From Trichlorobacter thiogenes (GTDB lineage: Bacteria > Desulfobacterota > Desulfuromonadia > Geobacterales > Pseudopelobacteraceae): a stretch of DNA of 64,000 bases. This document shows positions 1-64,000 of this stretch, piece by piece; within the stretch, counting starts at the first letter, position 1, and every line of letters begins with the position of its first letter. The translations under genes and the position numbers were made by a program. Below the pieces are notes generated by a model. That model had not been told where the DNA came from and made no database searches. It worked only from the letters and a program-made list of their open reading frames with translations. The DNA is taken from NCBI RefSeq assembly GCF_900167465.1, contig NZ_FUWR01000001.1:303269-367268 (forward strand), given 5' to 3'.

Positions 1-388
1 CCGTCTGCAGTGCCGTCGCAACCCTGGCCCGCACCTCTGCTGTCCCGAGCCCGAGATTGATCGGGCCGAAGGAGACATCCTCCTGTACGCTGGCAGATAA
101 CAGTTGGCTGTCGGGGTTTTGAAACAGAAGCCCCACCTGCGAACGAAGCCGCTGCAGGCCTAAGCGGCTATAATCAAGCGGCAGGCCGTTAAAGCAGACC
201 GTTCCGTCAACAGGTCGAAGAATACCGTTTAGCTGCAACAAAAGAGTGGTTTTGCCGGCTCCGTTAACCCCCATAACCGCAGTGCGGCTGCCGCGTCTGA
301 TCGTCAGGCTGCACTGGTCAAGCCCGTTGCTGCCGTCAGGATAGCGGTAGCTGACGGCAGCAAGTCTGAAAAGTTCAGGCATGGTCAT
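1..388 (-). CDS. cbiO: Cobalt ECF transporter ATPase CbiO (partial, C-terminus outside window)
   Basis: ATP-binding subunit of the cobalt energy-coupling-factor importer; it would hydrolyse ATP in the cytoplasm to drive CbiMNQ. The visible N-terminal part (about 129 residues) has a Walker A loop GVNGAGKTT and a Q-loop of the CbiO type (LLFQNPDSQLLSASVQED), followed by FGP as in cobalt/nickel ECF ATPases. The start ATG at 388 overlaps the cbiQ stop as ATGA; a second in-frame ATG lies two codons later (382). Signature motif and Walker B lie beyond the window. It is the last visible gene of the cbiMNQO operon under the tandem cobalamin riboswitches at 2967-3409. Confidence 0.93.
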   Translation of the reverse strand, partial: MTMPELFRLAAVSYRYPDGSNGLDQCSLTIRRGSRTAVMGVNGAGKTTLLLQLNGILRPVDGTVCFNGLPLDYSRLGLQRLRSQVGLLFQNPDSQLLSASVQEDVSFGPINLGLGTAEVRARVATALQT

Positions 389-1113
389 ACCGGTAAAAGG
401 GCAATCATGATCAGGCCTGCACCGGCACAGAGCGAAACAGCCAGATCGCGCCTCGCATGACCGTAGACAGGCGTAAGAAAGCGCAAGCTGCCATCATTGC
501 AGCGTGCGCTGGCCGCCAGATCAAGGGCGGCGGCCCGTTGCCAGACCTGCAAGGTAACGGCGGCGACCAGTTGCCCCAGGGCGCGCAGGGAATGGCGATA
601 GTTGGCATAGCCCAGGCGGGCTGACTGGGCAGTCCGTATCTGCTGCACGGCATCCGAAAAAACAAACAGCATCCGGTAGCCGATCACCGCCATGTCCAGG
701 AGCAGGTCAGGTAGTTTCAGTTTACGCAGTAATGAAAGTATCTCGGTCATGGGGGTGGTCAACGCAACAAACAGCAATGCGGTAACCGAAGCGGCGGCTC
801 TGCCGCAGAGTTGAGCCGCCTGATCACGACCGGCGCCGGTAAACGTGATGCCGGAGCTGTCAAATGACACCAGCAGGGTCAGGGTACTGAGCCCCAGGAA
901 GAGCAGGGCAGGGGCAATGGCACGCAGATACCGGCTGACCGGGATACCGGCTCCGATGATGGTGATCAGGGCAATGACAAACGCCACGGTTCCTGACATT
1001 CCGGGCCGCCCGGCCAGAAAAGCGGCACTGATGCCGCAGAGGCAGAAAACCGCCTTGGCGGCAGGAGAAACCTGCCGCCAACGGTTATTGTATGCAGATT
1101 GATCAATCAACAC
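385..1113 (-). CDS. cbiQ: Cobalt ECF transporter transmembrane protein CbiQ
   Basis: T-component of the cobalt ECF importer, 242 residues. Several hydrophobic segments precede the cytoplasmic coupling region, which contains the helical A-R-G-type motif (QSARLGY, then RHSLRALGQL) that docks to CbiO. The start at 1113 overlaps the cbiN end by 11 bp, and its stop overlaps the cbiO start by 4 bp, so the operon is translationally coupled. Length and position fit CbiQ. Confidence 0.93.
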   Translation of the reverse strand: MLIDQSAYNNRWRQVSPAAKAVFCLCGISAAFLAGRPGMSGTVAFVIALITIIGAGIPVSRYLRAIAPALLFLGLSTLTLLVSFDSSGITFTGAGRDQAAQLCGRAAASVTALLFVALTTPMTEILSLLRKLKLPDLLLDMAVIGYRMLFVFSDAVQQIRTAQSARLGYANYRHSLRALGQLVAAVTLQVWQRAAALDLAASARCNDGSLRFLTPVYGHARRDLAVSLCAGAGLIMIALLPV

Positions 1114-1438
1114 GGGGGCGGTTCAGTTCCTTCTGCAATCTACTCCTGGTTGCTGCGCTCCCTAGATAATAGCCGATAAATCCGGCCCCCAGTGCTGCCT
1201 GCAGTGCAAACAGCAGTGATTCTATTTCGCCGCTGGGCGGCTCAAAAAAAGGCTCAAACCAGGGCTTGTAGTCAGGGACAATCTGTTTGATCAGATCCTC
1301 TGCCTGCCCATCGGCACCGGCAAAAATTTCAACCTTTTTCCCGTCCGGTCCTGGTTCGGGGCGCTGAACCGTAACAAGCGGAATCAGTGCCAGTACAATA
1401 ACGGCAATGATCAGAGATATATTTTGATACGGTTTCAT
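1103..1438 (-). CDS. cbiN: Cobalt transport protein CbiN
   Basis: Small membrane accessory subunit required with CbiM for Co2+ selectivity. 111 residues: an N-terminal hydrophobic helix (about 6-25), a periplasmic acidic region rich in D/E/P, and a second helix (about 80-98, [20 protein letters not shown]). This two-helix layout is the CbiN family arrangement. Its start overlaps the cbiM stop by 4 bp. Confidence 0.92.
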
Positions 1439-2112
1439 GCCTTCACCTCCTGGGGGATCGGCAGATTCATCGATTGCAGCTCACGGGCGTTGTAGCGGGC
1501 CAGGGCGTTGAACACCAGCACGGTCAAAAAACCCTCGCTGGCTGCCAGCGGGATCTGGGTCAGGGCAAAGATACCGGCAAACTTGGCAAGGGAAGCGGTA
1601 AAACCGCCAACCGGATCAGGAAAGGCCAATGCCAGTTGCAGCGAGGTGGTAACGTAGGTCAACAGATCGCCCAGGGCAGCAGCCAGAAAGACTGAAAGCC
1701 CAAAAGGGAGTTTAATCGCCTGGGCCATGCGAAAAATGCCGTAAGCCGCAAAGGGGCCAACAATTGCCATGGAAAAGATGTTGGCCCCCAGTGTTGTCAG
1801 GCCCCCATGGGCCAGCAGGATCGCTTGAAACAGCAGCACTATCGCACCCAAGGGGGCCATTGCTGCCGGGCCGAACAGGAGCGCACCAAATCCGGTACCG
1901 GTTGGATGGGAACAACTGCCGGTAACTGACGGGATTTTTAATGCTGAAAGTACAAAGGTAAAGGCGGTGGCCACCCCCAGCAACATCCGCTGTTCCGGGT
2001 GTTCGGCAACCCTTTTTTTAATGCTGTAAATGCCGTAGGCAACGAACGGGGCCGAAGCTGCGCTCCAGGCCACGGCATGTTTGGCCGGTAGAAAACCTTC
2101 CATGATATGCAT
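1435..2112 (-). CDS. cbiM: Cobalt ECF transporter S-component CbiM
   Basis: Substrate-binding membrane subunit of the cobalt importer, 225 residues. It starts MHIMEGFLP; the N-terminal Met-His pair is the metal-ligand element of the CbiM/NikM family. [13 protein letters not shown] loop supplies further conserved residues and several hydrophobic helices follow. An AAAGGAGT-type ribosome binding site lies just upstream (about 2122). It follows the outer-membrane protein gene by 17 bp, so both should share the riboswitch-controlled transcript. Confidence 0.94.
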
Positions 2113-2129
2113 AGCAGACTCCTTTCGGG

Positions 2130-2942
2130 TTAAAACTTCAGTACGAGACCGTACACCGCAGTCACATCGGTTTCAGGTTTGGTCAGACCGAACTTGATAC
2201 CGGCATCAGCATCCAGATGGTCATTGATTTGGTAACGCAGACCGGTGAGGGCATAGACCGGTAGTTCACTCGATGCCTTATCCGGGTTAGTGGCAAGGCC
2301 GAAATCAGCCACTGCAAAGAGTCCTTTGGCAACTTCAGCCTCACCGGCGATGGAACCTGACCAGAGATTTCTGCGTTGCGAGCCGTCATCTTCACGGTAA
2401 TGGTGATACTCATAGCCCAGGTTAGCATGCAGGGCATATTTGCCATCCTCAAACTCCTTGGTGGCAATCAGGGTGCTGCCATACTGCCAACGGCCCTCCG
2501 ACAGACCGGCGCTGTATTTGCCGGTTGGCATGATGACACTGGGTTTGATAGCCAGGTTGATACCGCCCAGTTCTGCAAACTTGTATTTTACTTCCAGTGT
2601 CATGTCACCGAATCCATCGGCATTAGAAATAGTTCCGTCCACGTTGCTGCGTTCGTTGAACAGATAGGGAATGGCCAGAGAGACACCCAGATCTTTGTAC
2701 AAGCCGGTGGTAATCTTGACCTCTCCATCCACGGTATTGGTCTTGGTCGTGGAACCGTCAGAAGTATGTTTGTCATAGCCATAGGAGCCGTTCAGCTCAA
2801 TTTCAACCTTGCCGACATCAACGGTACCGGCGTCATCAGTGGCAAGTGGTGGGCCTGCCAGAGCCGGAATAGCCCCTGCCAGCAGACATCCCGCCAGTAA
2901 GCCTCGTACCAGCCTTTGCGTACATTTTCTGCTTTTCATCAT
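2130..2942 (-). CDS. Outer-membrane beta-barrel protein (MetA-pathway/phenol-degradation porin-like family)
   Basis: 270 residues with a Sec signal peptide (cleavage near ALA-GPP, about residue 29) and then [20 protein letters not shown], typical of the Phenol_MetA_deg / putative outer-membrane transporter family. Alternating hydrophobic strands continue to a C-terminal VYGLVLKF, ending in aromatic Phe as in outer-membrane barrels. It is the first gene after tandem cobalamin riboswitches and sits directly before cbiM. I infer a role as an outer-membrane pore or facilitator for cobalt or corrinoid. The start ATG (2942) is 8 nt after GGGAGG. The barrel assignment is good; the substrate is a guess from context. 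Confidence 0.75.
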
Positions 2943-2966
2943 ACATCCTACCTCCCTCGGGTTATT

Positions 2967-3120
2967 CAGATGAAGCGGTCTTCCGGCTCAAGGCTGCCTA
3001 CTTACCCACCTTCCCAGGAGTGCTCCCAGTGGTTGTTTCACTTTGCGGTGACGGGCTTTCGTTCCCTTTACGGCTGCGGGGCAGCGGGGGCATTTAACCC
3101 CTCTTCCTCGACCCCATCTG
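2967..3120 (-). promoter_or_regulatory. Cobalamin riboswitch, proximal copy of tandem pair (outer-membrane protein-cbiMNQO)
   Basis: On the minus strand: outer stem CAGATG/CATCTG (3115-3120 with 2967-2972), GGAAGAGGGG, a GCCCCGCAGCCGTAA core, an ACCACTGGG B12-box-like segment, GGGAAGG, and a GAGCCGGAAGACC end. No terminator lies between it and the ORF. The 3' end is about 25 nt from the start codon, so control is probably at the ribosome binding site (GAGGGAGG). It lies downstream of a terminator that belongs to the distal riboswitch. Confidence 0.88.
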
Positions 3121-3137
3121 TTTTAAATTTCTGCACA

Positions 3138-3176
3138 AAAAAAGTCCGCAACTGCAATGGCAGATGCGGACTTATC
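3138..3176 (-). terminator. Intrinsic terminator between the two cobalamin riboswitches
   Basis: Minus-strand stem AAGTCCGCATCTGC / GCAGTTGCGGACTT (one mismatch) followed by seven Ts. It sits after the distal aptamer and before the proximal one, so it is the likely attenuator of the distal riboswitch. Confidence 0.88.
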
Positions 3177-3245
3177 GTATTTAAAGTCGGATTAATAGTT
3201 TCACTCACCCTTTACCAGAGGGTTCAATTGAGTGCTTATAATCAT

Positions 3246-3409
3246 CGGCAGGTCTTCTGGCTTGCGATTCATCCTCCGGGCGCCTTCCCAATCAAATGAT
3301 CAGTGACGTTATTGCCCTTTGTCCTCGCTTACAGCGGCGGGTCCGCGGGGGATTCCTTCCGTACGGAAATACACCCCTCTTCCCTATCAAGCCCGTATGG
3401 GCACCGTGA
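3246..3409 (-). promoter_or_regulatory. Cobalamin riboswitch, distal copy of tandem pair (outer-membrane protein-cbiMNQO)
   Basis: Minus strand: CACGGTGCCCATACGGG 5' segment, GGGAAGAGGGGTG, a GCGGACCCGCCGCTGTAA core, GTCACTG, TTGGGAAGGC, and the 3' signature AAGCCAGAAGACCTGCC. The loop between GGGGTG and AATCCCC holds a small extra hairpin (TTCCGTACGGAA). A hairpin at about 3197-3240 (CACTCA..GAGTG and ACCCT..AGGGT) follows, then the terminator at 3138-3176, which fits transcriptional attenuation. Confidence 0.93.
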
Positions 3410-3423
3410 TTTTTTTATTATGC

Positions 3424-3444
3424 TTCTGTCTAACAACGGCAGAA
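3424..3444. promoter_or_regulatory. Inverted repeat upstream of distal riboswitch
   Basis: TTCTG-N11-CAGAA. The same layout, with a 7-bp perfect arm (TTCTGTC-N6-GACAGAA), is found at 18379-18398 upstream of the other tandem array. The surrounding upstream block is also shared (CATATTCTG and ACAGAAG on the minus strand). It may be an operator or simply a duplicated promoter region. A TA-rich possible -10 (CATAAT) lies beside it. Low certainty. Confidence 0.35.
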
Positions 3445-3597
3445 TATGACGAGGTACCTTCCTAATTGAATACTTGCATCATGTCAAGGTGTTACTCATT
3501 CACCATACTCCTGCAAAGGTTGAAATGCCTATTAAATGTGGTACGGACCGATGATCGCATCATACAAATCAAAGGGTGCCTTCAGATCAATAAAATT

Positions 3598-3625
3598 GCC
3601 GGGCTACGGCGAACCGCAACCCGGC
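3598..3625 (-). terminator. Terminator after metE
   Basis: Eight bases beyond the metE stop on the minus strand: a GCCGGG..CCCGGC hairpin with inner GG/CC pairing, followed by AATTTTATT. Weak T tract, plausible terminator. Confidence 0.6.
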
Positions 3626-3632
3626 CGGTATG

Positions 3633-5981
3633 TCAGATGTCGGCTCCAACTGCCGTTATTGTCTGTCCTGTTGCCGGTGGTGCAACAGCCGGGAACGTTC
3701 CTGATGATGCTCCGGCGGTCAGTTCCAGCCGGATCTGATGGGCTGCCGTGACCAGATTCCGTAACGAGGCTAGAGTTTCCGGCCACTGGCGGGTCTTCAG
3801 GCCACAATCCGGGTTGATCCAGAGCCGCTCCGGCGGGATGACCTGCAACGCCAGACGGATAAGCGCCACGAGCTCTTCCTCCTCCGGCACGCGGGGACTG
3901 TGGATGTCGTAGATGCCCGGACCAATTTCGTTGGGATAGTGATACTGGCGAAAAGCGCTCAGCAGCTCCATCTTGCTGCGGCTGGCTTCAATGCTGATCA
4001 CATCGGCATCCATCTCAATGATCCAGGGCATGATGGCGTTAAATTTACTGTAGCACATATGGGTGTGAATCTGGGTACTGTCGGCTGCGCCGCCAACGGT
4101 CAGACGGAAGCAGTCAACCGCCCAGCGCAGATAGCGTTCAGCATCCTTTTGGCGGAGCGGCATCCCTTCCCGCAGGGCAGCCTCATCAACCTGAATGATG
4201 CCGATCCCGGCCTTTTCAAGATCGGCAACCTCATCACGGATAGCCAGGGCGATCTGTTTGCAGACCTCGGCACGGGGCAGATCGTTACGCACAAAGCTCC
4301 AGTTCAGGATGGTAACCGGGCCGGTCAGCATCCCTTTCACCGGTTTTGCGGTCAAGGACTGGGTGTAGCTGATCCAGTCCACGGTCATCGGGGCCGGCCG
4401 GGCAACGTCGCCATAGATCACCGGCGGCTTGACGCAGCGGCTGCCGTAACTCTGCACCCAGCCGTTTTCCATGAAGCAGAAGCCATCAAGCTGTTGCCCG
4501 AAATACTCAACCATATCATTGCGTTCAGACTCGCCATGCACCAATACATCCAGGCCGAGCCGTTCCTGTTGTTCAACTGCGGAGCGGATCTCTGACTGAA
4601 TGAAGGAACGATAGGCCGCTTCAGCCAGGGTGCCTTTATGATAGCTGTTACGGATGGAGCGGATGGTCGTGGTCTGGGGAAACGACCCGATGGTGGTGGT
4701 CGGCAGCAGCGGCAGTTGCAGCCAGGCATCCTGGCGTTGTTTACGCACCGGATACGGGCTTGTCCGGGTCAACATTGATTCGTTGACCGCAGCCGCACGT
4801 TCACGAACCTCCCGGCGCAGGATACCGGTATCGTTGCACTGTTCGGAAAATAACTGGTCGTTTTCCCGCAGCAGCGGTTCATGTTCACCCTCGGCAATTG
4901 CTGCCAGGACGGCAACTTCACGGCATTTCTGTACCGCAAAGGCCATCCGGTCCTTGATCCCGGGCGCAAGACGACGTTCTTGCAACAGGTCAACCGGCAC
5001 ATGCAGCAGCGAGCAGCTTGAGGCTACCATAATCCGGTCGCTGCCGATCCGGCTGGTCAGTTGTTCGATCACCTCTTTGGATTGACGCAGGTTGTTTTTC
5101 CAGATATTCCTGCCGTCCACCAGCCCGGCAGACAGAATGGTGGTTGCCGGCAACAGATCAAGTACCTGATCAAGCTGTCTGCGGCCCCGCACCAGATCAA
5201 GGTGCAGGCCGTCGCAGCCGGTTTCCAGCGCTGTGGTCAGGTTTTCGTCAAGGGAACCGAAATAGGTTGCCAGCAGCAGTTTTGCGTTGCCTGCCGCCTG
5301 CTTCAGCTTGCGATAGACCGGTGCAAACAGCTCACGCACCTGCTGCGGCAGGTCGGTGCAGAGGATCGGCTCGTCAATCTGAATCCAGATGCAATAAGGT
5401 GCCAACTCGGCCAACACCGAGCAGTAGACATCGACAATGGCATCCAGATACTGCCAGCGGTCAACCCCGCTGTACTCCATCCCCAGGCTGATGTAGGTCA
5501 GTGGGCCGATCAGAACCGGCTTGGCGCGAAATTCACGGGACAGGGCATGTACCGTATCTCGAACCAGTTTGTCCGAGGAACGGCGTATGGTCATGCCGGG
5601 GGTGAACTCCGGCACCAGGTAGTGATAGTTGCTGTCAAACCATTTGGTCATCTCCATGGCCGGGATATTGGCAGCGGCATCCCCCCGCGCCATACGGAAA
5701 TAGCGGTCAAGCTCCAGTTCGTCCGTAACCGTTTGAAACCGTTGCGGGATCATGCCCAACAGGCAGGTGGTATCCAGCATCTGGTCATAGAATGAAAAAT
5801 CACCGACGGTTACCATTGACAGTCCCTGATCCCGCTGGAACCACCAATGCCGTTCCTTCAGCGCATTTTCGCAGGCAAACAGATCCTCTTTTTTACTGGT
5901 GCCTTTCCAATAGCTTTCAAGTGCCTTCTTCAGTTCGCGGTTAGTGCCTATCCGCGGAAATCCCAATACGTGTGTCTCCAT
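3633..5981 (-). CDS. metE: Cobalamin-independent methionine synthase MetE
   Basis: 5-methyltetrahydropteroyltriglutamate-homocysteine methyltransferase, the last step of methionine synthesis without B12. About 782 residues from [12 protein letters not shown], close to the usual 750-780. The zinc-site motifs HMCYSKF and NPDCGLKTR are both present in the C-terminal barrel. I chose the ATG at 5981 because AAAGGA (5992-5997) is 8 nt upstream; earlier in-frame ATGs at 5990 and 6017 are too close to or outside that site. A cobalamin riboswitch (6029-6171) lies directly upstream, so B12 should switch this enzyme off, presumably when a B12-dependent MetH elsewhere can take over. Confidence 0.97.
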
Positions 5982-6028
5982 CACAATCATCCTTTCTTTG
6001 TCTAAACGCGAGACCAAACAACATACCT

Positions 6029-6171
6029 ATGAACAGGACGTCTTCTGGCTCCCAGACCCGTGGAGCCGCTGCCTTCCCGCTTCATGCGAAACAGTGGCAA
6101 CGGCAGGGAACTGCTCTGGTTACAGCGGCGCGTCCGCGACGGATTTTCACCGTCTTCCGTTTCCTGTTCAT
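6029..6171 (-). promoter_or_regulatory. Cobalamin riboswitch of metE
   Basis: Minus strand: closing stem ATGAACAGGA/TCCTGTTCAT (10 perfect pairs, 6162-6171 with 6029-6038), GACGGTGAAAATCCGTC, GCGCCGCTGTAA, the canonical GCCACTG box, GCGGGAAGGC and AGCCAGAAGACG. No terminator hairpin is visible between it and metE. The ribosome binding site is about 32 nt beyond the closing stem, so translational control is likely. Confidence 0.95.
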
Positions 6172-6258
6172 TCCTCTTTGCCAACAGATCTTGTTTTCTT
6201 GCCCGCCATATCACGCCGGGCCTGCAACACCTCCTTCAGCGGTATAATCAACCTCCGG

Positions 6259-6819
6259 CTAACGACCGACCACCTTGAGCAGGATGGTCTCATCCTGATT
6301 TGCAAGCGACAACTGGTGGTTGACGGTGGCATCGAAATAGATGCTGTCTCCGGCCTCCAGCCGTATCGTGCGTTCATCAAAGGTCAGCTCTGCGCTCCCT
6401 TTGACAACAAAGATAAACTCGTCCCCTGCGTGGCTGTGTGAATCGCCAGCCACCTGCTCCCCTGAATTTGAGACCATACAGGGCTCCATCTTTTTGTGCT
6501 GCTTCTGAGGCGACAACGCATATGAACGGGCATGAACGGCCTCTTCCAGACAAACAGGCCGACGCTGATCGGCACGAACCAGCTCAAAGCGCTGCTCATG
6601 TTCTTCATCAAAAAGATCCGCCATTTTAATATTAAAAAACCTTGCAATCTTTGTGAGTGTCGCAATGGGAGGCGATACATTGTTGTTTTCTATCTGTGAG
6701 ATCAAAGCCGGAGAAAAGCCGGTTTCACCTGCTACTGCCTGAAGGGTCAACTGTCTGGCATGACGGAGTCTCCTTATTTTTGCGCCGATATTGTAGCTGT
6801 TCATGCCAATCTCCGACAT
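6259..6819 (-). CDS. XRE-family transcriptional regulator with C-terminal cupin domain
   Basis: 186 residues: an N-terminal helix-turn-helix (about 8-65; IGAKIRRLRHARQLTLQAVA, then GFSPALISQIENNNVSPP) and a C-terminal cupin (about 115-185; SHSHAGDEFIFVVKGSAELT and GDSIYFDATVNHQL). The start at 6819 is chosen because AAGGAGAAGG is just upstream; an upstream in-frame ATG (6912) lies inside the terminator region. A cobalamin riboswitch with its own terminator controls it, and metE with a second riboswitch follows. I infer a role in methionine, cobalamin or related metabolism; the ligand is unknown. Confidence 0.85.
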   Translation of the reverse strand: MSEIGMNSYNIGAKIRRLRHARQLTLQAVAGETGFSPALISQIENNNVSPPIATLTKIARFFNIKMADLFDEEHEQRFELVRADQRRPVCLEEAVHARSYALSPQKQHKKMEPCMVSNSGEQVAGDSHSHAGDEFIFVVKGSAELTFDERTIRLEAGDSIYFDATVNHQLSLANQDETILLKVVGR

Positions 6820-6842
6820 TTCCTTCTCCTTGTCGCGGCAAC

Positions 6843-6881
6843 AAAAAAAGCCCGCCTGTGCCAAAGCAACAGACGGGCTTT
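6843..6881 (-). terminator. Riboswitch-linked terminator ahead of XRE-cupin gene
   Basis: Minus-strand stem AAGCCCGTCTGT / ACAGGCGGGCTT followed by seven Ts, about 23 bases before the XRE-cupin start codon. It should be the expression platform of the riboswitch at 6946-7100. Confidence 0.88.
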
Positions 6882-6945
6882 CCGTATTCAAAGCCTGATG
6901 ATAACGTTTCACTCTTCCCAGACCACGGGGAACCTTTGAGCGCTA

Positions 6946-7100
6946 AGATCAGGCAGGTATTCCGGCTTGCGAGTCATCCTCCAGACGCCTTCCCGGCATT
7001 ATTGCTGCCAGTGGCATTGTGTCTTTTGTCGTCGCTTACGGCGGCGGGTCCGCGGGGGAGTTGCACCCCTCTTCCCTATCAAGCCCGTATGGGCACCATG
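6946..7100 (-). promoter_or_regulatory. Cobalamin riboswitch of the XRE-cupin regulator
   Basis: Minus strand: GGTGCCCATACGGGC, GGGAAGAGGGGTGCAACTCCCC, GCGGACCCGCCGCCGTAA, TGCCACTGGC box, CGGGAAGGCG, and CAAGCCGGAATACCTGCC at the 3' end. A hairpin at about 6903-6945 and the terminator at 6843-6881 follow, as in the distal copies of the tandem arrays. Confidence 0.94.
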
Positions 7101-7199
7101 ATCCGATATTCAGTTGTTATTGCTACGTACAACTACACAGGTGAGATACTCTTCAATCATCCATCCTGTCAATAAAAGACAACGTATTGTGTTGGTTCT

Positions 7200-9074
7200 C
7201 TAAAACCTCACCTGAACGCCGCCTAAAGCGCGGATGCCATCATCCGGATAGCCGAGATGGCTCTGATAGGCTGCATTAAACAGGTTGTCAACCTTGACGT
7301 AGATATCGGCCTTGGCGTTCTTGAAAGCAACCGGTTGCGTGATCCTGAGGTCTGCCGTCACGTATTCATCCAACTTTTGTGCAGGCAGGTTCTCAACCTG
7401 GCTGTAGCGTGCGCCTTCGTACCGTACGGTAGCCTCCAAACGGGTTTTCAAGGTCGGCACGGTATACTGTATCGTTGTCTTCAGTTTCAGATCCGGCGTG
7501 TAGGGCAGCTTTGTACCAAGATCTTTGTCCTTTGATTGTTGATAGACAAACGACAGGTCACTGCTGAGTCCTGCCATCCAGCTATATTTGGCGCTCAGCT
7601 CGATCCCCTGCCGTTCTGCGCCGGAGATGTTGATCGGACGGTAGATCAGATCAGTGCCACGGCGGGAAGTGATCAGATCCCAGGTGTCAACCCGGAACAG
7701 GGTGGCCTGAAGCTGTGATTCTTTGGCTGGTTTGTACTCAATAGACAGGTCGGAGGTCAGCACTTTTTCCACCTTCAGATCGGGGTTGCCCCGGCTCTGG
7801 TCAATGGAACCGTGGGTGCTCTGATACAGTTGTTCAAAGGTAGGGACGTTGGTTACATAGCCGACTCTTGCCTTTATCTGCCAGTTTTTGCGTATGCCCC
7901 ACCCCAGGCCCAGTGACCCTCCGGGATTGAAGCCGAAGTCATTGGTAACATCACCACGGGCGCCGACGGTTGCGGTGAAATCGCCAAACCGTTTGTCAAA
8001 CTGGGCATTCAGGCCGTTTCTGAACCGGTCGTGCCGACCGGCAAGGGTGTGTTCGAAGTTGTCGAATTCCGACATGCCGCCGATCCGTAACTCCCACTTT
8101 TCAGCGTCGTCAAGCCAACTGGTGTCCAGTTTCAGACCGACCTTTCGATCATCAAGGGTGGCGGTATAGCCCTGCTGAGACCGGTCCTTCAGGTTGAGCA
8201 GATCACTGTAGCTGTTCAGGGTGTAGGAGCCGGTTTCCTGTATGGCACCGCTTATCCGTCCGTCCAATGAACCTTTGCGGTACTGCTGCCGGGCGTCAGG
8301 CGTTACGTTGTCAGTTGGGCCGGGAATACCGTATTCTGCCTGATAGTAGCGCCCGTTGAGCTCGTATTTAGTGCCGTCTTTGGCTGTTCTGCCCCAGTTT
8401 GCACTGACATTCCCGTCGTTTCTGTCGCTATTTTGCCGCTTGCCGTCGCGATGGTTGAAGGAGCCTGACAACAACAGGCTGCCGTCACCCAGCTTCAGCG
8501 TCTGGCTGGCGCCGGTCTGTATAAGTCCGTAGGATCCTCCTGCTGCCTTGACACTGCTGGACAACGCTTCGCCCTTGCCTGCTGCCTTGATTTCCCTGGT
8601 CACAATGTTGATGGCGCCATCACTGCCACCCGGTCCCAGCCAGACCGGCACCGGTGGCTTGAAAACCGTTACTGATTCAATGATGTCAACCGGAATGCTG
8701 TTCAGATCCATGCTGCCTGACTGGTTGCTGTTCAGCGGCCTGCCGTTCAGCAGTAGCAGAACGCCGCTGGATTTTCCGGAACCCCTGATGGAGATCCGGG
8801 AACCCATGCCTGAAGTGGGATACACCTCTACACCGGGCATGGTTTTTAGTATTTCTTCCACGTTTGAGTGGTTCCGTTTGACGATCTCGGTTCGGCTGAC
8901 GCTGTTGACATCCTGCGGATAGTTTTTGATATACTCTTCCAGCCGGTCAGCGGTAACCACCACCTCGCCCATGCTGTAGGCAGAAGGGGCCGGCTGCTTT
9001 GTCTCTGCATAAACAGCCCCTGAAATTAGCGGTACAACGGTCAATGCGTGGGTTAGCAGTATTTTGTAGTTCAT
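7200..9074 (-). CDS. TonB-dependent receptor, BtuB-like
   Basis: 624 residues. Signal peptide (about 1-23, ending VYA), a TonB-box/plug start (MGEVVVTADRLEEYI), and a plug with MPGVEVYPTSG, ISIRGSGKSSGVLLLLNGRP and SDGAINIVTRE. A barrel follows, ending in LGGVQVRF with terminal Phe. It would take a large ligand across the outer membrane, powered by TonB. It is last in the run headed by tandem cobalamin riboswitches, 17 bp after tonB, so a corrinoid or related tetrapyrrole is the likely ligand. The family is sure; the ligand is inferred from context. Confidence 0.88.
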   Translation of the reverse strand: MNYKILLTHALTVVPLISGAVYAETKQPAPSAYSMGEVVVTADRLEEYIKNYPQDVNSVSRTEIVKRNHSNVEEILKTMPGVEVYPTSGMGSRISIRGSGKSSGVLLLLNGRPLNSNQSGSMDLNSIPVDIIESVTVFKPPVPVWLGPGGSDGAINIVTREIKAAGKGEALSSSVKAAGGSYGLIQTGASQTLKLGDGSLLLSGSFNHRDGKRQNSDRNDGNVSANWGRTAKDGTKYELNGRYYQAEYGIPGPTDNVTPDARQQYRKGSLDGRISGAIQETGSYTLNSYSDLLNLKDRSQQGYTATLDDRKVGLKLDTSWLDDAEKWELRIGGMSEFDNFEHTLAGRHDRFRNGLNAQFDKRFGDFTATVGARGDVTNDFGFNPGGSLGLGWGIRKNWQIKARVGYVTNVPTFEQLYQSTHGSIDQSRGNPDLKVEKVLTSDLSIEYKPAKESQLQATLFRVDTWDLITSRRGTDLIYRPINISGAERQGIELSAKYSWMAGLSSDLSFVYQQSKDKDLGTKLPYTPDLKLKTTIQYTVPTLKTRLEATVRYEGARYSQVENLPAQKLDEYVTADLRITQPVAFKNAKADIYVKVDNLFNAAYQSHLGYPDDGIRALGGVQVRF

Positions 9075-9091
9075 CAGATCTCCTGGTGGAT

Positions 9092-9835
9092 TTAATAGAG
9101 CCGGAAGACCACCGGCATGGTGATCTCGGCGGCAACCGGCGGTTTCGGAAAAGGGGCCACACTCTTAACTGTTTCTACGGCGCTATTGTCCAGCAGCGTA
9201 TGGCCGCTGCTCTCTTTGACATGGATTGAGCGGACGCTGCCGTCTTCAGCCACTACAAATGCCAAAACGACTCTGCCGCTCCAGCCCCTGCGGCGTGCAA
9301 GCTGGGGATAGGCAAGATGTTGTATGATCAGGTCGCGAATATAGGTGAAATGCGCGTTGATATAGCGTTGCTGCGCCTTTGCCTCTGTTACCGCTCCCCC
9401 ACCACCTGAGGGGGGCGACGACGCTGCTACCGTTTTTTTACCTGCCGATTCCCCTGTGGATGGCGAGGTGCCCCCATGAGCACCGGTCTGTGCGGCTGCC
9501 GGTTGACGTGACTGCGGCGCCGCGGCGCTTTGCGGTGCTGCTGTCCTTTCCTGCGCTACAGCGCTGCTCTGCTGCGGAGCTGGTGCAGGAAGCGGCTTCT
9601 GTTGAGGCATGGGAACCGGTGCGGCCTTCTTTGGGGGCGGAGCCGGCTTCGGCAGCCCGGCACCGGCTGCAGGCGCGGCTTTCGGTGCAGCGGTGACCAT
9701 CCCGGGCCGTAGCGAGGGGGCCAGAGTCAGGTCGATCATAACCGGCTTTGGCTGCTGCAGGTGTGGACCGGCGGCAATCAATAGGCCGACAGCGCTCAGG
9801 TGCAGCGCCAGAGAGAGACCGGTCCATTTGATCAT
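9092..9835 (-). CDS. TonB family energy transducer
   Basis: 247 residues. N-terminal signal-anchor helix (about 4-22, LSLALHLSAVGLLIAAG), a long Pro/Ala-rich periplasmic spacer (about 35-165), and a C-terminal TonB domain (RRGWSGRVVLAFVVAEDG, then VKESSGHTLLDNSAVETV). I chose ATG 9835 because GAGGTG precedes it and the membrane anchor begins there; a longer frame starts at 9892 inside the CobN-like gene. Lying between an exported CobN-like protein and a TonB-dependent receptor, it probably serves the local ExbB/DUF2149 complex. Confidence 0.88.
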   Translation of the reverse strand: MIKWTGLSLALHLSAVGLLIAAGPHLQQPKPVMIDLTLAPSLRPGMVTAAPKAAPAAGAGLPKPAPPPKKAAPVPMPQQKPLPAPAPQQSSAVAQERTAAPQSAAAPQSRQPAAAQTGAHGGTSPSTGESAGKKTVAASSPPSGGGGAVTEAKAQQRYINAHFTYIRDLIIQHLAYPQLARRRGWSGRVVLAFVVAEDGSVRSIHVKESSGHTLLDNSAVETVKSVAPFPKPPVAAEITMPVVFRLY

Positions 9836-9845
9836 CGGAGCACCT

Positions 9846-12800
9846 CTACCGTCTCCTGAATCCCCAGCCAACCAACCCGACCACCCCTGCAAACCCCAGC
9901 ATAAACAGCCAGGGGATCGGGGCCGAGGCAGCGCCGCTCTGTTGCCCGCCGGTTTCTTTCATCTCAAACCCTTCCACCTGTTTACCCTTTGCCGCCTTGC
10001 CGCTGCCGTCCGGCGCTGCACCGTTTGCCCCCTGTTTTGATGGTTGTGCGGTTGTCTGCGCTGCGGACTGTTGCGCCTTTTGTCCGCTTTTGCCTGCATC
10101 AGGCTGTTTCATATCCTGCAGAGCCTGTTTAAAGCCGGGTACCAGCGGCTTCAACCCCGGCACGGAAAGCAGGGTGGCAGTGGCAAATTCAGTCAGTTGC
10201 GGGTTGTTGCAGGTGTGGTCGCAGCAGGCCAGCCCCACTTCCTGAACCGTTTTTGCGTATTCTTCGGCCAGCTTTTCAACCACTTGGCTGTCCGGTTTCC
10301 AGTACTGTTTGCGCACCGTCTCCAGCATCCGGGCCACCACCGACTGGTAGGCCCACATGTTCTTTGATTTGCGGAACATATCCTTGATGCCCAGGCCGTT
10401 GCGGTCAACTACCCAGGTTTCATGCATCTCCTGCCATTTGGCGGCATCAACCGCCTCCGGCACGGTTACCTGCCAGCCCCAGAGGTGCTCGGTCACCTTG
10501 TCCACAAACCGCGCCCCTGCGTACCCCTCCTTCATCATCGCCTTGATCCACTCCGGGTTTAAGTAGCGGGAACGCATCTCCCGTCCCATCATCTTTTCAA
10601 GGGTCTCCTGAACCGGCTTCTTCGGGTTGGTCATGTTGGTGACATAGACCTCCGGGCTTTTGCCGTCCACGGCCCGGATCGCCATGGCGGTTCCCCCCAG
10701 GTACTGGAAGAAGTCGTCATTATCCAGGGTGGCAATGACATTGGAAGAACGGCTGTGAATGGCAATCTTGCTGCCGGACAGGGCGTTCTTCAGCAGGGTT
10801 TCCCCCAGTTTCCTGCCGCCATGCTCGGCGCTGTCCCCCCAGAACCCCTGGCCGTAGAGGTGGCTCATCCTCATAAAGTAGACATCAATCACCTGTTTTT
10901 CGTTATCCCAGGTGTTGGAGGCTACAATCACCTTGTCCAGATTGGTGCCGTAGGCCCCGGACGGTTCGGTAAAGATGCGAACCGAGGCCAGCCGCTGCGC
11001 CTTGTCCTCCGGCACCCCTTTTTCCAGCAGCATCTTTCTGGTCTTCTCAACATTGCGGCGGATCAGGTTATCCTCTTCCTGCTGATCCCGTGCCGTACTG
11101 ACCGCCTTGTCCAGCAGATCCATCAGGTTGGGAAACAGGTCGCGATAGAGACCTGAGGGGACCATGGTAACGTCAATCCGTCCCCGTCCCAGTTCGCTAC
11201 GGGGAATCAGTTCCACCCCCTGCACCCGTCCCCGCTCATCCCACTTGGGGCGCACCCCCATCAGGTACATGATCTGCGATTCCATCACCCCTTCATGGCG
11301 GATGGTCTCCGTTGCCCAGATGTTGAAGGTCAGTTTGTCCGGGTAGACGCCGTGACGTTTGCGGTAGCCCTCAATCAACTCCTGTGCCAGCTTTTTCCCG
11401 GTGTTGTAGGTGCCGGGTGAGGGGACAAAGGCAGGGTCAAAGGAGTAAAAATTCTTGCCGGTGGGGAGCGAATCCGGGTTCCTGATCGGGTCATTGCCAC
11501 TACCGGAAGGGATATAGCGCCCTGCCAGGGCAGCCACAAATGAATCAAGTTCCCGCTTGCCGCTTGCCTCAATGGCCTGCTCCATGGCAGCTATCCGTTT
11601 TTCCCGCTCGGCAGGGGCAAGGTTTTTCTCAATGGCAACCACCGCCTCTGCCGTACTGCGGCGGTAGCCTGCTTCCGGAGATCTGCCAAAGGTGTGCAGA
11701 CCGAACGGCGAGATCTTTTCGCCGATCTCCCTCAGGTAGTCGTCCAGCTCTTCCACCTGCTCAGGGGTGCTGATGCCGGTCAGTTTCAGATCGGTCAGCA
11801 TCCCGGTCTTGCGGGCCAATGCGTTGATATCCTCCAGCTTTGCCGCTGCAAGCTGCAGTGACTTCTCGCGGGCGGCGTTGTAGTCGCTGATTAATGCCGC
11901 AAGCTGCTTTGCCTCACGATTCATCCCTGACTTGTCCAGGGGAGGTGTCATGTAGTCAATAACCGTTGCCATGCCGCGCCGTTTGGCCTGCAGCCCTTCT
12001 CCCACGTCATCCACGATGTAGGGGTAGATGTTGGGCAGATCCTGAATCAGCAGTTCCGGCGGGTCTTCGCGGGTAAATCCCACCTCCTTGCCGGAGAGCC
12101 ACTCATGGGTGCCGTGGGTGCCGATATGGGCCACGGCATCGGCCTTGAAGCCCCGTTTCAGCCAGAGGTGGAAGGCGATATACTGATGGTGCGGGGCGAT
12201 ATGGATATCGTGGTACAGCTTCTTGATATCCTGCTCCCACCCCCGTGACGGCTGGGGGGTGAAAAGGATATTGCCGTAGCGGACACCGGGCAGCACCAGA
12301 AATTTATTCCCCTTCTGGTCGCTCCAGGTCATGATCTGCGCCTTGTCCGGCTCCCCCCAGTCCTTGACCACTGATTTGCGGAATCTGTCTGGCAGTTCCA
12401 TGAACCAGCTTTTGTAGACCTGGACCGGCAGCAGTACGGCATGGCCGCTACGGGCCAGCCGGTCGATCTCCGCCGGGGCCCAGTTGCCGATGTTCCGGCC
12501 ATAGGCATGGACCTCATCAAAAAGCTGCTCTTTGGAAACAGATCTGGCGCCAGCATCGTACCCTTCGATCTTTAAGCGGTTCAGGAGTTCATACAGGCTT
12601 TCCGGCATGACATTCAGGTAGGCGGCCCCGATATTCTGCTTGCCCGGCGGGTAGTTGTAGTAGATCAGGGCGATATGCTTGTCGCGGTTCTGCTTCTGCT
12701 GCAGGGCCAGCCAGCGTTTGACCCGCTGGGTCAGCCGTTCGATCCGTTCCGGTATCGGGCGGGTCTCGACATACTCCATGCCGCTGGCCTTGTCCTTTAC

Positions 12801-13943
12801 CCGCTCCTTGCTGGCCACCACGGTGGGCTGGATAATACCGGCCAGCTCCGGCAAACCGATGGAAGAGCTGCGTTCAAAGATATCCAGACCCACCGGCGAT
12901 TTTTCCCATTCCTCCTGTGACTGGGAATGCAGGCTGATGGCATCAATCACCGGCACACCAAGCCGGGTCAGGATCGGCACGGCCCGTTGGGGTGTGATGC
13001 CAACCTTTAAGGCAATCCCCACCACCACCTGCACCCTGGACTTGCCGTTTTCGTCAAAGAAAAATTGCTCTACAGATTTTTCCGATGGATAGCCAAAGAC
13101 CGGCAGCACATTAAGGCCCTGTTTTTCCAGCGCATCAATCAGGCTGTCCAACAGCGCAGTTTCGCCGTTATCCACCAGGTTTTTAAAGAAGGGGATGCCG
13201 ACCCAGGGGCCGGGCCTGCTGCGGTACAGGCGCTGATACTCTGCAAAACCGGTGACGGTCCGGTGGCCGTCTTTCAGATAGATACCGAACTGGGGAACCT
13301 GAGCAGGCGGCGCTGCCTTTACGGCTATACCGCAATCCCGCTGCAGCAGATACAGCACCATGTTGACGCAGTTTTCCAGTCCCCCCTGCTGCTGATAGGC
13401 AGCAACGGTCCGGTCGTTTTGCAGACCAAGTTCCTGGTCATCCTTGCCGTACATGCCACCCACGGCGTAGACCTTCATCCCCTGTCGCATCATGGCCTGC
13501 AGGGATGCCTTGAACGGCTCCAGACCACGGCGATCCATGATATGGACGACACTGAACCCTTTGCCTCCAGGCTGTAACGCCGGGAGCGCTGCGGCATCCC
13601 CCTTGGTCAGCACCTCAAATCGCACCCTGCCGGTCAGCTCGGGGTGGCGCTCCCTGATGGCCTGCACGGTTTTAACTGCCAGACTGCTGTTGTAATCTCC
13701 CAGGATCAGACGGACCTGGGCCGTTGTCCCGGCTGGGGCTGCGCTGTTGGAGGAAAATGGAAACACAAGCATTATCAACATGGTTGCCAGAATCAGCCAC
13801 GCATTGCTTCGATTCCAGCTCAAGGATGATCTCAAGGCGGCGAGGAATTTGGCGACGCAGGCGTACACGAAGTACGTTGAGGAGCCAACGACGAGCCAAC
13901 GAAGAGAGTGCCTTGAAATGGAATCGAAATTATTCCGGAACAT
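9846..13943 (-). CDS. Exported, membrane-anchored CobN-like protein (magnesium/cobalt chelatase large-subunit family)
   Basis: 1365 residues with the CobN/Mg-chelatase H-subunit domain across about 90-1270 (FNIWATETIRHEGVMESQ, GVRPKWDERGRVQGVELIPR, HIGTHGTHEWLSGKE). Unlike cytoplasmic CobN it has an N-terminal hydrophobic export segment (about 49-66, LILATMLIMLVFPF) and a C-terminal helix plus Arg tail (WLFMLGFAGVVGLVGWGFRRR), with a low-complexity spacer before it, so the bulk should be periplasmic. Residues 7-45 are encoded by a repeat element inserted in frame (13810-13926). The ATG at 13943 overlaps the DUF2149 stop by 14 bp; a start near residues 56-59 cannot be excluded. No CobS/CobT is visible, and the periplasm lacks ATP, so classical chelation is doubtful. 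Binding or remodelling of corrinoids is my inference. Confidence 0.88.
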   Translation of the reverse strand: MFRNNFDSISRHSLRWLVVGSSTYFVYACVAKFLAALRSSLSWNRSNAWLILATMLIMLVFPFSSNSAAPAGTTAQVRLILGDYNSSLAVKTVQAIRERHPELTGRVRFEVLTKGDAAALPALQPGGKGFSVVHIMDRRGLEPFKASLQAMMRQGMKVYAVGGMYGKDDQELGLQNDRTVAAYQQQGGLENCVNMVLYLLQRDCGIAVKAAPPAQVPQFGIYLKDGHRTVTGFAEYQRLYRSRPGPWVGIPFFKNLVDNGETALLDSLIDALEKQGLNVLPVFGYPSEKSVEQFFFDENGKSRVQVVVGIALKVGITPQRAVPILTRLGVPVIDAISLHSQSQEEWEKSPVGLDIFERSSSIGLPELAGIIQPTVVASKERVKDKASGMEYVETRPIPERIERLTQRVKRWLALQQKQNRDKHIALIYYNYPPGKQNIGAAYLNVMPESLYELLNRLKIEGYDAGARSVSKEQLFDEVHAYGRNIGNWAPAEIDRLARSGHAVLLPVQVYKSWFMELPDRFRKSVVKDWGEPDKAQIMTWSDQKGNKFLVLPGVRYGNILFTPQPSRGWEQDIKKLYHDIHIAPHHQYIAFHLWLKRGFKADAVAHIGTHGTHEWLSGKEVGFTREDPPELLIQDLPNIYPYIVDDVGEGLQAKRRGMATVIDYMTPPLDKSGMNREAKQLAALISDYNAAREKSLQLAAAKLEDINALARKTGMLTDLKLTGISTPEQVEELDDYLREIGEKISPFGLHTFGRSPEAGYRRSTAEAVVAIEKNLAPAEREKRIAAMEQAIEASGKRELDSFVAALAGRYIPSGSGNDPIRNPDSLPTGKNFYSFDPAFVPSPGTYNTGKKLAQELIEGYRKRHGVYPDKLTFNIWATETIRHEGVMESQIMYLMGVRPKWDERGRVQGVELIPRSELGRGRIDVTMVPSGLYRDLFPNLMDLLDKAVSTARDQQEEDNLIRRNVEKTRKMLLEKGVPEDKAQRLASVRIFTEPSGAYGTNLDKVIVASNTWDNEKQVIDVYFMRMSHLYGQGFWGDSAEHGGRKLGETLLKNALSGSKIAIHSRSSNVIATLDNDDFFQYLGGTAMAIRAVDGKSPEVYVTNMTNPKKPVQETLEKMMGREMRSRYLNPEWIKAMMKEGYAGARFVDKVTEHLWGWQVTVPEAVDAAKWQEMHETWVVDRNGLGIKDMFRKSKNMWAYQSVVARMLETVRKQYWKPDSQVVEKLAEEYAKTVQEVGLACCDHTCNNPQLTEFATATLLSVPGLKPLVPGFKQALQDMKQPDAGKSGQKAQQSAAQTTAQPSKQGANGAAPDGSGKAAKGKQVEGFEMKETGGQQSGAASAPIPWLFMLGFAGVVGLVGWGFRRR
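13810..13926. repeat. Palindromic repeat element, copy 1 (in frame within CobN-like gene)
   Basis: 117 bp with imperfect terminal inverted repeats: CGATTCCAGCTCAAGG at 13810-13825 and CCTTGAAATGGAATCG at 13911-13926. The interior contains GGCGGCGAGGAATT and GACGCAGGCGTACACG. The reverse complement of 18202-18322 matches it closely along its length. 117 bp is exactly 39 codons, so the CobN-like frame stays open across it. It carries no transposase; it resembles a MITE- or REP-like element. Confidence 0.85.
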
Positions 13944-14268
13944 AGATCACCTTCCCGTCTTTAAGTTGATAGGCAGTGCCCAGCCGTTCACCCTCGCCGG
14001 AAAGCCGCTTGTCGGTAACCTTACGGACCTTGATCTCCTTGCCCTTTTTGCTGATTACCTCAATCCTGCCGTCGGCAGCCTTCTTGGTGATGGTTACCTC
14101 TGACTTCGGGTCCATCAGGTCCAGCATGTTGTAGGCCATGAACAGGGCGATCATCATGCTGACGATAAAGACCACGCTGACGTCAAACAGGTTGGCAACG
14201 CCGGAGATCGGGTCTTCCAGCGGTTCGTCGTATTTTTCAAAGCGGTTGCGGCGTTTAAGATAGCGCAT
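13930..14268 (-). CDS. DUF2149 protein, ExbD-like partner
   Basis: 112 residues with one transmembrane helix (about 25-50). The helix begins GVANLFDVSVVFIVSMMIALF, with an Asp at its N-terminal end placed like the essential proton-carrying Asp of ExbD/TolR. A short charged periplasmic tail follows. The family is DUF2149 (no assigned function). It sits between an ExbB-like channel and the CobN-like gene, with 14-bp overlaps on both sides, so I infer it is the ExbD-equivalent stator/rotor subunit. GGAGGAGCG precedes the ATG. Confidence 0.8.
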   Translation of the reverse strand: MRYLKRRNRFEKYDEPLEDPISGVANLFDVSVVFIVSMMIALFMAYNMLDLMDPKSEVTITKKAADGRIEVISKKGKEIKVRKVTDKRLSGEGERLGTAYQLKDGKVIYVPE

Positions 14269-14851
14269 CGCTACGCTCCTCCTGCACCGGTTCGCTGGGG
14301 CCGCCCAGCCGTTGCCGCAGCATCTTCTCGGTAAAAAACTCCATCTCCCGCAGGTCGGCCCGCACCCATTTTTCCTTTACCAGCGACATCAGGTAGGCCA
14401 GCACGCTGCAGCCCAGACCGACCACCACGGTGGTAAAGGCGGTAACCATGCTGCCTGCCATCTTGGGCATGTCACCCTGGGCCAGCGATGAAAGGGAGAT
14501 TCCCATCGGGATCAGGGTTCCCATCAGGCCCAGCGCCGGTCCGACCCGGATTACAAAACGGATTTTATCCAGAGATTTGATCTGGGCCAGCTCTGCGGTC
14601 TGCAGCAGCCGTTCTGCCTGCAGATCAAGATCCGGCGCTGCTCCGGCTTCTTCCAGCGTTGCAGTCAACTGTTTCTGGAAGCGTTCAAGGGGGATTGAGG
14701 TGTCACGACGGCGCTCAATCCATTCCCTTAAAAAACCGCCGGAAAAGATGGCAACCCAAGCCACCAGCAGCACCAGTCCGGCCACTACGGGAAACAGCAA
14801 CACCGATGAAATCAGATATAAAAAGGTCTCAAGACCGGCCAGAATGTTCAT
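14255..14851 (-). CDS. MotA/TolQ/ExbB proton-channel family protein
   Basis: 198 residues. Three hydrophobic segments: about 10-36, about 105-130 (GPALGLMGTLIPMGISLSSL), and about 137-165 (MVTAFTTVVVGLGCSVLAYL), matching the TolQ/ExbB core with its long cytoplasmic loop after helix 1. It uses proton-motive force in the inner membrane. The start overlaps the upstream DUF2162 stop by 4 bp. It likely works with DUF2149 and TonB or directly with the CobN-like protein. Confidence 0.9.
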   Translation of the reverse strand: MNILAGLETFLYLISSVLLFPVVAGLVLLVAWVAIFSGGFLREWIERRRDTSIPLERFQKQLTATLEEAGAAPDLDLQAERLLQTAELAQIKSLDKIRFVIRVGPALGLMGTLIPMGISLSSLAQGDMPKMAGSMVTAFTTVVVGLGCSVLAYLMSLVKEKWVRADLREMEFFTEKMLRQRLGGPSEPVQEERSDALS

Positions 14852-15549
14852 TTGGTATCTCCTTTGCGCATAAAAAAACCTGCCAGCAGCGCCGCAGCCA
14901 GCAGTATCACCAGCAGCAGCGTCTGGCTGTTGTTCCCGCCTGCTGCTGCCGGTTGCAACTCCTTCAGAAATGAGCCGTACATCCCCTTGGCCTGTTCAAC
15001 CTTGGCCGGAAGAAACAGTGAGGCGATGAAGTACAGTCCGATGGTGATCATGGCCAGCCCCAGGGCCGGGATGCTTCCCTCGCTTTTCCCGGACTGTGTA
15101 AGCAGCATCACCAGCAGGGTCATGACGGTAAAGGAGATGCCCAACACCACCCCCACGGCCCAGGGCAGCAGCGGCAGGCTGTGCAGGGCCGTCCAGGTGG
15201 AAAAGGTCATGGCGGTCAGGCAGACCGGGCAGGGGATCAGTAATGCCAGAGAAGAACCGGGGGTGCATGCTGTTCCTGGCTTGCGTACCAGCCAGCCGCC
15301 CCAGAGGATCATCCCCAGCGCCATAACCCCATGCAGCCAGGGACCGCCCTTGAGCAGCGGTTCAAGCAGCTTCAGCAACCGCTCGGCCAGCAGGGCAATC
15401 AACTCAAACAGCAGCAGATACAGCCCCAGAGTCAGTGCGATTCCTTTGCGGCTGACCTGACCATATCCCAGTCCGGCGCCGGTCTTGACGGCAAAGATTC
15501 CCAGACTGAACAGGGTGCCACCGACCCAGAGCGCGATATTCAGATCCAT
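14848..15549 (-). CDS. DUF2162 predicted membrane transporter
   Basis: 233 residues, six to seven hydrophobic helices, family DUF2162 (predicted transporter, function unknown). A CPVC pair in the loop-helix (ALLIPCPVCLTAMTFS) could be redox-active or bind metal. I chose ATG 15549 because AAAGGAAG is 6 nt upstream; a TTG at 15564 overlaps the receptor stop. In this run it accompanies the ExbB-like, DUF2149 and CobN-like genes, a grouping I recognise from Geobacter and some methanogens. Confidence 0.78.
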   Translation of the reverse strand: MDLNIALWVGGTLFSLGIFAVKTGAGLGYGQVSRKGIALTLGLYLLLFELIALLAERLLKLLEPLLKGGPWLHGVMALGMILWGGWLVRKPGTACTPGSSLALLIPCPVCLTAMTFSTWTALHSLPLLPWAVGVVLGISFTVMTLLVMLLTQSGKSEGSIPALGLAMITIGLYFIASLFLPAKVEQAKGMYGSFLKELQPAAAGGNNSQTLLLVILLAAALLAGFFMRKGDTK

Positions 15550-15560
15550 AACGCTTCCTT

Positions 15561-17774
15561 TCAAAACTTGAAGCCCAGTTCTGCGTAACAGGAACGGCCC
15601 GGTGCCAAGGAGGAAGAGTAGTAATGCTCGTCAAACAGATTGGTGACAGACAGCGAGGCGGTTGCCCAGGCGGTAATCTTGTAACGCAACTTCAAGTCCA
15701 CGGTAAAATAGGGGTCATAGCTGCCCTGTACGCCGTTGACGGTGTCGGTGTTGGTGTCGCTGGAATAGCGCTTACCCACATAGCGACCGGTTGCCGTTGC
15801 TCCAAAACTGCCGTAATCCAGATCAGCCCCCAGATTGAACATATGTTCCGGTACATCGGTTACCCGTTTGCCTACGGTTGCGGGAACCGCACTGTTTTCC
15901 CTGATGGTCGCATCGGTGTAGGTGTAGTTGGCAAACAACCGCAACAGTGAGTCAAATTTCTGTTCTGCCTCCAGCTCTACCCCCCTGCTTTCGGCCTTGC
16001 CCGCGTTGGCCTTGTCTTTCCAGGTGGGGGTGGTTGAGGTGCTGTAGATCAGGTCGCTGATGTAGTTCTCAAAATAGGTGGCGGTAAATTTTGAACCTTG
16101 CCAGAGCCGCTGGCTGACACTTGCATCCCAGGAGATGACGGTTTCCGGTTTCAGGTTGGGGTTTCCGGCGTAGGTGGTGCCGCTGGAGGTGGTCCAGGTG
16201 CGGTAGAGATCATACACCGTGGGCGCACGAAATGCCTTGCCGCCGGATAGTTTGAACGTGGTTGTGTCAAACGGTCTGTAGACCAGCGCGCCTTTGGGGC
16301 TGAAGGCATCGGCGCTACGGGAATCGTAGGTTTGGGGATAGCCGACGCTGCCGACCTGATTGGCGTAGCCGTCGAAGGTCTCCCACCAGTCCTGCCGAAA
16401 CCCGGCAAACAGGGTCAGCTTATCCAGCAGTGCTATTTCACCCTCCGCAAAGAGAGCAAAGGTGCGGTCGGTTCCCTTTGATTCGTAGCTCAGGGCTCCT
16501 TTGGAGTTTTCATCCTGCCAGTTAGAGAGATTGTGTTCTCTGGAATGGGACCAGCCGCTGCGGTAGGCACCACCCACGGTCAGCAGATGCTTATCCAGAA
16601 TTGGTATTGAAGCCTGAATATCGGCGTTAAAGGCGGCTGCCGGGGTGTCGGACAGCTTGCCCGGCCCGCCGTTGCGGGTACCGCCGTTGGGCGGCGCAGC
16701 CGAGGTGGGGGTGGTTCCCCAACTGCTCATCTGATCAAGATAACCCAGGTTCAGCTTGTACTTGACCGTTGCCAGTTCTGTTTCAGCGCCAAATCCGTAC
16801 AGGTGCTGATCACTGCCGCCATTCCCCCCCAGAAAGGATGCCTCCCGTACTGTGCCGTAGCTCCAGACTTCAGCGCCGCTGCTGTTGCGCAGGTAGGTGG
16901 CCGGATTATCATAGGAATATTCGCCGGTTGACTTCATAAAAGATAGCTTGAGCTTCGTATTGGAAGGTAGTTCGAGCTCTGCCTTGGCGGTCAGGTTGTC
17001 CTGCCAGGCACCGTTTTTGCCTTTGTCTCCCAGCCGATAGCGGGTTGCGCCGGTATAATCAGTGGTCGGCTCCCAGCCGGTGATACCGGCAGTCGGCTTG
17101 CTGCTTTGTACGTTGCTGTCACTGCGGTAGCCGTCGGTGGCCAGATAGTCGTTATGCAGGTAGAGTTTGATTCTTCCCAGATACTTGTCACCGTAGGAGG
17201 CGGCAACCCGCCTGGTATTTTGCATGCCGTTGGGGCTGTCCAGGGCAAAACCGTAACCGCCAGTCAGGGTTAGTTCCTGCTTTTCAGGCATTCGGGTGAT
17301 CATGTTGACCACCCCCCCCATGGCATAGCCGCCGTAGAGACTGGAGGCCGGACCTTTAACCACTTCAATCCGTTCAAGGCTGCCGGGCGAAACACCTACG
17401 GACACCACCGATCCGGCGTAAGGACTGTTGATGGTAATGCCGTCCAGCATCACCAGCGTGCGGGACTGCCCCGGAATGCCGCGCAGGGTAATGGCTGACA
17501 TCCGGTCCATCATCCCCTTGCCCCGGGTTGTCATAACGCCGGGAATGGTATTAATCGCCTCGTCCACTGTTGTGATAGTCCGTTTTTCCATTTCCTCCTT
17601 TGTTACAACAGAGATGCTGCCCGGTGCGGTTGCCAGATCCTGTTCGGTTCTGGTTGCCGTCACGACAACCTGTTCCAGCCTTGCCTCACCTGGAGCGGTT
17701 TCCGCCTGCGCTGATCCGCACACCGCCACGACCAATGCCATCACTACGGCACATTGTTGCCTGTTCTTCTTCAT
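15561..17774 (-). CDS. TonB-dependent receptor, BtuB/FepA-like
   Basis: 737 residues from MKKNRQQC. Signal peptide ending AQA (about residue 25), a TonB-box region (EQVVVTATRTEQDLATAP), plug motifs (TIPGVMTTRGKGMMDRMSAI, ITLRGIPGQSRTLVMLDGI, GPASSLYGGYAMGGVVNMIT), then a barrel ending AELGFKF. ATG 17774 lies behind a GAGGGGGG site; the longer frame to 17936 runs through the riboswitch aptamer and is not translated. It is the first gene after tandem cobalamin riboswitches, so it probably imports a corrinoid. Confidence 0.9.
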   Translation of the reverse strand: MKKNRQQCAVVMALVVAVCGSAQAETAPGEARLEQVVVTATRTEQDLATAPGSISVVTKEEMEKRTITTVDEAINTIPGVMTTRGKGMMDRMSAITLRGIPGQSRTLVMLDGITINSPYAGSVVSVGVSPGSLERIEVVKGPASSLYGGYAMGGVVNMITRMPEKQELTLTGGYGFALDSPNGMQNTRRVAASYGDKYLGRIKLYLHNDYLATDGYRSDSNVQSSKPTAGITGWEPTTDYTGATRYRLGDKGKNGAWQDNLTAKAELELPSNTKLKLSFMKSTGEYSYDNPATYLRNSSGAEVWSYGTVREASFLGGNGGSDQHLYGFGAETELATVKYKLNLGYLDQMSSWGTTPTSAAPPNGGTRNGGPGKLSDTPAAAFNADIQASIPILDKHLLTVGGAYRSGWSHSREHNLSNWQDENSKGALSYESKGTDRTFALFAEGEIALLDKLTLFAGFRQDWWETFDGYANQVGSVGYPQTYDSRSADAFSPKGALVYRPFDTTTFKLSGGKAFRAPTVYDLYRTWTTSSGTTYAGNPNLKPETVISWDASVSQRLWQGSKFTATYFENYISDLIYSTSTTPTWKDKANAGKAESRGVELEAEQKFDSLLRLFANYTYTDATIRENSAVPATVGKRVTDVPEHMFNLGADLDYGSFGATATGRYVGKRYSSDTNTDTVNGVQGSYDPYFTVDLKLRYKITAWATASLSVTNLFDEHYYSSSLAPGRSCYAELGFKF

Positions 17775-17798
17775 TACGTTCCCCCCTCGGGTTAATGT

Positions 17799-17964
17799 AC
17801 AGATGGAGCGGTCTTCCGGCTCAGGGCTACCTACTTGTCCACCTTCCCAGGATAATATCCCAGTGGCTGTACCCTCCCCGGAACTGGGTTGGGTTGGACG
17901 TTCGTTCCCTTTACGGCTGCGGGGCAGCGGGGGCATTTAACCCCTCTTCCTAAACTCCATCTGT
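17799..17964 (-). promoter_or_regulatory. Cobalamin riboswitch, proximal copy of tandem pair (TonB receptor-CobN run)
   Basis: Minus strand: closing stem ACAGATGGAG/CTCCATCTGT (17955-17964 with 17799-17808), GGAAGAGGGG, GCCCCGCAGCCGTAA, GCCACTGGG box, GGGAAGGTGG, GAGCCGGAAGACC. It is close in sequence to the copy at 2967-3120. The receptor start is 25 nt away with no terminator between, so translational control is likely. Confidence 0.92.
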
Positions 17965-17978
17965 CTGAAATCATGCAT

Positions 17979-18016
17979 AAAAAAAGTCCGCTTGCGCATA
18001 CCACGCAGGCGGACTT
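17979..18016 (-). terminator. Intrinsic terminator between tandem cobalamin riboswitches
   Basis: Minus-strand stem AAGTCCGCCTGCG / CGCAAGCGGACTT (one mismatch) followed by seven Ts. It has the same position and nearly the same stem as the one at 3138-3176. Confidence 0.9.
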
Positions 18017-18088
18017 ATCGTATTTAAAGTCTGGCTCATCAAGGCGCACTCACCCTTTACCAGAGGGTTCAATTGAGTGCTAAGATCA

Positions 18089-18364
18089 TCGGTAGGTCTT
18101 CTGGCTTGCGATTCATCCTCCGGGCGTCTTCCCAATCAAATGATCAGTGACGTTATTGCCCTTTGTCCTCGCTTACAGCGGCGGGTCCGCGGGGGATTCA
18201 TCCTGATTCCATATCAAGGCGCAAGCTTCGTTGGCTCGTCTTCGACTCCTCGACGTACTGCGTGTACGCCTGCGTCGTCGAATTCCTCGCCGCCTTGCTA
18301 TCATCCTTGATCTGAAATCAGGGGTACACCCCTCTTCCCTATCAAGCCCGTATGGGCACCGTGA
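18089..18364 (-). promoter_or_regulatory. Cobalamin riboswitch, distal copy, interrupted by a repeat element
   Basis: Minus strand: GGTGCCCATACGGGC, GGGAAGAGGGGTG, then a 121-bp palindromic insert, then AATCCCCCGCGGACCCGC, GTCACTG, GGGAAGACG, and AAGCCAGAAGACCTACC. Outside the insert it is almost identical to 3246-3409. A hairpin (CACTC..GAGTG, ACCCT..AGGGT) at about 18045-18080 and the terminator at 17979-18016 follow. The insert is in the hairpin loop between GGGGTG and AATCCCC. Confidence 0.88.
18202..18322. repeat. Palindromic repeat element, copy 2 (inside riboswitch)
   Basis: 121 bp bounded by CCTGATTCCATATCAAGG (18202-18219) and CCTTGATCTGAAATCAGG (18305-18322), an 18-bp inverted repeat with two mismatches. 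Its reverse complement aligns with 13810-13926. It replaces the short loop that the sister riboswitches carry at the same point. Confidence 0.88.
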
Positions 18365-18378
18365 TCCATGTATTTAAC

Positions 18379-18398
18379 TTCTGTCTGTTTTGACAGAA
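18379..18398. promoter_or_regulatory. Inverted repeat between divergent riboswitch array and GAF gene
   Basis: TTCTGTC-N6-GACAGAA, a perfect 7-bp inverted repeat, upstream of the distal riboswitch and within the region shared with the divergent gene at 18572. A related site lies at 3424-3444. It could be an operator for a regulator common to both arrays; unproven. Confidence 0.4.
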
Positions 18399-18571
18399 TA
18401 TGTGGTAGTAGCTTTTGCTCTTCCTCGCTTCCATTCGGTGTAGAAATGTCAGTAACAGATGCCAAGAAACCAGTTGGCTGTCAAGAATTTACTCAAAAGG
18501 TTGCGGTTGTTTTTTCACACTTCATACCGTACTATCCAGCATTAATTTGCAAAAACGTTTGGAGCTTACCC

Positions 18572-19552
18572 ATGGCATTACCGGCAAATATCCTTGTTGT
18601 TGACGATTCACTGGCAAACGGCAGCGTTATTGTTGATATCCTTGAGGCTCAGGGATATCTGGTGTCTGCCACCTCATCGGCTGAAGAGGCGATTCCGCTT
18701 TTCAATGAGCAGGATTTTGATCTGGTGCTGACCGGCCTGATGCTTTCCGGCATGAGCTGTTTCAATATGATGAAGGTGCTTAAGCGCCACAAGCCGGAGA
18801 TCGATGTTATTGTCCTTACCTCCAATGACTCAAGTTACAACATCATCAAGGCACTGCGTCTGGGGGTCTATGACTATATTGTCATGCCGCTGGATGATGA
18901 GAGTGTGCTGTATAATGTGATTGAAAAGGCCCTTGAAAAAAAGGAGCAATTGCGTAAAAGAGCGCATCTGCTTGGAGAACTAACCAGAAAAAACAATGGT
19001 TTGCAGGAAACGCTGGAGATGATGAAGTCTGCCAACCAGATCAGCGCGGCGCTTATGTCAACCTTCAGCGTGCCGGAGATCATGAAAAAGCTGGTGGAGC
19101 TGGTTACCGAGCATTTGCGGGCGCATCGTGGCTACCTGCTGCTGCTGGACAAGTCAGGCACGACCTTGCAGGCAAAGGTGGCTACCGGTCTGGACCCCCT
19201 CTATTCACAATACTATAGCCTGGCCTTGGGCAAGGGGATTTCCGGTAAGGTTGTTGAAGAGGGTAAGCCGTTGATTATCTGTGATATCACTGACGAGGGG
19301 TTTGTGGATTGCGTCAGGGAGGAAGACCCTGACGGCGCCATGCTGGCCGGTCCCAGCGTGCTTTCGGTGCCGCTGCGTGTGCAGGATAGGGTCGCCGGGG
19401 TTTTAACCATCTCCGGTGGTGTCAGTGGGGAACCGTTTCATAATGACCACCTGGAATTTCTCACCATGCTTTCTCGCTATGCAACCATCGCCCTGGCAAA
19501 TGCAGGTGTTGTCTATAACCTGAAAAAACAACTCGCCGCATCATCAGTATAA
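18572..19552 (+). CDS. Degenerate response-regulator receiver + GAF domain protein
   Basis: 326 residues: receiver fold (1-120), a short coiled coil (about 115-160), then a GAF domain (about 165-315; HRGYLLLLDKSGTTLQ, GKGISGKVVEEGKPLIICD). The acidic pair D11-D12 is kept, but the phospho-acceptor Asp is Gly (LVLTGLMLSG, G55), and the conserved Lys is Met (YIVMPLDD, M105), so ordinary phosphotransfer is unlikely. ATG 18572 follows GGAG by 7 nt; the longer frame from 18368 lacks such a site. It is divergent from the riboswitch array and 25 bp ahead of the cobalamin fusion gene. No kinase is adjacent. Confidence 0.85.
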   Translation: MALPANILVVDDSLANGSVIVDILEAQGYLVSATSSAEEAIPLFNEQDFDLVLTGLMLSGMSCFNMMKVLKRHKPEIDVIVLTSNDSSYNIIKALRLGVYDYIVMPLDDESVLYNVIEKALEKKEQLRKRAHLLGELTRKNNGLQETLEMMKSANQISAALMSTFSVPEIMKKLVELVTEHLRAHRGYLLLLDKSGTTLQAKVATGLDPLYSQYYSLALGKGISGKVVEEGKPLIICDITDEGFVDCVREEDPDGAMLAGPSVLSVPLRVQDRVAGVLTISGGVSGEPFHNDHLEFLTMLSRYATIALANAGVVYNLKKQLAASSV

Positions 19553-19576
19553 TCTGTTTGCCCATCCTGGCCTGAC

Positions 19577-22168
19577 ATGACCAACCAGAACCAACAACCG
19601 GTACGACATAGCCATGGCGGCAATCTGCGCTGTCTGAGCACCCTGTCAGGTATTCCCCAAACTGAACTGCTTGATTTTTCAGCTAATATCAACCCGCTGG
19701 GGCCGCCGGACTGGTTGCGGCCGCTGATTGAAAGCCGGATCAGTGATCTGATCCATTATCCTGACCCGGATGCAACCGAACTGGTTGAGGCGATAGCTGC
19801 CCTGCACCAGATACCGGCTGACCAGATCCTGGTGGGTAATGGCGCCACTGAACTGCTGCACCTGCTGCCCCGGGCGCTGGGCTGTTCCTCACTGCTGTTA
19901 CCAGTGCCCAGCTATGCGGATTATGAGGAACCGGCCCGGCTTTCCGGCCTGAGCATTGAGCAACTGCCACTCTCCCCTGATACCGGTTTTGTACTTGATC
20001 CAACCTGCCTTGTACCGTTCTTGAAGCCAGCCCAGCTGGTGCTGCTGGGCCAGCCCAATAATCCCACTGGTCGTACCTTTAATGCTGAAGCCCTGCGCCG
20101 GATTGCGCAGGAACATCCAGGCACCCTGTTTGTGGTGGATGAATCGTTCATCGGCTTTACCGACGGCAGCCAGAGCCTGCAGCAGAATCGTCCTGAAAAT
20201 GTCCTGATCCTGACTTCGTTGACTAAACTGTACGCCATTCCCGGTCTGCGTCTGGGCTACCTGACCGGCGCAACCGGGCATATCCAGCAGCTTAAAAACT
20301 ATCTGCCCAACTGGACCGTTAACAGCCTGGCCCAGGCAGTCGGGACGCGGGCTGTGCAGGATATGGATTACCTGCAGCGGACCCGCAGCTTTGTCATCCA
20401 ACAACGTGAGTCGCTGGTGGCTCTGCTGTCCTCCCTGCCCGGCCTGACGGTCTATCCCGGTGAGGCTAACTTCCTGCTGCTGCTGCTGGATCATGCGTCC
20501 CTACATGCACAACAGCTTGCCGATCAAGCCCTGCAGCAGGGGATCGCCCTGCGGGTCTGCAGTAATTTCAGCGGCCTTGATCAGCGTTACTTCCGTGTGG
20601 CCGTGCGGACTGAAGCGGAACAGCAACGGCTTGTTCATCTGCTGCGATCTGTGCTTGATCCGGCAAAAGTAGCGGTAATAAAGCCGAAAAACCCGGCGAT
20701 CATGTTTCAGGGCACTGGCTCCAATGCCGGCAAGAGCATCCTGACCACGGCGCTTTGCAGGATTCTGAGGCAGGATGGCCATGACGTGGCGCCATTCAAG
20801 GCCCAGAACATGTCGCTTAACTCCTTTGTGACCCGCCAGGGGGGCGAGATGGGGCGGGCCCAGGTGCTGCAGGCCCAGGCCTGTCGGCTTGAGCCGGATG
20901 TGCGGATGAATCCGGTGCTGCTCAAGCCCAACAGCGAGACCGGCTCCCAGGTGATCCTCTGCGGCAAGGCAGTGGGAACCACCCATTTTAAAGGTTATGC
21001 AGAGCAACGGGCTGAGATCTTCAAGACTGTACAACGCTGCTACGATGAGCTGTCCGCAGAGCATCAACTGATGGTGCTGGAAGGGGCAGGCAGTCCGGCC
21101 GAGGTCAACCTGAAGGCCAATGATATCGTCAACATGAGGATGGCGCAGTATGCCAATGCCCCGGTGCTGCTGGTGGGAGATATTGACCGGGGCGGCGTCT
21201 TCGCCTCCTTTGTGGGAACCATGGAGGTCTTGAACGAGGCAGAACGGGCCATGGTGGCCGGTTTTGTGATCAACCGCTTCCGGGGCGATGCAAGCCTGCT
21301 GGGGGATGCCCTTGAGTACACCCGCTTCCACACCGGTAAGCCGGTGCTGGGCACAATTCCCTACCTGCGGAACCTTGGCTTGCCGGAGGAGGATTCGGTC
21401 TCCTTTAAACAGGGGCTGTTACCGATTGGGGCAAAAGATACACAACTGGTTGATATTGCCGTGCTGGATCTGCCCCATATCTCTAACTTTACCGACCTTG
21501 ACCCGCTGGGGCTTGAGCCGGATGTGGGCCTGCGAATCGTGCGCACACTGGCAGAGCTTGGCCAGCCCGACGCCCTGATCATCCCCGGCAGTAAAAATAC
21601 CCTGGCTGACCTGGCCTGGCTGCAGCAGACCGGCTTGGCAGTAGGCATCCTTAATCTGGCACAGGCTGGACAGACTGAGATCATCGGCATCTGCGGCGGT
21701 TTCCAGCTGCTGGGTAACGGGATCAGCGATCCCTACGCCATTGAATCCGGGGCCGGGGAACAGCAGGGGCTGGGTCTGCTGGCGATAAACACGGTTATGG
21801 CTGAAGAAAAGACCACCCTGCAGACCCGTTGTCGCCATCTTCCTTCCGGCTGCATGCTTTCCGGCTATGAGATCCACCACGGCATCACCACTGCAGAAGG
21901 GGTTGAACCACTGATCACCGGGCAGGATGGTAGGTTGCTTGGGGTAGGCAGTAGCAGCGGTATAGTTTGGGGCAGTTACCTGCATGGGATCTTTGATGCT
22001 GATCCGTTCCGGCGCTGGCTGCTGGATCGGCTGCGGGGTCGTAAAGGCTGGCAGACAGATGGGTTGATCCGGGCCTGTTATGATCTGGAACCAGCGCTGG
22101 ATCGGCTGGCTGACTGCGTGCGGGGGAGTCTGGATATGAAGGCAATCTATCGGTTGTTGCGATTGTGA
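19577..22168 (+). CDS. Fused threonine-phosphate decarboxylase (CobD) - cobyric acid synthase (CobQ/CbiP)
   Basis: 863 residues joining two cobalamin-synthesis enzymes. Residues 1-360 are the PLP enzyme that makes (R)-1-amino-2-propanol phosphate: HGGNL (13-17), DFSANINPLG, LGQPNNPTGR, and the PLP lysine in TSLTKLYAIPGLRLGY (K217). Residues about 374-863 are glutamine-dependent cobyric acid synthase: an ATP site MFQGTGSNAGKS, DRGGVFASFVGTMEVL, and a GATase domain with nucleophile C706 (GICGGFQLLG) and GSYLHGIF. Both halves look full length with intact catalytic residues; the linker is only about 12 residues. The products feed the same pathway as CbiB (24000), which joins the aminopropanol phosphate to cobyric acid. 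Confidence 0.93.
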   Translation: MTNQNQQPVRHSHGGNLRCLSTLSGIPQTELLDFSANINPLGPPDWLRPLIESRISDLIHYPDPDATELVEAIAALHQIPADQILVGNGATELLHLLPRALGCSSLLLPVPSYADYEEPARLSGLSIEQLPLSPDTGFVLDPTCLVPFLKPAQLVLLGQPNNPTGRTFNAEALRRIAQEHPGTLFVVDESFIGFTDGSQSLQQNRPENVLILTSLTKLYAIPGLRLGYLTGATGHIQQLKNYLPNWTVNSLAQAVGTRAVQDMDYLQRTRSFVIQQRESLVALLSSLPGLTVYPGEANFLLLLLDHASLHAQQLADQALQQGIALRVCSNFSGLDQRYFRVAVRTEAEQQRLVHLLRSVLDPAKVAVIKPKNPAIMFQGTGSNAGKSILTTALCRILRQDGHDVAPFKAQNMSLNSFVTRQGGEMGRAQVLQAQACRLEPDVRMNPVLLKPNSETGSQVILCGKAVGTTHFKGYAEQRAEIFKTVQRCYDELSAEHQLMVLEGAGSPAEVNLKANDIVNMRMAQYANAPVLLVGDIDRGGVFASFVGTMEVLNEAERAMVAGFVINRFRGDASLLGDALEYTRFHTGKPVLGTIPYLRNLGLPEEDSVSFKQGLLPIGAKDTQLVDIAVLDLPHISNFTDLDPLGLEPDVGLRIVRTLAELGQPDALIIPGSKNTLADLAWLQQTGLAVGILNLAQAGQTEIIGICGGFQLLGNGISDPYAIESGAGEQQGLGLLAINTVMAEEKTTLQTRCRHLPSGCMLSGYEIHHGITTAEGVEPLITGQDGRLLGVGSSSGIVWGSYLHGIFDADPFRRWLLDRLRGRKGWQTDGLIRACYDLEPALDRLADCVRGSLDMKAIYRLLRL

Positions 22169-22202
22169 CCTGCATCCCGGTCACATCCTGTTTGGGAAGA
22201 TC

Positions 22203-22232
22203 ACCGGTTCACACGCACGCGCGTGAACCGGT
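22203..22232. terminator. Hairpin after CobD-CobQ fusion
   Basis: Perfect 10-bp inverted repeat ACCGGTTCAC/GTGAACCGGT with a GC-rich loop, 34 bp past the stop codon. No T tract follows, so it may be a factor-assisted terminator or a transcript-stabilising hairpin. Confidence 0.5.
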
Positions 22233-22252
22233 CAATAATGAGTTAAACGACT

Positions 22253-22939
22253 ATGAGACCAATTGACAAAAATTTAGCTGAATGGAAGTCTTCTCTTTGC
22301 GGATCTGTCGACGTCGGAGGTCTCTACTCTCGCAATGCTATTGCACACAAATGGAAAGCGCCATTTCGAAGCCTGACGCTTAGGGAAATTGTTGCATGGC
22401 GTACACAAGACCTTCTTGAACAGTCTTTGCTGCTTTATGACACGAATCACCTTCTTGGTGCACGAATCCTCCTAAGGTCAGCATTTGAAACTGTTTCGGT
22501 GTTGATCTACATAAATCAACTTACGCGGAAGGTTCTATCAGGAAAGCTAGATTTTCATGAGTTTTCGGAGAAAACCTCCATATTACTGCTTGGGTCTCGG
22601 GATAGTTCGACTATGCATAAGGCAATTAATATTGTCACAGTTATTGAGAAATGTGATGCGCGATACCCAGGCCTCAAAGATCTCTACGCTTCACTTTCAG
22701 AAAGCGCACATCCGAACTACGAGGGAACATGCATTGGCTATTCAGTTGTTGATAGAAAAAACTATATCACAACATTTTCAAACAGATGGAAGGCGTTGTA
22801 CAGCAAGAGCCACATCCAAAATATTGAACTTTGCACAACTGTATTTTACAGCGAGTACAACGAAGAATGGCCTGATGCTTTTGAAGATCTTGAACTATGG
22901 ATTACACAAAACGACGACAAACTTGAGGCAACTAAGTAG
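22253..22939 (+). CDS. Hypothetical protein, likely acquired
   Basis: 228 residues, not confidently recognised. Mostly helical and charged; RSAFETVSVLIYINQL and YASLSESAHPNYEG resemble the helical HEPN-like/DUF5677-type proteins often found near toxin or defence genes, but this is weak. Composition is clearly richer in A/T than the flanking cobalamin genes. It sits between cobD-cobQ and a VapBC pair, splitting the cobalamin genes, which suggests insertion by transfer. No signal peptide or membrane helix. Confidence 0.6.
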   Translation: MRPIDKNLAEWKSSLCGSVDVGGLYSRNAIAHKWKAPFRSLTLREIVAWRTQDLLEQSLLLYDTNHLLGARILLRSAFETVSVLIYINQLTRKVLSGKLDFHEFSEKTSILLLGSRDSSTMHKAINIVTVIEKCDARYPGLKDLYASLSESAHPNYEGTCIGYSVVDRKNYITTFSNRWKALYSKSHIQNIELCTTVFYSEYNEEWPDAFEDLELWITQNDDKLEATK

Positions 22940-23001
22940 GGTGTTTAGCTAGGTGGTGGCAGACGGGCTACGCTTCGCTTGCCGCTGCGCCCCCGGTCCG
23001 T

Positions 23002-23154
23002 TCACGGTAACGTTCCTTTTACCGCCACCTTTAGCAGCGCTTTATCAAAGGTAAGTAGGGTTTGTTTCTCCTGCAGAGAAGTGGCCGCCAGCAGGCAATC
23101 CACAGGATCAAGTGTTGTTCTCATAAAGAGACCAATATGCGGGAGTAGTACCGG
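23002..23154 (-). pseudogene. C-terminal remnant of a PIN-domain toxin
   Basis: Directly after the vapC stop, in a frame that reads PVLLPHIGLFMRTTLDPVD then CLLAATSLQEKQTLLTFDKA and a stop at 23002. The DP-x-D-C-L-L-A-A-T segment with a late FDKALLK strand is the C-terminal third of a VapC-type PIN domain, including one acidic active-site residue. The N-terminal two thirds are absent, so it is a decayed second toxin or an old recombination scar. Confidence 0.6.
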
Positions 23155-23550
23155 TTACCAGACAATCTGGATACCGCTGACGGCAGCCAGTTTTTTGTCC
23201 GATGTTACTAGCCGTGCCTTGTTCAATACAGCAGTTGCGGCAATCAAGCGATCTGCCGGGTCACCGTGGGGGCAGAAATCAGTCAGCACGCTTTTTGCGG
23301 CAATCTCCGGTGTGACGGGCTGCACTTTAATGGAGCGGGCTGCAAGTACAAGCTGGATAAAGGTCTTTGGATCAGTGCCCGGATCAATACGACCTTTGGA
23401 TATCAGCATGGCAATCTCCCATAGCGATATATCCGCACAGGCAAGCGTACCTGCCTTGTCAGCCTGCTTGATTGCGGTGATTGCCTTGGCACTGAGGCGT
23501 TCCGGGGTCAGTGCGTCAAAGATAAGGGCGCAGGTGTCAAGTATCAGCAC
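23155..23550 (-). CDS. vapC: PIN-domain ribonuclease toxin VapC
   Basis: 131 residues of a PIN fold: LILDTCAL (first catalytic Asp, residue 4), DISLWEIAML (Glu), and GDPADRLIAATA (later Asp). The quartet appears complete. It should cleave RNA when freed from its antitoxin. I chose GTG 23550, preceded by GGGAGG and overlapping the antitoxin stop by 14 bp; the longer frame from 23610 overlaps the antitoxin much more. Confidence 0.88.
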   Translation of the reverse strand: MLILDTCALIFDALTPERLSAKAITAIKQADKAGTLACADISLWEIAMLISKGRIDPGTDPKTFIQLVLAARSIKVQPVTPEIAAKSVLTDFCPHGDPADRLIAATAVLNKARLVTSDKKLAAVSGIQIVW

Positions 23551-23776
23551 GCTCTGCCTCCCATTCAGTATCAATCGGCGAAACCACATCGTCAACGCGG
23601 CAATGGGCACGAAGCGCCTGCAGTTGTTCCCGTGCGCTTAAGCGCGTATCCTCCGGTGGCACCAGTCGGGCAACTTCCCGACCTCTGGAGGTGAGAGAAA
23701 GACCTTCTCCCTGGCGGACCTTGCCCAGATATTCCGGGATATGTTTGCGAAACACCGTTACGGGTACTTGTTGCAT
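23537..23776 (-). CDS. vapB: Antitoxin of VapBC pair (Phd/YefM-like)
   Basis: 79 residues, MQQVPVTVFRKHIPEYLGKV then LTSRGREVARLVPPE, the N-terminal DNA-binding fold of Phd/YefM-type antitoxins; the acidic C-terminus would bind and block VapC. ATG 23776 follows GGGAG; the frame can extend to 23806 but without a better site. A perfect palindrome upstream (23801-23817) is the likely autoregulatory operator. Confidence 0.87.
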   Translation of the reverse strand: MQQVPVTVFRKHIPEYLGKVRQGEGLSLTSRGREVARLVPPEDTRLSAREQLQALRAHCRVDDVVSPIDTEWEAERADT

Positions 23777-23800
23777 GGCTGGCTCCCTTTGCTCATTGAT

Positions 23801-23817
23801 GTACACTTTAAGTGTAC
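23801..23817. promoter_or_regulatory. Palindromic operator of the VapBC operon
   Basis: GTACACTT-T-AAGTGTAC, a perfect 8-bp inverted repeat, 24 bp upstream of the antitoxin start. Type II antitoxins bind such sites to repress their own operon. The rest of 23818-23999 shows no gene; it ends in AATCCGCGTTATCCGCGT, a short direct repeat. Confidence 0.65.
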
Positions 23818-23999
23818 GTTAACTGGTTTGGATGGTCAATAGATTTGTGGTAACGACAGGACAAAATAGTAGTTGGACTGCACTGCCGGTTTTTCGACAA
23901 AGGTAATTTCTGAATCAAATTGCCGGGTCTGGGCCTTCGTTTTTTATCAATCTACGAAAATCCGTTCAATCCGCGTTATCCGCGTGCTATTAACAGTCT

Positions 24000-24947
24000 G
24001 TGATCCCTCTCTACCAACAAATACTGCTGGCGATTCTACTGGACCTACTGCTGGGTGATCCCCGTTGGCTGCCCCATCCGGTGCAGGGGATCGGCTGGCT
24101 GGCTCAGGGCTTAGAAGCACCGCTGCGTCGTTTGATTGCCAACCCCAAGCTTGCCGGTATCATTGCGGTGTTGCTGATGGTGGGCAGTACGGTGCTGATT
24201 GCCTTTGGGCTGTTGAAGGCTGCTGCTCTGCTGCATCCACTGGCCGGTGATGTCGTAGCAATACTGCTGCTGTACACCTGCTTTGCAACCCGCTCACTGC
24301 ATGACCATGCCCTGGCAGTCTATCGCCCGCTGAAGGCAGGTAATCAGACAGAGGCGCGGCAACGGGTCAGCTGGCTGGTGGGACGGGATACAGAACAGCT
24401 GGATGAGGCAGAGGTGACCCGCGCAGCAGTGGAGTCAGTGGCAGAGAATACGGTGGATGGCTGCACCGCGCCGTTGTTGTACGCCTGTCTGGCTGGGCCG
24501 CTGGGTGCGCTGGCCTACAAAGCGATCAGTACGCTTGATTCCACTTTTGGCTATAAGAATGAACAATATCTGCAGTTTGGCTGGGCATCAGCCCGGCTGG
24601 ATGATCTGGCAAATCTGATACCCAGCCGCCTGACCGCCCTGCTTACAGTTGCGGCAGCCTTTGTGCTACGGCTGCGTGCGGGCAATGCCTGGAGGATCTT
24701 TTGGCGGGACCGCCACAACCACCCCAGCCCCAACGGCGGGCATATCGAGGCTGCAGTGGCCGGAGCCCTGGGGGTGCAACTGGGTGGGGTTAACAGCTAC
24801 TTTGGCCAACCCAGTACCAGGCCGTTTATGGGTGATCCGCTGCAGCCTCTGGCAGCGCGGCATATCCTGCAGGCGGCACGGCTGATGTGGTTGAGCTATG
24901 GTCTGACAGCACTGCTGGGAATTGGAATACGATTACTGCTACGATAA
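24000..24947 (+). CDS. cbiB: Adenosylcobinamide-phosphate synthase CbiB
   Basis: 315 residues of an integral membrane enzyme that attaches aminopropanol phosphate to adenosylcobyric acid. Family motifs: LLDLLLGDPRWLPHPVQGIGWL (read in two parts, near residues 13-34), VAENTVDGCTAPLLYA, and STLDSTFGYKNEQY. The start is a GTG at 24000 with a weak site upstream. Together with the CobD-CobQ fusion it completes the late side-chain steps; the two are now separated by about 1.8 kb of foreign-looking genes. Confidence 0.94.
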   Translation: MIPLYQQILLAILLDLLLGDPRWLPHPVQGIGWLAQGLEAPLRRLIANPKLAGIIAVLLMVGSTVLIAFGLLKAAALLHPLAGDVVAILLLYTCFATRSLHDHALAVYRPLKAGNQTEARQRVSWLVGRDTEQLDEAEVTRAAVESVAENTVDGCTAPLLYACLAGPLGALAYKAISTLDSTFGYKNEQYLQFGWASARLDDLANLIPSRLTALLTVAAAFVLRLRAGNAWRIFWRDRHNHPSPNGGHIEAAVAGALGVQLGGVNSYFGQPSTRPFMGDPLQPLAARHILQAARLMWLSYGLTALLGIGIRLLLR

Positions 24948-24984
24948 AAACAAACGGCACCCAGGTTATCCGGATGCCGTTTGT
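24946..24984. terminator. Terminator between convergent cbiB and repeat-protein gene
   Basis: CAAACGGCA..TGCCGTTTG stem with a run of five Ts on the minus side (24946-24950). Serves mainly the minus-strand gene and may act on both. Confidence 0.75.
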
Positions 24985-25004
24985 GCATGATGCGCGGTAG
25001 AACC

Positions 25005-25631
25005 TTAATGCGGCAACATCTGACCAAAGGTATGGATACGGTGTGCGCCGCCGTGGATCTGCAGACCGCCTCCCTGGGAGCCGTCGTCAAAGATGGATGA
25101 ACCCAGCATGACGATCTTTTTGTTACCCATGTTCAGGTCATTATTCAGGGTAAGGGTCTGGCGGAAGTCAGGGTTGTCGTAGAAGATCGAACTGCCGTGC
25201 AGATGGACCCGGTTGGCACCGCCACGCAGGATCAGGCCGCCCCCTTGGGAACCGTCGTCGTAGATCGAAGAACCCTGCATGATGATTTTTTTACTGCCCA
25301 GATTCAGGTTGCTGCCGATGTTGATGGTCCCCTGACGGAACTCCGGCTGATCGTAGATGATCGGGTTGCCGTGCAGGTGAACCCGGTTGGCACCGCCACG
25401 GATAATCAGGCCGCCCCCCTGGGAGCCGTCGTCATAGATGGTTGAGCCGAGCATGATGATCCGGTGGTTGCCCATGTTGAGGTTGCCGTCGTCCTGCATA
25501 TAGGAGGCCAGCTGTTTCAGGCGCTGGATCTCATGGGGAGCAAAGGCGTCATGGGCCGCTCCTGCGGCAAAGACAGTCAGCAGGGTCACCAGAATACCGA
25601 TGATGAAGCTTTTTGCGTCAATGCTTTTCAT
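25005..25631 (-). CDS. Exported protein with three tandem glycine/aspartate-rich repeats
   Basis: 208 residues: a signal peptide (about 7-26, FIIGILVTLLTVFAAGAA), a short linker, then three repeats starting near residues 51, 109 and 166 (period 57-58). Each repeat has the shape LNMGNxxIxMxGSxI(Y/F)DDGS, then QGGGLxIxGGAxRxHxxG. The pattern suggests a beta-helix or stacked-sheet surface protein; I know no named family for it. It ends in FGQMLPH. Follows hldD by 26 bp on the same strand. Confidence 0.75.
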   Translation of the reverse strand: MKSIDAKSFIIGILVTLLTVFAAGAAHDAFAPHEIQRLKQLASYMQDDGNLNMGNHRIIMLGSTIYDDGSQGGGLIIRGGANRVHLHGNPIIYDQPEFRQGTINIGSNLNLGSKKIIMQGSSIYDDGSQGGGLILRGGANRVHLHGSSIFYDNPDFRQTLTLNNDLNMGNKKIVMLGSSIFDDGSQGGGLQIHGGAHRIHTFGQMLPH

Positions 25632-25657
25632 GATGGTTCCTCCTTTTGTACGTGGGT

Positions 25658-26647
25658 CTACTCATCCCCCAAATGCTTGTTTGGGATCAGGTAGTTACGG
25701 ATGTAATCGCTGACTGCTGCCTCCAGACTCATCGTCGGGGCAGTGTAGCCGGTCTGACGGATCTTCTCGGTCTCGGCGCAGGTGTGATACTGGTAGGTGT
25801 TACGGATTGACTCCGGCATGTCGATGTAGTCAATGGCCACCGGCAGGTCCATGGCGTTGAAGACTGCTGTTGCCAGCCGGTTCCAGCTGGCGGTGCTGCC
25901 GCCACCCACGTTGAAGATACCGGCTGCTTCGCGGTTGTCAAGAAAGTGCAGGGTCATGGCTGCCGCATCCTTGACATAGACAAAGTCCCGTACCTGCTCA
26001 CCATCGGCGTAGTCGGGGCGGTGGGATTTGAACAGCTTGAGCCGGCCGGTCTCGGAGATCTGTTCAAAGGCCTTCTGCACCAGGGAGCGCATCTCCCCCT
26101 TGTGTTGCTCATTGGGGCCGTAGACATTGTAGTATTTCAGTCCCGCCAGCTCTGTCAATAATCCCTGCTGTTGCGCCCAGAGATCAAATAACTGCTTGGA
26201 ATAACCGTACATATTCATGGGGCGTAGCTTGGTCAGCCGTGTCTCATCATCGGAAAAGCCCAGTTCACCGTTACCGTAGGTGGCAGCACTGGAGGCGTAA
26301 ATAAAACGGGCACCCTGCTCTTTGGCAAACAGGGCAGCCTTGCGGGAGTATTCAAAGTTGTTACGGATCAGGTAGCTGGCATCCCGTTCCGTGGTGGCAG
26401 AGCAGGCCCCCAGGTGGATGATCGCCTGCAGCGGTCCTGAAAGGCGGGATGGCAGGCTGCCGTTGTCCAGCAGTGTCTCAAAGGCGTCTTTTTCAAGGTA
26501 GTCCCTGAACTTGAGTGGTGCCAGATTACGCCACTTTTCAGTCAACCCCAGGTGGTCAACCACCATAATATTTTCACTACCGCGTTGATTCAGGCCATGT
26601 ACAACAGCGCTGCCGATCAGGCCGGCGCCTCCGGTTACAATGATCAT
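25658..26647 (-). CDS. hldD: ADP-L-glycero-D-manno-heptose 6-epimerase
   Basis: 329 residues, a short-chain dehydrogenase/epimerase that makes the heptose precursor for LPS inner core. NADP-binding start MIIVTGGAGLIGSAVVHGLN, catalytic YGYSKQLFD (Tyr-x3-Lys) near 148-152, and substrate motifs VYGPNEQHKGEMRS and RDFVYVKDA. Length is slightly above the usual 310-ish. Confidence 0.94.
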   Translation of the reverse strand: MIIVTGGAGLIGSAVVHGLNQRGSENIMVVDHLGLTEKWRNLAPLKFRDYLEKDAFETLLDNGSLPSRLSGPLQAIIHLGACSATTERDASYLIRNNFEYSRKAALFAKEQGARFIYASSAATYGNGELGFSDDETRLTKLRPMNMYGYSKQLFDLWAQQQGLLTELAGLKYYNVYGPNEQHKGEMRSLVQKAFEQISETGRLKLFKSHRPDYADGEQVRDFVYVKDAAAMTLHFLDNREAAGIFNVGGGSTASWNRLATAVFNAMDLPVAIDYIDMPESIRNTYQYHTCAETEKIRQTGYTAPTMSLEAAVSDYIRNYLIPNKHLGDE

Positions 26648-26742
26648 TTCTTGATTCCTCCCTCACGATTCTGTTAGGGATGATTACCGAAGATAACACT
26701 GCTGTCAAATGTAATTCCTTACACATCTGCTGGAGGTGTTCA

Positions 26743-28761
26743 ATGCTCTGCCGTTCTGTCTGTCCCTATGACTGTCCTGATGCCTGCGGTCTGTTGATAA
26801 CCGTTGAAAATGATCAGGCGGTCAAGATTGCGGCTGACCCGAATCATCCGATTACCCAGGGGCTGATCTGCGGAAAGATGCGGCAGTACCAGCAGACCGT
26901 CCACTCGCCTCAGCGTCTGACTACGCCACTGCTGCGGACCGGTCCCAAGGGGAGCGGCCAGTTTAAACCGATCAGCTGGGACGAAGCTGCGCAGCGGATC
27001 TGTTCCCGCTGGCAGGAGATTATTCCGCAGTATGGTGCTGAGGCAATCCTGCCCTATTCCTATGCCGGTACTATGGGGCTGGTGCAGCGCAACAGCGGCC
27101 ATCCTTTTTTTCATAAACTGGGGGCCAGCCGTCTGGCCCGCACCATCTGTACCCCCGCCAAGGATTACGGCTGGAAGGCGGTCATGGGGGATACCCCGGC
27201 CCTTGATCCTGCAGAGCGCAGCAAGAGCGACCTGATTATCCTCTGGGGACTGAATGCCGCTGCCACCAGCATCCACAGTATGGCTGTTGCTCAGGCTGCC
27301 CGGAAACGGGGGGCGCAGGTCTGGGCCGTTGATACCTACCAGACCCCCACCTGTGATGCCGTGGATCAGGCGATTATTGTTAAGCCGGGTGGAGACGGAG
27401 CCCTGGCTCTGGGGATGCTGCAGGTGATGGTGGCAGAAGGACTGCTGGATCAGGCATTTATCCGTGACAATGTTATTGGTTTTGAGGAGCTTTGCAGCCA
27501 GATTCTGCCGGATTGCAGGCCAGAACAGATGACCGCCATTTGCGGGCTTTCGGCTGATACGATCCGTGATTTGGCACGGGCCTATGCTACAGCCACAGCA
27601 CCGTTGATTCAGGTGGGTGGTGGTTTGACCCGCTATGGTAACGGTGCCATGACGGTTCGCTGCATCGCCACCCTGCCCGCTGTGATCGGGGCCTGGCAGC
27701 GGCCGGGCGGGGGACTTTTCTGCGGCACCTCCACCGGCGCTGCTTTTCCGCTGCAGCTGGTCACACGGGAGGATTTCATGCCCAGTCCAACCCGGATCGT
27801 GAACATGAACCAGCTGGGGGCAGCCCTGAAAAATCTTCATGATCCCAGAGTGATGTCGCTGTATGTCTATCATTCCAACCCGGCTGCCATTGCCCCGGAT
27901 CAGAATGCGGTTATCAAAGGGCTGGAGCGGGAGGACCTGTTTACGGTGGTGCATGAACGTTTCATGACCGATACCGCCCGCTATGCCGACATTGTCCTGC
28001 CTGCCACCAGTTCTCTGGAACATCCTGACCTGTACCGCAGCTACGGCAGTTATCAGGCCCAGCGCTGTAGCGGGGTGATCCCGCCGCTGGGTGAGGCAAA
28101 GTCCAACTGGGATACCTTCTGCCTACTGGCACAGGGGCTGGGCTGGGATGAACCGTTCTTCCGCCAGTCAGCCGACAACCTGATTGATCAGCTGCTGGCA
28201 GAGCCCAATGACTGGCGTGATGTTGCAATTACTGAACAACTCCGGCAGGGGGAGCCGGTTGTGATGACGCCCCCAAGCTCGCCACGGGGGCCTTGGCTGA
28301 CACCGTCAGGAAAGATTGAGCTGCGTAATGAGCGGGAATTACATCCCTTGCCCTGCCTGTTGCCCACCCATGCCGAGGCAGACCGGTTTCCGCTGCGGCT
28401 GCAGCCAAGCGTCAGCCTGCACAGCCTGAACTCAAGCTTCAATGAACGGGATGACCTGCTGCAGAAACGTGGTGAACCAACTCTGCTGATGAACCCGGCA
28501 GATGCCGGGGCACGACAGCTGCAGGATGCTGAACTAGTTCATATCTATAATGATCTGGGGGCCGTTGAACTGTTGCTGAAGGTAACGCAACAGGTGCCAG
28601 CGGGGGTCGTGGTCAGCGAAGGGATCTACTGGCTTGATCGCAGCCAATCAGGGCGTGGTATCAATGCCCTGACCTCGCAACGTCTGACCGACTGCGGTGA
28701 GGGCAGTACTCTGTACGATGTGGCGGTTGAAGTGTCAGCTGCAAAAAAAGCAGGCAAATAG
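26743..28761 (+). CDS. Molybdopterin-dependent oxidoreductase (DMSO reductase superfamily)
   Basis: 672 residues. N-terminal [4Fe-4S] ligands in CPYDCPDACGLL and LICGKMRQ, a molybdopterin domain (SYAGTMGLVQRNSGHPFFHK, DLIILWGLNAAATSIHS), and a C-terminal MGD-binding barrel (FPLRLQPSVSLHSLNSSFNE). No Tat or Sec signal, so cytoplasmic. The ATG at 26743 follows GGAGG. It stands alone without electron-transfer subunits, like many orphan family members; the substrate (formate, thiosulfate, polysulfide or other) cannot be told. Confidence 0.88.
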   Translation: MLCRSVCPYDCPDACGLLITVENDQAVKIAADPNHPITQGLICGKMRQYQQTVHSPQRLTTPLLRTGPKGSGQFKPISWDEAAQRICSRWQEIIPQYGAEAILPYSYAGTMGLVQRNSGHPFFHKLGASRLARTICTPAKDYGWKAVMGDTPALDPAERSKSDLIILWGLNAAATSIHSMAVAQAARKRGAQVWAVDTYQTPTCDAVDQAIIVKPGGDGALALGMLQVMVAEGLLDQAFIRDNVIGFEELCSQILPDCRPEQMTAICGLSADTIRDLARAYATATAPLIQVGGGLTRYGNGAMTVRCIATLPAVIGAWQRPGGGLFCGTSTGAAFPLQLVTREDFMPSPTRIVNMNQLGAALKNLHDPRVMSLYVYHSNPAAIAPDQNAVIKGLEREDLFTVVHERFMTDTARYADIVLPATSSLEHPDLYRSYGSYQAQRCSGVIPPLGEAKSNWDTFCLLAQGLGWDEPFFRQSADNLIDQLLAEPNDWRDVAITEQLRQGEPVVMTPPSSPRGPWLTPSGKIELRNERELHPLPCLLPTHAEADRFPLRLQPSVSLHSLNSSFNERDDLLQKRGEPTLLMNPADAGARQLQDAELVHIYNDLGAVELLLKVTQQVPAGVVVSEGIYWLDRSQSGRGINALTSQRLTDCGEGSTLYDVAVEVSAAKKAGK

Positions 28762-28817
28762 CGATAAAATAGAGTACTATGCACACTATTTTCTGAACAA
28801 TATACTTGGAGAGCACC

Positions 28818-29999
28818 ATGAATTTCATCCTGGACCGTTATCTGGCCTTGAAGATCAAAACCCGTATTTACCTGCTCTGTGCCTGCTACAGTCTTTGTAT
28901 TATTCTTGGTGTCGGGGCTGGACGATCGCTTCCCTTGACCTATTCTATTTTAACTACCGCCCTGTTTGTGGTGGCTGGAGCCTTTTTCGGTGGCCTGCTG
29001 TTCTGGTCAGTTAATGATGCCCTACAGCGTATTCTTGGCTACCTGAAGGAGATGACCGACGGCAACCTGCGTCAGACCATCTCTGCCAAGCGCAATAATG
29101 AGATCAGCGCCATTATCCGTTCCATCGGCACCCTGCAGACCGCCATGCAGACCATGATATCAGGTATTCGTCATACCACCGACAGTGTTGCCACTGCCTC
29201 GGATCGCCTCCGCCAGACCGCTGAAACCATTGCCGATGGCACCGGCAGCGCTGCCACCCAGTCCGATGCGGTCAGCCAGTCAGCCGATGGTATGGCCAGT
29301 GTCAGCAGTGAGATCGCCTGCAGTTGCGATACCATGTCGGCCATGGCCACCGAGGCTGAGCAGGTTTCGCGGGAAGGAGAACGGATCATCTCCGGTATGT
29401 CCGTGGTGATGGGCAGTATTGAAGGTGTCATGACAGAGACAACCTCTGCAGTCAAAAACCTGGGCGCCACTTCCAACCAGATCGGCGACATCCTGTCCAC
29501 CATCGGTGATATTGCCGATCAGACCAATCTGCTGGCTTTAAACGCCGCCATTGAGGCAGCCCGGGCAGGTGATCAAGGCCGTGGATTTGCCGTGGTGGCT
29601 GATGAAGTCCGTCATCTGGCAGAACGGACAGCCACTGCAACCCGTGAGATTCAGGGGATTATTACCGCTTTGCAGCGTGATGTGCGAGCCGTGGTCGGCT
29701 CCATGGAACAGAGTGCTGGCAGTGTTCATGAAGGGGGCGAAGGGGTGCGGCTTTCCTGCGAGGCGATCAGCACCATCCGTGAAAAAATCTGTGAACTGCT
29801 GAGTCAGGTATCCCATGTTGCTTCGGCTGCTGCCCAGCAATCAAGTTCAACCGTGGCCATCTCTGACAGTATGCACGGTATCACCTCGGTGATCCGCGAG
29901 GCCGCCCAGGGGGCTGATGAAACCAAGATTGCTGCAGCCCAGATGGCATCCTCATCGGCAGAGCTGCAGCAGATGGTCAGTAAATTTAGAATCAATTAA
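28818..29999 (+). CDS. Methyl-accepting chemotaxis protein
   Basis: 393 residues. Two hydrophobic helices (about 19-37 and 44-64) with almost no periplasmic loop between them, a short HAMP-like stretch (about 65-110), then a signalling domain with the hairpin tip [20 protein letters not shown] and [18 protein letters not shown]. With no external sensor domain, it probably senses through the membrane or cytoplasm (energy or redox taxis). ATG 28818 is behind GGAG. Confidence 0.92.
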
Positions 30000-30019
30000 C
30001 CGTACAAGAAAGGCATGTT

Positions 30020-30691
30020 ATGCAAAAAACGATACGAACCGTACTTATTTCCTGTTTCCTGCTGCTTGCCACGCTAACCGCCCAGGCTGCTGATCAACCG
30101 GCAGCAGCGGCAACTCCAGCTGCTGCTCCTGCGCCCGCTGCCCCGGAGGCTGTACCAGCTCAACCTGCCTTAAAACCTGCTCCCGGCCTGTCGCTGTTGC
30201 CAACAGCCAAAGAGGAGGCAAAACCGGTTGTAACGATGAAGATCGGTGTGGTGGATATCAACAAGGTGTCAACGGATACGACCATGGGTAAGGCTGCCCA
30301 GGCCCAGATCAAGGCCCAGCAGGCCAAGTTGCAGAAGCAGGTGGAAGGCAAGCGGAAGCAGCTGGACAAGTTCAAGGCTGATACCGAGCGTCAACTGCCC
30401 ACCCTGACACCCCAGCAGCGTGAGGCCAAATCAAAGGAATTTCAGAAAAAGATTGAAGAGTTTCAGAAGTTTGGCATGAAGGCAGAAAAAGAGTTGATGG
30501 AGAATCAGCAGAAGTTGACCAAGGGACTGTTTGAGGCGATCGGCAAGGCAGCAGATGAACAGGGCAAGGCCAAAGGGCTCGCCGCAGTGGCCACCAACCG
30601 TGATCTGCTCTATCTCAGCTCAACTGTTGCAATGATTGATGTTACTGGTGATATTATTAAATCATTGGATGAGAAGCGTGCTAAGAAGTAG
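30020..30691 (+). CDS. OmpH/Skp-family periplasmic protein
   Basis: 223 residues: signal peptide (cleavage near AQA-ADQ, about 24), an Ala/Pro-rich spacer (25-70) not usual for Skp, then MKIGVVDINKVSTDTTMGKA and a long coiled coil (about 95-165) typical of the Skp prefoldin-like arms, then AVATNRDLLYLSSTVAMIDV. Likely holds unfolded outer-membrane proteins, or has a diverged role. Twenty bases after the MCP gene. Confidence 0.82.
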   Translation: MQKTIRTVLISCFLLLATLTAQAADQPAAAATPAAAPAPAAPEAVPAQPALKPAPGLSLLPTAKEEAKPVVTMKIGVVDINKVSTDTTMGKAAQAQIKAQQAKLQKQVEGKRKQLDKFKADTERQLPTLTPQQREAKSKEFQKKIEEFQKFGMKAEKELMENQQKLTKGLFEAIGKAADEQGKAKGLAAVATNRDLLYLSSTVAMIDVTGDIIKSLDEKRAKK

Positions 30692-30693
30692 AT

Positions 30694-31905
30694 TTAGTTA
30701 ATGCGGATCAAGGGGCGTACGCTGGCCAGAATTACCCCGCCGCAGATGGCAGAACCAAAAGACAGGGCTGCACTGACCCCGATTGCCCCGGCAAGGAAGC
30801 CCATCAGGGCGTGGCCAAAGGGTGCCATGCCGATCAGCACCAGGGTGTAGACCCCCATCACGCGGCCACGCAGTATTTCAGGGCAGTGGTGCTGCAGGTG
30901 GCAGCTGATCATTGCCAGAAAACAGACCATTCCGGCACCGGTAAACAGCAGTGCCAGCAGGGCAGACTGGTAATCACGGGAATGGGCAAACAGAAAGAGA
31001 CAGCCCGCAAACAACAGTCCGGCCGCCACCATCAGGCGGCCTTTCTTATGGATAACACGTTGCCACGCCACCAGCAGGGCTGCCAATAGTGAGCCAACTC
31101 CGCTGGCTCCGGCTAAAAGTCCCAACCCCTCGGGTCCCACCTTAAGTATGCCATCAGCAAAAATCGGTAGCATCGGTACAAAGGGGATACCAAACAGGCT
31201 GATCACTGCCACCAGCACCATGATCAGGCTGATCTGGCGTTCTCCTGCCACATAGCGGACCCCTTCTCGTAACCCCTCAAGCATACTGGAACGTAATTTT
31301 GTGCCGATACAGTCGCTGGTTTGGGGCGGGATCAGCAGCAATGAAGCGATACCGGCCAGAAAACTGATGGCATTGATCAAAAAACAGACGGACAGACCGG
31401 CAGTTGCAATGGTAAAGCCAGCCAGAATCGGGCCGATAATCCGGGTGGCGTTAAACACCACGGAATGCAACGTAATGGCGCTGGTCAGCTCTGATCTGGT
31501 GACCAGTTCAGCCAGAAAGGCCTGCCGGGCAGGCAGCTCAATGGCATTGACGGTCCCCAGCAGAAAGGCCAACGCCATGATCCAGCCGACCGTGATCTGT
31601 CCGCTGAGGGTCAGGCCAGCCAGCAGCAGGGCCGGTAGTATGGACAGGGTCTGGGTCATGATCAGCAGTCGCCGTCGATCGATTGTGTCCGCGATGACAC
31701 CGCCAAACAGCGAAAAAAGCAGTACCGGTGCAGACAGGGCCACAGCCACAAGGCCCAGTGAAAGTGGTGATTTGGTCAGGGTGTAGACCAGCCAGCCCTG
31801 GGCTACCGACTGCATCCAGGTACCGGTCAGCGAGATGGCCTGGCCAGTCAGGAACCGCCTGAGGTTTTTGTTGGCAAGGGCTATGAAGCGTGTTGATGGT
31901 TGCAT
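30694..31905 (-). CDS. MFS transporter (EntS/DUF894-type exporter)
   Basis: 403 residues, 10-12 hydrophobic helices. N-terminal LRRFLTGQAISLTGTWMQSV and SLFGGVIADTIDRRRLLIM (MFS loop 2-3 motif) are typical of the EntS-like drug or siderophore exporter group. Ends 3 bp from the convergent Skp-like gene. Substrate unknown. Confidence 0.85.
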   Translation of the reverse strand: MQPSTRFIALANKNLRRFLTGQAISLTGTWMQSVAQGWLVYTLTKSPLSLGLVAVALSAPVLLFSLFGGVIADTIDRRRLLIMTQTLSILPALLLAGLTLSGQITVGWIMALAFLLGTVNAIELPARQAFLAELVTRSELTSAITLHSVVFNATRIIGPILAGFTIATAGLSVCFLINAISFLAGIASLLLIPPQTSDCIGTKLRSSMLEGLREGVRYVAGERQISLIMVLVAVISLFGIPFVPMLPIFADGILKVGPEGLGLLAGASGVGSLLAALLVAWQRVIHKKGRLMVAAGLLFAGCLFLFAHSRDYQSALLALLFTGAGMVCFLAMISCHLQHHCPEILRGRVMGVYTLVLIGMAPFGHALMGFLAGAIGVSAALSFGSAICGGVILASVRPLIRIN

Positions 31906-31918
31906 GGAGAAAACTCCC

Positions 31919-31949
31919 GGCAGGGGTAGACCTGTCAGCCTACCCCTGC
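31919..31949 (-). terminator. Terminator after flavocytochrome gene
   Basis: GCAGGGGTAG / CTACCCCTGC, a 10-bp perfect stem, 15 bp after the stop of the minus-strand flavocytochrome gene, with a TTTT run a few bases on. Confidence 0.65.
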
Positions 31950-31963
31950 TCAGTCGTTAGGCG

Positions 31964-33733
31964 CTACTTTGTTGCTGATTTCGCCAGTTTGGCAGCGTTT
32001 GCTCCGGCAATCCGGCCAAAGGTGATGGTCTCGGAGATGGAGTTGCCCCCCAGCCGGTTGGCGCCATGCACCCCGCCGGTTACTTCACCGGCAGCATAGA
32101 AACCGGCAATCGGCTTGCCGTCCTTGGCGATTACCTGAGTGTCGGTGTTGATCTTCAGGCCGCCCATGGTGTAATGCACGCCCGGCTTGATCTCAATGGC
32201 GTAGTACTTGGCGGTCCGTAGCGCACGGGGCAGGTCAGGACGCTTGAATTCAGCATCACTCTTGGCATCAACCGCCTTGTTGTAGGTCTCGATTGAGGCC
32301 GCAAGGGTATCGGCAGGCATCTTCAGAGCTGCTGCCAGCTCCTTGATGGTGGCCCCTTCCTTGACCAGCTCCAGGTGGAAGTAGCCGTCGATCTGCTTCA
32401 GGCTCTTGCGGATTGCCTCATCAAAGATCAGGTAGGCCGACTTGCCGGTCTGCTGCAGGATCGCCTCAGAGGCCTTATCGCGGGTGGTCAGTTCGTTCAC
32501 AAAGCGTTTGCCCTCATGGTTGATCAGGATAGCGCCGTTACCCCGCACCGCCTCGGTAATCAGGATCCGGCTGCCAGCTGCCACGGTGGGGTGAATCTGG
32601 ATCTCTTTCATATCTTTCAGCTCGCCGCCTGCCTTGGCTCCCAGTTCAAGTCCATCACCGGTTGCGCCGGGCTGATTGGACGTGGTCATCCCCTTGAATT
32701 CAGGACGATAGAAGGCCACTTTTTCGGGATTGGCAGAGAAACCACCGGCAGCCAGCACCACTGCCTTAGCCTTGATGTTATAGCTGCCGCTATGCTTACC
32801 TTCCACTTCAACACCGGTTACCCGACCCTGCTTGTCTTCAATGATCTTGACCACCTTGCTGTTGACCCGGACATCGATCTTGCGGTCAGCAGCGTTCTTG
32901 CGCAGCACGTTGGCAATATGGGCCCCCACGGCATGGCCGCCGGTGGGACGGTGGGTACGGTAGACACTGGCACCGGCCATCCGGCCAACATCGCTGATAT
33001 CAGCGCCGATAGAGGTCAGCCAGTCAACCGAGCCGGATGAGTTCTGGGCCAGAATCCTGACCAAGGCAGGGTCATTGGTGTTTTTGCCACCTTTCATAGT
33101 GTCCTGATACATCAGCTCAACAGAATCCTTGATCCCTTTGGCCTTCTGGAATTTCGTGTCGGCAGCGTTCATGCCGCCTGCGGCCAGCATGCTGTTGCCA
33201 CCGGTAATGGGCTGTTTTTCCAGCAGAATGACCTTTGCACCGGCATCATGGGCCGTAATGGCGGCGGTCATACCGGAGGCTCCAGCCCCGATCACCACCA
33301 CATCAGCAGTTTCAACCTTCTTGGCTGACTTCTTCAGCTTCAGCGGCACTACTGGGGATGCACCGCCTGGAATCGGCATATCGTAGGTATGGCATTTCAG
33401 GCAGTAGGCCTGCGAACGGCTGTGTCCGCTGTGGCAGGTGGTACAGTTGAGCTGGCCCAGGTGGGATTTGTGGGGGTTGATATGTGCCTTGGCCTTGGCA
33501 CCCACGGCATCAAGATCACCGTGACAACCGATACAGCTCTGGTTGATCCCTTTTTCACTGTCATCAACCGTGATCTTCTTGGCGGTGCCATGGCAATCAG
33601 CACAGCCGATCTGCTTGAGCTTGTGCAGCTCCGCCAACGCGGTCCCTCCTGCTGCGGCCTGTACCAGACCAGCGGGTAACAGCAGGCCTACAAGAGCCAG
33701 CAGCATAATGATACGTCCAAACGTCTGTTTCAT
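31964..33733 (-). CDS. Periplasmic tetrahaem flavocytochrome c (fumarate reductase type)
   Basis: 589 residues. Sec signal peptide (about 1-27), a four-haem domain with CADCH (44-48), CIGCH (67-71), CTTCH (97-101) and CLKCH (111-115), then an FAD_binding_2 flavoprotein domain (VVIGAGASGMTAAITAHDAG and a C-terminal GGVHGANRLGGNSISE). This is the Shewanella FccA/Ifc architecture: electrons from haems reduce a C=C bond such as fumarate; urocanate or acrylate-type substrates are also possible. A Dcu carrier gene lies upstream on the same strand, supporting a C4-dicarboxylate. Confidence 0.9.
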   Translation of the reverse strand: MKQTFGRIIMLLALVGLLLPAGLVQAAAGGTALAELHKLKQIGCADCHGTAKKITVDDSEKGINQSCIGCHGDLDAVGAKAKAHINPHKSHLGQLNCTTCHSGHSRSQAYCLKCHTYDMPIPGGASPVVPLKLKKSAKKVETADVVVIGAGASGMTAAITAHDAGAKVILLEKQPITGGNSMLAAGGMNAADTKFQKAKGIKDSVELMYQDTMKGGKNTNDPALVRILAQNSSGSVDWLTSIGADISDVGRMAGASVYRTHRPTGGHAVGAHIANVLRKNAADRKIDVRVNSKVVKIIEDKQGRVTGVEVEGKHSGSYNIKAKAVVLAAGGFSANPEKVAFYRPEFKGMTTSNQPGATGDGLELGAKAGGELKDMKEIQIHPTVAAGSRILITEAVRGNGAILINHEGKRFVNELTTRDKASEAILQQTGKSAYLIFDEAIRKSLKQIDGYFHLELVKEGATIKELAAALKMPADTLAASIETYNKAVDAKSDAEFKRPDLPRALRTAKYYAIEIKPGVHYTMGGLKINTDTQVIAKDGKPIAGFYAAGEVTGGVHGANRLGGNSISETITFGRIAGANAAKLAKSATK

Positions 33734-33861
33734 GGTGTTCTCCTCTCTGTACAGGTGATACGTGAAACTGCGGCGGCCTCACCGGTATCCGGTCAGACCG
33801 CCTGATGGTATCTGATAAAAGGCTATCGCTTATTTGACGGTTGTCAACCGGTGAATCTGTC

Positions 33862-35190
33862 TTAGAAGATCATGCGCGAGATTACATAGGCCACCACGGT
33901 TGAGGTGCTGACCCCGATCAGGCCAGGGATCATAAAGCTATGGTTTAACAGGTACTTGCCGATACGGGTGGTGCCGGTACGGTCCATGTTAATGGCTGCC
34001 AGGTCACTAGGATAGAAGGCAAAGAAGAAGTAGGCGTAACTGGCAGGCATCAGACCCAGCAGCAGAGGAACCGGCAGGCCCAGGGCCAGACCCAGCGGCA
34101 GGGTGATGGCCAGTGTGGCGGCCTGGCTTTTCACAAAGGCGGAGATACAGAAGGTGGCGATGGCAAAGGTCCAGGGGGCTATTTTGACCATGATGCCGAT
34201 GTTATCAACCAGAAAAGCCTTGTTGGCGGAGATAAAGGTATCACTCATCCAGGCGATACCGAAGATGGAGACCACGGCAATCATACCGGCAGTAAAGACG
34301 CTTGAGTGGGCGATATCTTTTGCTTTTACGTTACCGGCAAACATGATGAAGGCGCCAAAGGCAAGCATCACAAACTGTACAACCGTGGTCATGGCAACCG
34401 GTTTTTTGTTGGCTGCCAGCGGCAACAATTCCGGGAAACTTGCCAGGAAGATGATCGTACCAACACCGGCAAAGAACAGCAGCACTGAAAATTTGGCGGT
34501 TGTGGAGATCTTCTGGTCAAGGGTAGTCACGCTGGCGTTCAGAGAGTCACGGAAATCAGGATCTTCCAGGCGAGCCTGGAACTCAGCATCCTTATCCAGG
34601 TCCTTGCCACGGTTAAAGCTCCAGGCAGCGGCAGCCAGCACGCCGATCACGCCGGCAGGCATGGTAACCATAATGATGTCGATCAGGGTTACCGGATATC
34701 CGGCCTTGGCGGCAAAGCCGAGGAAGAAGGTCACGGCAGCAGCCACCGGGCTGGCAGTGATCCCCATCTGGGAGGCCACGCTGGAGATGGCCATCGGCCG
34801 TTCAGGGCGGATACCGGTCTTCAGCGCCACGTCAGAAATAACCGGCAGCAGGGCATAGACCGCATGGCCGGTACCGCAGCAGACCGTCAGGAAAAAGGTG
34901 GAGAGCGGAGCAAGAATAGTGACGTACTTGGGTTGTGAACGCAGCAGCCGCTCGGTCAACTGCACCAGATAATCAAGTCCACCTGCCACCTGCAGGGTGG
35001 CAGAAGCGGTTACCACCGCCAGGATGATCAGCATCACGGCGATTGGCGGTTCCGATGGAGCGCTGCGGAATCCCAGAGTTAGCAAGGCAACCCCCAGGCC
35101 GCCGATCAGGCCAAGGGCAACCCCACCCCGACGGATACCGATTAAGACCGCACCCAGTACCAGTATGAATTGAATCCAGAACATTGCCAT
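33862..35190 (-). CDS. Anaerobic C4-dicarboxylate transporter (DcuA/DcuB family)
   Basis: 442 residues, about 10-12 membrane helices. Family motifs CCGTGHAVYALLPVISDVAL and GIRPERPMAISSVASQMGI. It exchanges fumarate, malate, aspartate and succinate. ATG 35190 has GGAGG 7 nt upstream; the frame can extend to 35280 without such support. With the flavocytochrome gene downstream it forms a probable fumarate respiration unit. Three palindromes (35359-35459) lie in its upstream region. Confidence 0.92.
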   Translation of the reverse strand: MAMFWIQFILVLGAVLIGIRRGGVALGLIGGLGVALLTLGFRSAPSEPPIAVMLIILAVVTASATLQVAGGLDYLVQLTERLLRSQPKYVTILAPLSTFFLTVCCGTGHAVYALLPVISDVALKTGIRPERPMAISSVASQMGITASPVAAAVTFFLGFAAKAGYPVTLIDIIMVTMPAGVIGVLAAAAWSFNRGKDLDKDAEFQARLEDPDFRDSLNASVTTLDQKISTTAKFSVLLFFAGVGTIIFLASFPELLPLAANKKPVAMTTVVQFVMLAFGAFIMFAGNVKAKDIAHSSVFTAGMIAVVSIFGIAWMSDTFISANKAFLVDNIGIMVKIAPWTFAIATFCISAFVKSQAATLAITLPLGLALGLPVPLLLGLMPASYAYFFFAFYPSDLAAINMDRTGTTRIGKYLLNHSFMIPGLIGVSTSTVVAYVISRMIF

Positions 35191-35358
35191 GACAGGCCTC
35201 CTTGACGTTATGTCGTCTGTTGTGCCCCGCAGGGCGAAAGTAGTAAGAGTTGTCATGGTAGTGAGCAGACAGCGTGCCAATGCGCTGATTTGTTTGTAAG
35301 TTGCTGCTATGACAAAGCTAATCTGGGGTGATGGGGCGTCGTGTGCGGGTGAAGGGGT

Positions 35359-35459
35359 ATAACGTTGGTTATGGCAGGAATTGTGCGGTTTAGTGTTAGT
35401 TATTTGATATCAGCATGTTAAGTTGTAATAACCGACGTTATCGCTATAACGCCGGTTAT
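35359..35459. promoter_or_regulatory. Three ATAAC-N4-GTTAT palindromes upstream of the Dcu gene
   Basis: Sites at 35359-35372 (ATAACGTTGGTTAT), 35428-35441 (ATAACCGACGTTAT) and 35446-35459 (ATAACGCCGGTTAT). The last two are 18 bp centre to centre. Perfect 5-bp half sites with varied centres indicate an operator rather than chance. They lie in the 419-bp space between the Dcu gene and the divergent mntA-like gene, closer to the Dcu side. The regulator is not identified. Nothing else coding is seen in 35191-35609. Confidence 0.65.
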
Positions 35460-35553
35460 GGGGGAAGGGTTTTTACTTGGGATGTTTGTGATTTCAACGG
35501 TGTCAGTGGCAATACGCGCCATTTTTTATCTGCTTGTTCCCTGGCGGCCCTTC

Positions 35554-35581
35554 TTGCATTTTGGGCAGTGCAATGTATACT
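35554..35581 (+). promoter_or_regulatory. Probable sigma70 promoter of the mntA-like gene
   Basis: TTGCAT (35554-35559), 16-bp spacer, TATACT (35576-35581); TTAGGAG lies between it and the start codon at 35610. Confidence 0.5.
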
Positions 35582-35609
35582 CCTGCGAATCAATCCTTAG
35601 GAGCGCGGT

Positions 35610-35909
35610 ATGGTCAGCAATAAAAACGATATCATCATGTTCCTGCAAACGCACAAGGATGAAATGGCGCAGCGTTTCGGTGTGGTGAGCGTCGGCCTCT
35701 TCGGTAGTTATGCCAGAGGAGAGGCTCGCGAGGATTCTGATATCGACATTGCCATAGAGATCAGATCTAAAAAGAAATCCTTGGGGAATTTTCTTGGCAT
35801 CAGGCGCTACCTTGAACAGCAGCTGGGCAAGACGGTTGATCTTGGCATTGAAAGCACCTTAAAGCCGTTGGCGCGTGAGATGGTCGCCAAGGAGATAATC
35901 CATGTCTAA
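35610..35909 (+). CDS. MntA-like nucleotidyltransferase antitoxin
   Basis: 99 residues with the minimal nucleotidyltransferase signature GLFGSYARGEAREDSDIDIA (residues about 30-49). In MntA-HepT pairs this protein AMPylates and neutralises the HEPN ribonuclease. AGGAG precedes the ATG. Its stop overlaps the next ORF by 8 bp, the usual operon form, but the partner is truncated. Confidence 0.87.
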   Translation: MVSNKNDIIMFLQTHKDEMAQRFGVVSVGLFGSYARGEAREDSDIDIAIEIRSKKKSLGNFLGIRRYLEQQLGKTVDLGIESTLKPLAREMVAKEIIHV

Positions 35910-36081
35910 ACGTTCGCAGCTTCTCTATTGCCAGGATATATTGGAATCAGGCGCGGCAATATCTTCGTATGTACAGGGTATAACCTGTGATGCCTTTATT
36001 CAGGATCGCATGCGTTACTCTGCGGTAATCCGGGAGTTTGAAATTATCGGTGAGGCCGTGGGTAAGCTGTGCAGAAGATAG
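35902..36081 (+). pseudogene. Truncated HepT (HEPN, DUF86) toxin
   Basis: 59 codons, MSKRSQLLYCQDILESGAAI then YSAVIREFEIIGEAVGKLCRR and a stop. The start matches the first half of the HepT family (normally about 110-115 residues). The second half, which holds the R-x4-6-H ribonuclease motif and helix 4, is missing, and no continuation is seen in other frames. The toxin is therefore probably dead, leaving the MntA-like gene an orphan. Confidence 0.75.
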
Positions 36082-36159
36082 TGAGCGGAATTAAGTAAAC
36101 TGTCCCCGGAATCTGGATTGATAGCGTAAACAAAAGAAACGTTGGTTGCAGGAAGCGAA

Positions 36160-36203
36160 GGGGGCAGGCGGCTTTTTATAAAGTAGCCGGCCCCCTTTTT
36201 TTG
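36160..36203 (+). terminator. Terminator after mntA-hepT remnant
   Basis: GGGGGC..GCCCCC stem with inner GGCT/AGCC pairing and an AT-rich loop, followed by seven Ts. Confidence 0.8.
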
Positions 36204-36319
36204 CCTTTTTGTTTCTAAAAGATGATGGTTCTGTCTCTGATACTTAAATTGTGCTTATGGTTAATATGCTGGTCATTAGGTGTGTTTATGCATAGTATTT
36301 TAGCCAACTCTCAGTCGCT

Positions 36320-36451
36320 ATGATTGACCGGATCGAGACGGCAATTCGTGTGAATTTGGAGAGGATCTGTGAAGAGGCGGAGCTGAGTCAGGTTGAGAGA
36401 AACTTTCTCTGTGGACGGCAGTTTCTCAATCCGTTTTCTATTGAGTGGTGA
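36320..36451 (+). other. Short ORF, possible gene remnant
   Basis: 43 codons, MIDRIETAIRVNLERICEEA then ELSQVERNFLCGRQFLNPF. It has no clear ribosome binding site and I do not recognise it. It might be a fragment of a larger protein lost when the neighbouring STAND gene was acquired. The rest of 36082-36536 shows only the terminator and AT-rich sequence, including AAACTGTCCCC at about 36096. Confidence 0.3.
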
Positions 36452-36536
36452 TCTAGAAGAACAAGAAATGGGCGAGCGATTTCACTCGGACCTTTTTGTT
36501 TTACAGAACTCTAAGTAGCTAGAGGAGTTTACAACG

Positions 36537-39500
36537 ATGTCAAAGGTCAACCAGATTCAACAGGCCCTTCTTGAGCTAGATGGGGGACAGTTCCAGAAGC
36601 TGGCAGACGCATATCTCGTCGGTAGAGGCGTTGGACGTGTTAACTCCATCGGCTCTGTTGTGGCTGCGAATAAGGTAAAGGTCGGTACACCTGACGCTCT
36701 TTTTGCGACACCAAATGGTACCTACATCTTTGCTGAGTACACCACGCAACAGGTTGGCCTGCTGGCTAAGATGAAGGGAGACCTCAGCAAGTGCTTTGAT
36801 GAAAGCAAGACTGGGATCCCTATCGACAAGATCGAACGAGTCATTTTTTGTTTCACTGGAAGGCTTGGCACCGGAGAGGAGAACGAGCTGGCTGAAGAGT
36901 GCCAGAAGAAGGGTGTAAATCTTGATCTATTCGGGATTGATGCTCTCGCTTTTGACCTGTACAGCAAATATCCCGGCCTTGCACTTGACTTCCTGGGAGT
37001 CCAGATAGATACCGGCCAGATCGTGCCACCCGAGCAGTTCATAACTATTTACAACAAAGGCAAGCTGGCGACTCGACTCGATCTCGGTTTTCACTTTCGG
37101 GAAGAGGAGCTTAGCAAATTGCTTAATGCGCTTGAGACAGAAAAACTGGTGATTGTCTCAGGGCGGGCCGGAGTTGGGAAATCGCGATTAGTGTTAGAAC
37201 TATTCAGGAGGTTTACGGATGCTCACCCTGAGTATGAAATGTTCTGTATTTTTGGACGCAATCGCGATTTATGGGAAGACCTCCAAACCCACTTCAGGAG
37301 ACCGGGCAAATTTCTCATACTCGTTGATGACGCAAACAGGGTGAGCAAATTCGACTATATCGTCGACATAATCTTGTATCAGCGCGAAGATCAGCAGATT
37401 AAGGTGGTCGTCACTGTTCGTGACTACGCGCTTGCAAAAGTCCTAGACGCAGCGCGTCCTTTGGGTGGTTGTGCTGAGGAGGAAATCGGGCCTTTTGCCG
37501 ATGATCAGATCAAAGGGCTTATCACTGACGAATATGATATTCACAACTACCATTATTTAAATCGTATCGCTGACATCGCACAAGGCAATCCAAGATTGGC
37601 AGTCATGGCTGCTGAAGTTGCAAAGTCTGAGTCATTGAGCAGTATCTCCGATGTGTCTGGACTCTACGACAGTTACTTTTCTTCAATCCGAGATGATCTA
37701 AAAGGTGAGGGTGCCGACTTACGAAGTACTGACCTTTTGAAAGTATCCGGCATCGTTTCCTTTTTCAAAGCAGTGGACCGCACAAACGAAGAGATGATGT
37801 GTACGGTCGAGAAAGCTTTCGGCATCCCCCGACTTGCCTTCTGGGAAGCGGCTGATCGCCTTCATGACCTGGAGGTGCTCAACATGCACGAGGATGAGGT
37901 TGTTCGTGTTTCCGATCAAGTTCTCGGGACCTACCTCTTCTATTTAGCTGTCTTCAAAGAACGTGCTATTGATTTTAGTGTCATCCTAGAGCATTTTTTT
38001 CCAAGGCTGAGACAACGGTTGATTGATTCGATCAACCCAGTTCTCAACGCTTTCGACAGCACGTACATCATCAATGAAATGCGTCCACACATCGAGGTGT
38101 TATATGCCAAGCTGGAGGAGGAGAGGGATACGCAGGGAATTCTGCATCTACTTGACGTTTTTTGGTTTGTAAAACGTACCGATACATTACTCTGGGCTCA
38201 GGAGATGATTGAGGAGTTGGAGATTGAGACGGTGGATGTTGTTGACGTCTCTTTCAAAAAAAGCTCTGAGGCGGTGTCTTCGCCTTCAATTTTAAGCATT
38301 CTCCGGCCGTTTGCCTGCTCCTATGTAGAAGAGGCCCGGATTGCGCTTGACCTCATTATCCGCTATGCAATCAAAAGGGCAAAAGAGATTCCGCTTATAC
38401 TCCGGGTGATTACCGAAGACTATGGTTTCATGCCGGAATCCTATCTAAGGAAGTTCGAAATCCAGCGCGGCGTTATTGATGTGCTCTCTGCCCATGTCAA
38501 AGACGGGAATCCATTTGTTTCGCGGCTATTTATGTCTATCGCTCTCGATTTTCTTGGTACCCACTTCAGTAATCACAAAGCGAAAGATAGGCGGACCATT
38601 GCTTTTTGCCAATTTGACTTACATGCTACGCCGGAACTGGTTTCCCTGCGTAAGGCGATCTGGGTGACACTGGCAAGTCTTTACATGGATTTAGATCTAC
38701 AGAAAGATGTGATGCGGTTGATTGCACGCTATTGCTCTGATCGTTACAGGTTAAGAGACAGTGACTTCGTGGAGAGTGATGCGAAGGAGGTACTTCCTTT
38801 CCTTGAGTCAGTCCTCACCCCAGAAAACTATCGACACTGCATCATACTAAACGACGTCCTTGACTTACTTGAACGGCACAAGATTAAGATCCCGGAAGGA
38901 TTACGAGAGCGATTCTGTAACAACACCTATCAAGTTGCCAGAACACTCCTGGAAGAGTATTTCGACCAAAAAATTGATGAGAGGTTATCTTACGAAGAAT
39001 TCTGGCAGCAGAAGCAGGCCAAATTGGAGCAGTTGACGGCTGGCTACACTTTTGACGATTACGCACTTTTTTTTGATCACTGCATGGTCATACAAGAGGC
39101 ACTGACCGAGAAACAAAACACCTACCAATTTGCCCTTGCAGTAGAAAATACACTCTGCCCGCTGGCAGAGCGAGACAGTGATCTATATGAGCTGGTGTTG
39201 GAATATTACCTCAGACTTCAAGAGCCAATAAGGCTTCCCGGCTACCAGCTTGTAAAGAAGCTTTATGATATTAGAGGTTTTGACGGCACCATTAGACTTC
39301 TGTCTGGGCCGGAGTACCCGACAAAACAACGATGGCTTTTCTATCTCCATGAGGTCCTTCCGGAAGAAGCTGTGGACAATGAAAAGCTTGCTCACCTCTA
39401 CAACCTCTACACAACAATAAATCTTTCAGATCTCCCTTATGGATTCGACTATCTCGTCAAATATCTCCCACTCGATTCGCGGATCGTCGCAAAGGTTGTA

Positions 39501-40322
39501 AGTACAATCATAGCAAAGCTGGCCAAACAGCCAGAATTTGTGGGAATTCTAGAACCATTATTCAATCCGCATATGGAAGTGGGCAAAAAGATACTTGAGG
39601 TGTTTGCACATGATCATCAGCTGCTTAAAGAGACCTATCTAGCCGTGGAGGCGGGTAACCGCCATAGTGACTACAACGGCAAGCTGTTTTCCCATCTTCT
39701 CGACATCGACCTAGCGTTTGCCGAAGAGTATGTGACCTGGAAATACAAGATATCTGGGAAGGGATGGTTAAGTAGCCACGATGACAGCAGGGATTACACT
39801 TTCATTTGGGAACGTACGGATCATCAAGAAGTTATTAATCTATTATTAAATGCCGTATATGAACATGAAAAGGATAGCTACATTTCAATCGATCCCTATC
39901 TCTTGGCATTTTTTAGGCTCAGAGAGGGGAGTAGCGATATGAGCATAGACATTAAGAAGAGGCAGGATGACTGTCTACTCCGGATCATCGCAGAAAGAAA
40001 CAAGGATATCAATATCATGCGCTATCTCTTCGGAGTCATTTCGGAGTTCTTGCCTGAGAGAAGGCTGGTCTTCGTTGAGCAGTTCGTTCAGCAAAACAAG
40101 AGCTTTGATGCCTTTGAAGGTCTCCCTTTGGAGCCAAATTCGTGGAGTAGCAATGGTAGCTGGGTGCCAGTACTCCAGGGACGTGTGAATTTCTGGGAGT
40201 CATTGCTGCCTATGTTGAACACTGTAGAACTCCTTCGGCACAAGCAGTATGTTGAGCGCCACATTAATGACTTGCACGCTAATATTGAGAGAGAGAAGAA
40301 AAAAGATTTTATGGAGGACTAG
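36537..40322 (+). CDS. STAND-type NTPase with nuclease-like N-terminus (candidate defence protein)
   Basis: 1261 residues. N-terminal domain (1-165) resembles a PD-(D/E)xK fold: GTPDALFATP (D53), then IFAEYTTQ (E67), with Thr where Lys is usual. NTPase domain (about 195-365): Walker A GRAGVGKSR (209-217), Walker B KFLILVDDAN (258-267), sensor TVRDYA (R295), and GNPRLAVMAA (350-359), the STAND GxP motif. The remaining 900 residues are helical and repeat-like, as in a TPR/ARM-type sensor arm; I see no named domain. Size and order fit Avs-like antiphage STAND proteins. GAGGAG precedes the ATG. More A/T-rich than neighbours and flanked by an MntA/HepT remnant and a Fic gene. Function is inferred. 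Confidence 0.72.
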   Translation: MSKVNQIQQALLELDGGQFQKLADAYLVGRGVGRVNSIGSVVAANKVKVGTPDALFATPNGTYIFAEYTTQQVGLLAKMKGDLSKCFDESKTGIPIDKIERVIFCFTGRLGTGEENELAEECQKKGVNLDLFGIDALAFDLYSKYPGLALDFLGVQIDTGQIVPPEQFITIYNKGKLATRLDLGFHFREEELSKLLNALETEKLVIVSGRAGVGKSRLVLELFRRFTDAHPEYEMFCIFGRNRDLWEDLQTHFRRPGKFLILVDDANRVSKFDYIVDIILYQREDQQIKVVVTVRDYALAKVLDAARPLGGCAEEEIGPFADDQIKGLITDEYDIHNYHYLNRIADIAQGNPRLAVMAAEVAKSESLSSISDVSGLYDSYFSSIRDDLKGEGADLRSTDLLKVSGIVSFFKAVDRTNEEMMCTVEKAFGIPRLAFWEAADRLHDLEVLNMHEDEVVRVSDQVLGTYLFYLAVFKERAIDFSVILEHFFPRLRQRLIDSINPVLNAFDSTYIINEMRPHIEVLYAKLEEERDTQGILHLLDVFWFVKRTDTLLWAQEMIEELEIETVDVVDVSFKKSSEAVSSPSILSILRPFACSYVEEARIALDLIIRYAIKRAKEIPLILRVITEDYGFMPESYLRKFEIQRGVIDVLSAHVKDGNPFVSRLFMSIALDFLGTHFSNHKAKDRRTIAFCQFDLHATPELVSLRKAIWVTLASLYMDLDLQKDVMRLIARYCSDRYRLRDSDFVESDAKEVLPFLESVLTPENYRHCIILNDVLDLLERHKIKIPEGLRERFCNNTYQVARTLLEEYFDQKIDERLSYEEFWQQKQAKLEQLTAGYTFDDYALFFDHCMVIQEALTEKQNTYQFALAVENTLCPLAERDSDLYELVLEYYLRLQEPIRLPGYQLVKKLYDIRGFDGTIRLLSGPEYPTKQRWLFYLHEVLPEEAVDNEKLAHLYNLYTTINLSDLPYGFDYLVKYLPLDSRIVAKVVSTIIAKLAKQPEFVGILEPLFNPHMEVGKKILEVFAHDHQLLKETYLAVEAGNRHSDYNGKLFSHLLDIDLAFAEEYVTWKYKISGKGWLSSHDDSRDYTFIWERTDHQEVINLLLNAVYEHEKDSYISIDPYLLAFFRLREGSSDMSIDIKKRQDDCLLRIIAERNKDINIMRYLFGVISEFLPERRLVFVEQFVQQNKSFDAFEGLPLEPNSWSSNGSWVPVLQGRVNFWESLLPMLNTVELLRHKQYVERHINDLHANIEREKKKDFMED

Positions 40323-40363
40323 TAGAGACTACCCCAGCAGGAATTTTAGGGACAGCAGACCTA

Positions 40364-40397
40364 TTAACGGAGGCGGCCAATCGGCCGCCTCCGTTAT
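40364..40397. terminator. Bidirectional hairpin between STAND gene and fic
   Basis: AACGGAGGCGGCC / GGCCGCCTCCGTT, 13 perfect pairs with a 4-nt loop, between two convergent genes. No long T tract. Confidence 0.65.
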
Positions 40398-40406
40398 ACC
40401 GCCATC

Positions 40407-41456
40407 TTATCTCCCCACCGAGTACCACGTTCCCTTACCCGAGCCATGTTGTTCCAAATATCCCTGCTGAACCAGTTGGCGCAGGTGCAGCTTGACCGTG
40501 TTGCGATTGGCGGACAGGAGGGTTACGGCATCGGCAATGGTGATCCTGCCTCGCTCCCTAGCGATGGTCAGCATATTTTCCTCCAGCGGCGCCAGCTTCT
40601 CCAGCAACTGTTCTTGCTCGATCTTGCCGAGCAGGATCTCTTTCTGCTTTTTCAGGCTGGTCAGGAAGAAACGCAGCCAGTCATCCAGATTTTCCTCTTC
40701 GCTTCGAATCAACTTCTGTGATGCCCGCAGTGCCCGGTAATAACCATCCTTGTTTTCCTCTACGATCCGTTCCAGCGAACTGTACGGCACATGGCGGTAG
40801 CCGCTTTGCAGGAGCAGCAGCGTGGTCAGGACACGGGAAAGGCGGCCATTGCCGTCCTGGAACGGGTGGATGGCCAGAAAGTGGACGACAAACGCTCCGA
40901 TCACCAGTAGCGGATGTAGCTCTTTCTCCCGCAGGGCGAACATTGTTCCGCTGACCAGTTCAGCCATCAGTCGCGGCGTGTCAAAAGGGGACGCTGTCTC
41001 AAAAACAACGCCGATGCTTTTGCCATCGGCATCAAAGGCCTCCACGTTGTTAGGCAGGGTCTTGTACTCTCCCCGGTGGGCACTATCTTTGCTGCTGTAC
41101 TTCAGGGTAATGCCGTGGAGCTGTTTGATGTGGTTCTCGGTAAAGGGGATATGCTTCCATGCATCATGGATCGTATTCATCGCCTCGGCGTAACCGGCTA
41201 CTTCCTCTTCATCACGGGAGCGGAACGATTGCATTTCCAGATTCGCTAGTAGCGTTTCAACCTGAAAATCAGACAGTCTGGATCCTTCAATTCTGGTGGA
41301 TGAGCCAACGGATTCAATGGTTGCCACACGTTTAAGCGAACCGAGCTTGTCAGGAGCCAGCCGGCCAAGCAGTTCCCAGCGTCCCTTGAATTCATCGAGT
41401 TCGGCGATAAGATTCAGTATCTGGGTAGTAATGGTAATTGAAGATGTTTTGATCAT
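40407..41456 (-). CDS. Fic family protein (AMP-transferase) with HTH C-terminus
   Basis: 349 residues. Fic core motif HPFQDGNGRLSR (197-208) with catalytic His and phosphate-binding GNGR. An N-terminal inhibitory helix motif S-x3-E-G (STRIEG, 53-58) marks a class II self-inhibited Fic protein. The C-terminus (about 290-345, ITIADAVTLLSANRNTVKLH) is a winged helix, so it may bind DNA. It would AMPylate a protein target when released from inhibition. A lone gene next to the STAND gene; could be a toxin, a regulator or housekeeping. Confidence 0.9.
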   Translation of the reverse strand: MIKTSSITITTQILNLIAELDEFKGRWELLGRLAPDKLGSLKRVATIESVGSSTRIEGSRLSDFQVETLLANLEMQSFRSRDEEEVAGYAEAMNTIHDAWKHIPFTENHIKQLHGITLKYSSKDSAHRGEYKTLPNNVEAFDADGKSIGVVFETASPFDTPRLMAELVSGTMFALREKELHPLLVIGAFVVHFLAIHPFQDGNGRLSRVLTTLLLLQSGYRHVPYSSLERIVEENKDGYYRALRASQKLIRSEEENLDDWLRFFLTSLKKQKEILLGKIEQEQLLEKLAPLEENMLTIARERGRITIADAVTLLSANRNTVKLHLRQLVQQGYLEQHGSGKGTWYSVGR

Positions 41457-41642
41457 AGGTTTGTGCTCCCACCCAAAACAATACCCTTAAATACCCACAA
41501 ACGCAATCAGGATTACCCATAAATATACCCGAAAACACCCGCATGAACACCTGATACAGAAAAGGGGACAGGTTGAATTCTAAAAATGCGCCTGTCCGCT
41601 AAGGTTCTAGAATGATCAACAAAACTAACGACCTCCATATCT

Positions 41643-42083
41643 TTATGCTGTTTTTAGCAGATAGCCATGCTCCTGCAAAATATCATACAGCATCCCCGCT
41701 GCTTCGGCGGTCAGGCTGCGGCAGGCTGTTCTGGTGTCGTCAGTGCTGAAACTGTCACGAAGGGTCTGGCAGATGCTGGCGTCGAAACGTGCTATGAATC
41801 GCTCCCGGTAGGCAGCGCTGATCCGGTAGGCCGTTTCTCTGCCCTGTTCCGGGGTTGTCCTGCCGCAAAGCAGGCCGATGGCAAGCACACCGCCGGTCAA
41901 TGCGCCGCATGCCTCCTGTCGGGAACCAGCCAGACCGCCGCCAAAGCCGGTCGCCATCCGGCAGGCGATCTCAGTTTGCTCAGGACAAAACAGTTGGGTG
42001 ATGGCTGATGCCACGGATTCAGCGCAATGCAGGCCGGACTCTGAGTGGGCAAGCGCCAGTTGTTTGACCTGTATACGACTCAT
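41643..42083 (-). CDS. C_GCAxxG_C_C family protein (redox-active type)
   Basis: 146 residues. Conserved cysteines in LHCAESV, IACRMATGFGGG, EACGALTGGVLAIGL and SICQTL give the C..GCAxxG..C..C pattern of PF09719; the family is thought to be redox-related. ATG 42083 follows AAGGAG and overlaps the upstream stop as ATGA; the frame to 42113 is less likely. Probably co-transcribed with the substrate-binding protein. Confidence 0.82.
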   Translation of the reverse strand: MSRIQVKQLALAHSESGLHCAESVASAITQLFCPEQTEIACRMATGFGGGLAGSRQEACGALTGGVLAIGLLCGRTTPEQGRETAYRISAAYRERFIARFDASICQTLRDSFSTDDTRTACRSLTAEAAGMLYDILQEHGYLLKTA

Positions 42084-42841
42084 GGATGTATACTCCTTTG
42101 TTGAGCTTCCCAAAGAATCTTTTCAACATCGATTGTGGCGGCAATAGCCTCCAGGTGGGCCATTACTTTGGGGGCGTCTGGATAATTCTTTGCAAGTACC
42201 AGATATACATCCTGTCTCGACAGAACTTCCCAGAGAATTCCCGGTATGGGCGTGGTCGCAAGAACTTCAGAAGCCGGTCCAACATAATCAATCACGTAAT
42301 CTGCACGTTGCACCGCCAGCATTCTGAATGCTGCAGTAGGGGTCTGCACGACATTGTTGGTGATCCGATTGCGTTTGTCGTCAAAGAATCTGAAGAGGCT
42401 ACCATAGCTGTAGCCGTGGATGGTAATGATGTTCTTGCCAGCCAGATCGTTAAGGCTCTTGATCGGTGCCTTGCCATCAAGGTGATACACCCGGATTTGC
42501 AAAACTGTCACGGGTTTGCGACTAAGTAAGCAACATTCCTGTAAGGCCGGAGATTTAACCAGCATGGAAAACTGCGCCGTACCGTCCTGCAGGCTCTTAA
42601 ACATCCTCGCGGCTGGATAGCTGCGGCTATGCCAGGGAATGTTAGCTTTGCTGAACAGTTTGTCTGCCACACACAGTAACGGGTTGAGCGGTTCACCTGT
42701 CTTGGCGGTGCGAGTCGTCCAGACAGATTGTTCGGGGGATACATACTCGATAAAGGCTGGCGATTTTAGAGGTGTATCATCAGCACCCCAAGTCGGAACA
42801 GTCATAGCCACCAATAGAAGCGTACTGAGCAGCTTTTTCAT
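42080..42841 (-). CDS. Periplasmic substrate-binding protein (SBP family 3-like)
   Basis: 253 residues. Signal peptide (1-19, ending TWG-ADD), then an amino-acid-binding-protein fold: SYPAARMFKSLQDGTAQFSM, SLNDLAGKNIITIHGYSYG (the usual LAGKxVGxxxGt strand) and ADYVIDYVGP. No permease or ATPase gene is next to it, so it may feed a sensor rather than a transporter. It lies between a sigma54 response regulator and a redox-type protein on one strand. Confidence 0.8.
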   Translation of the reverse strand: MKKLLSTLLLVAMTVPTWGADDTPLKSPAFIEYVSPEQSVWTTRTAKTGEPLNPLLCVADKLFSKANIPWHSRSYPAARMFKSLQDGTAQFSMLVKSPALQECCLLSRKPVTVLQIRVYHLDGKAPIKSLNDLAGKNIITIHGYSYGSLFRFFDDKRNRITNNVVQTPTAAFRMLAVQRADYVIDYVGPASEVLATTPIPGILWEVLSRQDVYLVLAKNYPDAPKVMAHLEAIAATIDVEKILWEAQQRSIHP

Positions 42842-42865
42842 CTGAGCTACCTCTCATCTCTATTT

Positions 42866-44275
42866 TTACAGGTCACGTTGCTTCAACCGTTTAGAGAGGG
42901 CCGGCTGCGAGATCCCCAGCAGGCGGGCTGCAATGGTCTGGTTGCCGTTGCTGCGCTGCATCGCCTCATTGACCAACAGCTCGGCTGCCTCGCTGAAGGT
43001 CGGTAGCCGTTCGCAGCAGAGAAACGGGTTGCGTCGTTCCGGGGCGGCTGTTGTCGGAGTGGCTGCCTGGGGGCCAATGGCGTTGATGAAGCGTTCCATA
43101 GAGAGTACACCGCCAGTGTGCAGACTGACCGCATCATAGACCAGCGCCTTCAGCTCCCGTACATTACCGGGAAAGGAGTAGGTGGCCAGCAACTGGGCCA
43201 GTTCCCGCGGGGCAGTTGGTTTTTTCTTGCCCAACGCCTGGGCCGCCTCAGCCAGAAAGTGTTCCAGCAACAGCGGGATGTCGCAGCGCCGGTCCCGCAG
43301 GGCTGGAATCCGTACCTGATGGGTCTTCAGGCGGTAGTAGAGATCACGCCGGAACTGGCCTGATGCCTCTTTAGTTGCCAGATCAGCATGGGTGGCCACG
43401 ATCACCCGAGCCCGTAAACGCTTGGGGCGATCACTGCCCAGCGGGTAGTATTCACCTTCCTGCAGCAGCCGCAGCAGCTTGACCTGCGAGGCGATGGAGA
43501 GATCACCGATTTCGTCCAGAAACAGGGTGCCGTCGCTGGCCTCTTCGATCATCCCTTTGCGGGGTTGGTCAGCACCGGTGTAGGCGCCGCGCTGGTGGCC
43601 AAAAAGGGTGTCGCTGAAGACGGTGTCATCCAATCCGGCCACGTTGACCGCCACCAGCGGTCCCTTGCAGCCGGAGGCAGCATGGGCAGCCCGTGCCAGC
43701 AGTTCCTTGCCAGTGCCACTTTCGCCAGTAATCAAGAGCGGTTGGGGGCTTTTAGCAACTGCTTCGATATAGGCGAACTGGGTCAGCATGGCTGGATCAC
43801 CAGTGACAAACGGGCTGAACAGTTCCGGTCTGCGCAGACCTCCGCTTAGCAGGCGGCTATGCATCTCCCGGTTTTCCCGCTCCAGCTCCAGCAACCTGAT
43901 CGCCCGCAGCACCCCGCCGGTCAGGCGATCCTCTTCCACGGTCTTGACAAAGTAGTCAAAGGCTCCTTTTTTGATGCAGTTAACCGCTGTTTCCACCTGA
44001 TTCAGGCCACTGATCACGATGCAGGTGATTTCAGGGTGCTGCTCAGCGATCAGGGTCAGCAGCTTTTCACCTGAGAGGTGGGGCATGGTCAGGTCCAGCA
44101 GCACCAGGCCAAACCCGCCCCCGGCCAGTATCTCCATGACTTGGCGGCTGTCAGCACAGCTGCGGATATTGGTGATGCCTGCAGAACGTTCAAGGGTCAG
44201 GGATACAGAGCGCAGCCAGGCCGGTTCATCATCCACCAGCAGGATGCCAAAGGAGGGGAAAAGGGGTTCAGACAT
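42866..44275 (-). CDS. Sigma54-dependent response regulator (NtrC family)
   Basis: 469 residues: receiver (1-125) with D61 (LVLLDLTMPHLSG) and K111; AAA+ domain with GESGTGKE Walker A, the sigma54-contact loop GAYTGAD, LFLDEIGDL Walker B; and a Fis-type HTH at the C-terminus (NGNQTIAARLLGISQPALSK). Activates sigma54 promoters when phosphorylated. No histidine kinase is adjacent. 24 bp upstream of the substrate-binding gene on the same strand. The 238 bp beyond its start (44276-44513) hold no gene I can see. Confidence 0.93.
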   Translation of the reverse strand: MSEPLFPSFGILLVDDEPAWLRSVSLTLERSAGITNIRSCADSRQVMEILAGGGFGLVLLDLTMPHLSGEKLLTLIAEQHPEITCIVISGLNQVETAVNCIKKGAFDYFVKTVEEDRLTGGVLRAIRLLELERENREMHSRLLSGGLRRPELFSPFVTGDPAMLTQFAYIEAVAKSPQPLLITGESGTGKELLARAAHAASGCKGPLVAVNVAGLDDTVFSDTLFGHQRGAYTGADQPRKGMIEEASDGTLFLDEIGDLSIASQVKLLRLLQEGEYYPLGSDRPKRLRARVIVATHADLATKEASGQFRRDLYYRLKTHQVRIPALRDRRCDIPLLLEHFLAEAAQALGKKKPTAPRELAQLLATYSFPGNVRELKALVYDAVSLHTGGVLSMERFINAIGPQAATPTTAAPERRNPFLCCERLPTFSEAAELLVNEAMQRSNGNQTIAARLLGISQPALSKRLKQRDL

Positions 44276-44513
44276 GTGCAGACTCCTTTATAGAGAACCG
44301 ATGAAAGGCCATGATGACAGAACGCAGATTCTACGGATTTACGGAGATCTTTAAACCTTAAGACGACAGTTACTCATGTGGTGCCGTAGAGTACGCGGAG
44401 AAAATCGGTGTGTTACGAAAACGGAAGGAGTAGCCCGACGTGTTTGCCCATAAATACGGTAACTACTTGATGTTAACCTTTGCGTCTCCGCCTCTTGCGT
44501 GAGTAATGCTGTT

Positions 44514-45287
44514 TCAGGACTGCCGCCCGCGCTGTTCAAACAGCAGTTCCACCACATTGCGGACATAGCGTTCATCGGAAACCCCGTCCACCGCTTCGCC
44601 GGGGAAGGCCACCTGGCTGCGGAACAGGGCTGCCAGTTCACGGAACAGCTCCAGCCGGGCAGCCGGGTCAAGTTCTTCCCGCCGGATCAGGGCCCGCAGG
44701 GCAATCGCCCCTTCTTCACGGCTGACCTTCTGCCGCAGTCGGGCCACCAGATGGGGATAGGCCGCCAGTGAGTTAAACTTCTCTGTGCCAAGCTGTTCCA
44801 GATCAGGCAGTTGCACCTTGGGGGTACGGATCACGATGGTTCCGGCAGCCAGATCACCCAGACGCTGGCATTTGCGGCTGGTCAGGCTGGCAATCCCCCC
44901 CACCAGATAGAGCGCGGGCAGAGAATCAACGATCCGCAGCAGGTTTCTGATCACCACCTGACTGAACTGTAGTTTTAAGCCTTGTTCATCCATGACTCGC
45001 AGATGCAGCAGGCGCTTGCCCACGGTCTGCCCCTGCCAGTACCATTCACAGCCGATGCCGTAGCCGATGGAGATCACAAAACCGGACAGGATCGTCAGGG
45101 CCATAAAGATATCCTGGCTGATCAGCGCAAACAGCCTTAAGACCGTACTGATGGTGGTGGTTGCGACCGTGATACAACTAAAGTCCACCAGCAGCGCCAG
45201 CAGACGACTGGTGGGACCGGCCAGTAGCAGGGAGAAGCGGATCCCCTCCGGGGTGCGAATCTGCAGGGTAGTGGTCTGTTCAGCCAC
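44514..45287 (-). CDS. RDD family membrane protein
   Basis: 257 residues. AEQTTTLQIRTPEGIRFSLL, then SRLLALLVDFSCI (Arg..Asp of the RDD motif), two to three membrane helices, WQGQTVGKRLLHLRVMDEQG (the second RDD signature) and a cytoplasmic C-terminal tail. GTG 45287 is chosen: it overlaps the SpoIIM-like stop by 8 bp and follows AAGGTGG; the longer frame to 45422 has no support. Last gene of the MoxR cluster. Confidence 0.85.
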   Translation of the reverse strand: MAEQTTTLQIRTPEGIRFSLLLAGPTSRLLALLVDFSCITVATTTISTVLRLFALISQDIFMALTILSGFVISIGYGIGCEWYWQGQTVGKRLLHLRVMDEQGLKLQFSQVVIRNLLRIVDSLPALYLVGGIASLTSRKCQRLGDLAAGTIVIRTPKVQLPDLEQLGTEKFNSLAAYPHLVARLRQKVSREEGAIALRALIRREELDPAARLELFRELAALFRSQVAFPGEAVDGVSDERYVRNVVELLFEQRGRQS

Positions 45288-46287
45288 GCTTAGCCACCTT
45301 CCCGCCCCGGCCTGAACGGCCCAGAAACAGCACCAGCAGGCACAATTCAACCACGCCAAAGGCGATCTTGACACTGTAGGGCAGCACCGGTTCGTGATAC
45401 TGGGAGAAAAATGCCTCCACAATACCTGCCCAGACCAGCATCAGCCCTACCCCGCCGATCAGGGTGGTCAGATCAGCCCAGACCTTCCGCATCCGGGCCA
45501 CCAGGGTCAGGCCGCTGCCCTTGCCGATCAGGGTCGTTGCCAGCACCAGACCGGCCTGCCCGGCGATCAGGATGGCCGGTATCTCAATCACCCCATGGGG
45601 CAGCAGCCAGCCAGCCAGAAAAATCCCCTGTCCGGCAGCAAGGTAATCCAGCACCACCGCCCCCAGGATTACGCCGTTGTAGAACAGCAGGATGATGGTC
45701 CCCACCCCCCAGGTCATGCCGGTGGCCATGCAGGCGATGGAAACCTGGGTGTTGTGGGTCATCAGGCTGCTGGAAAAGGTTGCCTTGTGACCGGCCAGCC
45801 GCTTGCCCGCCTCCTGCTCTTCCTTGGCCACCCGCTCTGTTGGTGAGCCATGCAGATGATCAAAGGGCAGCAGCATCCCCTTTTCTTCCGGCGCCACCAT
45901 CAGGATGGCTGCGCCAAAAATCGCGCCAACAATGGTGATCAGTACGGCCAGTTGGAACTGGCGGATATGGCGCCTGAAGGTTTGAGGGAAGCTCTCCAGC
46001 AACCAGGTACGGGGCACCAGACGGTGGGCATTGTCTCTGGTTGAGTGGATCTCGCCATAGGCCCGGGCCACCAGACTTTCCAGATAGCGACGGAACTCAA
46101 GCGGCGCTGCCAGACCATCAAGCCGGGCCAGACCGGCGCTGGCCCGCTGGTAGAGGTAGTGAAAACGGGCAGCCCCCTCAACCCCCAGCCTGCAGGCCGG
46201 ATCGTTCTCAACCCGTTTGAGCAACCGCTCCAGTTCATCCCAGAACGGCTTTTCTGTTGCCGTAAAACGTTCCAGATCGATGATCAT
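45280..46287 (-). CDS. SpoIIM-like integral membrane protein
   Basis: 335 residues. A cytoplasmic N-terminal helical part (1-105), then five or more membrane helices of the stage II sporulation M / DUF95 type (FSSSLMTHNTQVSIACMATG, LPHGVIEIPAILIAGQAGL). The organism need not sporulate: this family commonly accompanies MoxR/DUF58/RDD genes in non-sporulating bacteria. Overlaps its upstream neighbour by 4 bp. Confidence 0.85.
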   Translation of the reverse strand: MIIDLERFTATEKPFWDELERLLKRVENDPACRLGVEGAARFHYLYQRASAGLARLDGLAAPLEFRRYLESLVARAYGEIHSTRDNAHRLVPRTWLLESFPQTFRRHIRQFQLAVLITIVGAIFGAAILMVAPEEKGMLLPFDHLHGSPTERVAKEEQEAGKRLAGHKATFSSSLMTHNTQVSIACMATGMTWGVGTIILLFYNGVILGAVVLDYLAAGQGIFLAGWLLPHGVIEIPAILIAGQAGLVLATTLIGKGSGLTLVARMRKVWADLTTLIGGVGLMLVWAGIVEAFFSQYHEPVLPYSVKIAFGVVELCLLVLFLGRSGRGGKVAKRG

Positions 46288-47621
46288 AGCAGTTGTTTCC
46301 GTTTCACATCCAGATAATGGGAGACCAGATCAGCAGACAGCCGCTCATCCTTCACCAGCAACAGCCTGATCCCCTGCAGACGCAGCTTCTGCTGCAGCTC
46401 CCGCAACTGATGCCAGGTCAGGTGTCCGGCCAGATGGCGATACAGTTCATCGCTGCTGCGCAACCTGGCATCGCTGAACAGCGGGGCAGCGGTGGATGGT
46501 TGCGGCATGGCAACACAGATCAGATGGCGGCGGGACAGAATCCGGATGGCCCGGACAAACTCCTCGGCCAGGGCCGGTTCATCCAGCGGCGCAATAAAGA
46601 TCAGCAGGGCTCGCCGACGCAGGCGGGCAGCCATGAAGGTGGCCAGTTCACCAAAGGAGGGGCTGTCCTCACCGGGCTGAACGGTGTAGAGCAGGTCGCG
46701 GCAGTGGCCAAAGTGGGTCTTACCGGTCTTGGCCCGCACAAAGCCCTGTACCCGACTGCCAAAGGCCGCCACCCCAAACAGGTCTCCCTGCCGCTGGGCC
46801 ACGGAGCCCAGAATCAGGGCGGTACGCACCGCCTGCTCCAGAAACGGCTCACTACCCCCTTCAGCGGTGGGCACCGGCCTGCCGCTCAGACGGGAGCTAT
46901 CAATCAGCAGGTAAACCTCTTGGGTCCGTTCAATCTGGTACTCTTTGGTGATCAGCTGACGACGTTTGGCAGTGGCCTTCCAGTGGATATCCGCCAGACT
47001 GTCGCCGGTCTGATACTGGCGCAGACGGTCAAACTCCCTGCCTTGGCCACGTTGGCGCTGGGCCTGCAGCTGCCGGTCATTGCGTTCCAGAAACAGGCTT
47101 GCCAGACGGCGGCGTTCTGCCCGTAGATTGGGATAGACCCGCAGTTCTGTGGCGACCTGATGACGGGTCTGCAACCTCCAGAGGCGAAAAGGGGAACCTA
47201 TCCGCAGGGCGCATTCTGTTACCTGAAACCTGCCCCGTTGGCTGCCGGTCAGGGGCCAGTCCAGACAGACCGCATCCCCTCCCTTGGTCAGCTTCAGCCG
47301 GGTTTCCCGGAAAGGGGAGCTAAAGCTGGTGGGCAGGCCCAACCCCACCTGCAGATCAAAACCAGCCTGATTAATGGCCCGGATGGTGATCCCCAGTTGG
47401 CCTGATCGGCCACAGATCAGCGACAGACGCGGGGGAGCCGTCACGGTCAGCTGGTTACGGTAACGGAACAGAGCCAACAGATCAGCCAGCGCAACAATCC
47501 CCACCAGTGGCGGCACAAAGAGCAGCAGCGGCCGGAACTGGGGGGTAACCGCATACAGCAGGGCAGCCGGAATCAGGGTGGCGGCAATAAGCCGCAGTAT
47601 GGCCGGGGCCGGGATGATCAC
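46284..47621 (-). CDS. DUF58 domain protein
   Basis: 445 residues. Two N-terminal membrane helices (about 5-50), a beta domain, then the DUF58/vWA-like core: EFDRLRQYQTGDSLADIHWK and TKEYQIERTQEVYLLIDSSR (MIDAS-like DSS). Partners a MoxR ATPase; together they are thought to act as a chaperone-like pair in envelope or metal-enzyme maturation. Confidence 0.88.
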   Translation of the reverse strand: MIIPAPAILRLIAATLIPAALLYAVTPQFRPLLLFVPPLVGIVALADLLALFRYRNQLTVTAPPRLSLICGRSGQLGITIRAINQAGFDLQVGLGLPTSFSSPFRETRLKLTKGGDAVCLDWPLTGSQRGRFQVTECALRIGSPFRLWRLQTRHQVATELRVYPNLRAERRRLASLFLERNDRQLQAQRQRGQGREFDRLRQYQTGDSLADIHWKATAKRRQLITKEYQIERTQEVYLLIDSSRLSGRPVPTAEGGSEPFLEQAVRTALILGSVAQRQGDLFGVAAFGSRVQGFVRAKTGKTHFGHCRDLLYTVQPGEDSPSFGELATFMAARLRRRALLIFIAPLDEPALAEEFVRAIRILSRRHLICVAMPQPSTAAPLFSDARLRSSDELYRHLAGHLTWHQLRELQQKLRLQGIRLLLVKDERLSADLVSHYLDVKRKQLL

Positions 47622-48583
47622 CGGGGAACCGTGACCTCCTGCAGGATCGAGCCGATCACCTCGCCGGGCGTCAGTCCCTCAATCTCGTAATCAGGCTGCA
47701 GAATCAGGCGATGCTCCAGTACCGGCAAGGCCATCATCTTGATATCGTCCGGGGTGATGAAGTCACGACCTGCCACGGCAGCAGCAGCCCGGGCAGCCAG
47801 GATCAGCGATTGTGAGGCGCGGGGGCCGCCCCCCAACAGTACGGCATGGTGGCTGCGGGTGGCTCGCACCACCTCCAGGGCATAGGCGGCAATCTCATCC
47901 TGCACCACCAGCGTCATCAGGGCCTGGCGCAGGGTCACCAGATCATCGGCGCTGATCACGCAGCGGACCGTATCACCGGCCAGCACCGTCTCCGGCGCAT
48001 CGTTCCCCAGGGTGCGGCGCACCAGGGCCAGCTCCTCTTCACGGGTCGGTGGCGGCATGGTGATCTTCAGCATGAAGCGGTCCTTCTGAGCCTCCGGCAG
48101 CGGGTAGGTACCTTCAAACTCCACCGGGTTCTGGGTGGCAAAGACCGTAAAACTGGCAGGCAGGCTGTAGCTCTTGCGGTCAATGGTCACCAGCCGTTCC
48201 TGCATGGCCTGCAGCAGGGCAGACTGGGTCTTGGACGGGGCGCGGTTGATCTCATCGGCCAGCAGGAAGTTGCAGAAGATCGGGCCTGGGTTCAGCACGA
48301 ACTCGTTTTCCTTCATGTTGAAGATGTTGGAGCCGGTGATGTCGGTGGGCATCAGGTCCGGGGTAAACTGGATCCGGGAAAAACGGCCGCCCACCACCTT
48401 GGCCAGGGTGCGCACCAGCAGGGTCTTGCCGATCCCCGGCACCCCTTCAATCAGGGCATGCTGCCCGGTCAAAAGCGCCACCAGCACCCGGTCAATCACC
48501 TCATGCTGGCCGATGATCACCTTGCCCAACTCACCCTTTAGCGCCTGTACCACTGCGATCAACTGTTGCAACCCCTGGTTCAT
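47618..48583 (-). CDS. MoxR family AAA+ ATPase
   Basis: 321 residues. Walker A GVPGIGKT, Walker B NFLLADEINRAPSKTQSALL, sensor 1 FATQNPVEFEGTYPLPEAQ, and the arginine finger in QKDRFMLKI. A C-terminal lid domain follows. Overlaps both neighbours by 4 bp. Confidence 0.94.
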   Translation of the reverse strand: MNQGLQQLIAVVQALKGELGKVIIGQHEVIDRVLVALLTGQHALIEGVPGIGKTLLVRTLAKVVGGRFSRIQFTPDLMPTDITGSNIFNMKENEFVLNPGPIFCNFLLADEINRAPSKTQSALLQAMQERLVTIDRKSYSLPASFTVFATQNPVEFEGTYPLPEAQKDRFMLKITMPPPTREEELALVRRTLGNDAPETVLAGDTVRCVISADDLVTLRQALMTLVVQDEIAAYALEVVRATRSHHAVLLGGGPRASQSLILAARAAAAVAGRDFITPDDIKMMALPVLEHRLILQPDYEIEGLTPGEVIGSILQEVTVPR

Positions 48584-49746
48584 CGTCTCATCCTCTCTGC
48601 CCGCAGCCGGGCAATCCGCTGATAGCGTGCCACCGGATCATCCTGCGCAGTCATTGCATCGTGTAGTTCTTTACGTAACCCGGCATCCTGCTCCAACTCA
48701 CGTTTAAAGCTCTTTTGCCATTCCTGACAGCAGACCTTCAGCAGCTGATTGACCGGAATGTTCCGTTGCAGCAGGCTCACCAGACCACTGAAACTGTCGT
48801 GGGTCACCCCAACGGCCCGATCATCGGAACCTGGGCCTGCAGCAGAGATCAGGGGGATTGACTGCTGCCAGATATACAGCCCTGCCAGCAGCAACAGCAC
48901 CCCAATAAGTGGCAGCAGGCCAAAACGGCGGGCCAGCGCCATGATGCCCCCCTGCTCACTCACCCCGAGATGGTATTCATCAAAGATAATTCTGCGGTGT
49001 TCCCCCATCAGCCAGACCAGCAGCGCTGCCTGGCGATCTGCCTTGAGTGCCTCGTTGCTGAAGAGCGAACTGTCTGACACCAGCACCAGACTGCCGCTGC
49101 CGATACTGCGCTCCAGCAGTACCGCCTTCCCATCAACGGCATAGATGGTGCGCCAGCCGGTTGGCGGCGGCTGCAGGGTCAGACGTGACAACAGGCGGAT
49201 CTCTGCTGGCAGGGCCAATCCCGGCTCAACAAGGGTCGCCTTGACCAGCGTCTTGTCAGGGGCTTCTGCTGCGGGAAGATAACCTGTGCTGATCCCCCAT
49301 GCGGTATCCGCTGCTTTAACCGGCTTTGGTGGCTTTGGACCAACAGGTTTTGCTGCAGGTGCAGATGTACACGCCGGTGCTGTGGTAACCGGATTAAAGG
49401 CAACCACCACCCGATTGCCTGCCGCAACCAGCTGATCCAGCTCGGCAATCTCTTTCTTGTCAGCAGTAGCCAGTTCGTGGTGACTATTGCCCAGCAGCAG
49501 GATCGTGCTTGCGGTTACCTTCTGGTGGGCAAGGGAGCGATAATTACGCTGTAGCTTAACCCTACCGGTGCGCTCCAGGGCCTGGTACAGCGCCATGCTT
49601 CCCTGGGGATCACTGCGCAGGGATGAACCTGCCGGAAAGATATCCCCGGCTTCAAAACGCAAGGCAAAGAGCTGGTAGAGGGAGGCAGCCGCCAGAACCA
49701 GCAACAGGCAGAAGGTGAGGATCAGCAGTTTACTGCGTGCGGACAT
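48580..49746 (-). CDS. DUF4350 domain membrane protein
   Basis: 388 residues. N-terminal helix (about 7-28), a periplasmic DUF4350 domain (SSLRSDPQGSMALYQALERT, ILLLGNSHHELA, FDEYHLGVSEQGG), a second helix (LLPLIGVLLLLAGLYIW, about 277-294), and a cytoplasmic tail. Common partner of MoxR/DUF58 clusters; function unknown. Confidence 0.82.
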   Translation of the reverse strand: MSARSKLLILTFCLLLVLAAASLYQLFALRFEAGDIFPAGSSLRSDPQGSMALYQALERTGRVKLQRNYRSLAHQKVTASTILLLGNSHHELATADKKEIAELDQLVAAGNRVVVAFNPVTTAPACTSAPAAKPVGPKPPKPVKAADTAWGISTGYLPAAEAPDKTLVKATLVEPGLALPAEIRLLSRLTLQPPPTGWRTIYAVDGKAVLLERSIGSGSLVLVSDSSLFSNEALKADRQAALLVWLMGEHRRIIFDEYHLGVSEQGGIMALARRFGLLPLIGVLLLLAGLYIWQQSIPLISAAGPGSDDRAVGVTHDSFSGLVSLLQRNIPVNQLLKVCCQEWQKSFKRELEQDAGLRKELHDAMTAQDDPVARYQRIARLRAERMRR

Positions 49747-51370
49747 CGCTGGTGATCCTCCGGTGGTTATCTAGGTAGCTGCGGACCGTCTCGTCATCCG
49801 GCAGGTGCATACCGTACCAGGCTGCCTCAAAGATCCGCAGGTTCAGAGAAAACGCCTCGCTTAACCGGGGCATGGCATGGCTGAAGCGCAACAGCTCCCG
49901 CTCGTAATCGTGGTTGGTCTTGCAGCGGGCGATGCTCACCAGCTTTGCATCGGCCAAGGCAGCCAGTGTGGCCAGGTACAGCGCCCGCAGCCCCAGACGC
50001 AGCTCTCCTTTTTCCAGCAGCTCACGGGCCAGGGCCAACCAGCGTTCTTCGGTCAGCTCACTGGCAATAACCGATTCATCGTGGAGATCAGGCGTCACCT
50101 GCAGGGTGTGCATCGGCAGTTCTGCTTCCGGTTTAGGGGTGCGACGCAGCCGACGCCAGGCAAAGATGGCCCCAAAGCAAAGCAGCAACGCCAGCAGGAC
50201 GTACATCAGCAGCAGTGCAATATCTGAAAAATTACCGCCCCAGTTAGGTTTTGCCCCGGAAAATGACGGCTTGGGCAGTTTTTTATACAGCCATTTGATG
50301 ACATCGCCAATCCAGCTTCCCACCGTACCGGCGGTATCCTGGACCCAGGTAATGATGGACTGCATGAAACCGGGCAGTTCTCTCTTTTCCAGCTGGTGGT
50401 GTTCACGTGGCAGACGCCAGGCAAAACGCGGGTCCTTGATCACCTGCTCAACTGCCCGATCAAGCTGGGCTGCGCGTTGCTGCAGCTGTTGTTGCGGTTC
50501 AACAACCGGCGAAGCAGCGTGGGCAGGCAGAGAGACACAGGTTAGAAGGCTGAAAGAGAGAAGAAGCACCAGCAGGGTTGCCCGGCCTGAAACCGTCTGT
50601 ATCTGGGCCCGCAGATCAGCGCCGCTGGACAGAGATTCCCCATAGTGGCAGCGCAGCACGTAGCAGGCCTTGATCAGTGGATCAAGACAGAGCTGGGTGA
50701 TGACGGCGATCGCAGCCCAAAAGGTTGAGTTAAGCAGCATCTGGTTACTGCGGGTAAAGATGGTCTCAATCCCGAACAGGCTCTTGAGCAGACGGGGCAG
50801 GAAGTAGACACCAACCGCAATATTGGCAAACAGCACAAGAAAAACAAGTGATAACAGCGCCAGCAGCAAGTGGTTTTGACCGGGCCAGAGCAGGGCCAGC
50901 CGACGTGCCTTACGTTGCACGGTGCGCCAATCCGGTCCGCCCAATACGGTAATGTTCTGAAAAAAGGCATAACACCAGCCAAACGGCAGGGTTATCAGCC
51001 CAGCCAGCGGCAGGATGATAAAACCCCACGGCTGCAGGCCGCCCTGCACCATGACACTACCGGTAAGGGAAGGCAGCTCGGCAGCCCCCCCCAGTTGCAT
51101 CAGCAGACGACCTGAAAAGCGGCTTTGCCAGACCTTCATCCAAATAAACAGGATCGACAGGGCCAGCGCACCTCCGGCCAGCCGCAGGTCTGCATCGGCA
51201 CTGCGGCTCATATCAGCCCAAAACCAGAGCAGCACCAGCATAAACGGCAGGGTGCCCAGATAATAGCTGGCCAGGGTATCCAGCGGAGTCTGGCGCAGCA
51301 GGGCGGTGGCCTGTTCCAGCAGTTCCACAGCCCCGATCCCTTTTTCAAGACTCTTGGGACGCAGGATCAT
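49730..51370 (-). CDS. DUF4129 domain membrane protein
   Basis: 546 residues. About six hydrophobic helices in the N-terminal half (positions 40-250), a periplasmic segment, another helix (DIALLLMYVLLALLLCFGAI), and a C-terminal DUF4129 domain (ARELLEKGELRLGLRALYLA, then KTNHDYERELLRF). Overlaps the DUF4350 gene by 17 bp. Confidence 0.82.
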   Translation of the reverse strand: MILRPKSLEKGIGAVELLEQATALLRQTPLDTLASYYLGTLPFMLVLLWFWADMSRSADADLRLAGGALALSILFIWMKVWQSRFSGRLLMQLGGAAELPSLTGSVMVQGGLQPWGFIILPLAGLITLPFGWCYAFFQNITVLGGPDWRTVQRKARRLALLWPGQNHLLLALLSLVFLVLFANIAVGVYFLPRLLKSLFGIETIFTRSNQMLLNSTFWAAIAVITQLCLDPLIKACYVLRCHYGESLSSGADLRAQIQTVSGRATLLVLLLSFSLLTCVSLPAHAASPVVEPQQQLQQRAAQLDRAVEQVIKDPRFAWRLPREHHQLEKRELPGFMQSIITWVQDTAGTVGSWIGDVIKWLYKKLPKPSFSGAKPNWGGNFSDIALLLMYVLLALLLCFGAIFAWRRLRRTPKPEAELPMHTLQVTPDLHDESVIASELTEERWLALARELLEKGELRLGLRALYLATLAALADAKLVSIARCKTNHDYERELLRFSHAMPRLSEAFSLNLRIFEAAWYGMHLPDDETVRSYLDNHRRITSDVRTQ

Positions 51371-51687
51371 GGGTGTTCCTCAAACAAACGCCAGATATGA
51401 CCTTCATGAAATGACGAGGGGATCAGCAGCAGGCCGCGGCCTGCCATGAAAAAGCAGAACCAGAGAATCAACAAACCGATCCCAAGCTGCATAACGCCGG
51501 TTAGAATGCTGCGGAAACGGAAAGAACGGGCTGTATCGGCCGGTCGCCCCAGGCAGCGGGCACAGGTCATTCTGCCAGCATGTTCCGTGACACATTCACG
51601 GCAGAAAAAATTGCCGCATTGGGCACAGCGGGCCACTGCCTCGCGGTTTGCATGGTTAAAACAGCGCTGAACCTTCAGACTGCTCAT
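51367..51687 (-). CDS. Small zinc-finger (B-box-like) membrane protein
   Basis: 106 residues: CFNHANREAVARCAQCGNFF then CRECVTEHAGRMTCARC, a Cys/His pattern of a B-box-like zinc site, followed by one membrane helix (about 62-82). Overlaps neighbours by 4 bp. Possibly a scaffold or sensor in the cluster. Confidence 0.75.
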   Translation of the reverse strand: MSSLKVQRCFNHANREAVARCAQCGNFFCRECVTEHAGRMTCARCLGRPADTARSFRFRSILTGVMQLGIGLLILWFCFFMAGRGLLLIPSSFHEGHIWRLFEEHP

Positions 51688-52235
51688 GGGGTTGGTGACG
51701 GTGCCGGGGTGGAGGGTGCGCCTGTCCGTTGGTTGTCATAACGGGACAGCAGTTCACTACGCAGCATACTGCCCTGCTGGGCAGCGACCAGAGGCCGCAG
51801 TTCCTGAATCAGGCGGGTTACCTTACGGGTTCGCTGCAGGGCAGGGATATCGACCAGCCCCAGCGGGGTCAGCAGATTGGTCTTGCAGGTGGGACCTTTG
51901 AGCAGATTGACCAGAAAAACGATCAGAAACGGCGTACCTACAATAAAAAGTGCAATGGTGCCGCCTGAAAAAATATCGTTGGTATTCAGGATAACGATCC
52001 CGCACAGACCAACGACAATCCCCAGCAAGATATTAAGCAGCATCCAGGTCTTGGTGCGCTGTGACACGATCCCTTTCAGGTCTTTCAGGTAAATCCGCAC
52101 ATAATCTTCGGTATACCCGGTGGATTTAACTGACAGCAGATGGTCATCACCCAACCAAAGCGAACAACGCATGATCATGGCAATGCTACCACGGGCTATA
52201 CGGCGGTATTTGATCGGTTGGGCCGGGCTGGTCAT
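51684..52235 (-). CDS. Hypothetical membrane protein
   Basis: 183 residues. N-terminal soluble part with a PH-like flavour (CSLWLGDDHLLSVKSTGYTE, RIYLKDLKGIVSQRT), two adjoining helices (about 63-83 and 88-111), then a cytoplasmic tail and a Pro-rich end. ATG 52235 overlaps the upstream stop as ATGA. Not recognised as a named family. Confidence 0.72.
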   Translation of the reverse strand: MTSPAQPIKYRRIARGSIAMIMRCSLWLGDDHLLSVKSTGYTEDYVRIYLKDLKGIVSQRTKTWMLLNILLGIVVGLCGIVILNTNDIFSGGTIALFIVGTPFLIVFLVNLLKGPTCKTNLLTPLGLVDIPALQRTRKVTRLIQELRPLVAAQQGSMLRSELLSRYDNQRTGAPSTPAPSPTP

Positions 52236-52831
52236 GAGTTCCACTTCTGAAACAGGAATACACCCAGCGCAGCCCAGCCAATTATTTGCAGCACTGAAAA
52301 CAGCAGCGCCAGAATAATCCGTATCCTGGTGCGGGGCAGGATACTGGAAGGTTTGCGCCAGGCAGTTACAGCAAGATACAAGGCGATCGGCGCGGTGATT
52401 AGGGTTACGGGCCAGATCAAGAGCGGTAACAGGGTTGTGTTCAGGGCAATGCTGTCATGCAGGGTTCGCTTGGTGACCAGTTCAGAAAGCTGTTCATTCT
52501 GGCGGCCCTGCTCCAGGCAGACCGGACAGAGGCAGCGTCCAGCCAGATCAATCTCACAGAGACTGCAGATAAAACGGCCGCAACTACTGCAGATTTTAAC
52601 CGCCTGCTTGTCCGGGTGATAAAAGCAGCTTGCCTCCCCCTCTGCCACCTGCAGACCGACACTGCCACCTTCATGCAGTGGTCGCAGAATAGCCGGAAAC
52701 AGTTCAACCTGCAGCTGCCTTGAACAGTGCGGACAGTGGATTGATTCACCACTGTTGCAAAGTGCTGCCGGTAACGGTGTATGGCAGGAGCTGCACAGCA
52801 GAGGGAAAAGCGAACGTTCACCAGAGGTCAT
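52232..52831 (-). CDS. Zinc-ribbon/B-box membrane protein
   Basis: 199 residues. Two zinc sites: CSSCHTPLPAALC..CPHC (about 13-36) and CFYHPDKQAVKICSSCGRFI with CSLCEIDLAGRCLCPVC (about 70-105). Two to three hydrophobic helices follow (about 130-195). Related in layout to the 106-residue protein downstream. Confidence 0.75.
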   Translation of the reverse strand: MTSGERSLFPLLCSSCHTPLPAALCNSGESIHCPHCSRQLQVELFPAILRPLHEGGSVGLQVAEGEASCFYHPDKQAVKICSSCGRFICSLCEIDLAGRCLCPVCLEQGRQNEQLSELVTKRTLHDSIALNTTLLPLLIWPVTLITAPIALYLAVTAWRKPSSILPRTRIRIILALLFSVLQIIGWAALGVFLFQKWNS

Positions 52832-53718
52832 TACTTGAAAACCACCCTGGTGTTACAGATCCGGTCGTGCAAGGTACGTTTTTCATCATCAAAGGCAGCC
52901 ATAATATAGCCGATCGCCATGATCATACCGCTCAGCATCTCAGCAAAATAACGTCCCACCGCACGGCCAGCGCTGATCTTGTCACCATCAGCAGTGACCA
53001 CCTTCAGACCACAGGCCATCTTGCCGGGAGTTGCCTGATGATTTCCACTCAGAAAGTAGATGTTGTAGGCAATACCAACTCCAACCTGGATACACACATT
53101 CATAATGGCTGCCACAATTGCCATCTGTGGGGAGTTGTTTGAGGCGATCAGAAAGGTTGTTGCCATGGTGGTGGCAAAGTTTACGACCCAGAGGATAATA
53201 CCGTCGATCATTTTAGCACCGAAGCGGATCCAGAAACCGGCATAGCGCAGATCGCCGGTATTTCCCATCCCCATGGCCAGCATCTGCACGTAGGTCGGCT
53301 TGCAGGAGGCGCAGACCAGCTTATCGCCAAAGCGGACCATCTGGCTTTGGGCAAAACGCCCCTTGCAGACAGCGCAGTTGCCGGAGCTTCTGTCTTCAGC
53401 TGCAGCAACAGACGGAGGAAGTGTAATGGCTCCATTGCCCGCTGCTGACTGGCGGTTGCGGGCTGCCTCGCAGGCGTTGCAAAGTCCGCCGCTGCCTTCG
53501 ATAATCCCGCCACAGGCCGGGCAGGGCCGTAGTGGAGCCGGTTCAGCTGCCAGCGCTGGCGGCACCGGGATTACGGGCGGGGCAACAGCTGCTGATTCCA
53601 GTGGAGGGAGCGGGAAACTTTGCTTGCAGCGGGGGCAGTTGATACTGGTTGCACCGACAGGTCGTTTTGAATCGTCCAGCTGGCCGCTGGCGCCGCAGTG
53701 GGGGCAGGTAATCGTCAT
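52831..53718 (-). CDS. RDD family protein with zinc-ribbon N-terminus
   Basis: 295 residues. MTITCPHCGASGQLDDSKRP then INCPRCKQSF is an MJ0042-type zinc finger; a Pro/Ala linker and two more CxxC pairs (CPACGGII..CNAC, CAVCKGRF..CASC) follow, then an RDD membrane domain (FWIRFGAKMIDGIILWVVNF, ATPGKMACGLKVV). ATG 53718 lies 5 nt after GAGG; a GTG 6 nt earlier is the alternative. First gene of the ten-gene cluster and a second RDD protein in it. Confidence 0.82.
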   Translation of the reverse strand: MTITCPHCGASGQLDDSKRPVGATSINCPRCKQSFPLPPLESAAVAPPVIPVPPALAAEPAPLRPCPACGGIIEGSGGLCNACEAARNRQSAAGNGAITLPPSVAAAEDRSSGNCAVCKGRFAQSQMVRFGDKLVCASCKPTYVQMLAMGMGNTGDLRYAGFWIRFGAKMIDGIILWVVNFATTMATTFLIASNNSPQMAIVAAIMNVCIQVGVGIAYNIYFLSGNHQATPGKMACGLKVVTADGDKISAGRAVGRYFAEMLSGMIMAIGYIMAAFDDEKRTLHDRICNTRVVFK

Positions 53719-53778
53719 GCTCACCTCATGAGGGATAGTAAAAACACCGTAATTGTTATAGCGCGGTTTTCAGGATTG

Positions 53779-54633
53779 TCAAACTTCTGGTAAGCTTCTC
53801 AGCAGAGCCAGATTGACCTGGTCCATGGCATCGTCATCCCCCTTGGGGGTTTCCAGTATCTTCGGAATGGCAACAAAACGGGGGTCGTTCATGATGAAAC
53901 GAAACGGCTCCAGCCCCAAGGTGCCCTGACCGATATGCTCATGGCGGTCCACTCGGCTGCCCAGCCCTTTTTTGGAATCATTGAAGTGAAAACAGTGCAG
54001 CCGCTCAATCCCCAGCAGCCGATCAAACTGCGCCATGACATCTGCGTACCCTTCCGGTGTGGCGGTGTTGTAACCGGCAGCAAAGGTGTGGCAGGTATCA
54101 AAGCAGACTCCAAAGCGATCTGGATACTTTGAACCGTTGATGATGGTCTGCAGCTCTTCAAAGGTGCGCCCCAGGTTGGTGCCCTGTCCGGCAGTGGTCT
54201 CCAGCAGTATCAGTCCTTCATACTCAGGGGTCTGTTCAAACAGCTGATCAAAGGCACTGATCACCCGCTCTAGCCCGACCTCAGGTGAATCGGTGGTGTG
54301 GGAACCGGGGTGCATCACGATCTTGTTGATCCCCAGCCTGGCACAGGTGGCCATTTCATCGCCAAAGGCGATCAGGCTCTTGTCGCGGGTATCCCCTTCC
54401 GGGGCTGCCAGATTGATCAGGTAGATGTCGTGAGAGATGACCTCATGCAGGCCAGAGGCAGCAAAGCTGCTGCGGAACAGGTCCGCATCCTTGTCGCTGA
54501 TCGGCTTGCCTTTCCACTGGTTGGAGGAGCGGGTAAAGATCTGCAGGGTACCGCAACCGGCAGCAACGGCCCGCTCAATCGACTTATGCAGGCCACCGGA
54601 GATGGACATATGGGCGCCAAGATAATCAGGCAT
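53779..54633 (-). CDS. nfo: Deoxyribonuclease IV (endonuclease IV)
   Basis: 284 residues, a TIM-barrel zinc enzyme that cuts AP sites in base-excision repair. Motifs: GAHMSISGGLHKSIERAV, QIFTRSSNQWKGKP, LLETTAGQGTNLG, VCFDTCHTFAAGYN, and HFNDSKKGLGSRVDRHEHIG carry the metal ligands. Starts 2 bp after the nadA stop. Confidence 0.96.
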   Translation of the reverse strand: MPDYLGAHMSISGGLHKSIERAVAAGCGTLQIFTRSSNQWKGKPISDKDADLFRSSFAASGLHEVISHDIYLINLAAPEGDTRDKSLIAFGDEMATCARLGINKIVMHPGSHTTDSPEVGLERVISAFDQLFEQTPEYEGLILLETTAGQGTNLGRTFEELQTIINGSKYPDRFGVCFDTCHTFAAGYNTATPEGYADVMAQFDRLLGIERLHCFHFNDSKKGLGSRVDRHEHIGQGTLGLEPFRFIMNDPRFVAIPKILETPKGDDDAMDQVNLALLRSLPEV

Positions 54634-54635
54634 GG

Positions 54636-55553
54636 TTAATCCCTCGGTACAGCAAGCATTTTATCCAGCGCAGCCTGGGCCTTAAGCCTGACCTCTTCGC
54701 TCACGGTCACGGTCGGCTGCATGGTCTGCAGCGCCAGCAGGATATCCTCCAGAGAGGTCAGCTTCATGTTGGGGCAGATCAGGGCTGGCGAGGCCAGGAT
54801 AAATTCTTTGTCCGGGCTATCCTCCCGCAGCTTGAAGAGAATCCCGGCTTCGGTGCCGATGATGAACTTTTTGGTCGTACTCTTAGCACAGTAGCTATAC
54901 ATGCCGCTGGTGGAGCAGACATGGTCAGCCAGGGCTGAGACCTCGGGGGCGCATTCCGGGTGGCAGATGAACAGGGCGTCAGGATGGGCGGCCTTGATCT
55001 CCTGTACCCTGTCAGCGGTCAGCCGCTCATGGGTAGGGCAGTAGCCTTCCCAGTAGATAAACTCCTTGTCCGGCAGCTGTTTGGCGATCCAGCGTCCCAG
55101 GTTGCGGTCCGGCGCAAAGATCAGCTTCTGCTCTTTCAGAGACCGCACCACCGAGACCGCATTGGCTGAGGTACAGCAGATATCTGACTCTGCCTTGACC
55201 GCTGCCGACGAGTTGACATAGGTCACCACCGGCAGGCCGGGGTGCTGAGCCTTCAATGCCTGCAGACCGGAAACATCCACCATATCAGCCATGGGACAAC
55301 CGGCATCGGCCCGTGGCAGCAACACTTTTTTACCGGGCGAAAGAATTGCGGCAGATTCAGCCATAAAATGCACACCGCAAAAGACAATCACGTCGGCAGC
55401 GGTCTTGGCGGCCTCCATGGAAAGCTGCAGTGAATCGCCGGTGATGTCGGCAATGGCCTGCACCTCGTCACGCATGTAGTTGTGGGCCAGCAAAACGGCA
55501 TTGCGCTCCTTGAGCAGGTGCCGGATTTCAGTACGGATATCAGCGGTGGACAT
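54636..55553 (-). CDS. nadA: Quinolinate synthase A
   Basis: 305 residues, the [4Fe-4S] enzyme that makes quinolinate for NAD. Motifs: [40 protein letters not shown], then [20 protein letters not shown], and cysteine ligands in CPMAD, CHPECAP and CPNMK. ATG 55553 follows GGAGGGG; the upstream frame to 55589 lacks a site. Confidence 0.96.
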
Positions 55554-55614
55554 GTCCCCTCCAGTGCGACTTGCTGTTGACAAGCGCAAGCATAAAAAGT
55601 TATATATTTTTCTT

Positions 55615-55691
55615 CGGGATGTAGCGCAGCCTGGTAGCGCACCTGCTTCGGGAGTAGGGGGTCGCTAGTTCGAATCTAGTCATCCCGACCA
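55615..55691 (+). tRNA. tRNA-Pro (CGG)
   Basis: 77 nt: acceptor CGGGATG pairs with CATCCCG; D arm GCGCAGCCTGGTAGCGC; anticodon stem CCTGC/GTAGG with loop TTCGGGA (anticodon CGG); T arm with GTTCGAATC; discriminator A and encoded CCA. Confidence 0.95.
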
Positions 55692-55700
55692 GAAAAATTA

Positions 55701-55738
55701 GGGGGTTACGCCTAAAGGCGTGACCCTTTTCTGTTTTA
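55701..55738 (+). terminator. Terminator after tRNA-Pro
   Basis: GGGTTACGCC-TAAA-GGCGTGACCC then TTTTCTGTTTT. Confidence 0.88.
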
Positions 55739-55817
55739 AGCCCTTACACACCTAATTCCAGGCAACCGATGAACATTTTTAACAAAGTCCTGAAGCAAAT
55801 ACAATGCCTCATCAAGC

Positions 55818-55851
55818 ATTACGGCCCCATGCTGGTGCAGGGGGCCGTAAT
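55818..55851 (-). terminator. Terminator-like hairpin after coiled-coil gene
   Basis: ATTACGGCCCC / GGGGCCGTAAT, 11 perfect pairs, 28 bp beyond the stop of the minus-strand gene at 55879. No clear T tract. Confidence 0.55.
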
Positions 55852-55878
55852 GTTGTGACGATATATAGCTACAATCAG

Positions 55879-56562
55879 CTACTTGGCCGCGGGTGGTGTT
55901 GTCGTTTGCGGTGTTTGAGCTGCTGCTGCCGGTGCAGTTGAAGCCTTTTTTAATGCCTCAATCTGGGCAGCCAGGGCGGCTTTTTCATCAGCAAGCACTA
56001 GGTTCTGCGTCTCCAGCTTTTTCTTCTCTGCAGCAACCTGCTCAAGTTGCGCAGAAAGCTTTGCCTGATCAGCCTTTATGGTGGTCAACTCTTTGGAAGC
56101 GGTCTCACACTTCTGCAGATCCTGACGCAGCTTGTCTTCGCTCTGCTTACGCTCTTCAAGTTGCTTAACCCTGGCCTTCATCAGAGTCAGCTGTTTATCA
56201 ACCGCAGCAGTTTCCTCTCCAGCACGACCTGTGGCAGCCCGTGAACCAGTTAGAACCAGCGCCATATCTACCATCTGCAGGTTATGGGCAATCTCCTGTT
56301 CTGCTTCCGGCTTAAGCCCGCCAAGCCCCATCCACTGCCGCCCCTTATCATAGCCCTGCTCTGCCTTTTTTAAGGAGGCACGTGCCTTGTCTATTTCCGT
56401 CAAGGCCTGGGGATAATTGCCTACCTTGGCTGCAAGTTCTTCAATACCGGTCTTTGCCGCAGCAATTTTTGCAGGATAATCAATCTTATCTGCTGCAAAG
56501 GCTAAAGATCCGCTGCAGATGACACTCACCATAATGAGAACGAACAGATACATTCGTGTCAT
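55879..56562 (-). CDS. Exported coiled-coil protein
   Basis: 227 residues: signal peptide (about 1-23, ending AFA-ADK), helical region, then a coiled coil (about 110-205; LTLMKARVKQLEERKQSEDK, AAEKKKLETQNLVLADEKAA) and an Ala/Pro/Thr-rich tail. ATG 56562 follows AGGAGGGAAG. Its start overlaps the end of the upstream exported protein. Probably a periplasmic or outer-membrane-associated structural protein; no named family recognised. Confidence 0.75.
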   Translation of the reverse strand: MTRMYLFVLIMVSVICSGSLAFAADKIDYPAKIAAAKTGIEELAAKVGNYPQALTEIDKARASLKKAEQGYDKGRQWMGLGGLKPEAEQEIAHNLQMVDMALVLTGSRAATGRAGEETAAVDKQLTLMKARVKQLEERKQSEDKLRQDLQKCETASKELTTIKADQAKLSAQLEQVAAEKKKLETQNLVLADEKAALAAQIEALKKASTAPAAAAQTPQTTTPPAAK

Positions 56563-56563
56563 A

Positions 56564-56944
56564 TCACTTCCCTCCTGTCTGCAACAACTGATCAAACTGA
56601 GCCTCAAGTTTTTTCAATTCTGCTCTCCGCAGCACTAACTGTTCAGCTGCCTCCATCTCGGCCCCCTTGGCCTCGGCAATGGTCAGCTGAAGATCCACCA
56701 GTTCTGCTTTTTGCAGCGCAAGCGGACCGTTTTTTGCGGCGATTGCCGCTTTTACTGCACCAAGCGTCTCCTGGGCCGTAGCAAGTTGGCTTTTTGAATA
56801 ATCAGCAGCCTTACCTGCGCTAATTTTTGCAATCCGCTCAGTCAATGGCTGTAACCTGTCAGAAGCATCTTTCAGTTCATCAGCAAACCCGCTGCCTGCC
56901 GTAAAAACCAGCAGACAGAATAGTCCTGCTATCAGACGTTTCAT
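56564..56944 (-). CDS. Small exported helical protein
   Basis: 126 residues. Signal peptide (1-21, ending GFA-DEL), then a helical, Ala-rich body (LSQ-type heptads; AEQLVLRRAELKKLEAQFDQ). Forms a two-gene unit with the coiled-coil gene. Function not recognised. Confidence 0.7.
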   Translation of the reverse strand: MKRLIAGLFCLLVFTAGSGFADELKDASDRLQPLTERIAKISAGKAADYSKSQLATAQETLGAVKAAIAAKNGPLALQKAELVDLQLTIAEAKGAEMEAAEQLVLRRAELKKLEAQFDQLLQTGGK

Positions 56945-57060
56945 ACTATAGTACCCCCTTTGGTAACGTTAGCGTGCAACCGCAAGCTGTTGCTACCCTA
57001 TACACCCGGAACCGCATCCGGTCAAATCAGCGGCCTTGATTTACCCCGGACTGCGGGCAC

Positions 57061-57093
57061 AAAAAAACCCGACGGTAATAACCGTCGGGTTTT
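57061..57093. terminator. Terminator after rpmA
   Basis: AAACCCGACGGT / ACCGTCGGGTTT with a short loop; T tracts on both strands, so bidirectional, mainly ending rplU-rpmA on the minus strand. Confidence 0.92.
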
Positions 57094-57115
57094 AAAAACA
57101 GGGTGTGGCTCAGAA

Positions 57116-57370
57116 TCAGGAAGGATAGACAGAAACCTTCTTACGATCACGGCCCATACGCTCAAACTTGACAACCCCTTCAATCAGAGCGAACAGCGTA
57201 TGGTCTCTACCACAACCAACATTGTTGCCTGGATGAATCTGGGTACCACGTTGACGATAGATGATATTGCCAGCCAGAACTGACTCGCCACCAAATTTTT
57301 TACAACCAAGTCGTTGACCGTCAGAATCGCGGCCGTTACGTGAACTACCACCAGCTTTTTTATGTGCCAT
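57116..57370 (-). CDS. rpmA: 50S ribosomal protein L27
   Basis: 84 residues, [20 protein letters not shown] then [20 protein letters not shown], the standard L27 sequence. Follows rplU by 33 bp. Confidence 0.98.
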
Positions 57371-57403
57371 GGTTCTTTCTCCTCAAAAAATAATCGTAAG
57401 CGC

Positions 57404-57712
57404 TTAGGCGCTAATCTTCTCAATCTTCAGTACCGTGTGGTACTGGCGGTGTCCGATCAGCTTGCGGCTGTTCTTACGGCGCTTTGACTTGAAGACCAGA
57501 ATCTTCTTGTCACGGTCTTGCACAACAACCTTGGCAGTTACTGATGCACCAGCCACCAGGGGAGCTCCAACCTTAACGGCATCGCCGCCAATCATCAGAA
57601 CCTCTGCCAACTCAATCGTGTCACCCACGACGTTGTCCAGTTTTTCAACCTTCAGGAAATCGCCTTCAGCGACCTTGTATTGCTTGCCACCCGTCTTAAT
57701 TACAGCATACAT
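57404..57712 (-). CDS. rplU: 50S ribosomal protein L21
   Basis: 102 residues, [20 protein letters not shown] and [20 protein letters not shown], the conserved 23S rRNA-binding end of L21. Co-transcribed with rpmA. Confidence 0.98.
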
Positions 57713-57823
57713 AGTTTGGTACCACCTGTTCGTATTTTACAGAGTTGTGGACTATAGTTAAAGGATTCCACTACGTCAAGCACTTTTTCTGATGAGCAAA
57801 TAAAAATCTCGAATAATCTGCAA

Positions 57824-57964
57824 CTACGAGCAGCTACAACTCTGCTGATCCTTATGGTACGAAAGCCGCACCCCGCACTTCTGGCACCGCCAGAAGAGAC
57901 CGCCTCAGCCAGGTAGCAGGATCATCTTCCCTTTGCATTCCGGGCATTCTTTTTCATTTTGCAT
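57824..57964 (-). CDS. Small zinc-ribbon ORF with in-frame UGA (possible selenoprotein or nonsense pseudogene)
   Basis: Start ATG 57964 lies 6 nt after GGAG. It reads MQNEKECPECKGKMILLPG, then TGA (57905-57907), then GGLFWRCQKCGVRLSYHKDQ and a TAG at 57824. The two CxxC pairs (CPEC, CQKC) flank the UGA, so a working zinc ribbon needs read-through. Starting 8 nt past the UGA is a perfect stem CTTCTGGC-GGT-GCCAGAAG with G in the loop, close to the bacterial SECIS layout (loop about 16 nt after UGA). The alternative is a TGG-to-TGA change in a decaying gene; no CxxU or UxxC redox motif is seen. Confidence 0.45.
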
Positions 57965-57991
57965 CTGCGACTCCTTTTCCAGGTATAAAAG

Positions 57992-58648
57992 CTATGCAAC
58001 CGTCACGCAAACACTACCCACTCCGGCAATGCTGGCCTCCATCCGGTCTCCGGCCTGTACCCGGCCAACCCCGGCAGGGGTGCCGGTCAGGATCACGTCC
58101 CCTTCTTCCAAGGTAAAGATGCCGGACAGATAGCTGATGATCCTGGCCACGCTGTTGATCATCAGTCCGGTTGAGCCGTTCTGACGCTGCTCACCATTCA
58201 AGGCCAGACAGATGGTCAGGTTTTGCGGATCAGCCACCTTGTCAGCCGGTACAAAATCAGACAGCGGGCAGGAGGTATCAAACCCCTTGGCGATCTCCCA
58301 AGGCAGCCCCTTTTTCTTCAGATTGTCCTGCACATCCCGCAGGGTCATATCAATTGCCACACCATAGCCTGCCACATGGGCAAGCGCGTCAGCTTCAGCA
58401 ATATCCTTACCTTCCGAGCCGATCAGCACCGCCAGCTCTGCCTCATAGTGACAGTCACTGCTGTAAGCCGGAATCACCACTGCCTCGCCGTTACCTATTA
58501 TCGCCGTGGATGGCTTCATAAAAATTATTGGCGCAGAAGGGGCCTCATTGCCCAGCTCTTTGATATGATCCACATAGTTGCGGCCAATACAGAGGATCTT
58601 GCCGACGATATATTCGTTGTCTATTGCCGGGATTGATACGGTTTTCAT
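57992..58648 (-). CDS. Fumarylacetoacetate hydrolase family protein
   Basis: 218 residues. [56 protein letters not shown] (metal-binding E-x-E type ligands), [15 protein letters not shown] near the end. FAH-family members hydrolyse or decarboxylate 2-oxo acids such as acylpyruvates or oxaloacetate. Overlaps the gpmI stop by 4 bp. Confidence 0.92.
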
Positions 58649-60177
58649 AGCAGGCTCTCTCCGGTCATCTCTTGAGGCTGTTGCATCCCCAGCAGTTTCA
58701 GCATGGTTGGTGCGATGTCGGCCAGCTTGCCGCCCTCTTTCAGCGTAGCCCCCTTGCGGGCATCATCCACCAGAATCAGCCAGACCGGGTTGCAGGTGTG
58801 GGCGGTGTACGGTTCGCCGTTTTCATCAGCCATCTGTTCTGCATTGCCGTGATCAGCGGTAATCAGCACGCTACCACCCAGCTGACGGACTTTTTCCACC
58901 ACCTTGCCAGCACAGGCATCCACCGCCTCTACGGCACGGATCGCTGCTGGCAGAATACCGGTATGGCCAACCATGTCGCAGTTGGCAAAGTTAAGGATAA
59001 TCACATCATAAAAATCCTGATCCAGCCGTTTAACCAGCTCATCAGCCACCAGGTAGGCGCTCATCTCCGGCTTCTGGTCGTAGGTGGCCACCTCTTTAGG
59101 GGAAGGGATCAGGGCACGATCCTCATCGCTAAACGGGGCCTCGACACCACCGTTAAAGAAGAAGGTGACATGGGCGTATTTTTCGGTTTCGGCAATCCGC
59201 AACTGCTTCAGACCCGCCTCTGCCAGTACGCCCCCCAGCAGGTTGGTCAGCTCTTGCTGCGCATAGGCGATCGGCAGACCAAAGGTGGCATCATATTCGG
59301 TCATGCAGACATAGCCGGAGAGCTTCGGTACCCGCTGGCGCTGAAAACCGTCAAACTGCTCAAAGGTCAGGCTACGGGTGATCTCGCGGGCGCGGTCTGA
59401 ACGGAAGTTAAAAAAGATAATCCCATCACCGTCATTGACGGTACCTACCGGAGTACCATCCGCACAGATCACACAGGGCAGCACAAATTCATCATGCACA
59501 CCAGCCCCGTAGCTGGACTGAATCGCCTCTGCTGATGAGGCGCGACATGTCCCCTGGCCCAGCACCATGGCGTTATAGGCCTGTTCAACCCGTTCCCAGC
59601 GGTTGTCCCGATCCATGGCATAGTAGCGTCCCATCACCGTGGCAACCTTGCCACAACCGATCGTACCCAGCTCTGCCTCAAGCTCTTCAAGATAACCGGC
59701 TCCACTCTGGGGCGGTGTATCCCTGCCATCCAGCAGGCAGTGGATGAATACGTCCGTCAGCCCCTGTTGCTTGGCCAGCTTGACCAGGGCATACAGGTGG
59801 GTGTTGTGGGAGTGTACCCCGCCATCGGACAGCAGCCCTGCCAGGTGCAGGCGTCCACGGCTGGCCTTAACCTTGGCAATACAGTCCAGCAGGATCGGAT
59901 TGGTGAAAAAATCGCCATCATCAATGGACTTGGTGATCCGGGTGAAATCCTGATAGACAACCCGACCGGCCCCCAGGTTGAGGTGCCCCACCTCGGAATT
60001 GCCCATCTGGCCTTCCGGCAGCCCCACTGCCATGCCGGAGGTCTTAATCTGCACATGGGGAAATTCCTGCAGGTATCCAGCAAGATTAGGGGCCTTGGCC
60101 ATGGCAACGGCGTTGCTGTCAGGACAGGGGTTGATACCCCAGCCATCCAGAATCATCAGCATTAACGGTTTTTTCAT
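58645..60177 (-). CDS. gpmI: 2,3-bisphosphoglycerate-independent phosphoglycerate mutase
   Basis: 510 residues of the alkaline-phosphatase-like, Mn-dependent mutase of glycolysis. [40 protein letters not shown] (catalytic Ser), [28 protein letters not shown], and [13 protein letters not shown] (metal site). ATG 60177 follows AGAGG; the frame upstream to 60255 overlaps the adaptor gene and is not needed. Confidence 0.97.
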
Positions 60178-60193
60178 ATACGAATACCTCTGG

Positions 60194-61408
60194 CTACATC
60201 CGCGGTCCCATGGGCGAGCCACCCATGCCGGATGATTTTTTCTTTGTCTTGTCAATCTGTTCTACGATCACCTGATCGCCTTCCTTCAGACCACCCTCAA
60301 CAAGTTCGACAAAGCTGGCATCGCCAAGACCGGTGGTGACCGGTACCGCCACCGGCTTATCCTCTTTCAGCAGATACACCTTCTGTTGCGCTCCGCCAGA
60401 CTTGCCTTTACCACCCCCTGCCGGTCTTTGGCCTGCCTTTGCTGATTTCTTATCCGTATCTGTCTTGGGGCGGAAACGCAGTGCCGCAGCAGGCAGCTTC
60501 AAAACGCCATCACGGCGGCCGGTCTCAATCGAGACATTGGCGGTCATGCCAGGCTTCAACTGCAGGTCCTTGTTATCCACCTGCACCACCACAATATAGG
60601 TGACCACGTTCTGGACCGTAATCGGGGCAGAGCGGATCTGGGTGACACGTCCCTTGAAATTGCGGTCAGGGTAGGCATCAACCGTAAAGCTGGCAGCCTG
60701 ATCCAGACGGGCACGGCTGATGTCTGCCTCATCCACGCTGGTCTCAATCTGCATCTTGGTCAGGTCCTGGGCAATGGAAAACAGGGTCGGGGTCTGAAAC
60801 GAGGCAGCCACGGTCTGGCCCACATCAATACTGCGTGAAATAACAACGCCATCCACCGGAGAACGGATCACCGAATTTTTCAGGTTAGTCTCAGCCTGCA
60901 TCAAGGTGCCACGGTACTGAGTCACGCCGGCCTCAGCCGACTTGATCCCTGCCAAGGCCGAATCATACGCGGTCTGGGAGGCATCAAAATCACTCTGGGC
61001 AACAATCCCTTGGCTGATCAGCTGTTTATTACGCTCAAGGGTCCGTTTGGCATCCGCCAGAACGACCTTTGCCTTCTGCAGGTTGGCCTGGGCATTCAGG
61101 AAGTTGCCTCTGGCCTGCTCAACCTGGGCAAGAAACAGGGCCGGATCGATCTCGGCAATCACCTGTCCTTTTTTCACCCTTGAGTTGTAATCAACCAGCA
61201 GTTTTTGAATGGTTCCAGACACCTGCGAGCCAACCTGCACCGTGGTGACCGGATTCACCGTGCCGGTGGCTGAGATGGCAGCAACAACGTTCCCTTTTTC
61301 AAGCGGGACCGTCTTGTAGCTAACCTTGGGGGCGCGTCCGAAAAAGAACCAGACGCCAGCGGCGATGGCACCAACAAGTATGATGGCTATAATAATATAT
61401 TTTTTCAT
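60194..61408 (-). CDS. RND/ABC efflux periplasmic adaptor (MacA-like membrane fusion protein)
   Basis: 404 residues. N-terminal anchor (about 4-22), a lipoyl half-motif ([39 protein letters not shown]), a long helical hairpin (about 95-170), then [20 protein letters not shown] and a beta-barrel/MP domain. A Lys/Gly-rich insert lies near 325-345. It normally couples MacB-type ABC or RND pumps to TolC, but no pump gene follows; gpmI does. A terminator lies 20 bp before its start. Confidence 0.9.
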
Positions 61409-61427
61409 GATTCAGCAGATTACGCAC

Positions 61428-61458
61428 AAAAAAACCCCGTGTCAACCGACACGGGGTT
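61428..61458 (-). terminator. Terminator upstream of adaptor gene
   Basis: AACCCCGTGTCGG / TTGACACGGGGTT stem followed by seven Ts on the minus strand, ending only about 20 bp before the adaptor start codon. It either ends a small RNA or attenuates the adaptor gene. Confidence 0.9.
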
Positions 61459-61592
61459 CGTTGTTGTCTGCCTGCCGATACGCTTTCGGCAGGCTAGCTT
61501 CGGCACCCTTCCTTGCAGTGGGATACCGGACGGATTCTAAAGTGTGCAGTCCACATAACAGGATTCTCCTTTCGGGCGGAGTTAACTGATGT
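61440..61592 (-). ncRNA. Putative structured leader RNA or small RNA
   Basis: From a strong promoter (61599-61627) to the terminator at 61428-61458, about 165 nt with no ORF. Predicted hairpins by eye: CTCC-GCCCGAAA-GGAG; GGTATCCC with GGGTGCC around ACTGCAAGGAA; and GCCTGCCGA-AAGCGTA-TCGGCAGGC (9 perfect pairs). I cannot assign it to a riboswitch class; it lacks the cobalamin core seen elsewhere in the window. It may be a riboswitch for the adaptor gene or an independent sRNA. Confidence 0.5.
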
Positions 61593-61598
61593 ATAAAA

Positions 61599-61627
61599 AT
61601 AATAATAACCGCTACCACAAAAGTCAA
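61599..61627 (-). promoter_or_regulatory. Sigma70-type promoter of the structured RNA
   Basis: Minus strand TTGACT (61622-61627), 17-bp spacer, TATTAT (61599-61604). Near-consensus boxes with ideal spacing; transcription would start near 61592. Confidence 0.7.
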
Positions 61628-61738
61628 TCCCGCAAGCGTCATTTACTTTGTAATGCCGCCAATGACGGCTTTTGCTTGAAACAGACCGTGGCCGACGTTA
61701 TAACTGTTCCGAACAACAAACAAAACGAGGTGCCACAG

Positions 61739-62779
61739 ATGTCTTTCCGAACCATAGAATGGCGCGATGACGCCGTGATCATGATTGACCAGACCCGCCT
61801 GCCGATGGAAGAGATCTATCAACGCTACACTGATTTTAATGCAGTGGCAGAGGCGATCAAGGGGATGGTGGTCCGCGGGGCACCGGCCATCGGCGTAGCT
61901 GCTGCCATGGGCGTTGCCTTGGGAGCGCGGGAGATCATTGCCGACACCCAGGAATCATTCTTCCGCCAACTTGATAATGTCTGCGATGTGATGGCCCGCA
62001 CCCGGCCAACGGCAGTCAACCTGTTCTGGGCCATTGAGCGGATGAAGCAGAAGGCACAATCTCTGAAAGGCAGCCCGCTGGACACGATCCGGGCCGGACT
62101 AAAGGAAGAGGCGATCCGGATTGAGGCAGAAGACCTGGCCATCTGCAAAAATATCGGCAAACACGGCGCAGATCTGATTCCAGTTGGGGCAACAGTACTG
62201 ACCCACTGCAATGCCGGCGGTCTGGCAACTGCAGGCTACGGCACCGCCCTGGGGGTAATCCGGGCAGCCCATGAGGCAGGTAAAAAGATTCAGGTCTTTT
62301 CCGACGAGACCCGCCCCTGGCTGCAGGGGGCCCGCCTGACCACCTGGGAGCTGATGAAGGACAAGATCCCGGTCACGCTGATCTCAGACAACATGGCCGG
62401 TTTCTTCATGTCACGGGGCGAAATCACCTGCTGCGTGGTGGGTGCCGACCGGATTGCTGCCAATGGTGATACCGCCAACAAAATCGGCACTTTCAGTGTG
62501 GCGGTGCTGGCCAAAGAGCATGGTATTCCGTTCTATGTGGCAGCTCCGGTTTCCACTCTGGACCTGTCCCTGAGCGACGGTTCACAGATCCCGATTGAAG
62601 AACGCCCGACAACCGAAGTCACCCATATCCGCGGCCTGCCGATTGCACCTGAGGGGGTTAAGGTGCGTAACCCCTCCTTTGATGTGACACCGGCAAAGTA
62701 TATTACCGCCATCATCACCGAACATGGTGTGGCCAAGGGTAACTACCAAGAGGAGCTGGCAGCCCTGGCTGCTGTCTGA
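61739..62779 (+). CDS. mtnA: S-methyl-5-thioribose-1-phosphate isomerase
   Basis: 346 residues of the eIF2B-alpha-like isomerase of methionine salvage. [59 protein letters not shown] (catalytic Cys), and [12 protein letters not shown] with [19 protein letters not shown] (Asp). ATG 61739 follows GAGGTG by 6 nt; the frame open from 61589 is spacer sequence with an imperfect hairpin at about 61635-61675. Confidence 0.95.
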
Positions 62780-62780
62780 T

Positions 62781-64000
62781 ATGCCAGGCACCCGTTTTGA
62801 CCATAACTTTTCCTGGATCATGGCCCTTGAGGATGAGCCGTCCCGTGATCAGGAACTGATCCGGCTGCTTGAGCAATCCGGCTTTGCCTATGGCGCCCGC
62901 TCGGCAACCAATCTGCTGCTGATGGCAGGCCTCTTTTCCGCTGAAACCCTTCTGAAGATTGCATTGGCAGCGCTGCATACCCCTTCGCCGGACATGGCCT
63001 TAAACGGCTTTGAGCGTCTGGTGGGGATACTTGACCGCAGCCACCTGATGACCGTCATCGCCAATCGTAGACGTCTGAGTCAGTGCATGTTCCTGTGCGG
63101 AGCCTCGCCTTTTCTGACCAACCTGATCTTTAAGGAACCGTCCTTTTTCTCCCGCCTCTTTGCCGACAATGAACTGGATCAGTCCCGCACCAGGGCCGAA
63201 CTGCTGGCTGCCCTGCGTCGCAACACACCGGACCATGCTGACCTGCAGAGCTTAATGAAGGTCTTGCGTTGTTTCAAACGCTTTGAAATCCTGCGGATTG
63301 CCGCCCGCGACCTGAACGGACTGGCACCACTGGAAGAGGTGACCAGAGAATTATCAGATCTGGCAGCGGCCACGCTGCAGGTGGCCTACGAGACCTGCCA
63401 CCACCTGCTGACACAGGAGTATGGCAAACCGCTTAAGCAAACCGATGATGGCCCCCGGACAGCCGTAATGACTATCCTGGGCATGGGCAAATTCGGGGGC
63501 CGGGAACTTAACTTCTCTTCTGACATCGATATTATCTTCTTTTATGAGACCGATAACGGCGAAACCGCTGGTATTGACGATGACCGTGGCGGGCGCAAGG
63601 GAGTGATCTCCCTGCATGCCTTCTTTAACAAACTGGCTGAGCAGGTCACCAAGGCGATGAATCAGGTCACTGAAGACGGCTTTGTCTTCCGGGTGGATGT
63701 GGGACTGCGACCAGAAGGCAAATCAGGCGACATGGCGGTATCGCTGCGTTCTGCCGAGATCTACTACGAATCATGGGGACAGTCCTGGGAGCGGACCGCC
63801 ATGCTCAAGGCCCGGCCAGTGGCTGGTTCACGGGAACTGGGTGAACAGCTGCTACAGACCCTGATCCCCTTTGTCTATCGCAAATACCTCGACTACACCC
63901 TGATCGAGGATATGAAGCTGATGAAGCAACGGATTGATGCCTCCCTGACCCGTAACCGTGAAGGAGAGATCAACCTGAAGCTCGGCAGGGGTGGTATCCG
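62781..64000 (+). CDS. glnE: Glutamate-ammonia-ligase adenylyltransferase GlnE (partial, C-terminus outside window)
   Basis: Bifunctional adenylyl transferase/remover that controls glutamine synthetase according to nitrogen state. Visible 406 residues: a helical N-terminal region and the first nucleotidyltransferase domain with ILGMGKFGGRELNFSSDIDI (G-G-x-E-x-x-x-x-S-D-x-D) then FRVDVGLRPEGKSGDMAVSL and YESWGQSWERTAMLKARPVA. The frame is open to the window end. Starts 1 bp after the mtnA stop, so the two are probably co-transcribed. Start MPGTRFD is shorter at the N-terminus than many GlnE. Confidence 0.93.
   Translation, partial: MPGTRFDHNFSWIMALEDEPSRDQELIRLLEQSGFAYGARSATNLLLMAGLFSAETLLKIALAALHTPSPDMALNGFERLVGILDRSHLMTVIANRRRLSQCMFLCGASPFLTNLIFKEPSFFSRLFADNELDQSRTRAELLAALRRNTPDHADLQSLMKVLRCFKRFEILRIAARDLNGLAPLEEVTRELSDLAAATLQVAYETCHHLLTQEYGKPLKQTDDGPRTAVMTILGMGKFGGRELNFSSDIDIIFFYETDNGETAGIDDDRGGRKGVISLHAFFNKLAEQVTKAMNQVTEDGFVFRVDVGLRPEGKSGDMAVSLRSAEIYYESWGQSWERTAMLKARPVAGSRELGEQLLQTLIPFVYRKYLDYTLIEDMKLMKQRIDASLTRNREGEINLKLGRGGI

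Follow-up and report, generated by a model that had tools for sequence, protein, structure and literature searches.

A tandem-riboswitch operon of Trichlorobacter thiogenes encodes an anchored CobN-like protein with an ExbB-like/DUF2149 pair: a possible corrinoid or cobalt type of the HmuS machine

Results

Gene content of the operon

The window analysed here is a 64,000-nucleotide stretch of the T. thiogenes contig NZ_FUWR01000001.1. From 17774 down to 7200 its minus strand carries an operon for a TonB-dependent receptor (TBDR), DUF2162, a MotA/ExbB-like protein, DUF2149, a CobN-like protein, TonB and a second TBDR, and the Pfam identities at these positions bore out the original prediction that this set is co-encoded. 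Receptor 1 (15561-17774; PF00593/PF07715, TonB_dep_Rec/Plug) scored highest against models of heme/siderophore receptors. Its open reading frame was listed from 17936, a position within riboswitch 2; translation more plausibly begins with the ATG at 17774. The DUF2162 protein (14848-15564; PF09930, 208 bits) is a polytopic inner-membrane protein with a PCPVC (CxxC) motif. It is followed by a MotA/TolQ/ExbB-like proton-channel subunit equivalent to HmuU (14255-14851; PF01618, 37.1 bits against a cut-off of 22.9) and a DUF2149 protein equivalent to HmuV (13930-14268; PF09919, 113.9 bits), which has one transmembrane segment with the Asp of an ANLFD motif at its start. The CobN-like gene (9846-13943; PF02514, CobN-Mg_chel, 1043 bits) encodes a chelatase-superfamily protein of the BtuS type, predicted to be exported by a signal peptide and C-terminally anchored; translation may in fact begin some 40 codons further in, where the T. 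lovleyi annotation places it. TonB (9092-9892; TonB_C, PF03544, 70.9 bits) and the BtuB-like receptor 2 (7200-9074; TonB_dep_Rec/Plug; best NCBIfam model TIGR01779 TonB-B12, E 8e-40, under its cut-off) complete the operon. A Pfam search of the operon genes returned no HmuY family member.

Cobalamin riboswitches accompany most assessable cassettes of the phylum

Two cobalamin riboswitches stand in tandem on the minus strand directly upstream of receptor 1, as expected for the riboswitch-controlled set proposed earlier. The distal one (18073-18378; RF00174, 88.8 bits) has a long peripheral insertion, and the proximal one (17790-17974; 64.7 bits) ends about 15 nt before ATG 17774; both exceed the gathering threshold of the covariance model (31.5 bits). 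Riboswitch 2 likely acts by translational control. Between the two lies a hairpin followed by a T-run on the minus strand (17984-18016), whose sequence suggests that it is likely the intrinsic terminator of riboswitch 1. It appeared as a 13-pair stem in the plus-strand hairpin scan, in which the hairpin count was not above that of shuffles.

The arrangement recurred among relatives. A cobalamin riboswitch was present in the operon or within 1.5 kb upstream in 18 of the 22 assessable cassettes of the phylum, with 0.18 expected. The Trichlorobacter lovleyi locus (L103) has the same tandem (9689-9880 and 9981-10155), a Nitrospirota copy has RF01482 AdoCbl riboswitches, and a Comamonadaceae copy has an RF00174 riboswitch. 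No cobalamin riboswitch was found at three true hmu loci with HmuY. Two assessed cassettes (L050 and L054) lacked a riboswitch though their genomes have riboswitches elsewhere, which counts against the reading we favour below.

Neighbouring genes pointed the same way. CbiZ-domain genes (544-774 aa) occurred in 14 cassettes of relatives, and all four that were checked encode exported BtuF-CbiZ fusions; an apparent DUF2149/BtuF-CbiZ fusion in L078 was discounted, as it crosses a run of N. Riboswitch-poor relatives had CbiM, CbiQ/O, BtuC/BtuF-like proteins and CbiB as neighbours. Together, the riboswitches, the CbiZ-domain genes and the CbiM/CbiQ/CbiB neighbours upheld the predicted link to corrinoids or cobalt. 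Some copies lie in other surroundings. One Nitrospirota copy is clustered with an AAA/VWA ChlI-ChlD-like gene and precorrin methylase-like genes. The Comamonadaceae copy (L127) has a riboswitch followed by ExbB-like, DUF2149 and CobN genes; the stretch covered there holds neither a TBDR nor TonB. A Runella relative is embedded among [NiFe]-hydrogenase hyp genes, in the order hypABF-TBDR-NicO-like-ExbB-DUF2149-CobN-hypCDE.

The CobN-like protein forms a clade of its own

The CobN-like protein has hydrophobic segments near its N-terminus and at its extreme C-terminus, the latter followed by basic residues, while true CobN and BchH are without the C-terminal segment. On these sequence features, the export and C-terminal anchoring claimed earlier appear sound, with a predicted periplasmic-type topology and membrane anchor. 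Its PDB matches were led by HmuS (9d26, E 4e-140), ahead of CobN (9uk9, E 2e-134), and it scored under the NCBIfam CobN cut-offs. In the tree, its clade was separate from both CobN (own clade, 100/99) and HmuS (100/100).

The HmuS motif HFG(T/A)HG with catalytic His-538 corresponds to HIGTHG in the window protein (within HIGTHGTH); this motif is present superfamily-wide and is therefore not diagnostic of HmuS. At the position of the HmuS motif LSLDHxxEFMGG, which holds the active-site His-1209, the window protein reads LDNDDFFQYLGG, and in every listed member of its clade an Asp, as in CobN, replaces this His. The HGR motif with His-254, a neck heme ligand, occurs in 3/3 HmuS proteins and in no member of the window's clade, the window protein having LKVG. 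The Met-rich insertion of domain IV comprises 264 aa with 31 Met and 159 aa with 9 Met in two HmuS proteins; the corresponding window stretch has 56 aa and one Met. Alignment of the N-terminal domain between HmuS and the window's clade was too poor to place an equivalent of the head heme ligand Met-79, and the AlphaFold model of the CobN-like body (mean pLDDT 59.9) was too poor for use.

The ExbB-like/DUF2149 pair and DUF2162

Residues P104, G107, G110, T111 and A137 of the ExbB-like protein are conserved among its homologues. The Asp at the start of the DUF2149 helix (D23), which had been likened to that of ExbD, is kept in 48 of 49 relatives. DUF2149 did not match PF02472 (ExbD), and a profile comparison with ExbD gave a weak match of 17 columns at 1% probability, confined to the TM/Asp segment, a point against the reading favoured below. 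Canonical exbB and exbD are present in addition in eight loci (L103, L053, L054, L056, L059, L060, L063 and L065) as well as in L066 of the Zn-like group, in line with the earlier view that the cassette has a proton-channel-like pair of its own. The source genome has one canonical ExbD, outside this locus.

The PCPxC motif of DUF2162 was kept in all 36 homologues reaching the motif, and the protein is a candidate cobalt permease or electron conduit. No mutual profile similarity was detected between DUF2162, HmuT and the NicO-like protein of the Ni locus, which counts against our favoured reading. A fold search with DUF2162 gave no match (best E 1.2). Its AlphaFold model (mean pLDDT 59.7) was too poor for use.

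Corrinoid genes of the source genome and of cassette carriers

The source genome encodes CbiK and a complete anaerobic cbi pathway, so CobN is dispensable for biosynthetic cobalt insertion, and a role of the CobN-like protein in supplying a biosynthetic chelatase was dropped. It also has BtuFCD, an exported CbiZ and a TBDR behind another riboswitch, and with BtuFCD present the cassette was dropped as its replacement in this genome. No CobS/ChlI or ChlD partner was linked to the operon, and no ChlI/ChlD-type subunit exceeded the TIGR02442 cut-off in the source genome. PF01078 matches were unlinked to the operon, and a CobT-like ORF lay elsewhere in a mobile-element-like cluster; the locus lacks CobS/CobT, as originally stated.

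In keeping with the reading favoured below, most cassette carriers of the phylum make the corrin ring, with CbiD in 27 of 30 versus 10 of 32 outside the class. As an arbiter between cobalt supply and salvage, CbiD presence was rejected despite these counts, since it was found in 0/7 genomes reached via Nitrospirota-type loci, while CbiL was present in most of ten such genomes.

Relation to described systems

The original prediction knew of no described mechanism for such a set, and this did not stand. HmuS is a CobN-like heme de-chelatase with a cryo-EM structure, its activity shown via mutation of the shared His (PMC12583661), and HmuU/HmuV have already been described as ExbB/ExbD-like (PMC10100974). 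Like the window set, hmuYRSTUV of Bacteroides thetaiotaomicron and Porphyromonas gingivalis combines in one operon a TBDR, an anchored CobN-like protein of periplasmic type with the HxGTHG histidine and a TM segment at both ends, a polytopic protein, an ExbB-like protein and DUF2149. The window set differs in having a cobalamin riboswitch, corrinoid neighbours, DUF2162 in place of HmuT, and a CobN-like protein of another clade with Asp for His-1209; HmuY, the Met-rich insertion and HGR are absent.

The nearest copy is the cobN-exbBD-tonB cluster on pSZ77/pGLOV01 of Trichlorobacter (Geobacter) lovleyi SZ, whose CobN-like protein is 92% identical. It shares the cassette and the tandem riboswitches but lies on a plasmid and has an extra canonical exbB-exbD pair before tonB; in 2012 it was reported as lacking CobS/CobT, with its role unknown (PMC3403914). 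By the account given in PMC6460266, the BtuS family name dates from Rodionov 2003 and denotes a third type of CobN-like gene outside CobNST/ChlHID that is B12-regulated and TBDR-linked. The window gene agrees with that definition, as relayed there, in its riboswitches, operon genes and tree position. hmu-like operons under cobalamin riboswitches were noted in Bacteroides fragilis in 2023 (PMC10100974); these BtuS operons resemble the window set by description, as riboswitch-led operons with receptors, rather than by comparison of the Bacteroides sequences. PA1922-PA1925 of Pseudomonas aeruginosa likewise comprises a TBDR, a CobN-like protein, an annotated ExbD proton-channel protein and DUF2149, but is Zur-regulated and responds to zinc starvation (PMC4542158, PMC9431628). 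CobN of the aerobic CobNST complex shares the superfamily and, in most cases, the Asp at the active-site position. It is however cytoplasmic, driven with ATP by CobS/CobT, and lacks a C-terminal TM segment such as is predicted for the window protein.

Discussion

We tentatively favour, at somewhat less than an even chance, the reading that the window set is a periplasmic, probably proton-driven, corrinoid/cobalt type of the HmuS-class tetrapyrrole de-chelation machine, produced under adenosylcobalamin shortage. Receptors driven by TonB would import corrinoids (or some other cobalt-tetrapyrrole) to the periplasm, where the anchored CobN-like protein would hold the ring in the cleft common to CobN and HmuS. 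The ExbB-like/DUF2149 proton channel would do the conformational work that the AAA+ proteins CobS/CobT do for cytoplasmic CobN; that the proton motive force drives the CobN-like protein itself is what we infer from the set. Running the CobN reaction backwards, the CobN-like protein would take out the cobalt, much as HmuS removes iron from heme. The ion would then enter via DUF2162 and/or CbiMNQO and supply CbiK and the source genome's complete anaerobic pathway. In relatives, trimming of the nucleotide loop by exported CbiZ-domain proteins, which are BtuF-CbiZ fusions in the four cases checked, would come first. By analogy, the sister types appear to follow the metal: Fe for HmuS (PMC12583661), Zn for PA1922-PA1925 under Zur (PMC4542158) and Ni for the Runella hyp locus. 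Several considerations weigh against stripping. Cells short of B12 would not be expected to induce a gene whose product destroys useful corrinoids, CbiZ points to ring salvage, and BtuFCD behind the other riboswitch already handles uptake in the source genome. Moreover, corrin cobalt is kinetically inert, and we know of no enzyme that takes cobalt from a corrin with the ring left intact.

In an alternative that we hold slightly less likely, corrinoids are captured, remodelled and handed off with no demetallation. The CobN-like protein would then be an oversized periplasmic carrier for corrinoids. It would collect the ring at the receptor and offer it to CbiZ, which would remove the loop, before delivery to BtuFCD or to a translocon made of DUF2162, the ExbB-like protein and DUF2149. 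The CbiZ-domain genes within 14 cassettes, the four BtuF-CbiZ fusions, the exported CbiZ, BtuFCD and TBDR behind another riboswitch in the source genome, and a riboswitch logic that suits salvage all argue for it, and a carrier/hand-off role has been proposed for P. gingivalis HmuS (PMC13227078). But a carrier does not need the conserved chelatase cleft (HIGTHGTH and DNDD are kept), mutation of the shared His marks HmuS as a de-chelatase (PMC12583661), the Ni and Zn relatives accompany metal rather than ring functions (Zn: PMC4542158), and BtuF is already there for hand-off. A narrower proposal, compatible with any other and in our view rather unlikely, is that the ExbB-like/DUF2149 pair merely energises the cassette TonB for corrinoid uptake, unlinked to the CobN-like protein. 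Mesle et al. give HmuU/HmuV such a role (PMC10100974), the ExbB-like gene is the sole one near TonB in the window, and the one canonical ExbD lies elsewhere in the genome; yet the eight loci and L066 have canonical exbB and exbD as well, and in the Comamonadaceae copy the pair and CobN follow a riboswitch in a stretch where neither TBDR nor TonB was seen.

Insertion rather than removal, by a periplasmic cobaltochelatase that repairs or activates scavenged metal-free or mis-metallated corrinoids, seems improbable to us. The CobN-like Asp, the CbiM/CbiQ neighbours and the Nitrospirota copy near AAA/VWA ChlI-ChlD-like and precorrin methylase-like genes would suit it; against it stand a periplasm without ATP, no linked AAA+ partner above cut-off in the source genome, the presence of CbiK, a doubtful natural supply of metal-free corrinoids and the removal direction of HmuS. 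Least probable, and already disfavoured, is a true hmu operon that de-chelates heme for iron. It would account for the shared gene layout, the best PDB match and the top-scoring models of receptor 1, and a B. fragilis BtuS1/BtuS2 double mutant grew poorly on heme iron (PMC6460266), but it is opposed by the separate clade, the cobalamin riboswitches, the cob/cbi surroundings, and the lack of HmuY, the Met-rich insertion and conserved His-254 (HGR) and His-1209.

Beyond the corrinoid type that we favour for this locus, the CobN-like, ExbB-like and DUF2149 proteins could conceivably, though we lean against it, constitute a general proton-driven metal (de)chelatase, in which a TonB-family-type motor replaces the CobST/ChlID AAA+ motor. 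The same core with varied receptors and permeases would take Fe (HmuS), Zn (Zur type), Ni (hyp-linked) or Co (riboswitch type) from periplasmic metal-tetrapyrroles or other chelates.

The BtuS family has had its name since 2003, and its proteins continue to carry the annotation cobaltochelatase. New here are the riboswitch control of most assessable cassettes, the separate Asp-bearing clade, the CbiZ-domain genes in the cassettes, the additional canonical exbB/exbD in eight loci and the relative within the hyp cluster. A dividing line between heme and corrinoid types is given by the residue facing the catalytic His (His in the former, Asp in the latter), the Met-rich insertion and HGR. Within one phylum and its neighbours, the corrinoid type regularly belongs to the B12 regulon, and it is tied to exported CbiZ-domain proteins. 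If cobalt is indeed removed, this would be the first enzymatic corrinoid demetallation known to us; if not, the set would be a new periplasmic machine for corrinoid salvage. Both outcomes would inform the question of what is driven by the ExbB-like/DUF2149 pair of the hmu operon, as well as our view of B12 economy in a species closely related to a PCE-dechlorinating bacterium that serves in bioremediation.

A proposed corrinoid/cobalt type of the HmuS-class machine

The cassette occupies 17774 to 7200 of the minus strand, in the order TonB-dependent receptor, DUF2162, MotA/TolQ/ExbB-like protein, DUF2149, CobN-like protein (1365 aa), TonB and a second, BtuB-like receptor as the last gene. Two head-to-tail cobalamin riboswitches precede it (17790-17974 and 18073-18378, minus strand), and the whole gene set was found behind its riboswitches as originally predicted. 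A hairpin with a T-run separates the two, and the second stops just 5' of the receptor ATG at 17774. From this arrangement, one riboswitch may act on transcription and the other on translation.

HmuS, the heme de-chelatase, is likewise CobN-like and anchored, and its gene layout is the same as that of the cassette. Encoded in the hmuYRSTUV operon, it strips iron from heme and has an essential His-538 (PMC12583661); HmuS of P. gingivalis binds heme and takes part in heme metabolism (PMC13227078). Two such CobN-like proteins of B. fragilis were named BtuS, a name traced to Rodionov 2003 (PMC6460266), and Mesle et al. reported that hmu-like operons without HmuY are preceded by cobalamin riboswitches and guessed at a cobalamin role (PMC10100974). 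The Trichlorobacter lovleyi cluster was described in 2012 as missing CobS/CobT, its role being stated as unknown (PMC3403914), and a related set in P. aeruginosa, PA1922-PA1925, is under Zur control (PMC4542158; for DUF2149, PMC9431628). The cassette is best read as an HmuS-class machine of a corrinoid/cobalt type that is preceded by cobalamin riboswitches. The original prediction, an exported CobN-like machine with its own proton channel, pointed in the right direction; its claim that no mechanism had been described is cut back by what was published on Hmu, on T. lovleyi in 2012 and on Bacteroides in 2023.

Linkage to riboswitches and CbiZ among relatives

Of 297 genomes of the phylum, 36 had DUF2149, with 32 scoring above the cut-off. 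In nearly all fetched loci, some of them fragmentary, ExbB-like and CobN-like genes lay next to it, and DUF2162 and a receptor were usually present as well; cassettes were located via DUF2149, and the sample takes in only CobN-like genes linked to DUF2149. Among 22 cassettes whose upstream side was intact, the window's own included, 18 had a same-strand cobalamin riboswitch inside them or no more than 1.5 kb upstream, against 0.18 expected from the riboswitch numbers of those genomes if riboswitches are evenly spread. One further cassette had a riboswitch 3.95 kb upstream. A Nitrospirota-type copy carried two RF01482 AdoCbl riboswitches and a Comamonadaceae copy an RF00174 riboswitch; at three hmu loci with HmuY, no cobalamin riboswitch was found. 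Two loci with no riboswitch match nearby adjoined CbiQ/CbiO and BtuC/BtuF-like genes (L121) or CbiB (L089, whose label 'Marinifilum' is at odds with its position among Nitrospirota proteins). At L083, a riboswitch, receptor, porin and CbiM lay upstream on the same strand.

In 14 relatives the cassette contains or adjoins a gene of 544 to 774 aa with a CbiZ-like domain. CbiZ hydrolyzes the aminopropanol linkage of cobinamide and pseudocobalamin. Pfam assigned Peripla_BP_2 (BtuF type) followed by CbiZ in all four proteins searched, and their N-termini resemble signal peptides. These linked genes are the strongest hint that the ring is a corrinoid and would be handled in the periplasm.

The CobN-like protein and its proposed metal

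In a tree of 36 proteins, true CobN formed one clade (100/99) and three HmuS another (100/100), while riboswitch-linked proteins, a Zur-type-like group and a Ni-linked protein shared a third branch (95/92); a quick tree of 47 proteins agreed with this as regards the window's clade (n = 33). The window's protein has a hydrophobic segment at its N-terminus and another, with a basic tail, at its C-terminus. Both segments are common to all cassette-group members, HmuS included, and the C-terminal one is absent from true CobN and BchH. The superfamily His (HIGTHG) is retained. Published marks of HmuS are Met-79, His-254, His-1209 and a Met-rich insertion (PMC12583661). By such criteria, sequence comparison indicates that the window's protein is not an HmuS, because the His-1209 position is Asp throughout its clade, as in most CobN, and the insertion and HGR are not present there; His occupies this position in HmuS, BchH and one Azospirillum protein (L108). 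The protein may still work like HmuS.

On Runella slithyformis plasmid pRUNSL01, a TonB-dependent receptor, NicO-like, ExbB-like, DUF2149 and CobN-like set (L126, 4808-12842) lies between hypABF and hypCDE in a [NiFe]-hydrogenase cluster. The NicO-like protein matches NicO/DsbD_2 weakly and contains a HAFEADH motif, and the set is probably a nickel version of the machine. Taken with the published iron (Hmu) and zinc (Zur) types, the surroundings of the core track a metal, which favours metal release as its common function; by analogy, cobalt would be the metal in the riboswitch type. The PCPxC motif of DUF2162, retained in all 36 sequences reaching it, would be compatible with metal or electron transfer. 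The word DUF2162 was not found in any paper of the literature searched.

The ExbB-like/DUF2149 pair, the putative motor, may power the chelatase. Judging from gene content, its association with the CobN-like gene is closer than that with TonB, since eight loci, T. lovleyi among them, have a canonical exbB and exbD besides it, and at L127 the pair accompanies CobN in a stretch that, as far as seen, lacks both receptor and TonB. Profile comparison did not demonstrate DUF2149 to be an ExbD. HmuS showed turnover in vitro when given NADH and no such pair (PMC12583661).

Origin and genomic surroundings

The nearest copy, 92% identical, lies on plasmid pGLOV01 (pSZ77) of T. lovleyi SZ; it shares the riboswitch tandem of the window's cassette and has an additional exbB-exbD pair. 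DUF2149 was not found in the searched near relatives (a single genome from the genus, three from the family, two from the order and five from the class), which together with the plasmid-borne copy suggests horizontal movement. The window's genome encodes the anaerobic cbi pathway with CbiK, and also CbiM, CbiQ, CbiB and CobQ/CobD. Another riboswitch-led stretch encodes an exported CbiZ, a receptor and BtuF-BtuC-BtuD; this receptor is split into plug and barrel ORFs (L115, 3972-5865, contig C29), perhaps by a frameshift or sequencing error.

Six of the genome's eight cobalamin riboswitches lie within a 15.5-kb part of the window, all on the minus strand, including a tandem pair before the porin-CbiM group (2957-3131, 3230-3423) and two flanking an HTH-cupin gene upstream of metE (6020-6208, 6935-7116). 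A Phenol_MetA_deg (PF13557) beta-barrel gene directly before CbiM (2130-2942; likewise in Nitrospirota locus L083, 2250-3158) possibly encodes a cobalt or corrinoid porin. Elsewhere in this genome (L116, 4368-6872; C15:34367), a cobalamin riboswitch precedes NRDD, an anaerobic ribonucleotide reductase that usually serves as the substitute not needing B12.

The Nitrospirota-type cobalamin cluster of L121 has a ChlI-ChlD-like AAA/VWA gene (17900-19867) at a distance of about 5 kb from the cassette, and its product could be an ATPase partner for a CobN there. On a Marinobacter sp. M3C plasmid (L106, 5314-9516), a CobN-like protein with a signal-peptide-like start and no C-terminal anchor is surrounded by BtuF/BtuC/BtuD-like genes, cbiA, cobO, cobyric acid synthase and bluB; neither an ExbB-like gene nor DUF2149 accompanies it. 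A CobT-like VWA protein of the window's genome (L133, C29:653762-654508) adjoins a protein whose CHC sequence resembles a zinc finger, in a mobile-element-like cluster, and is likely not part of a cobaltochelatase.
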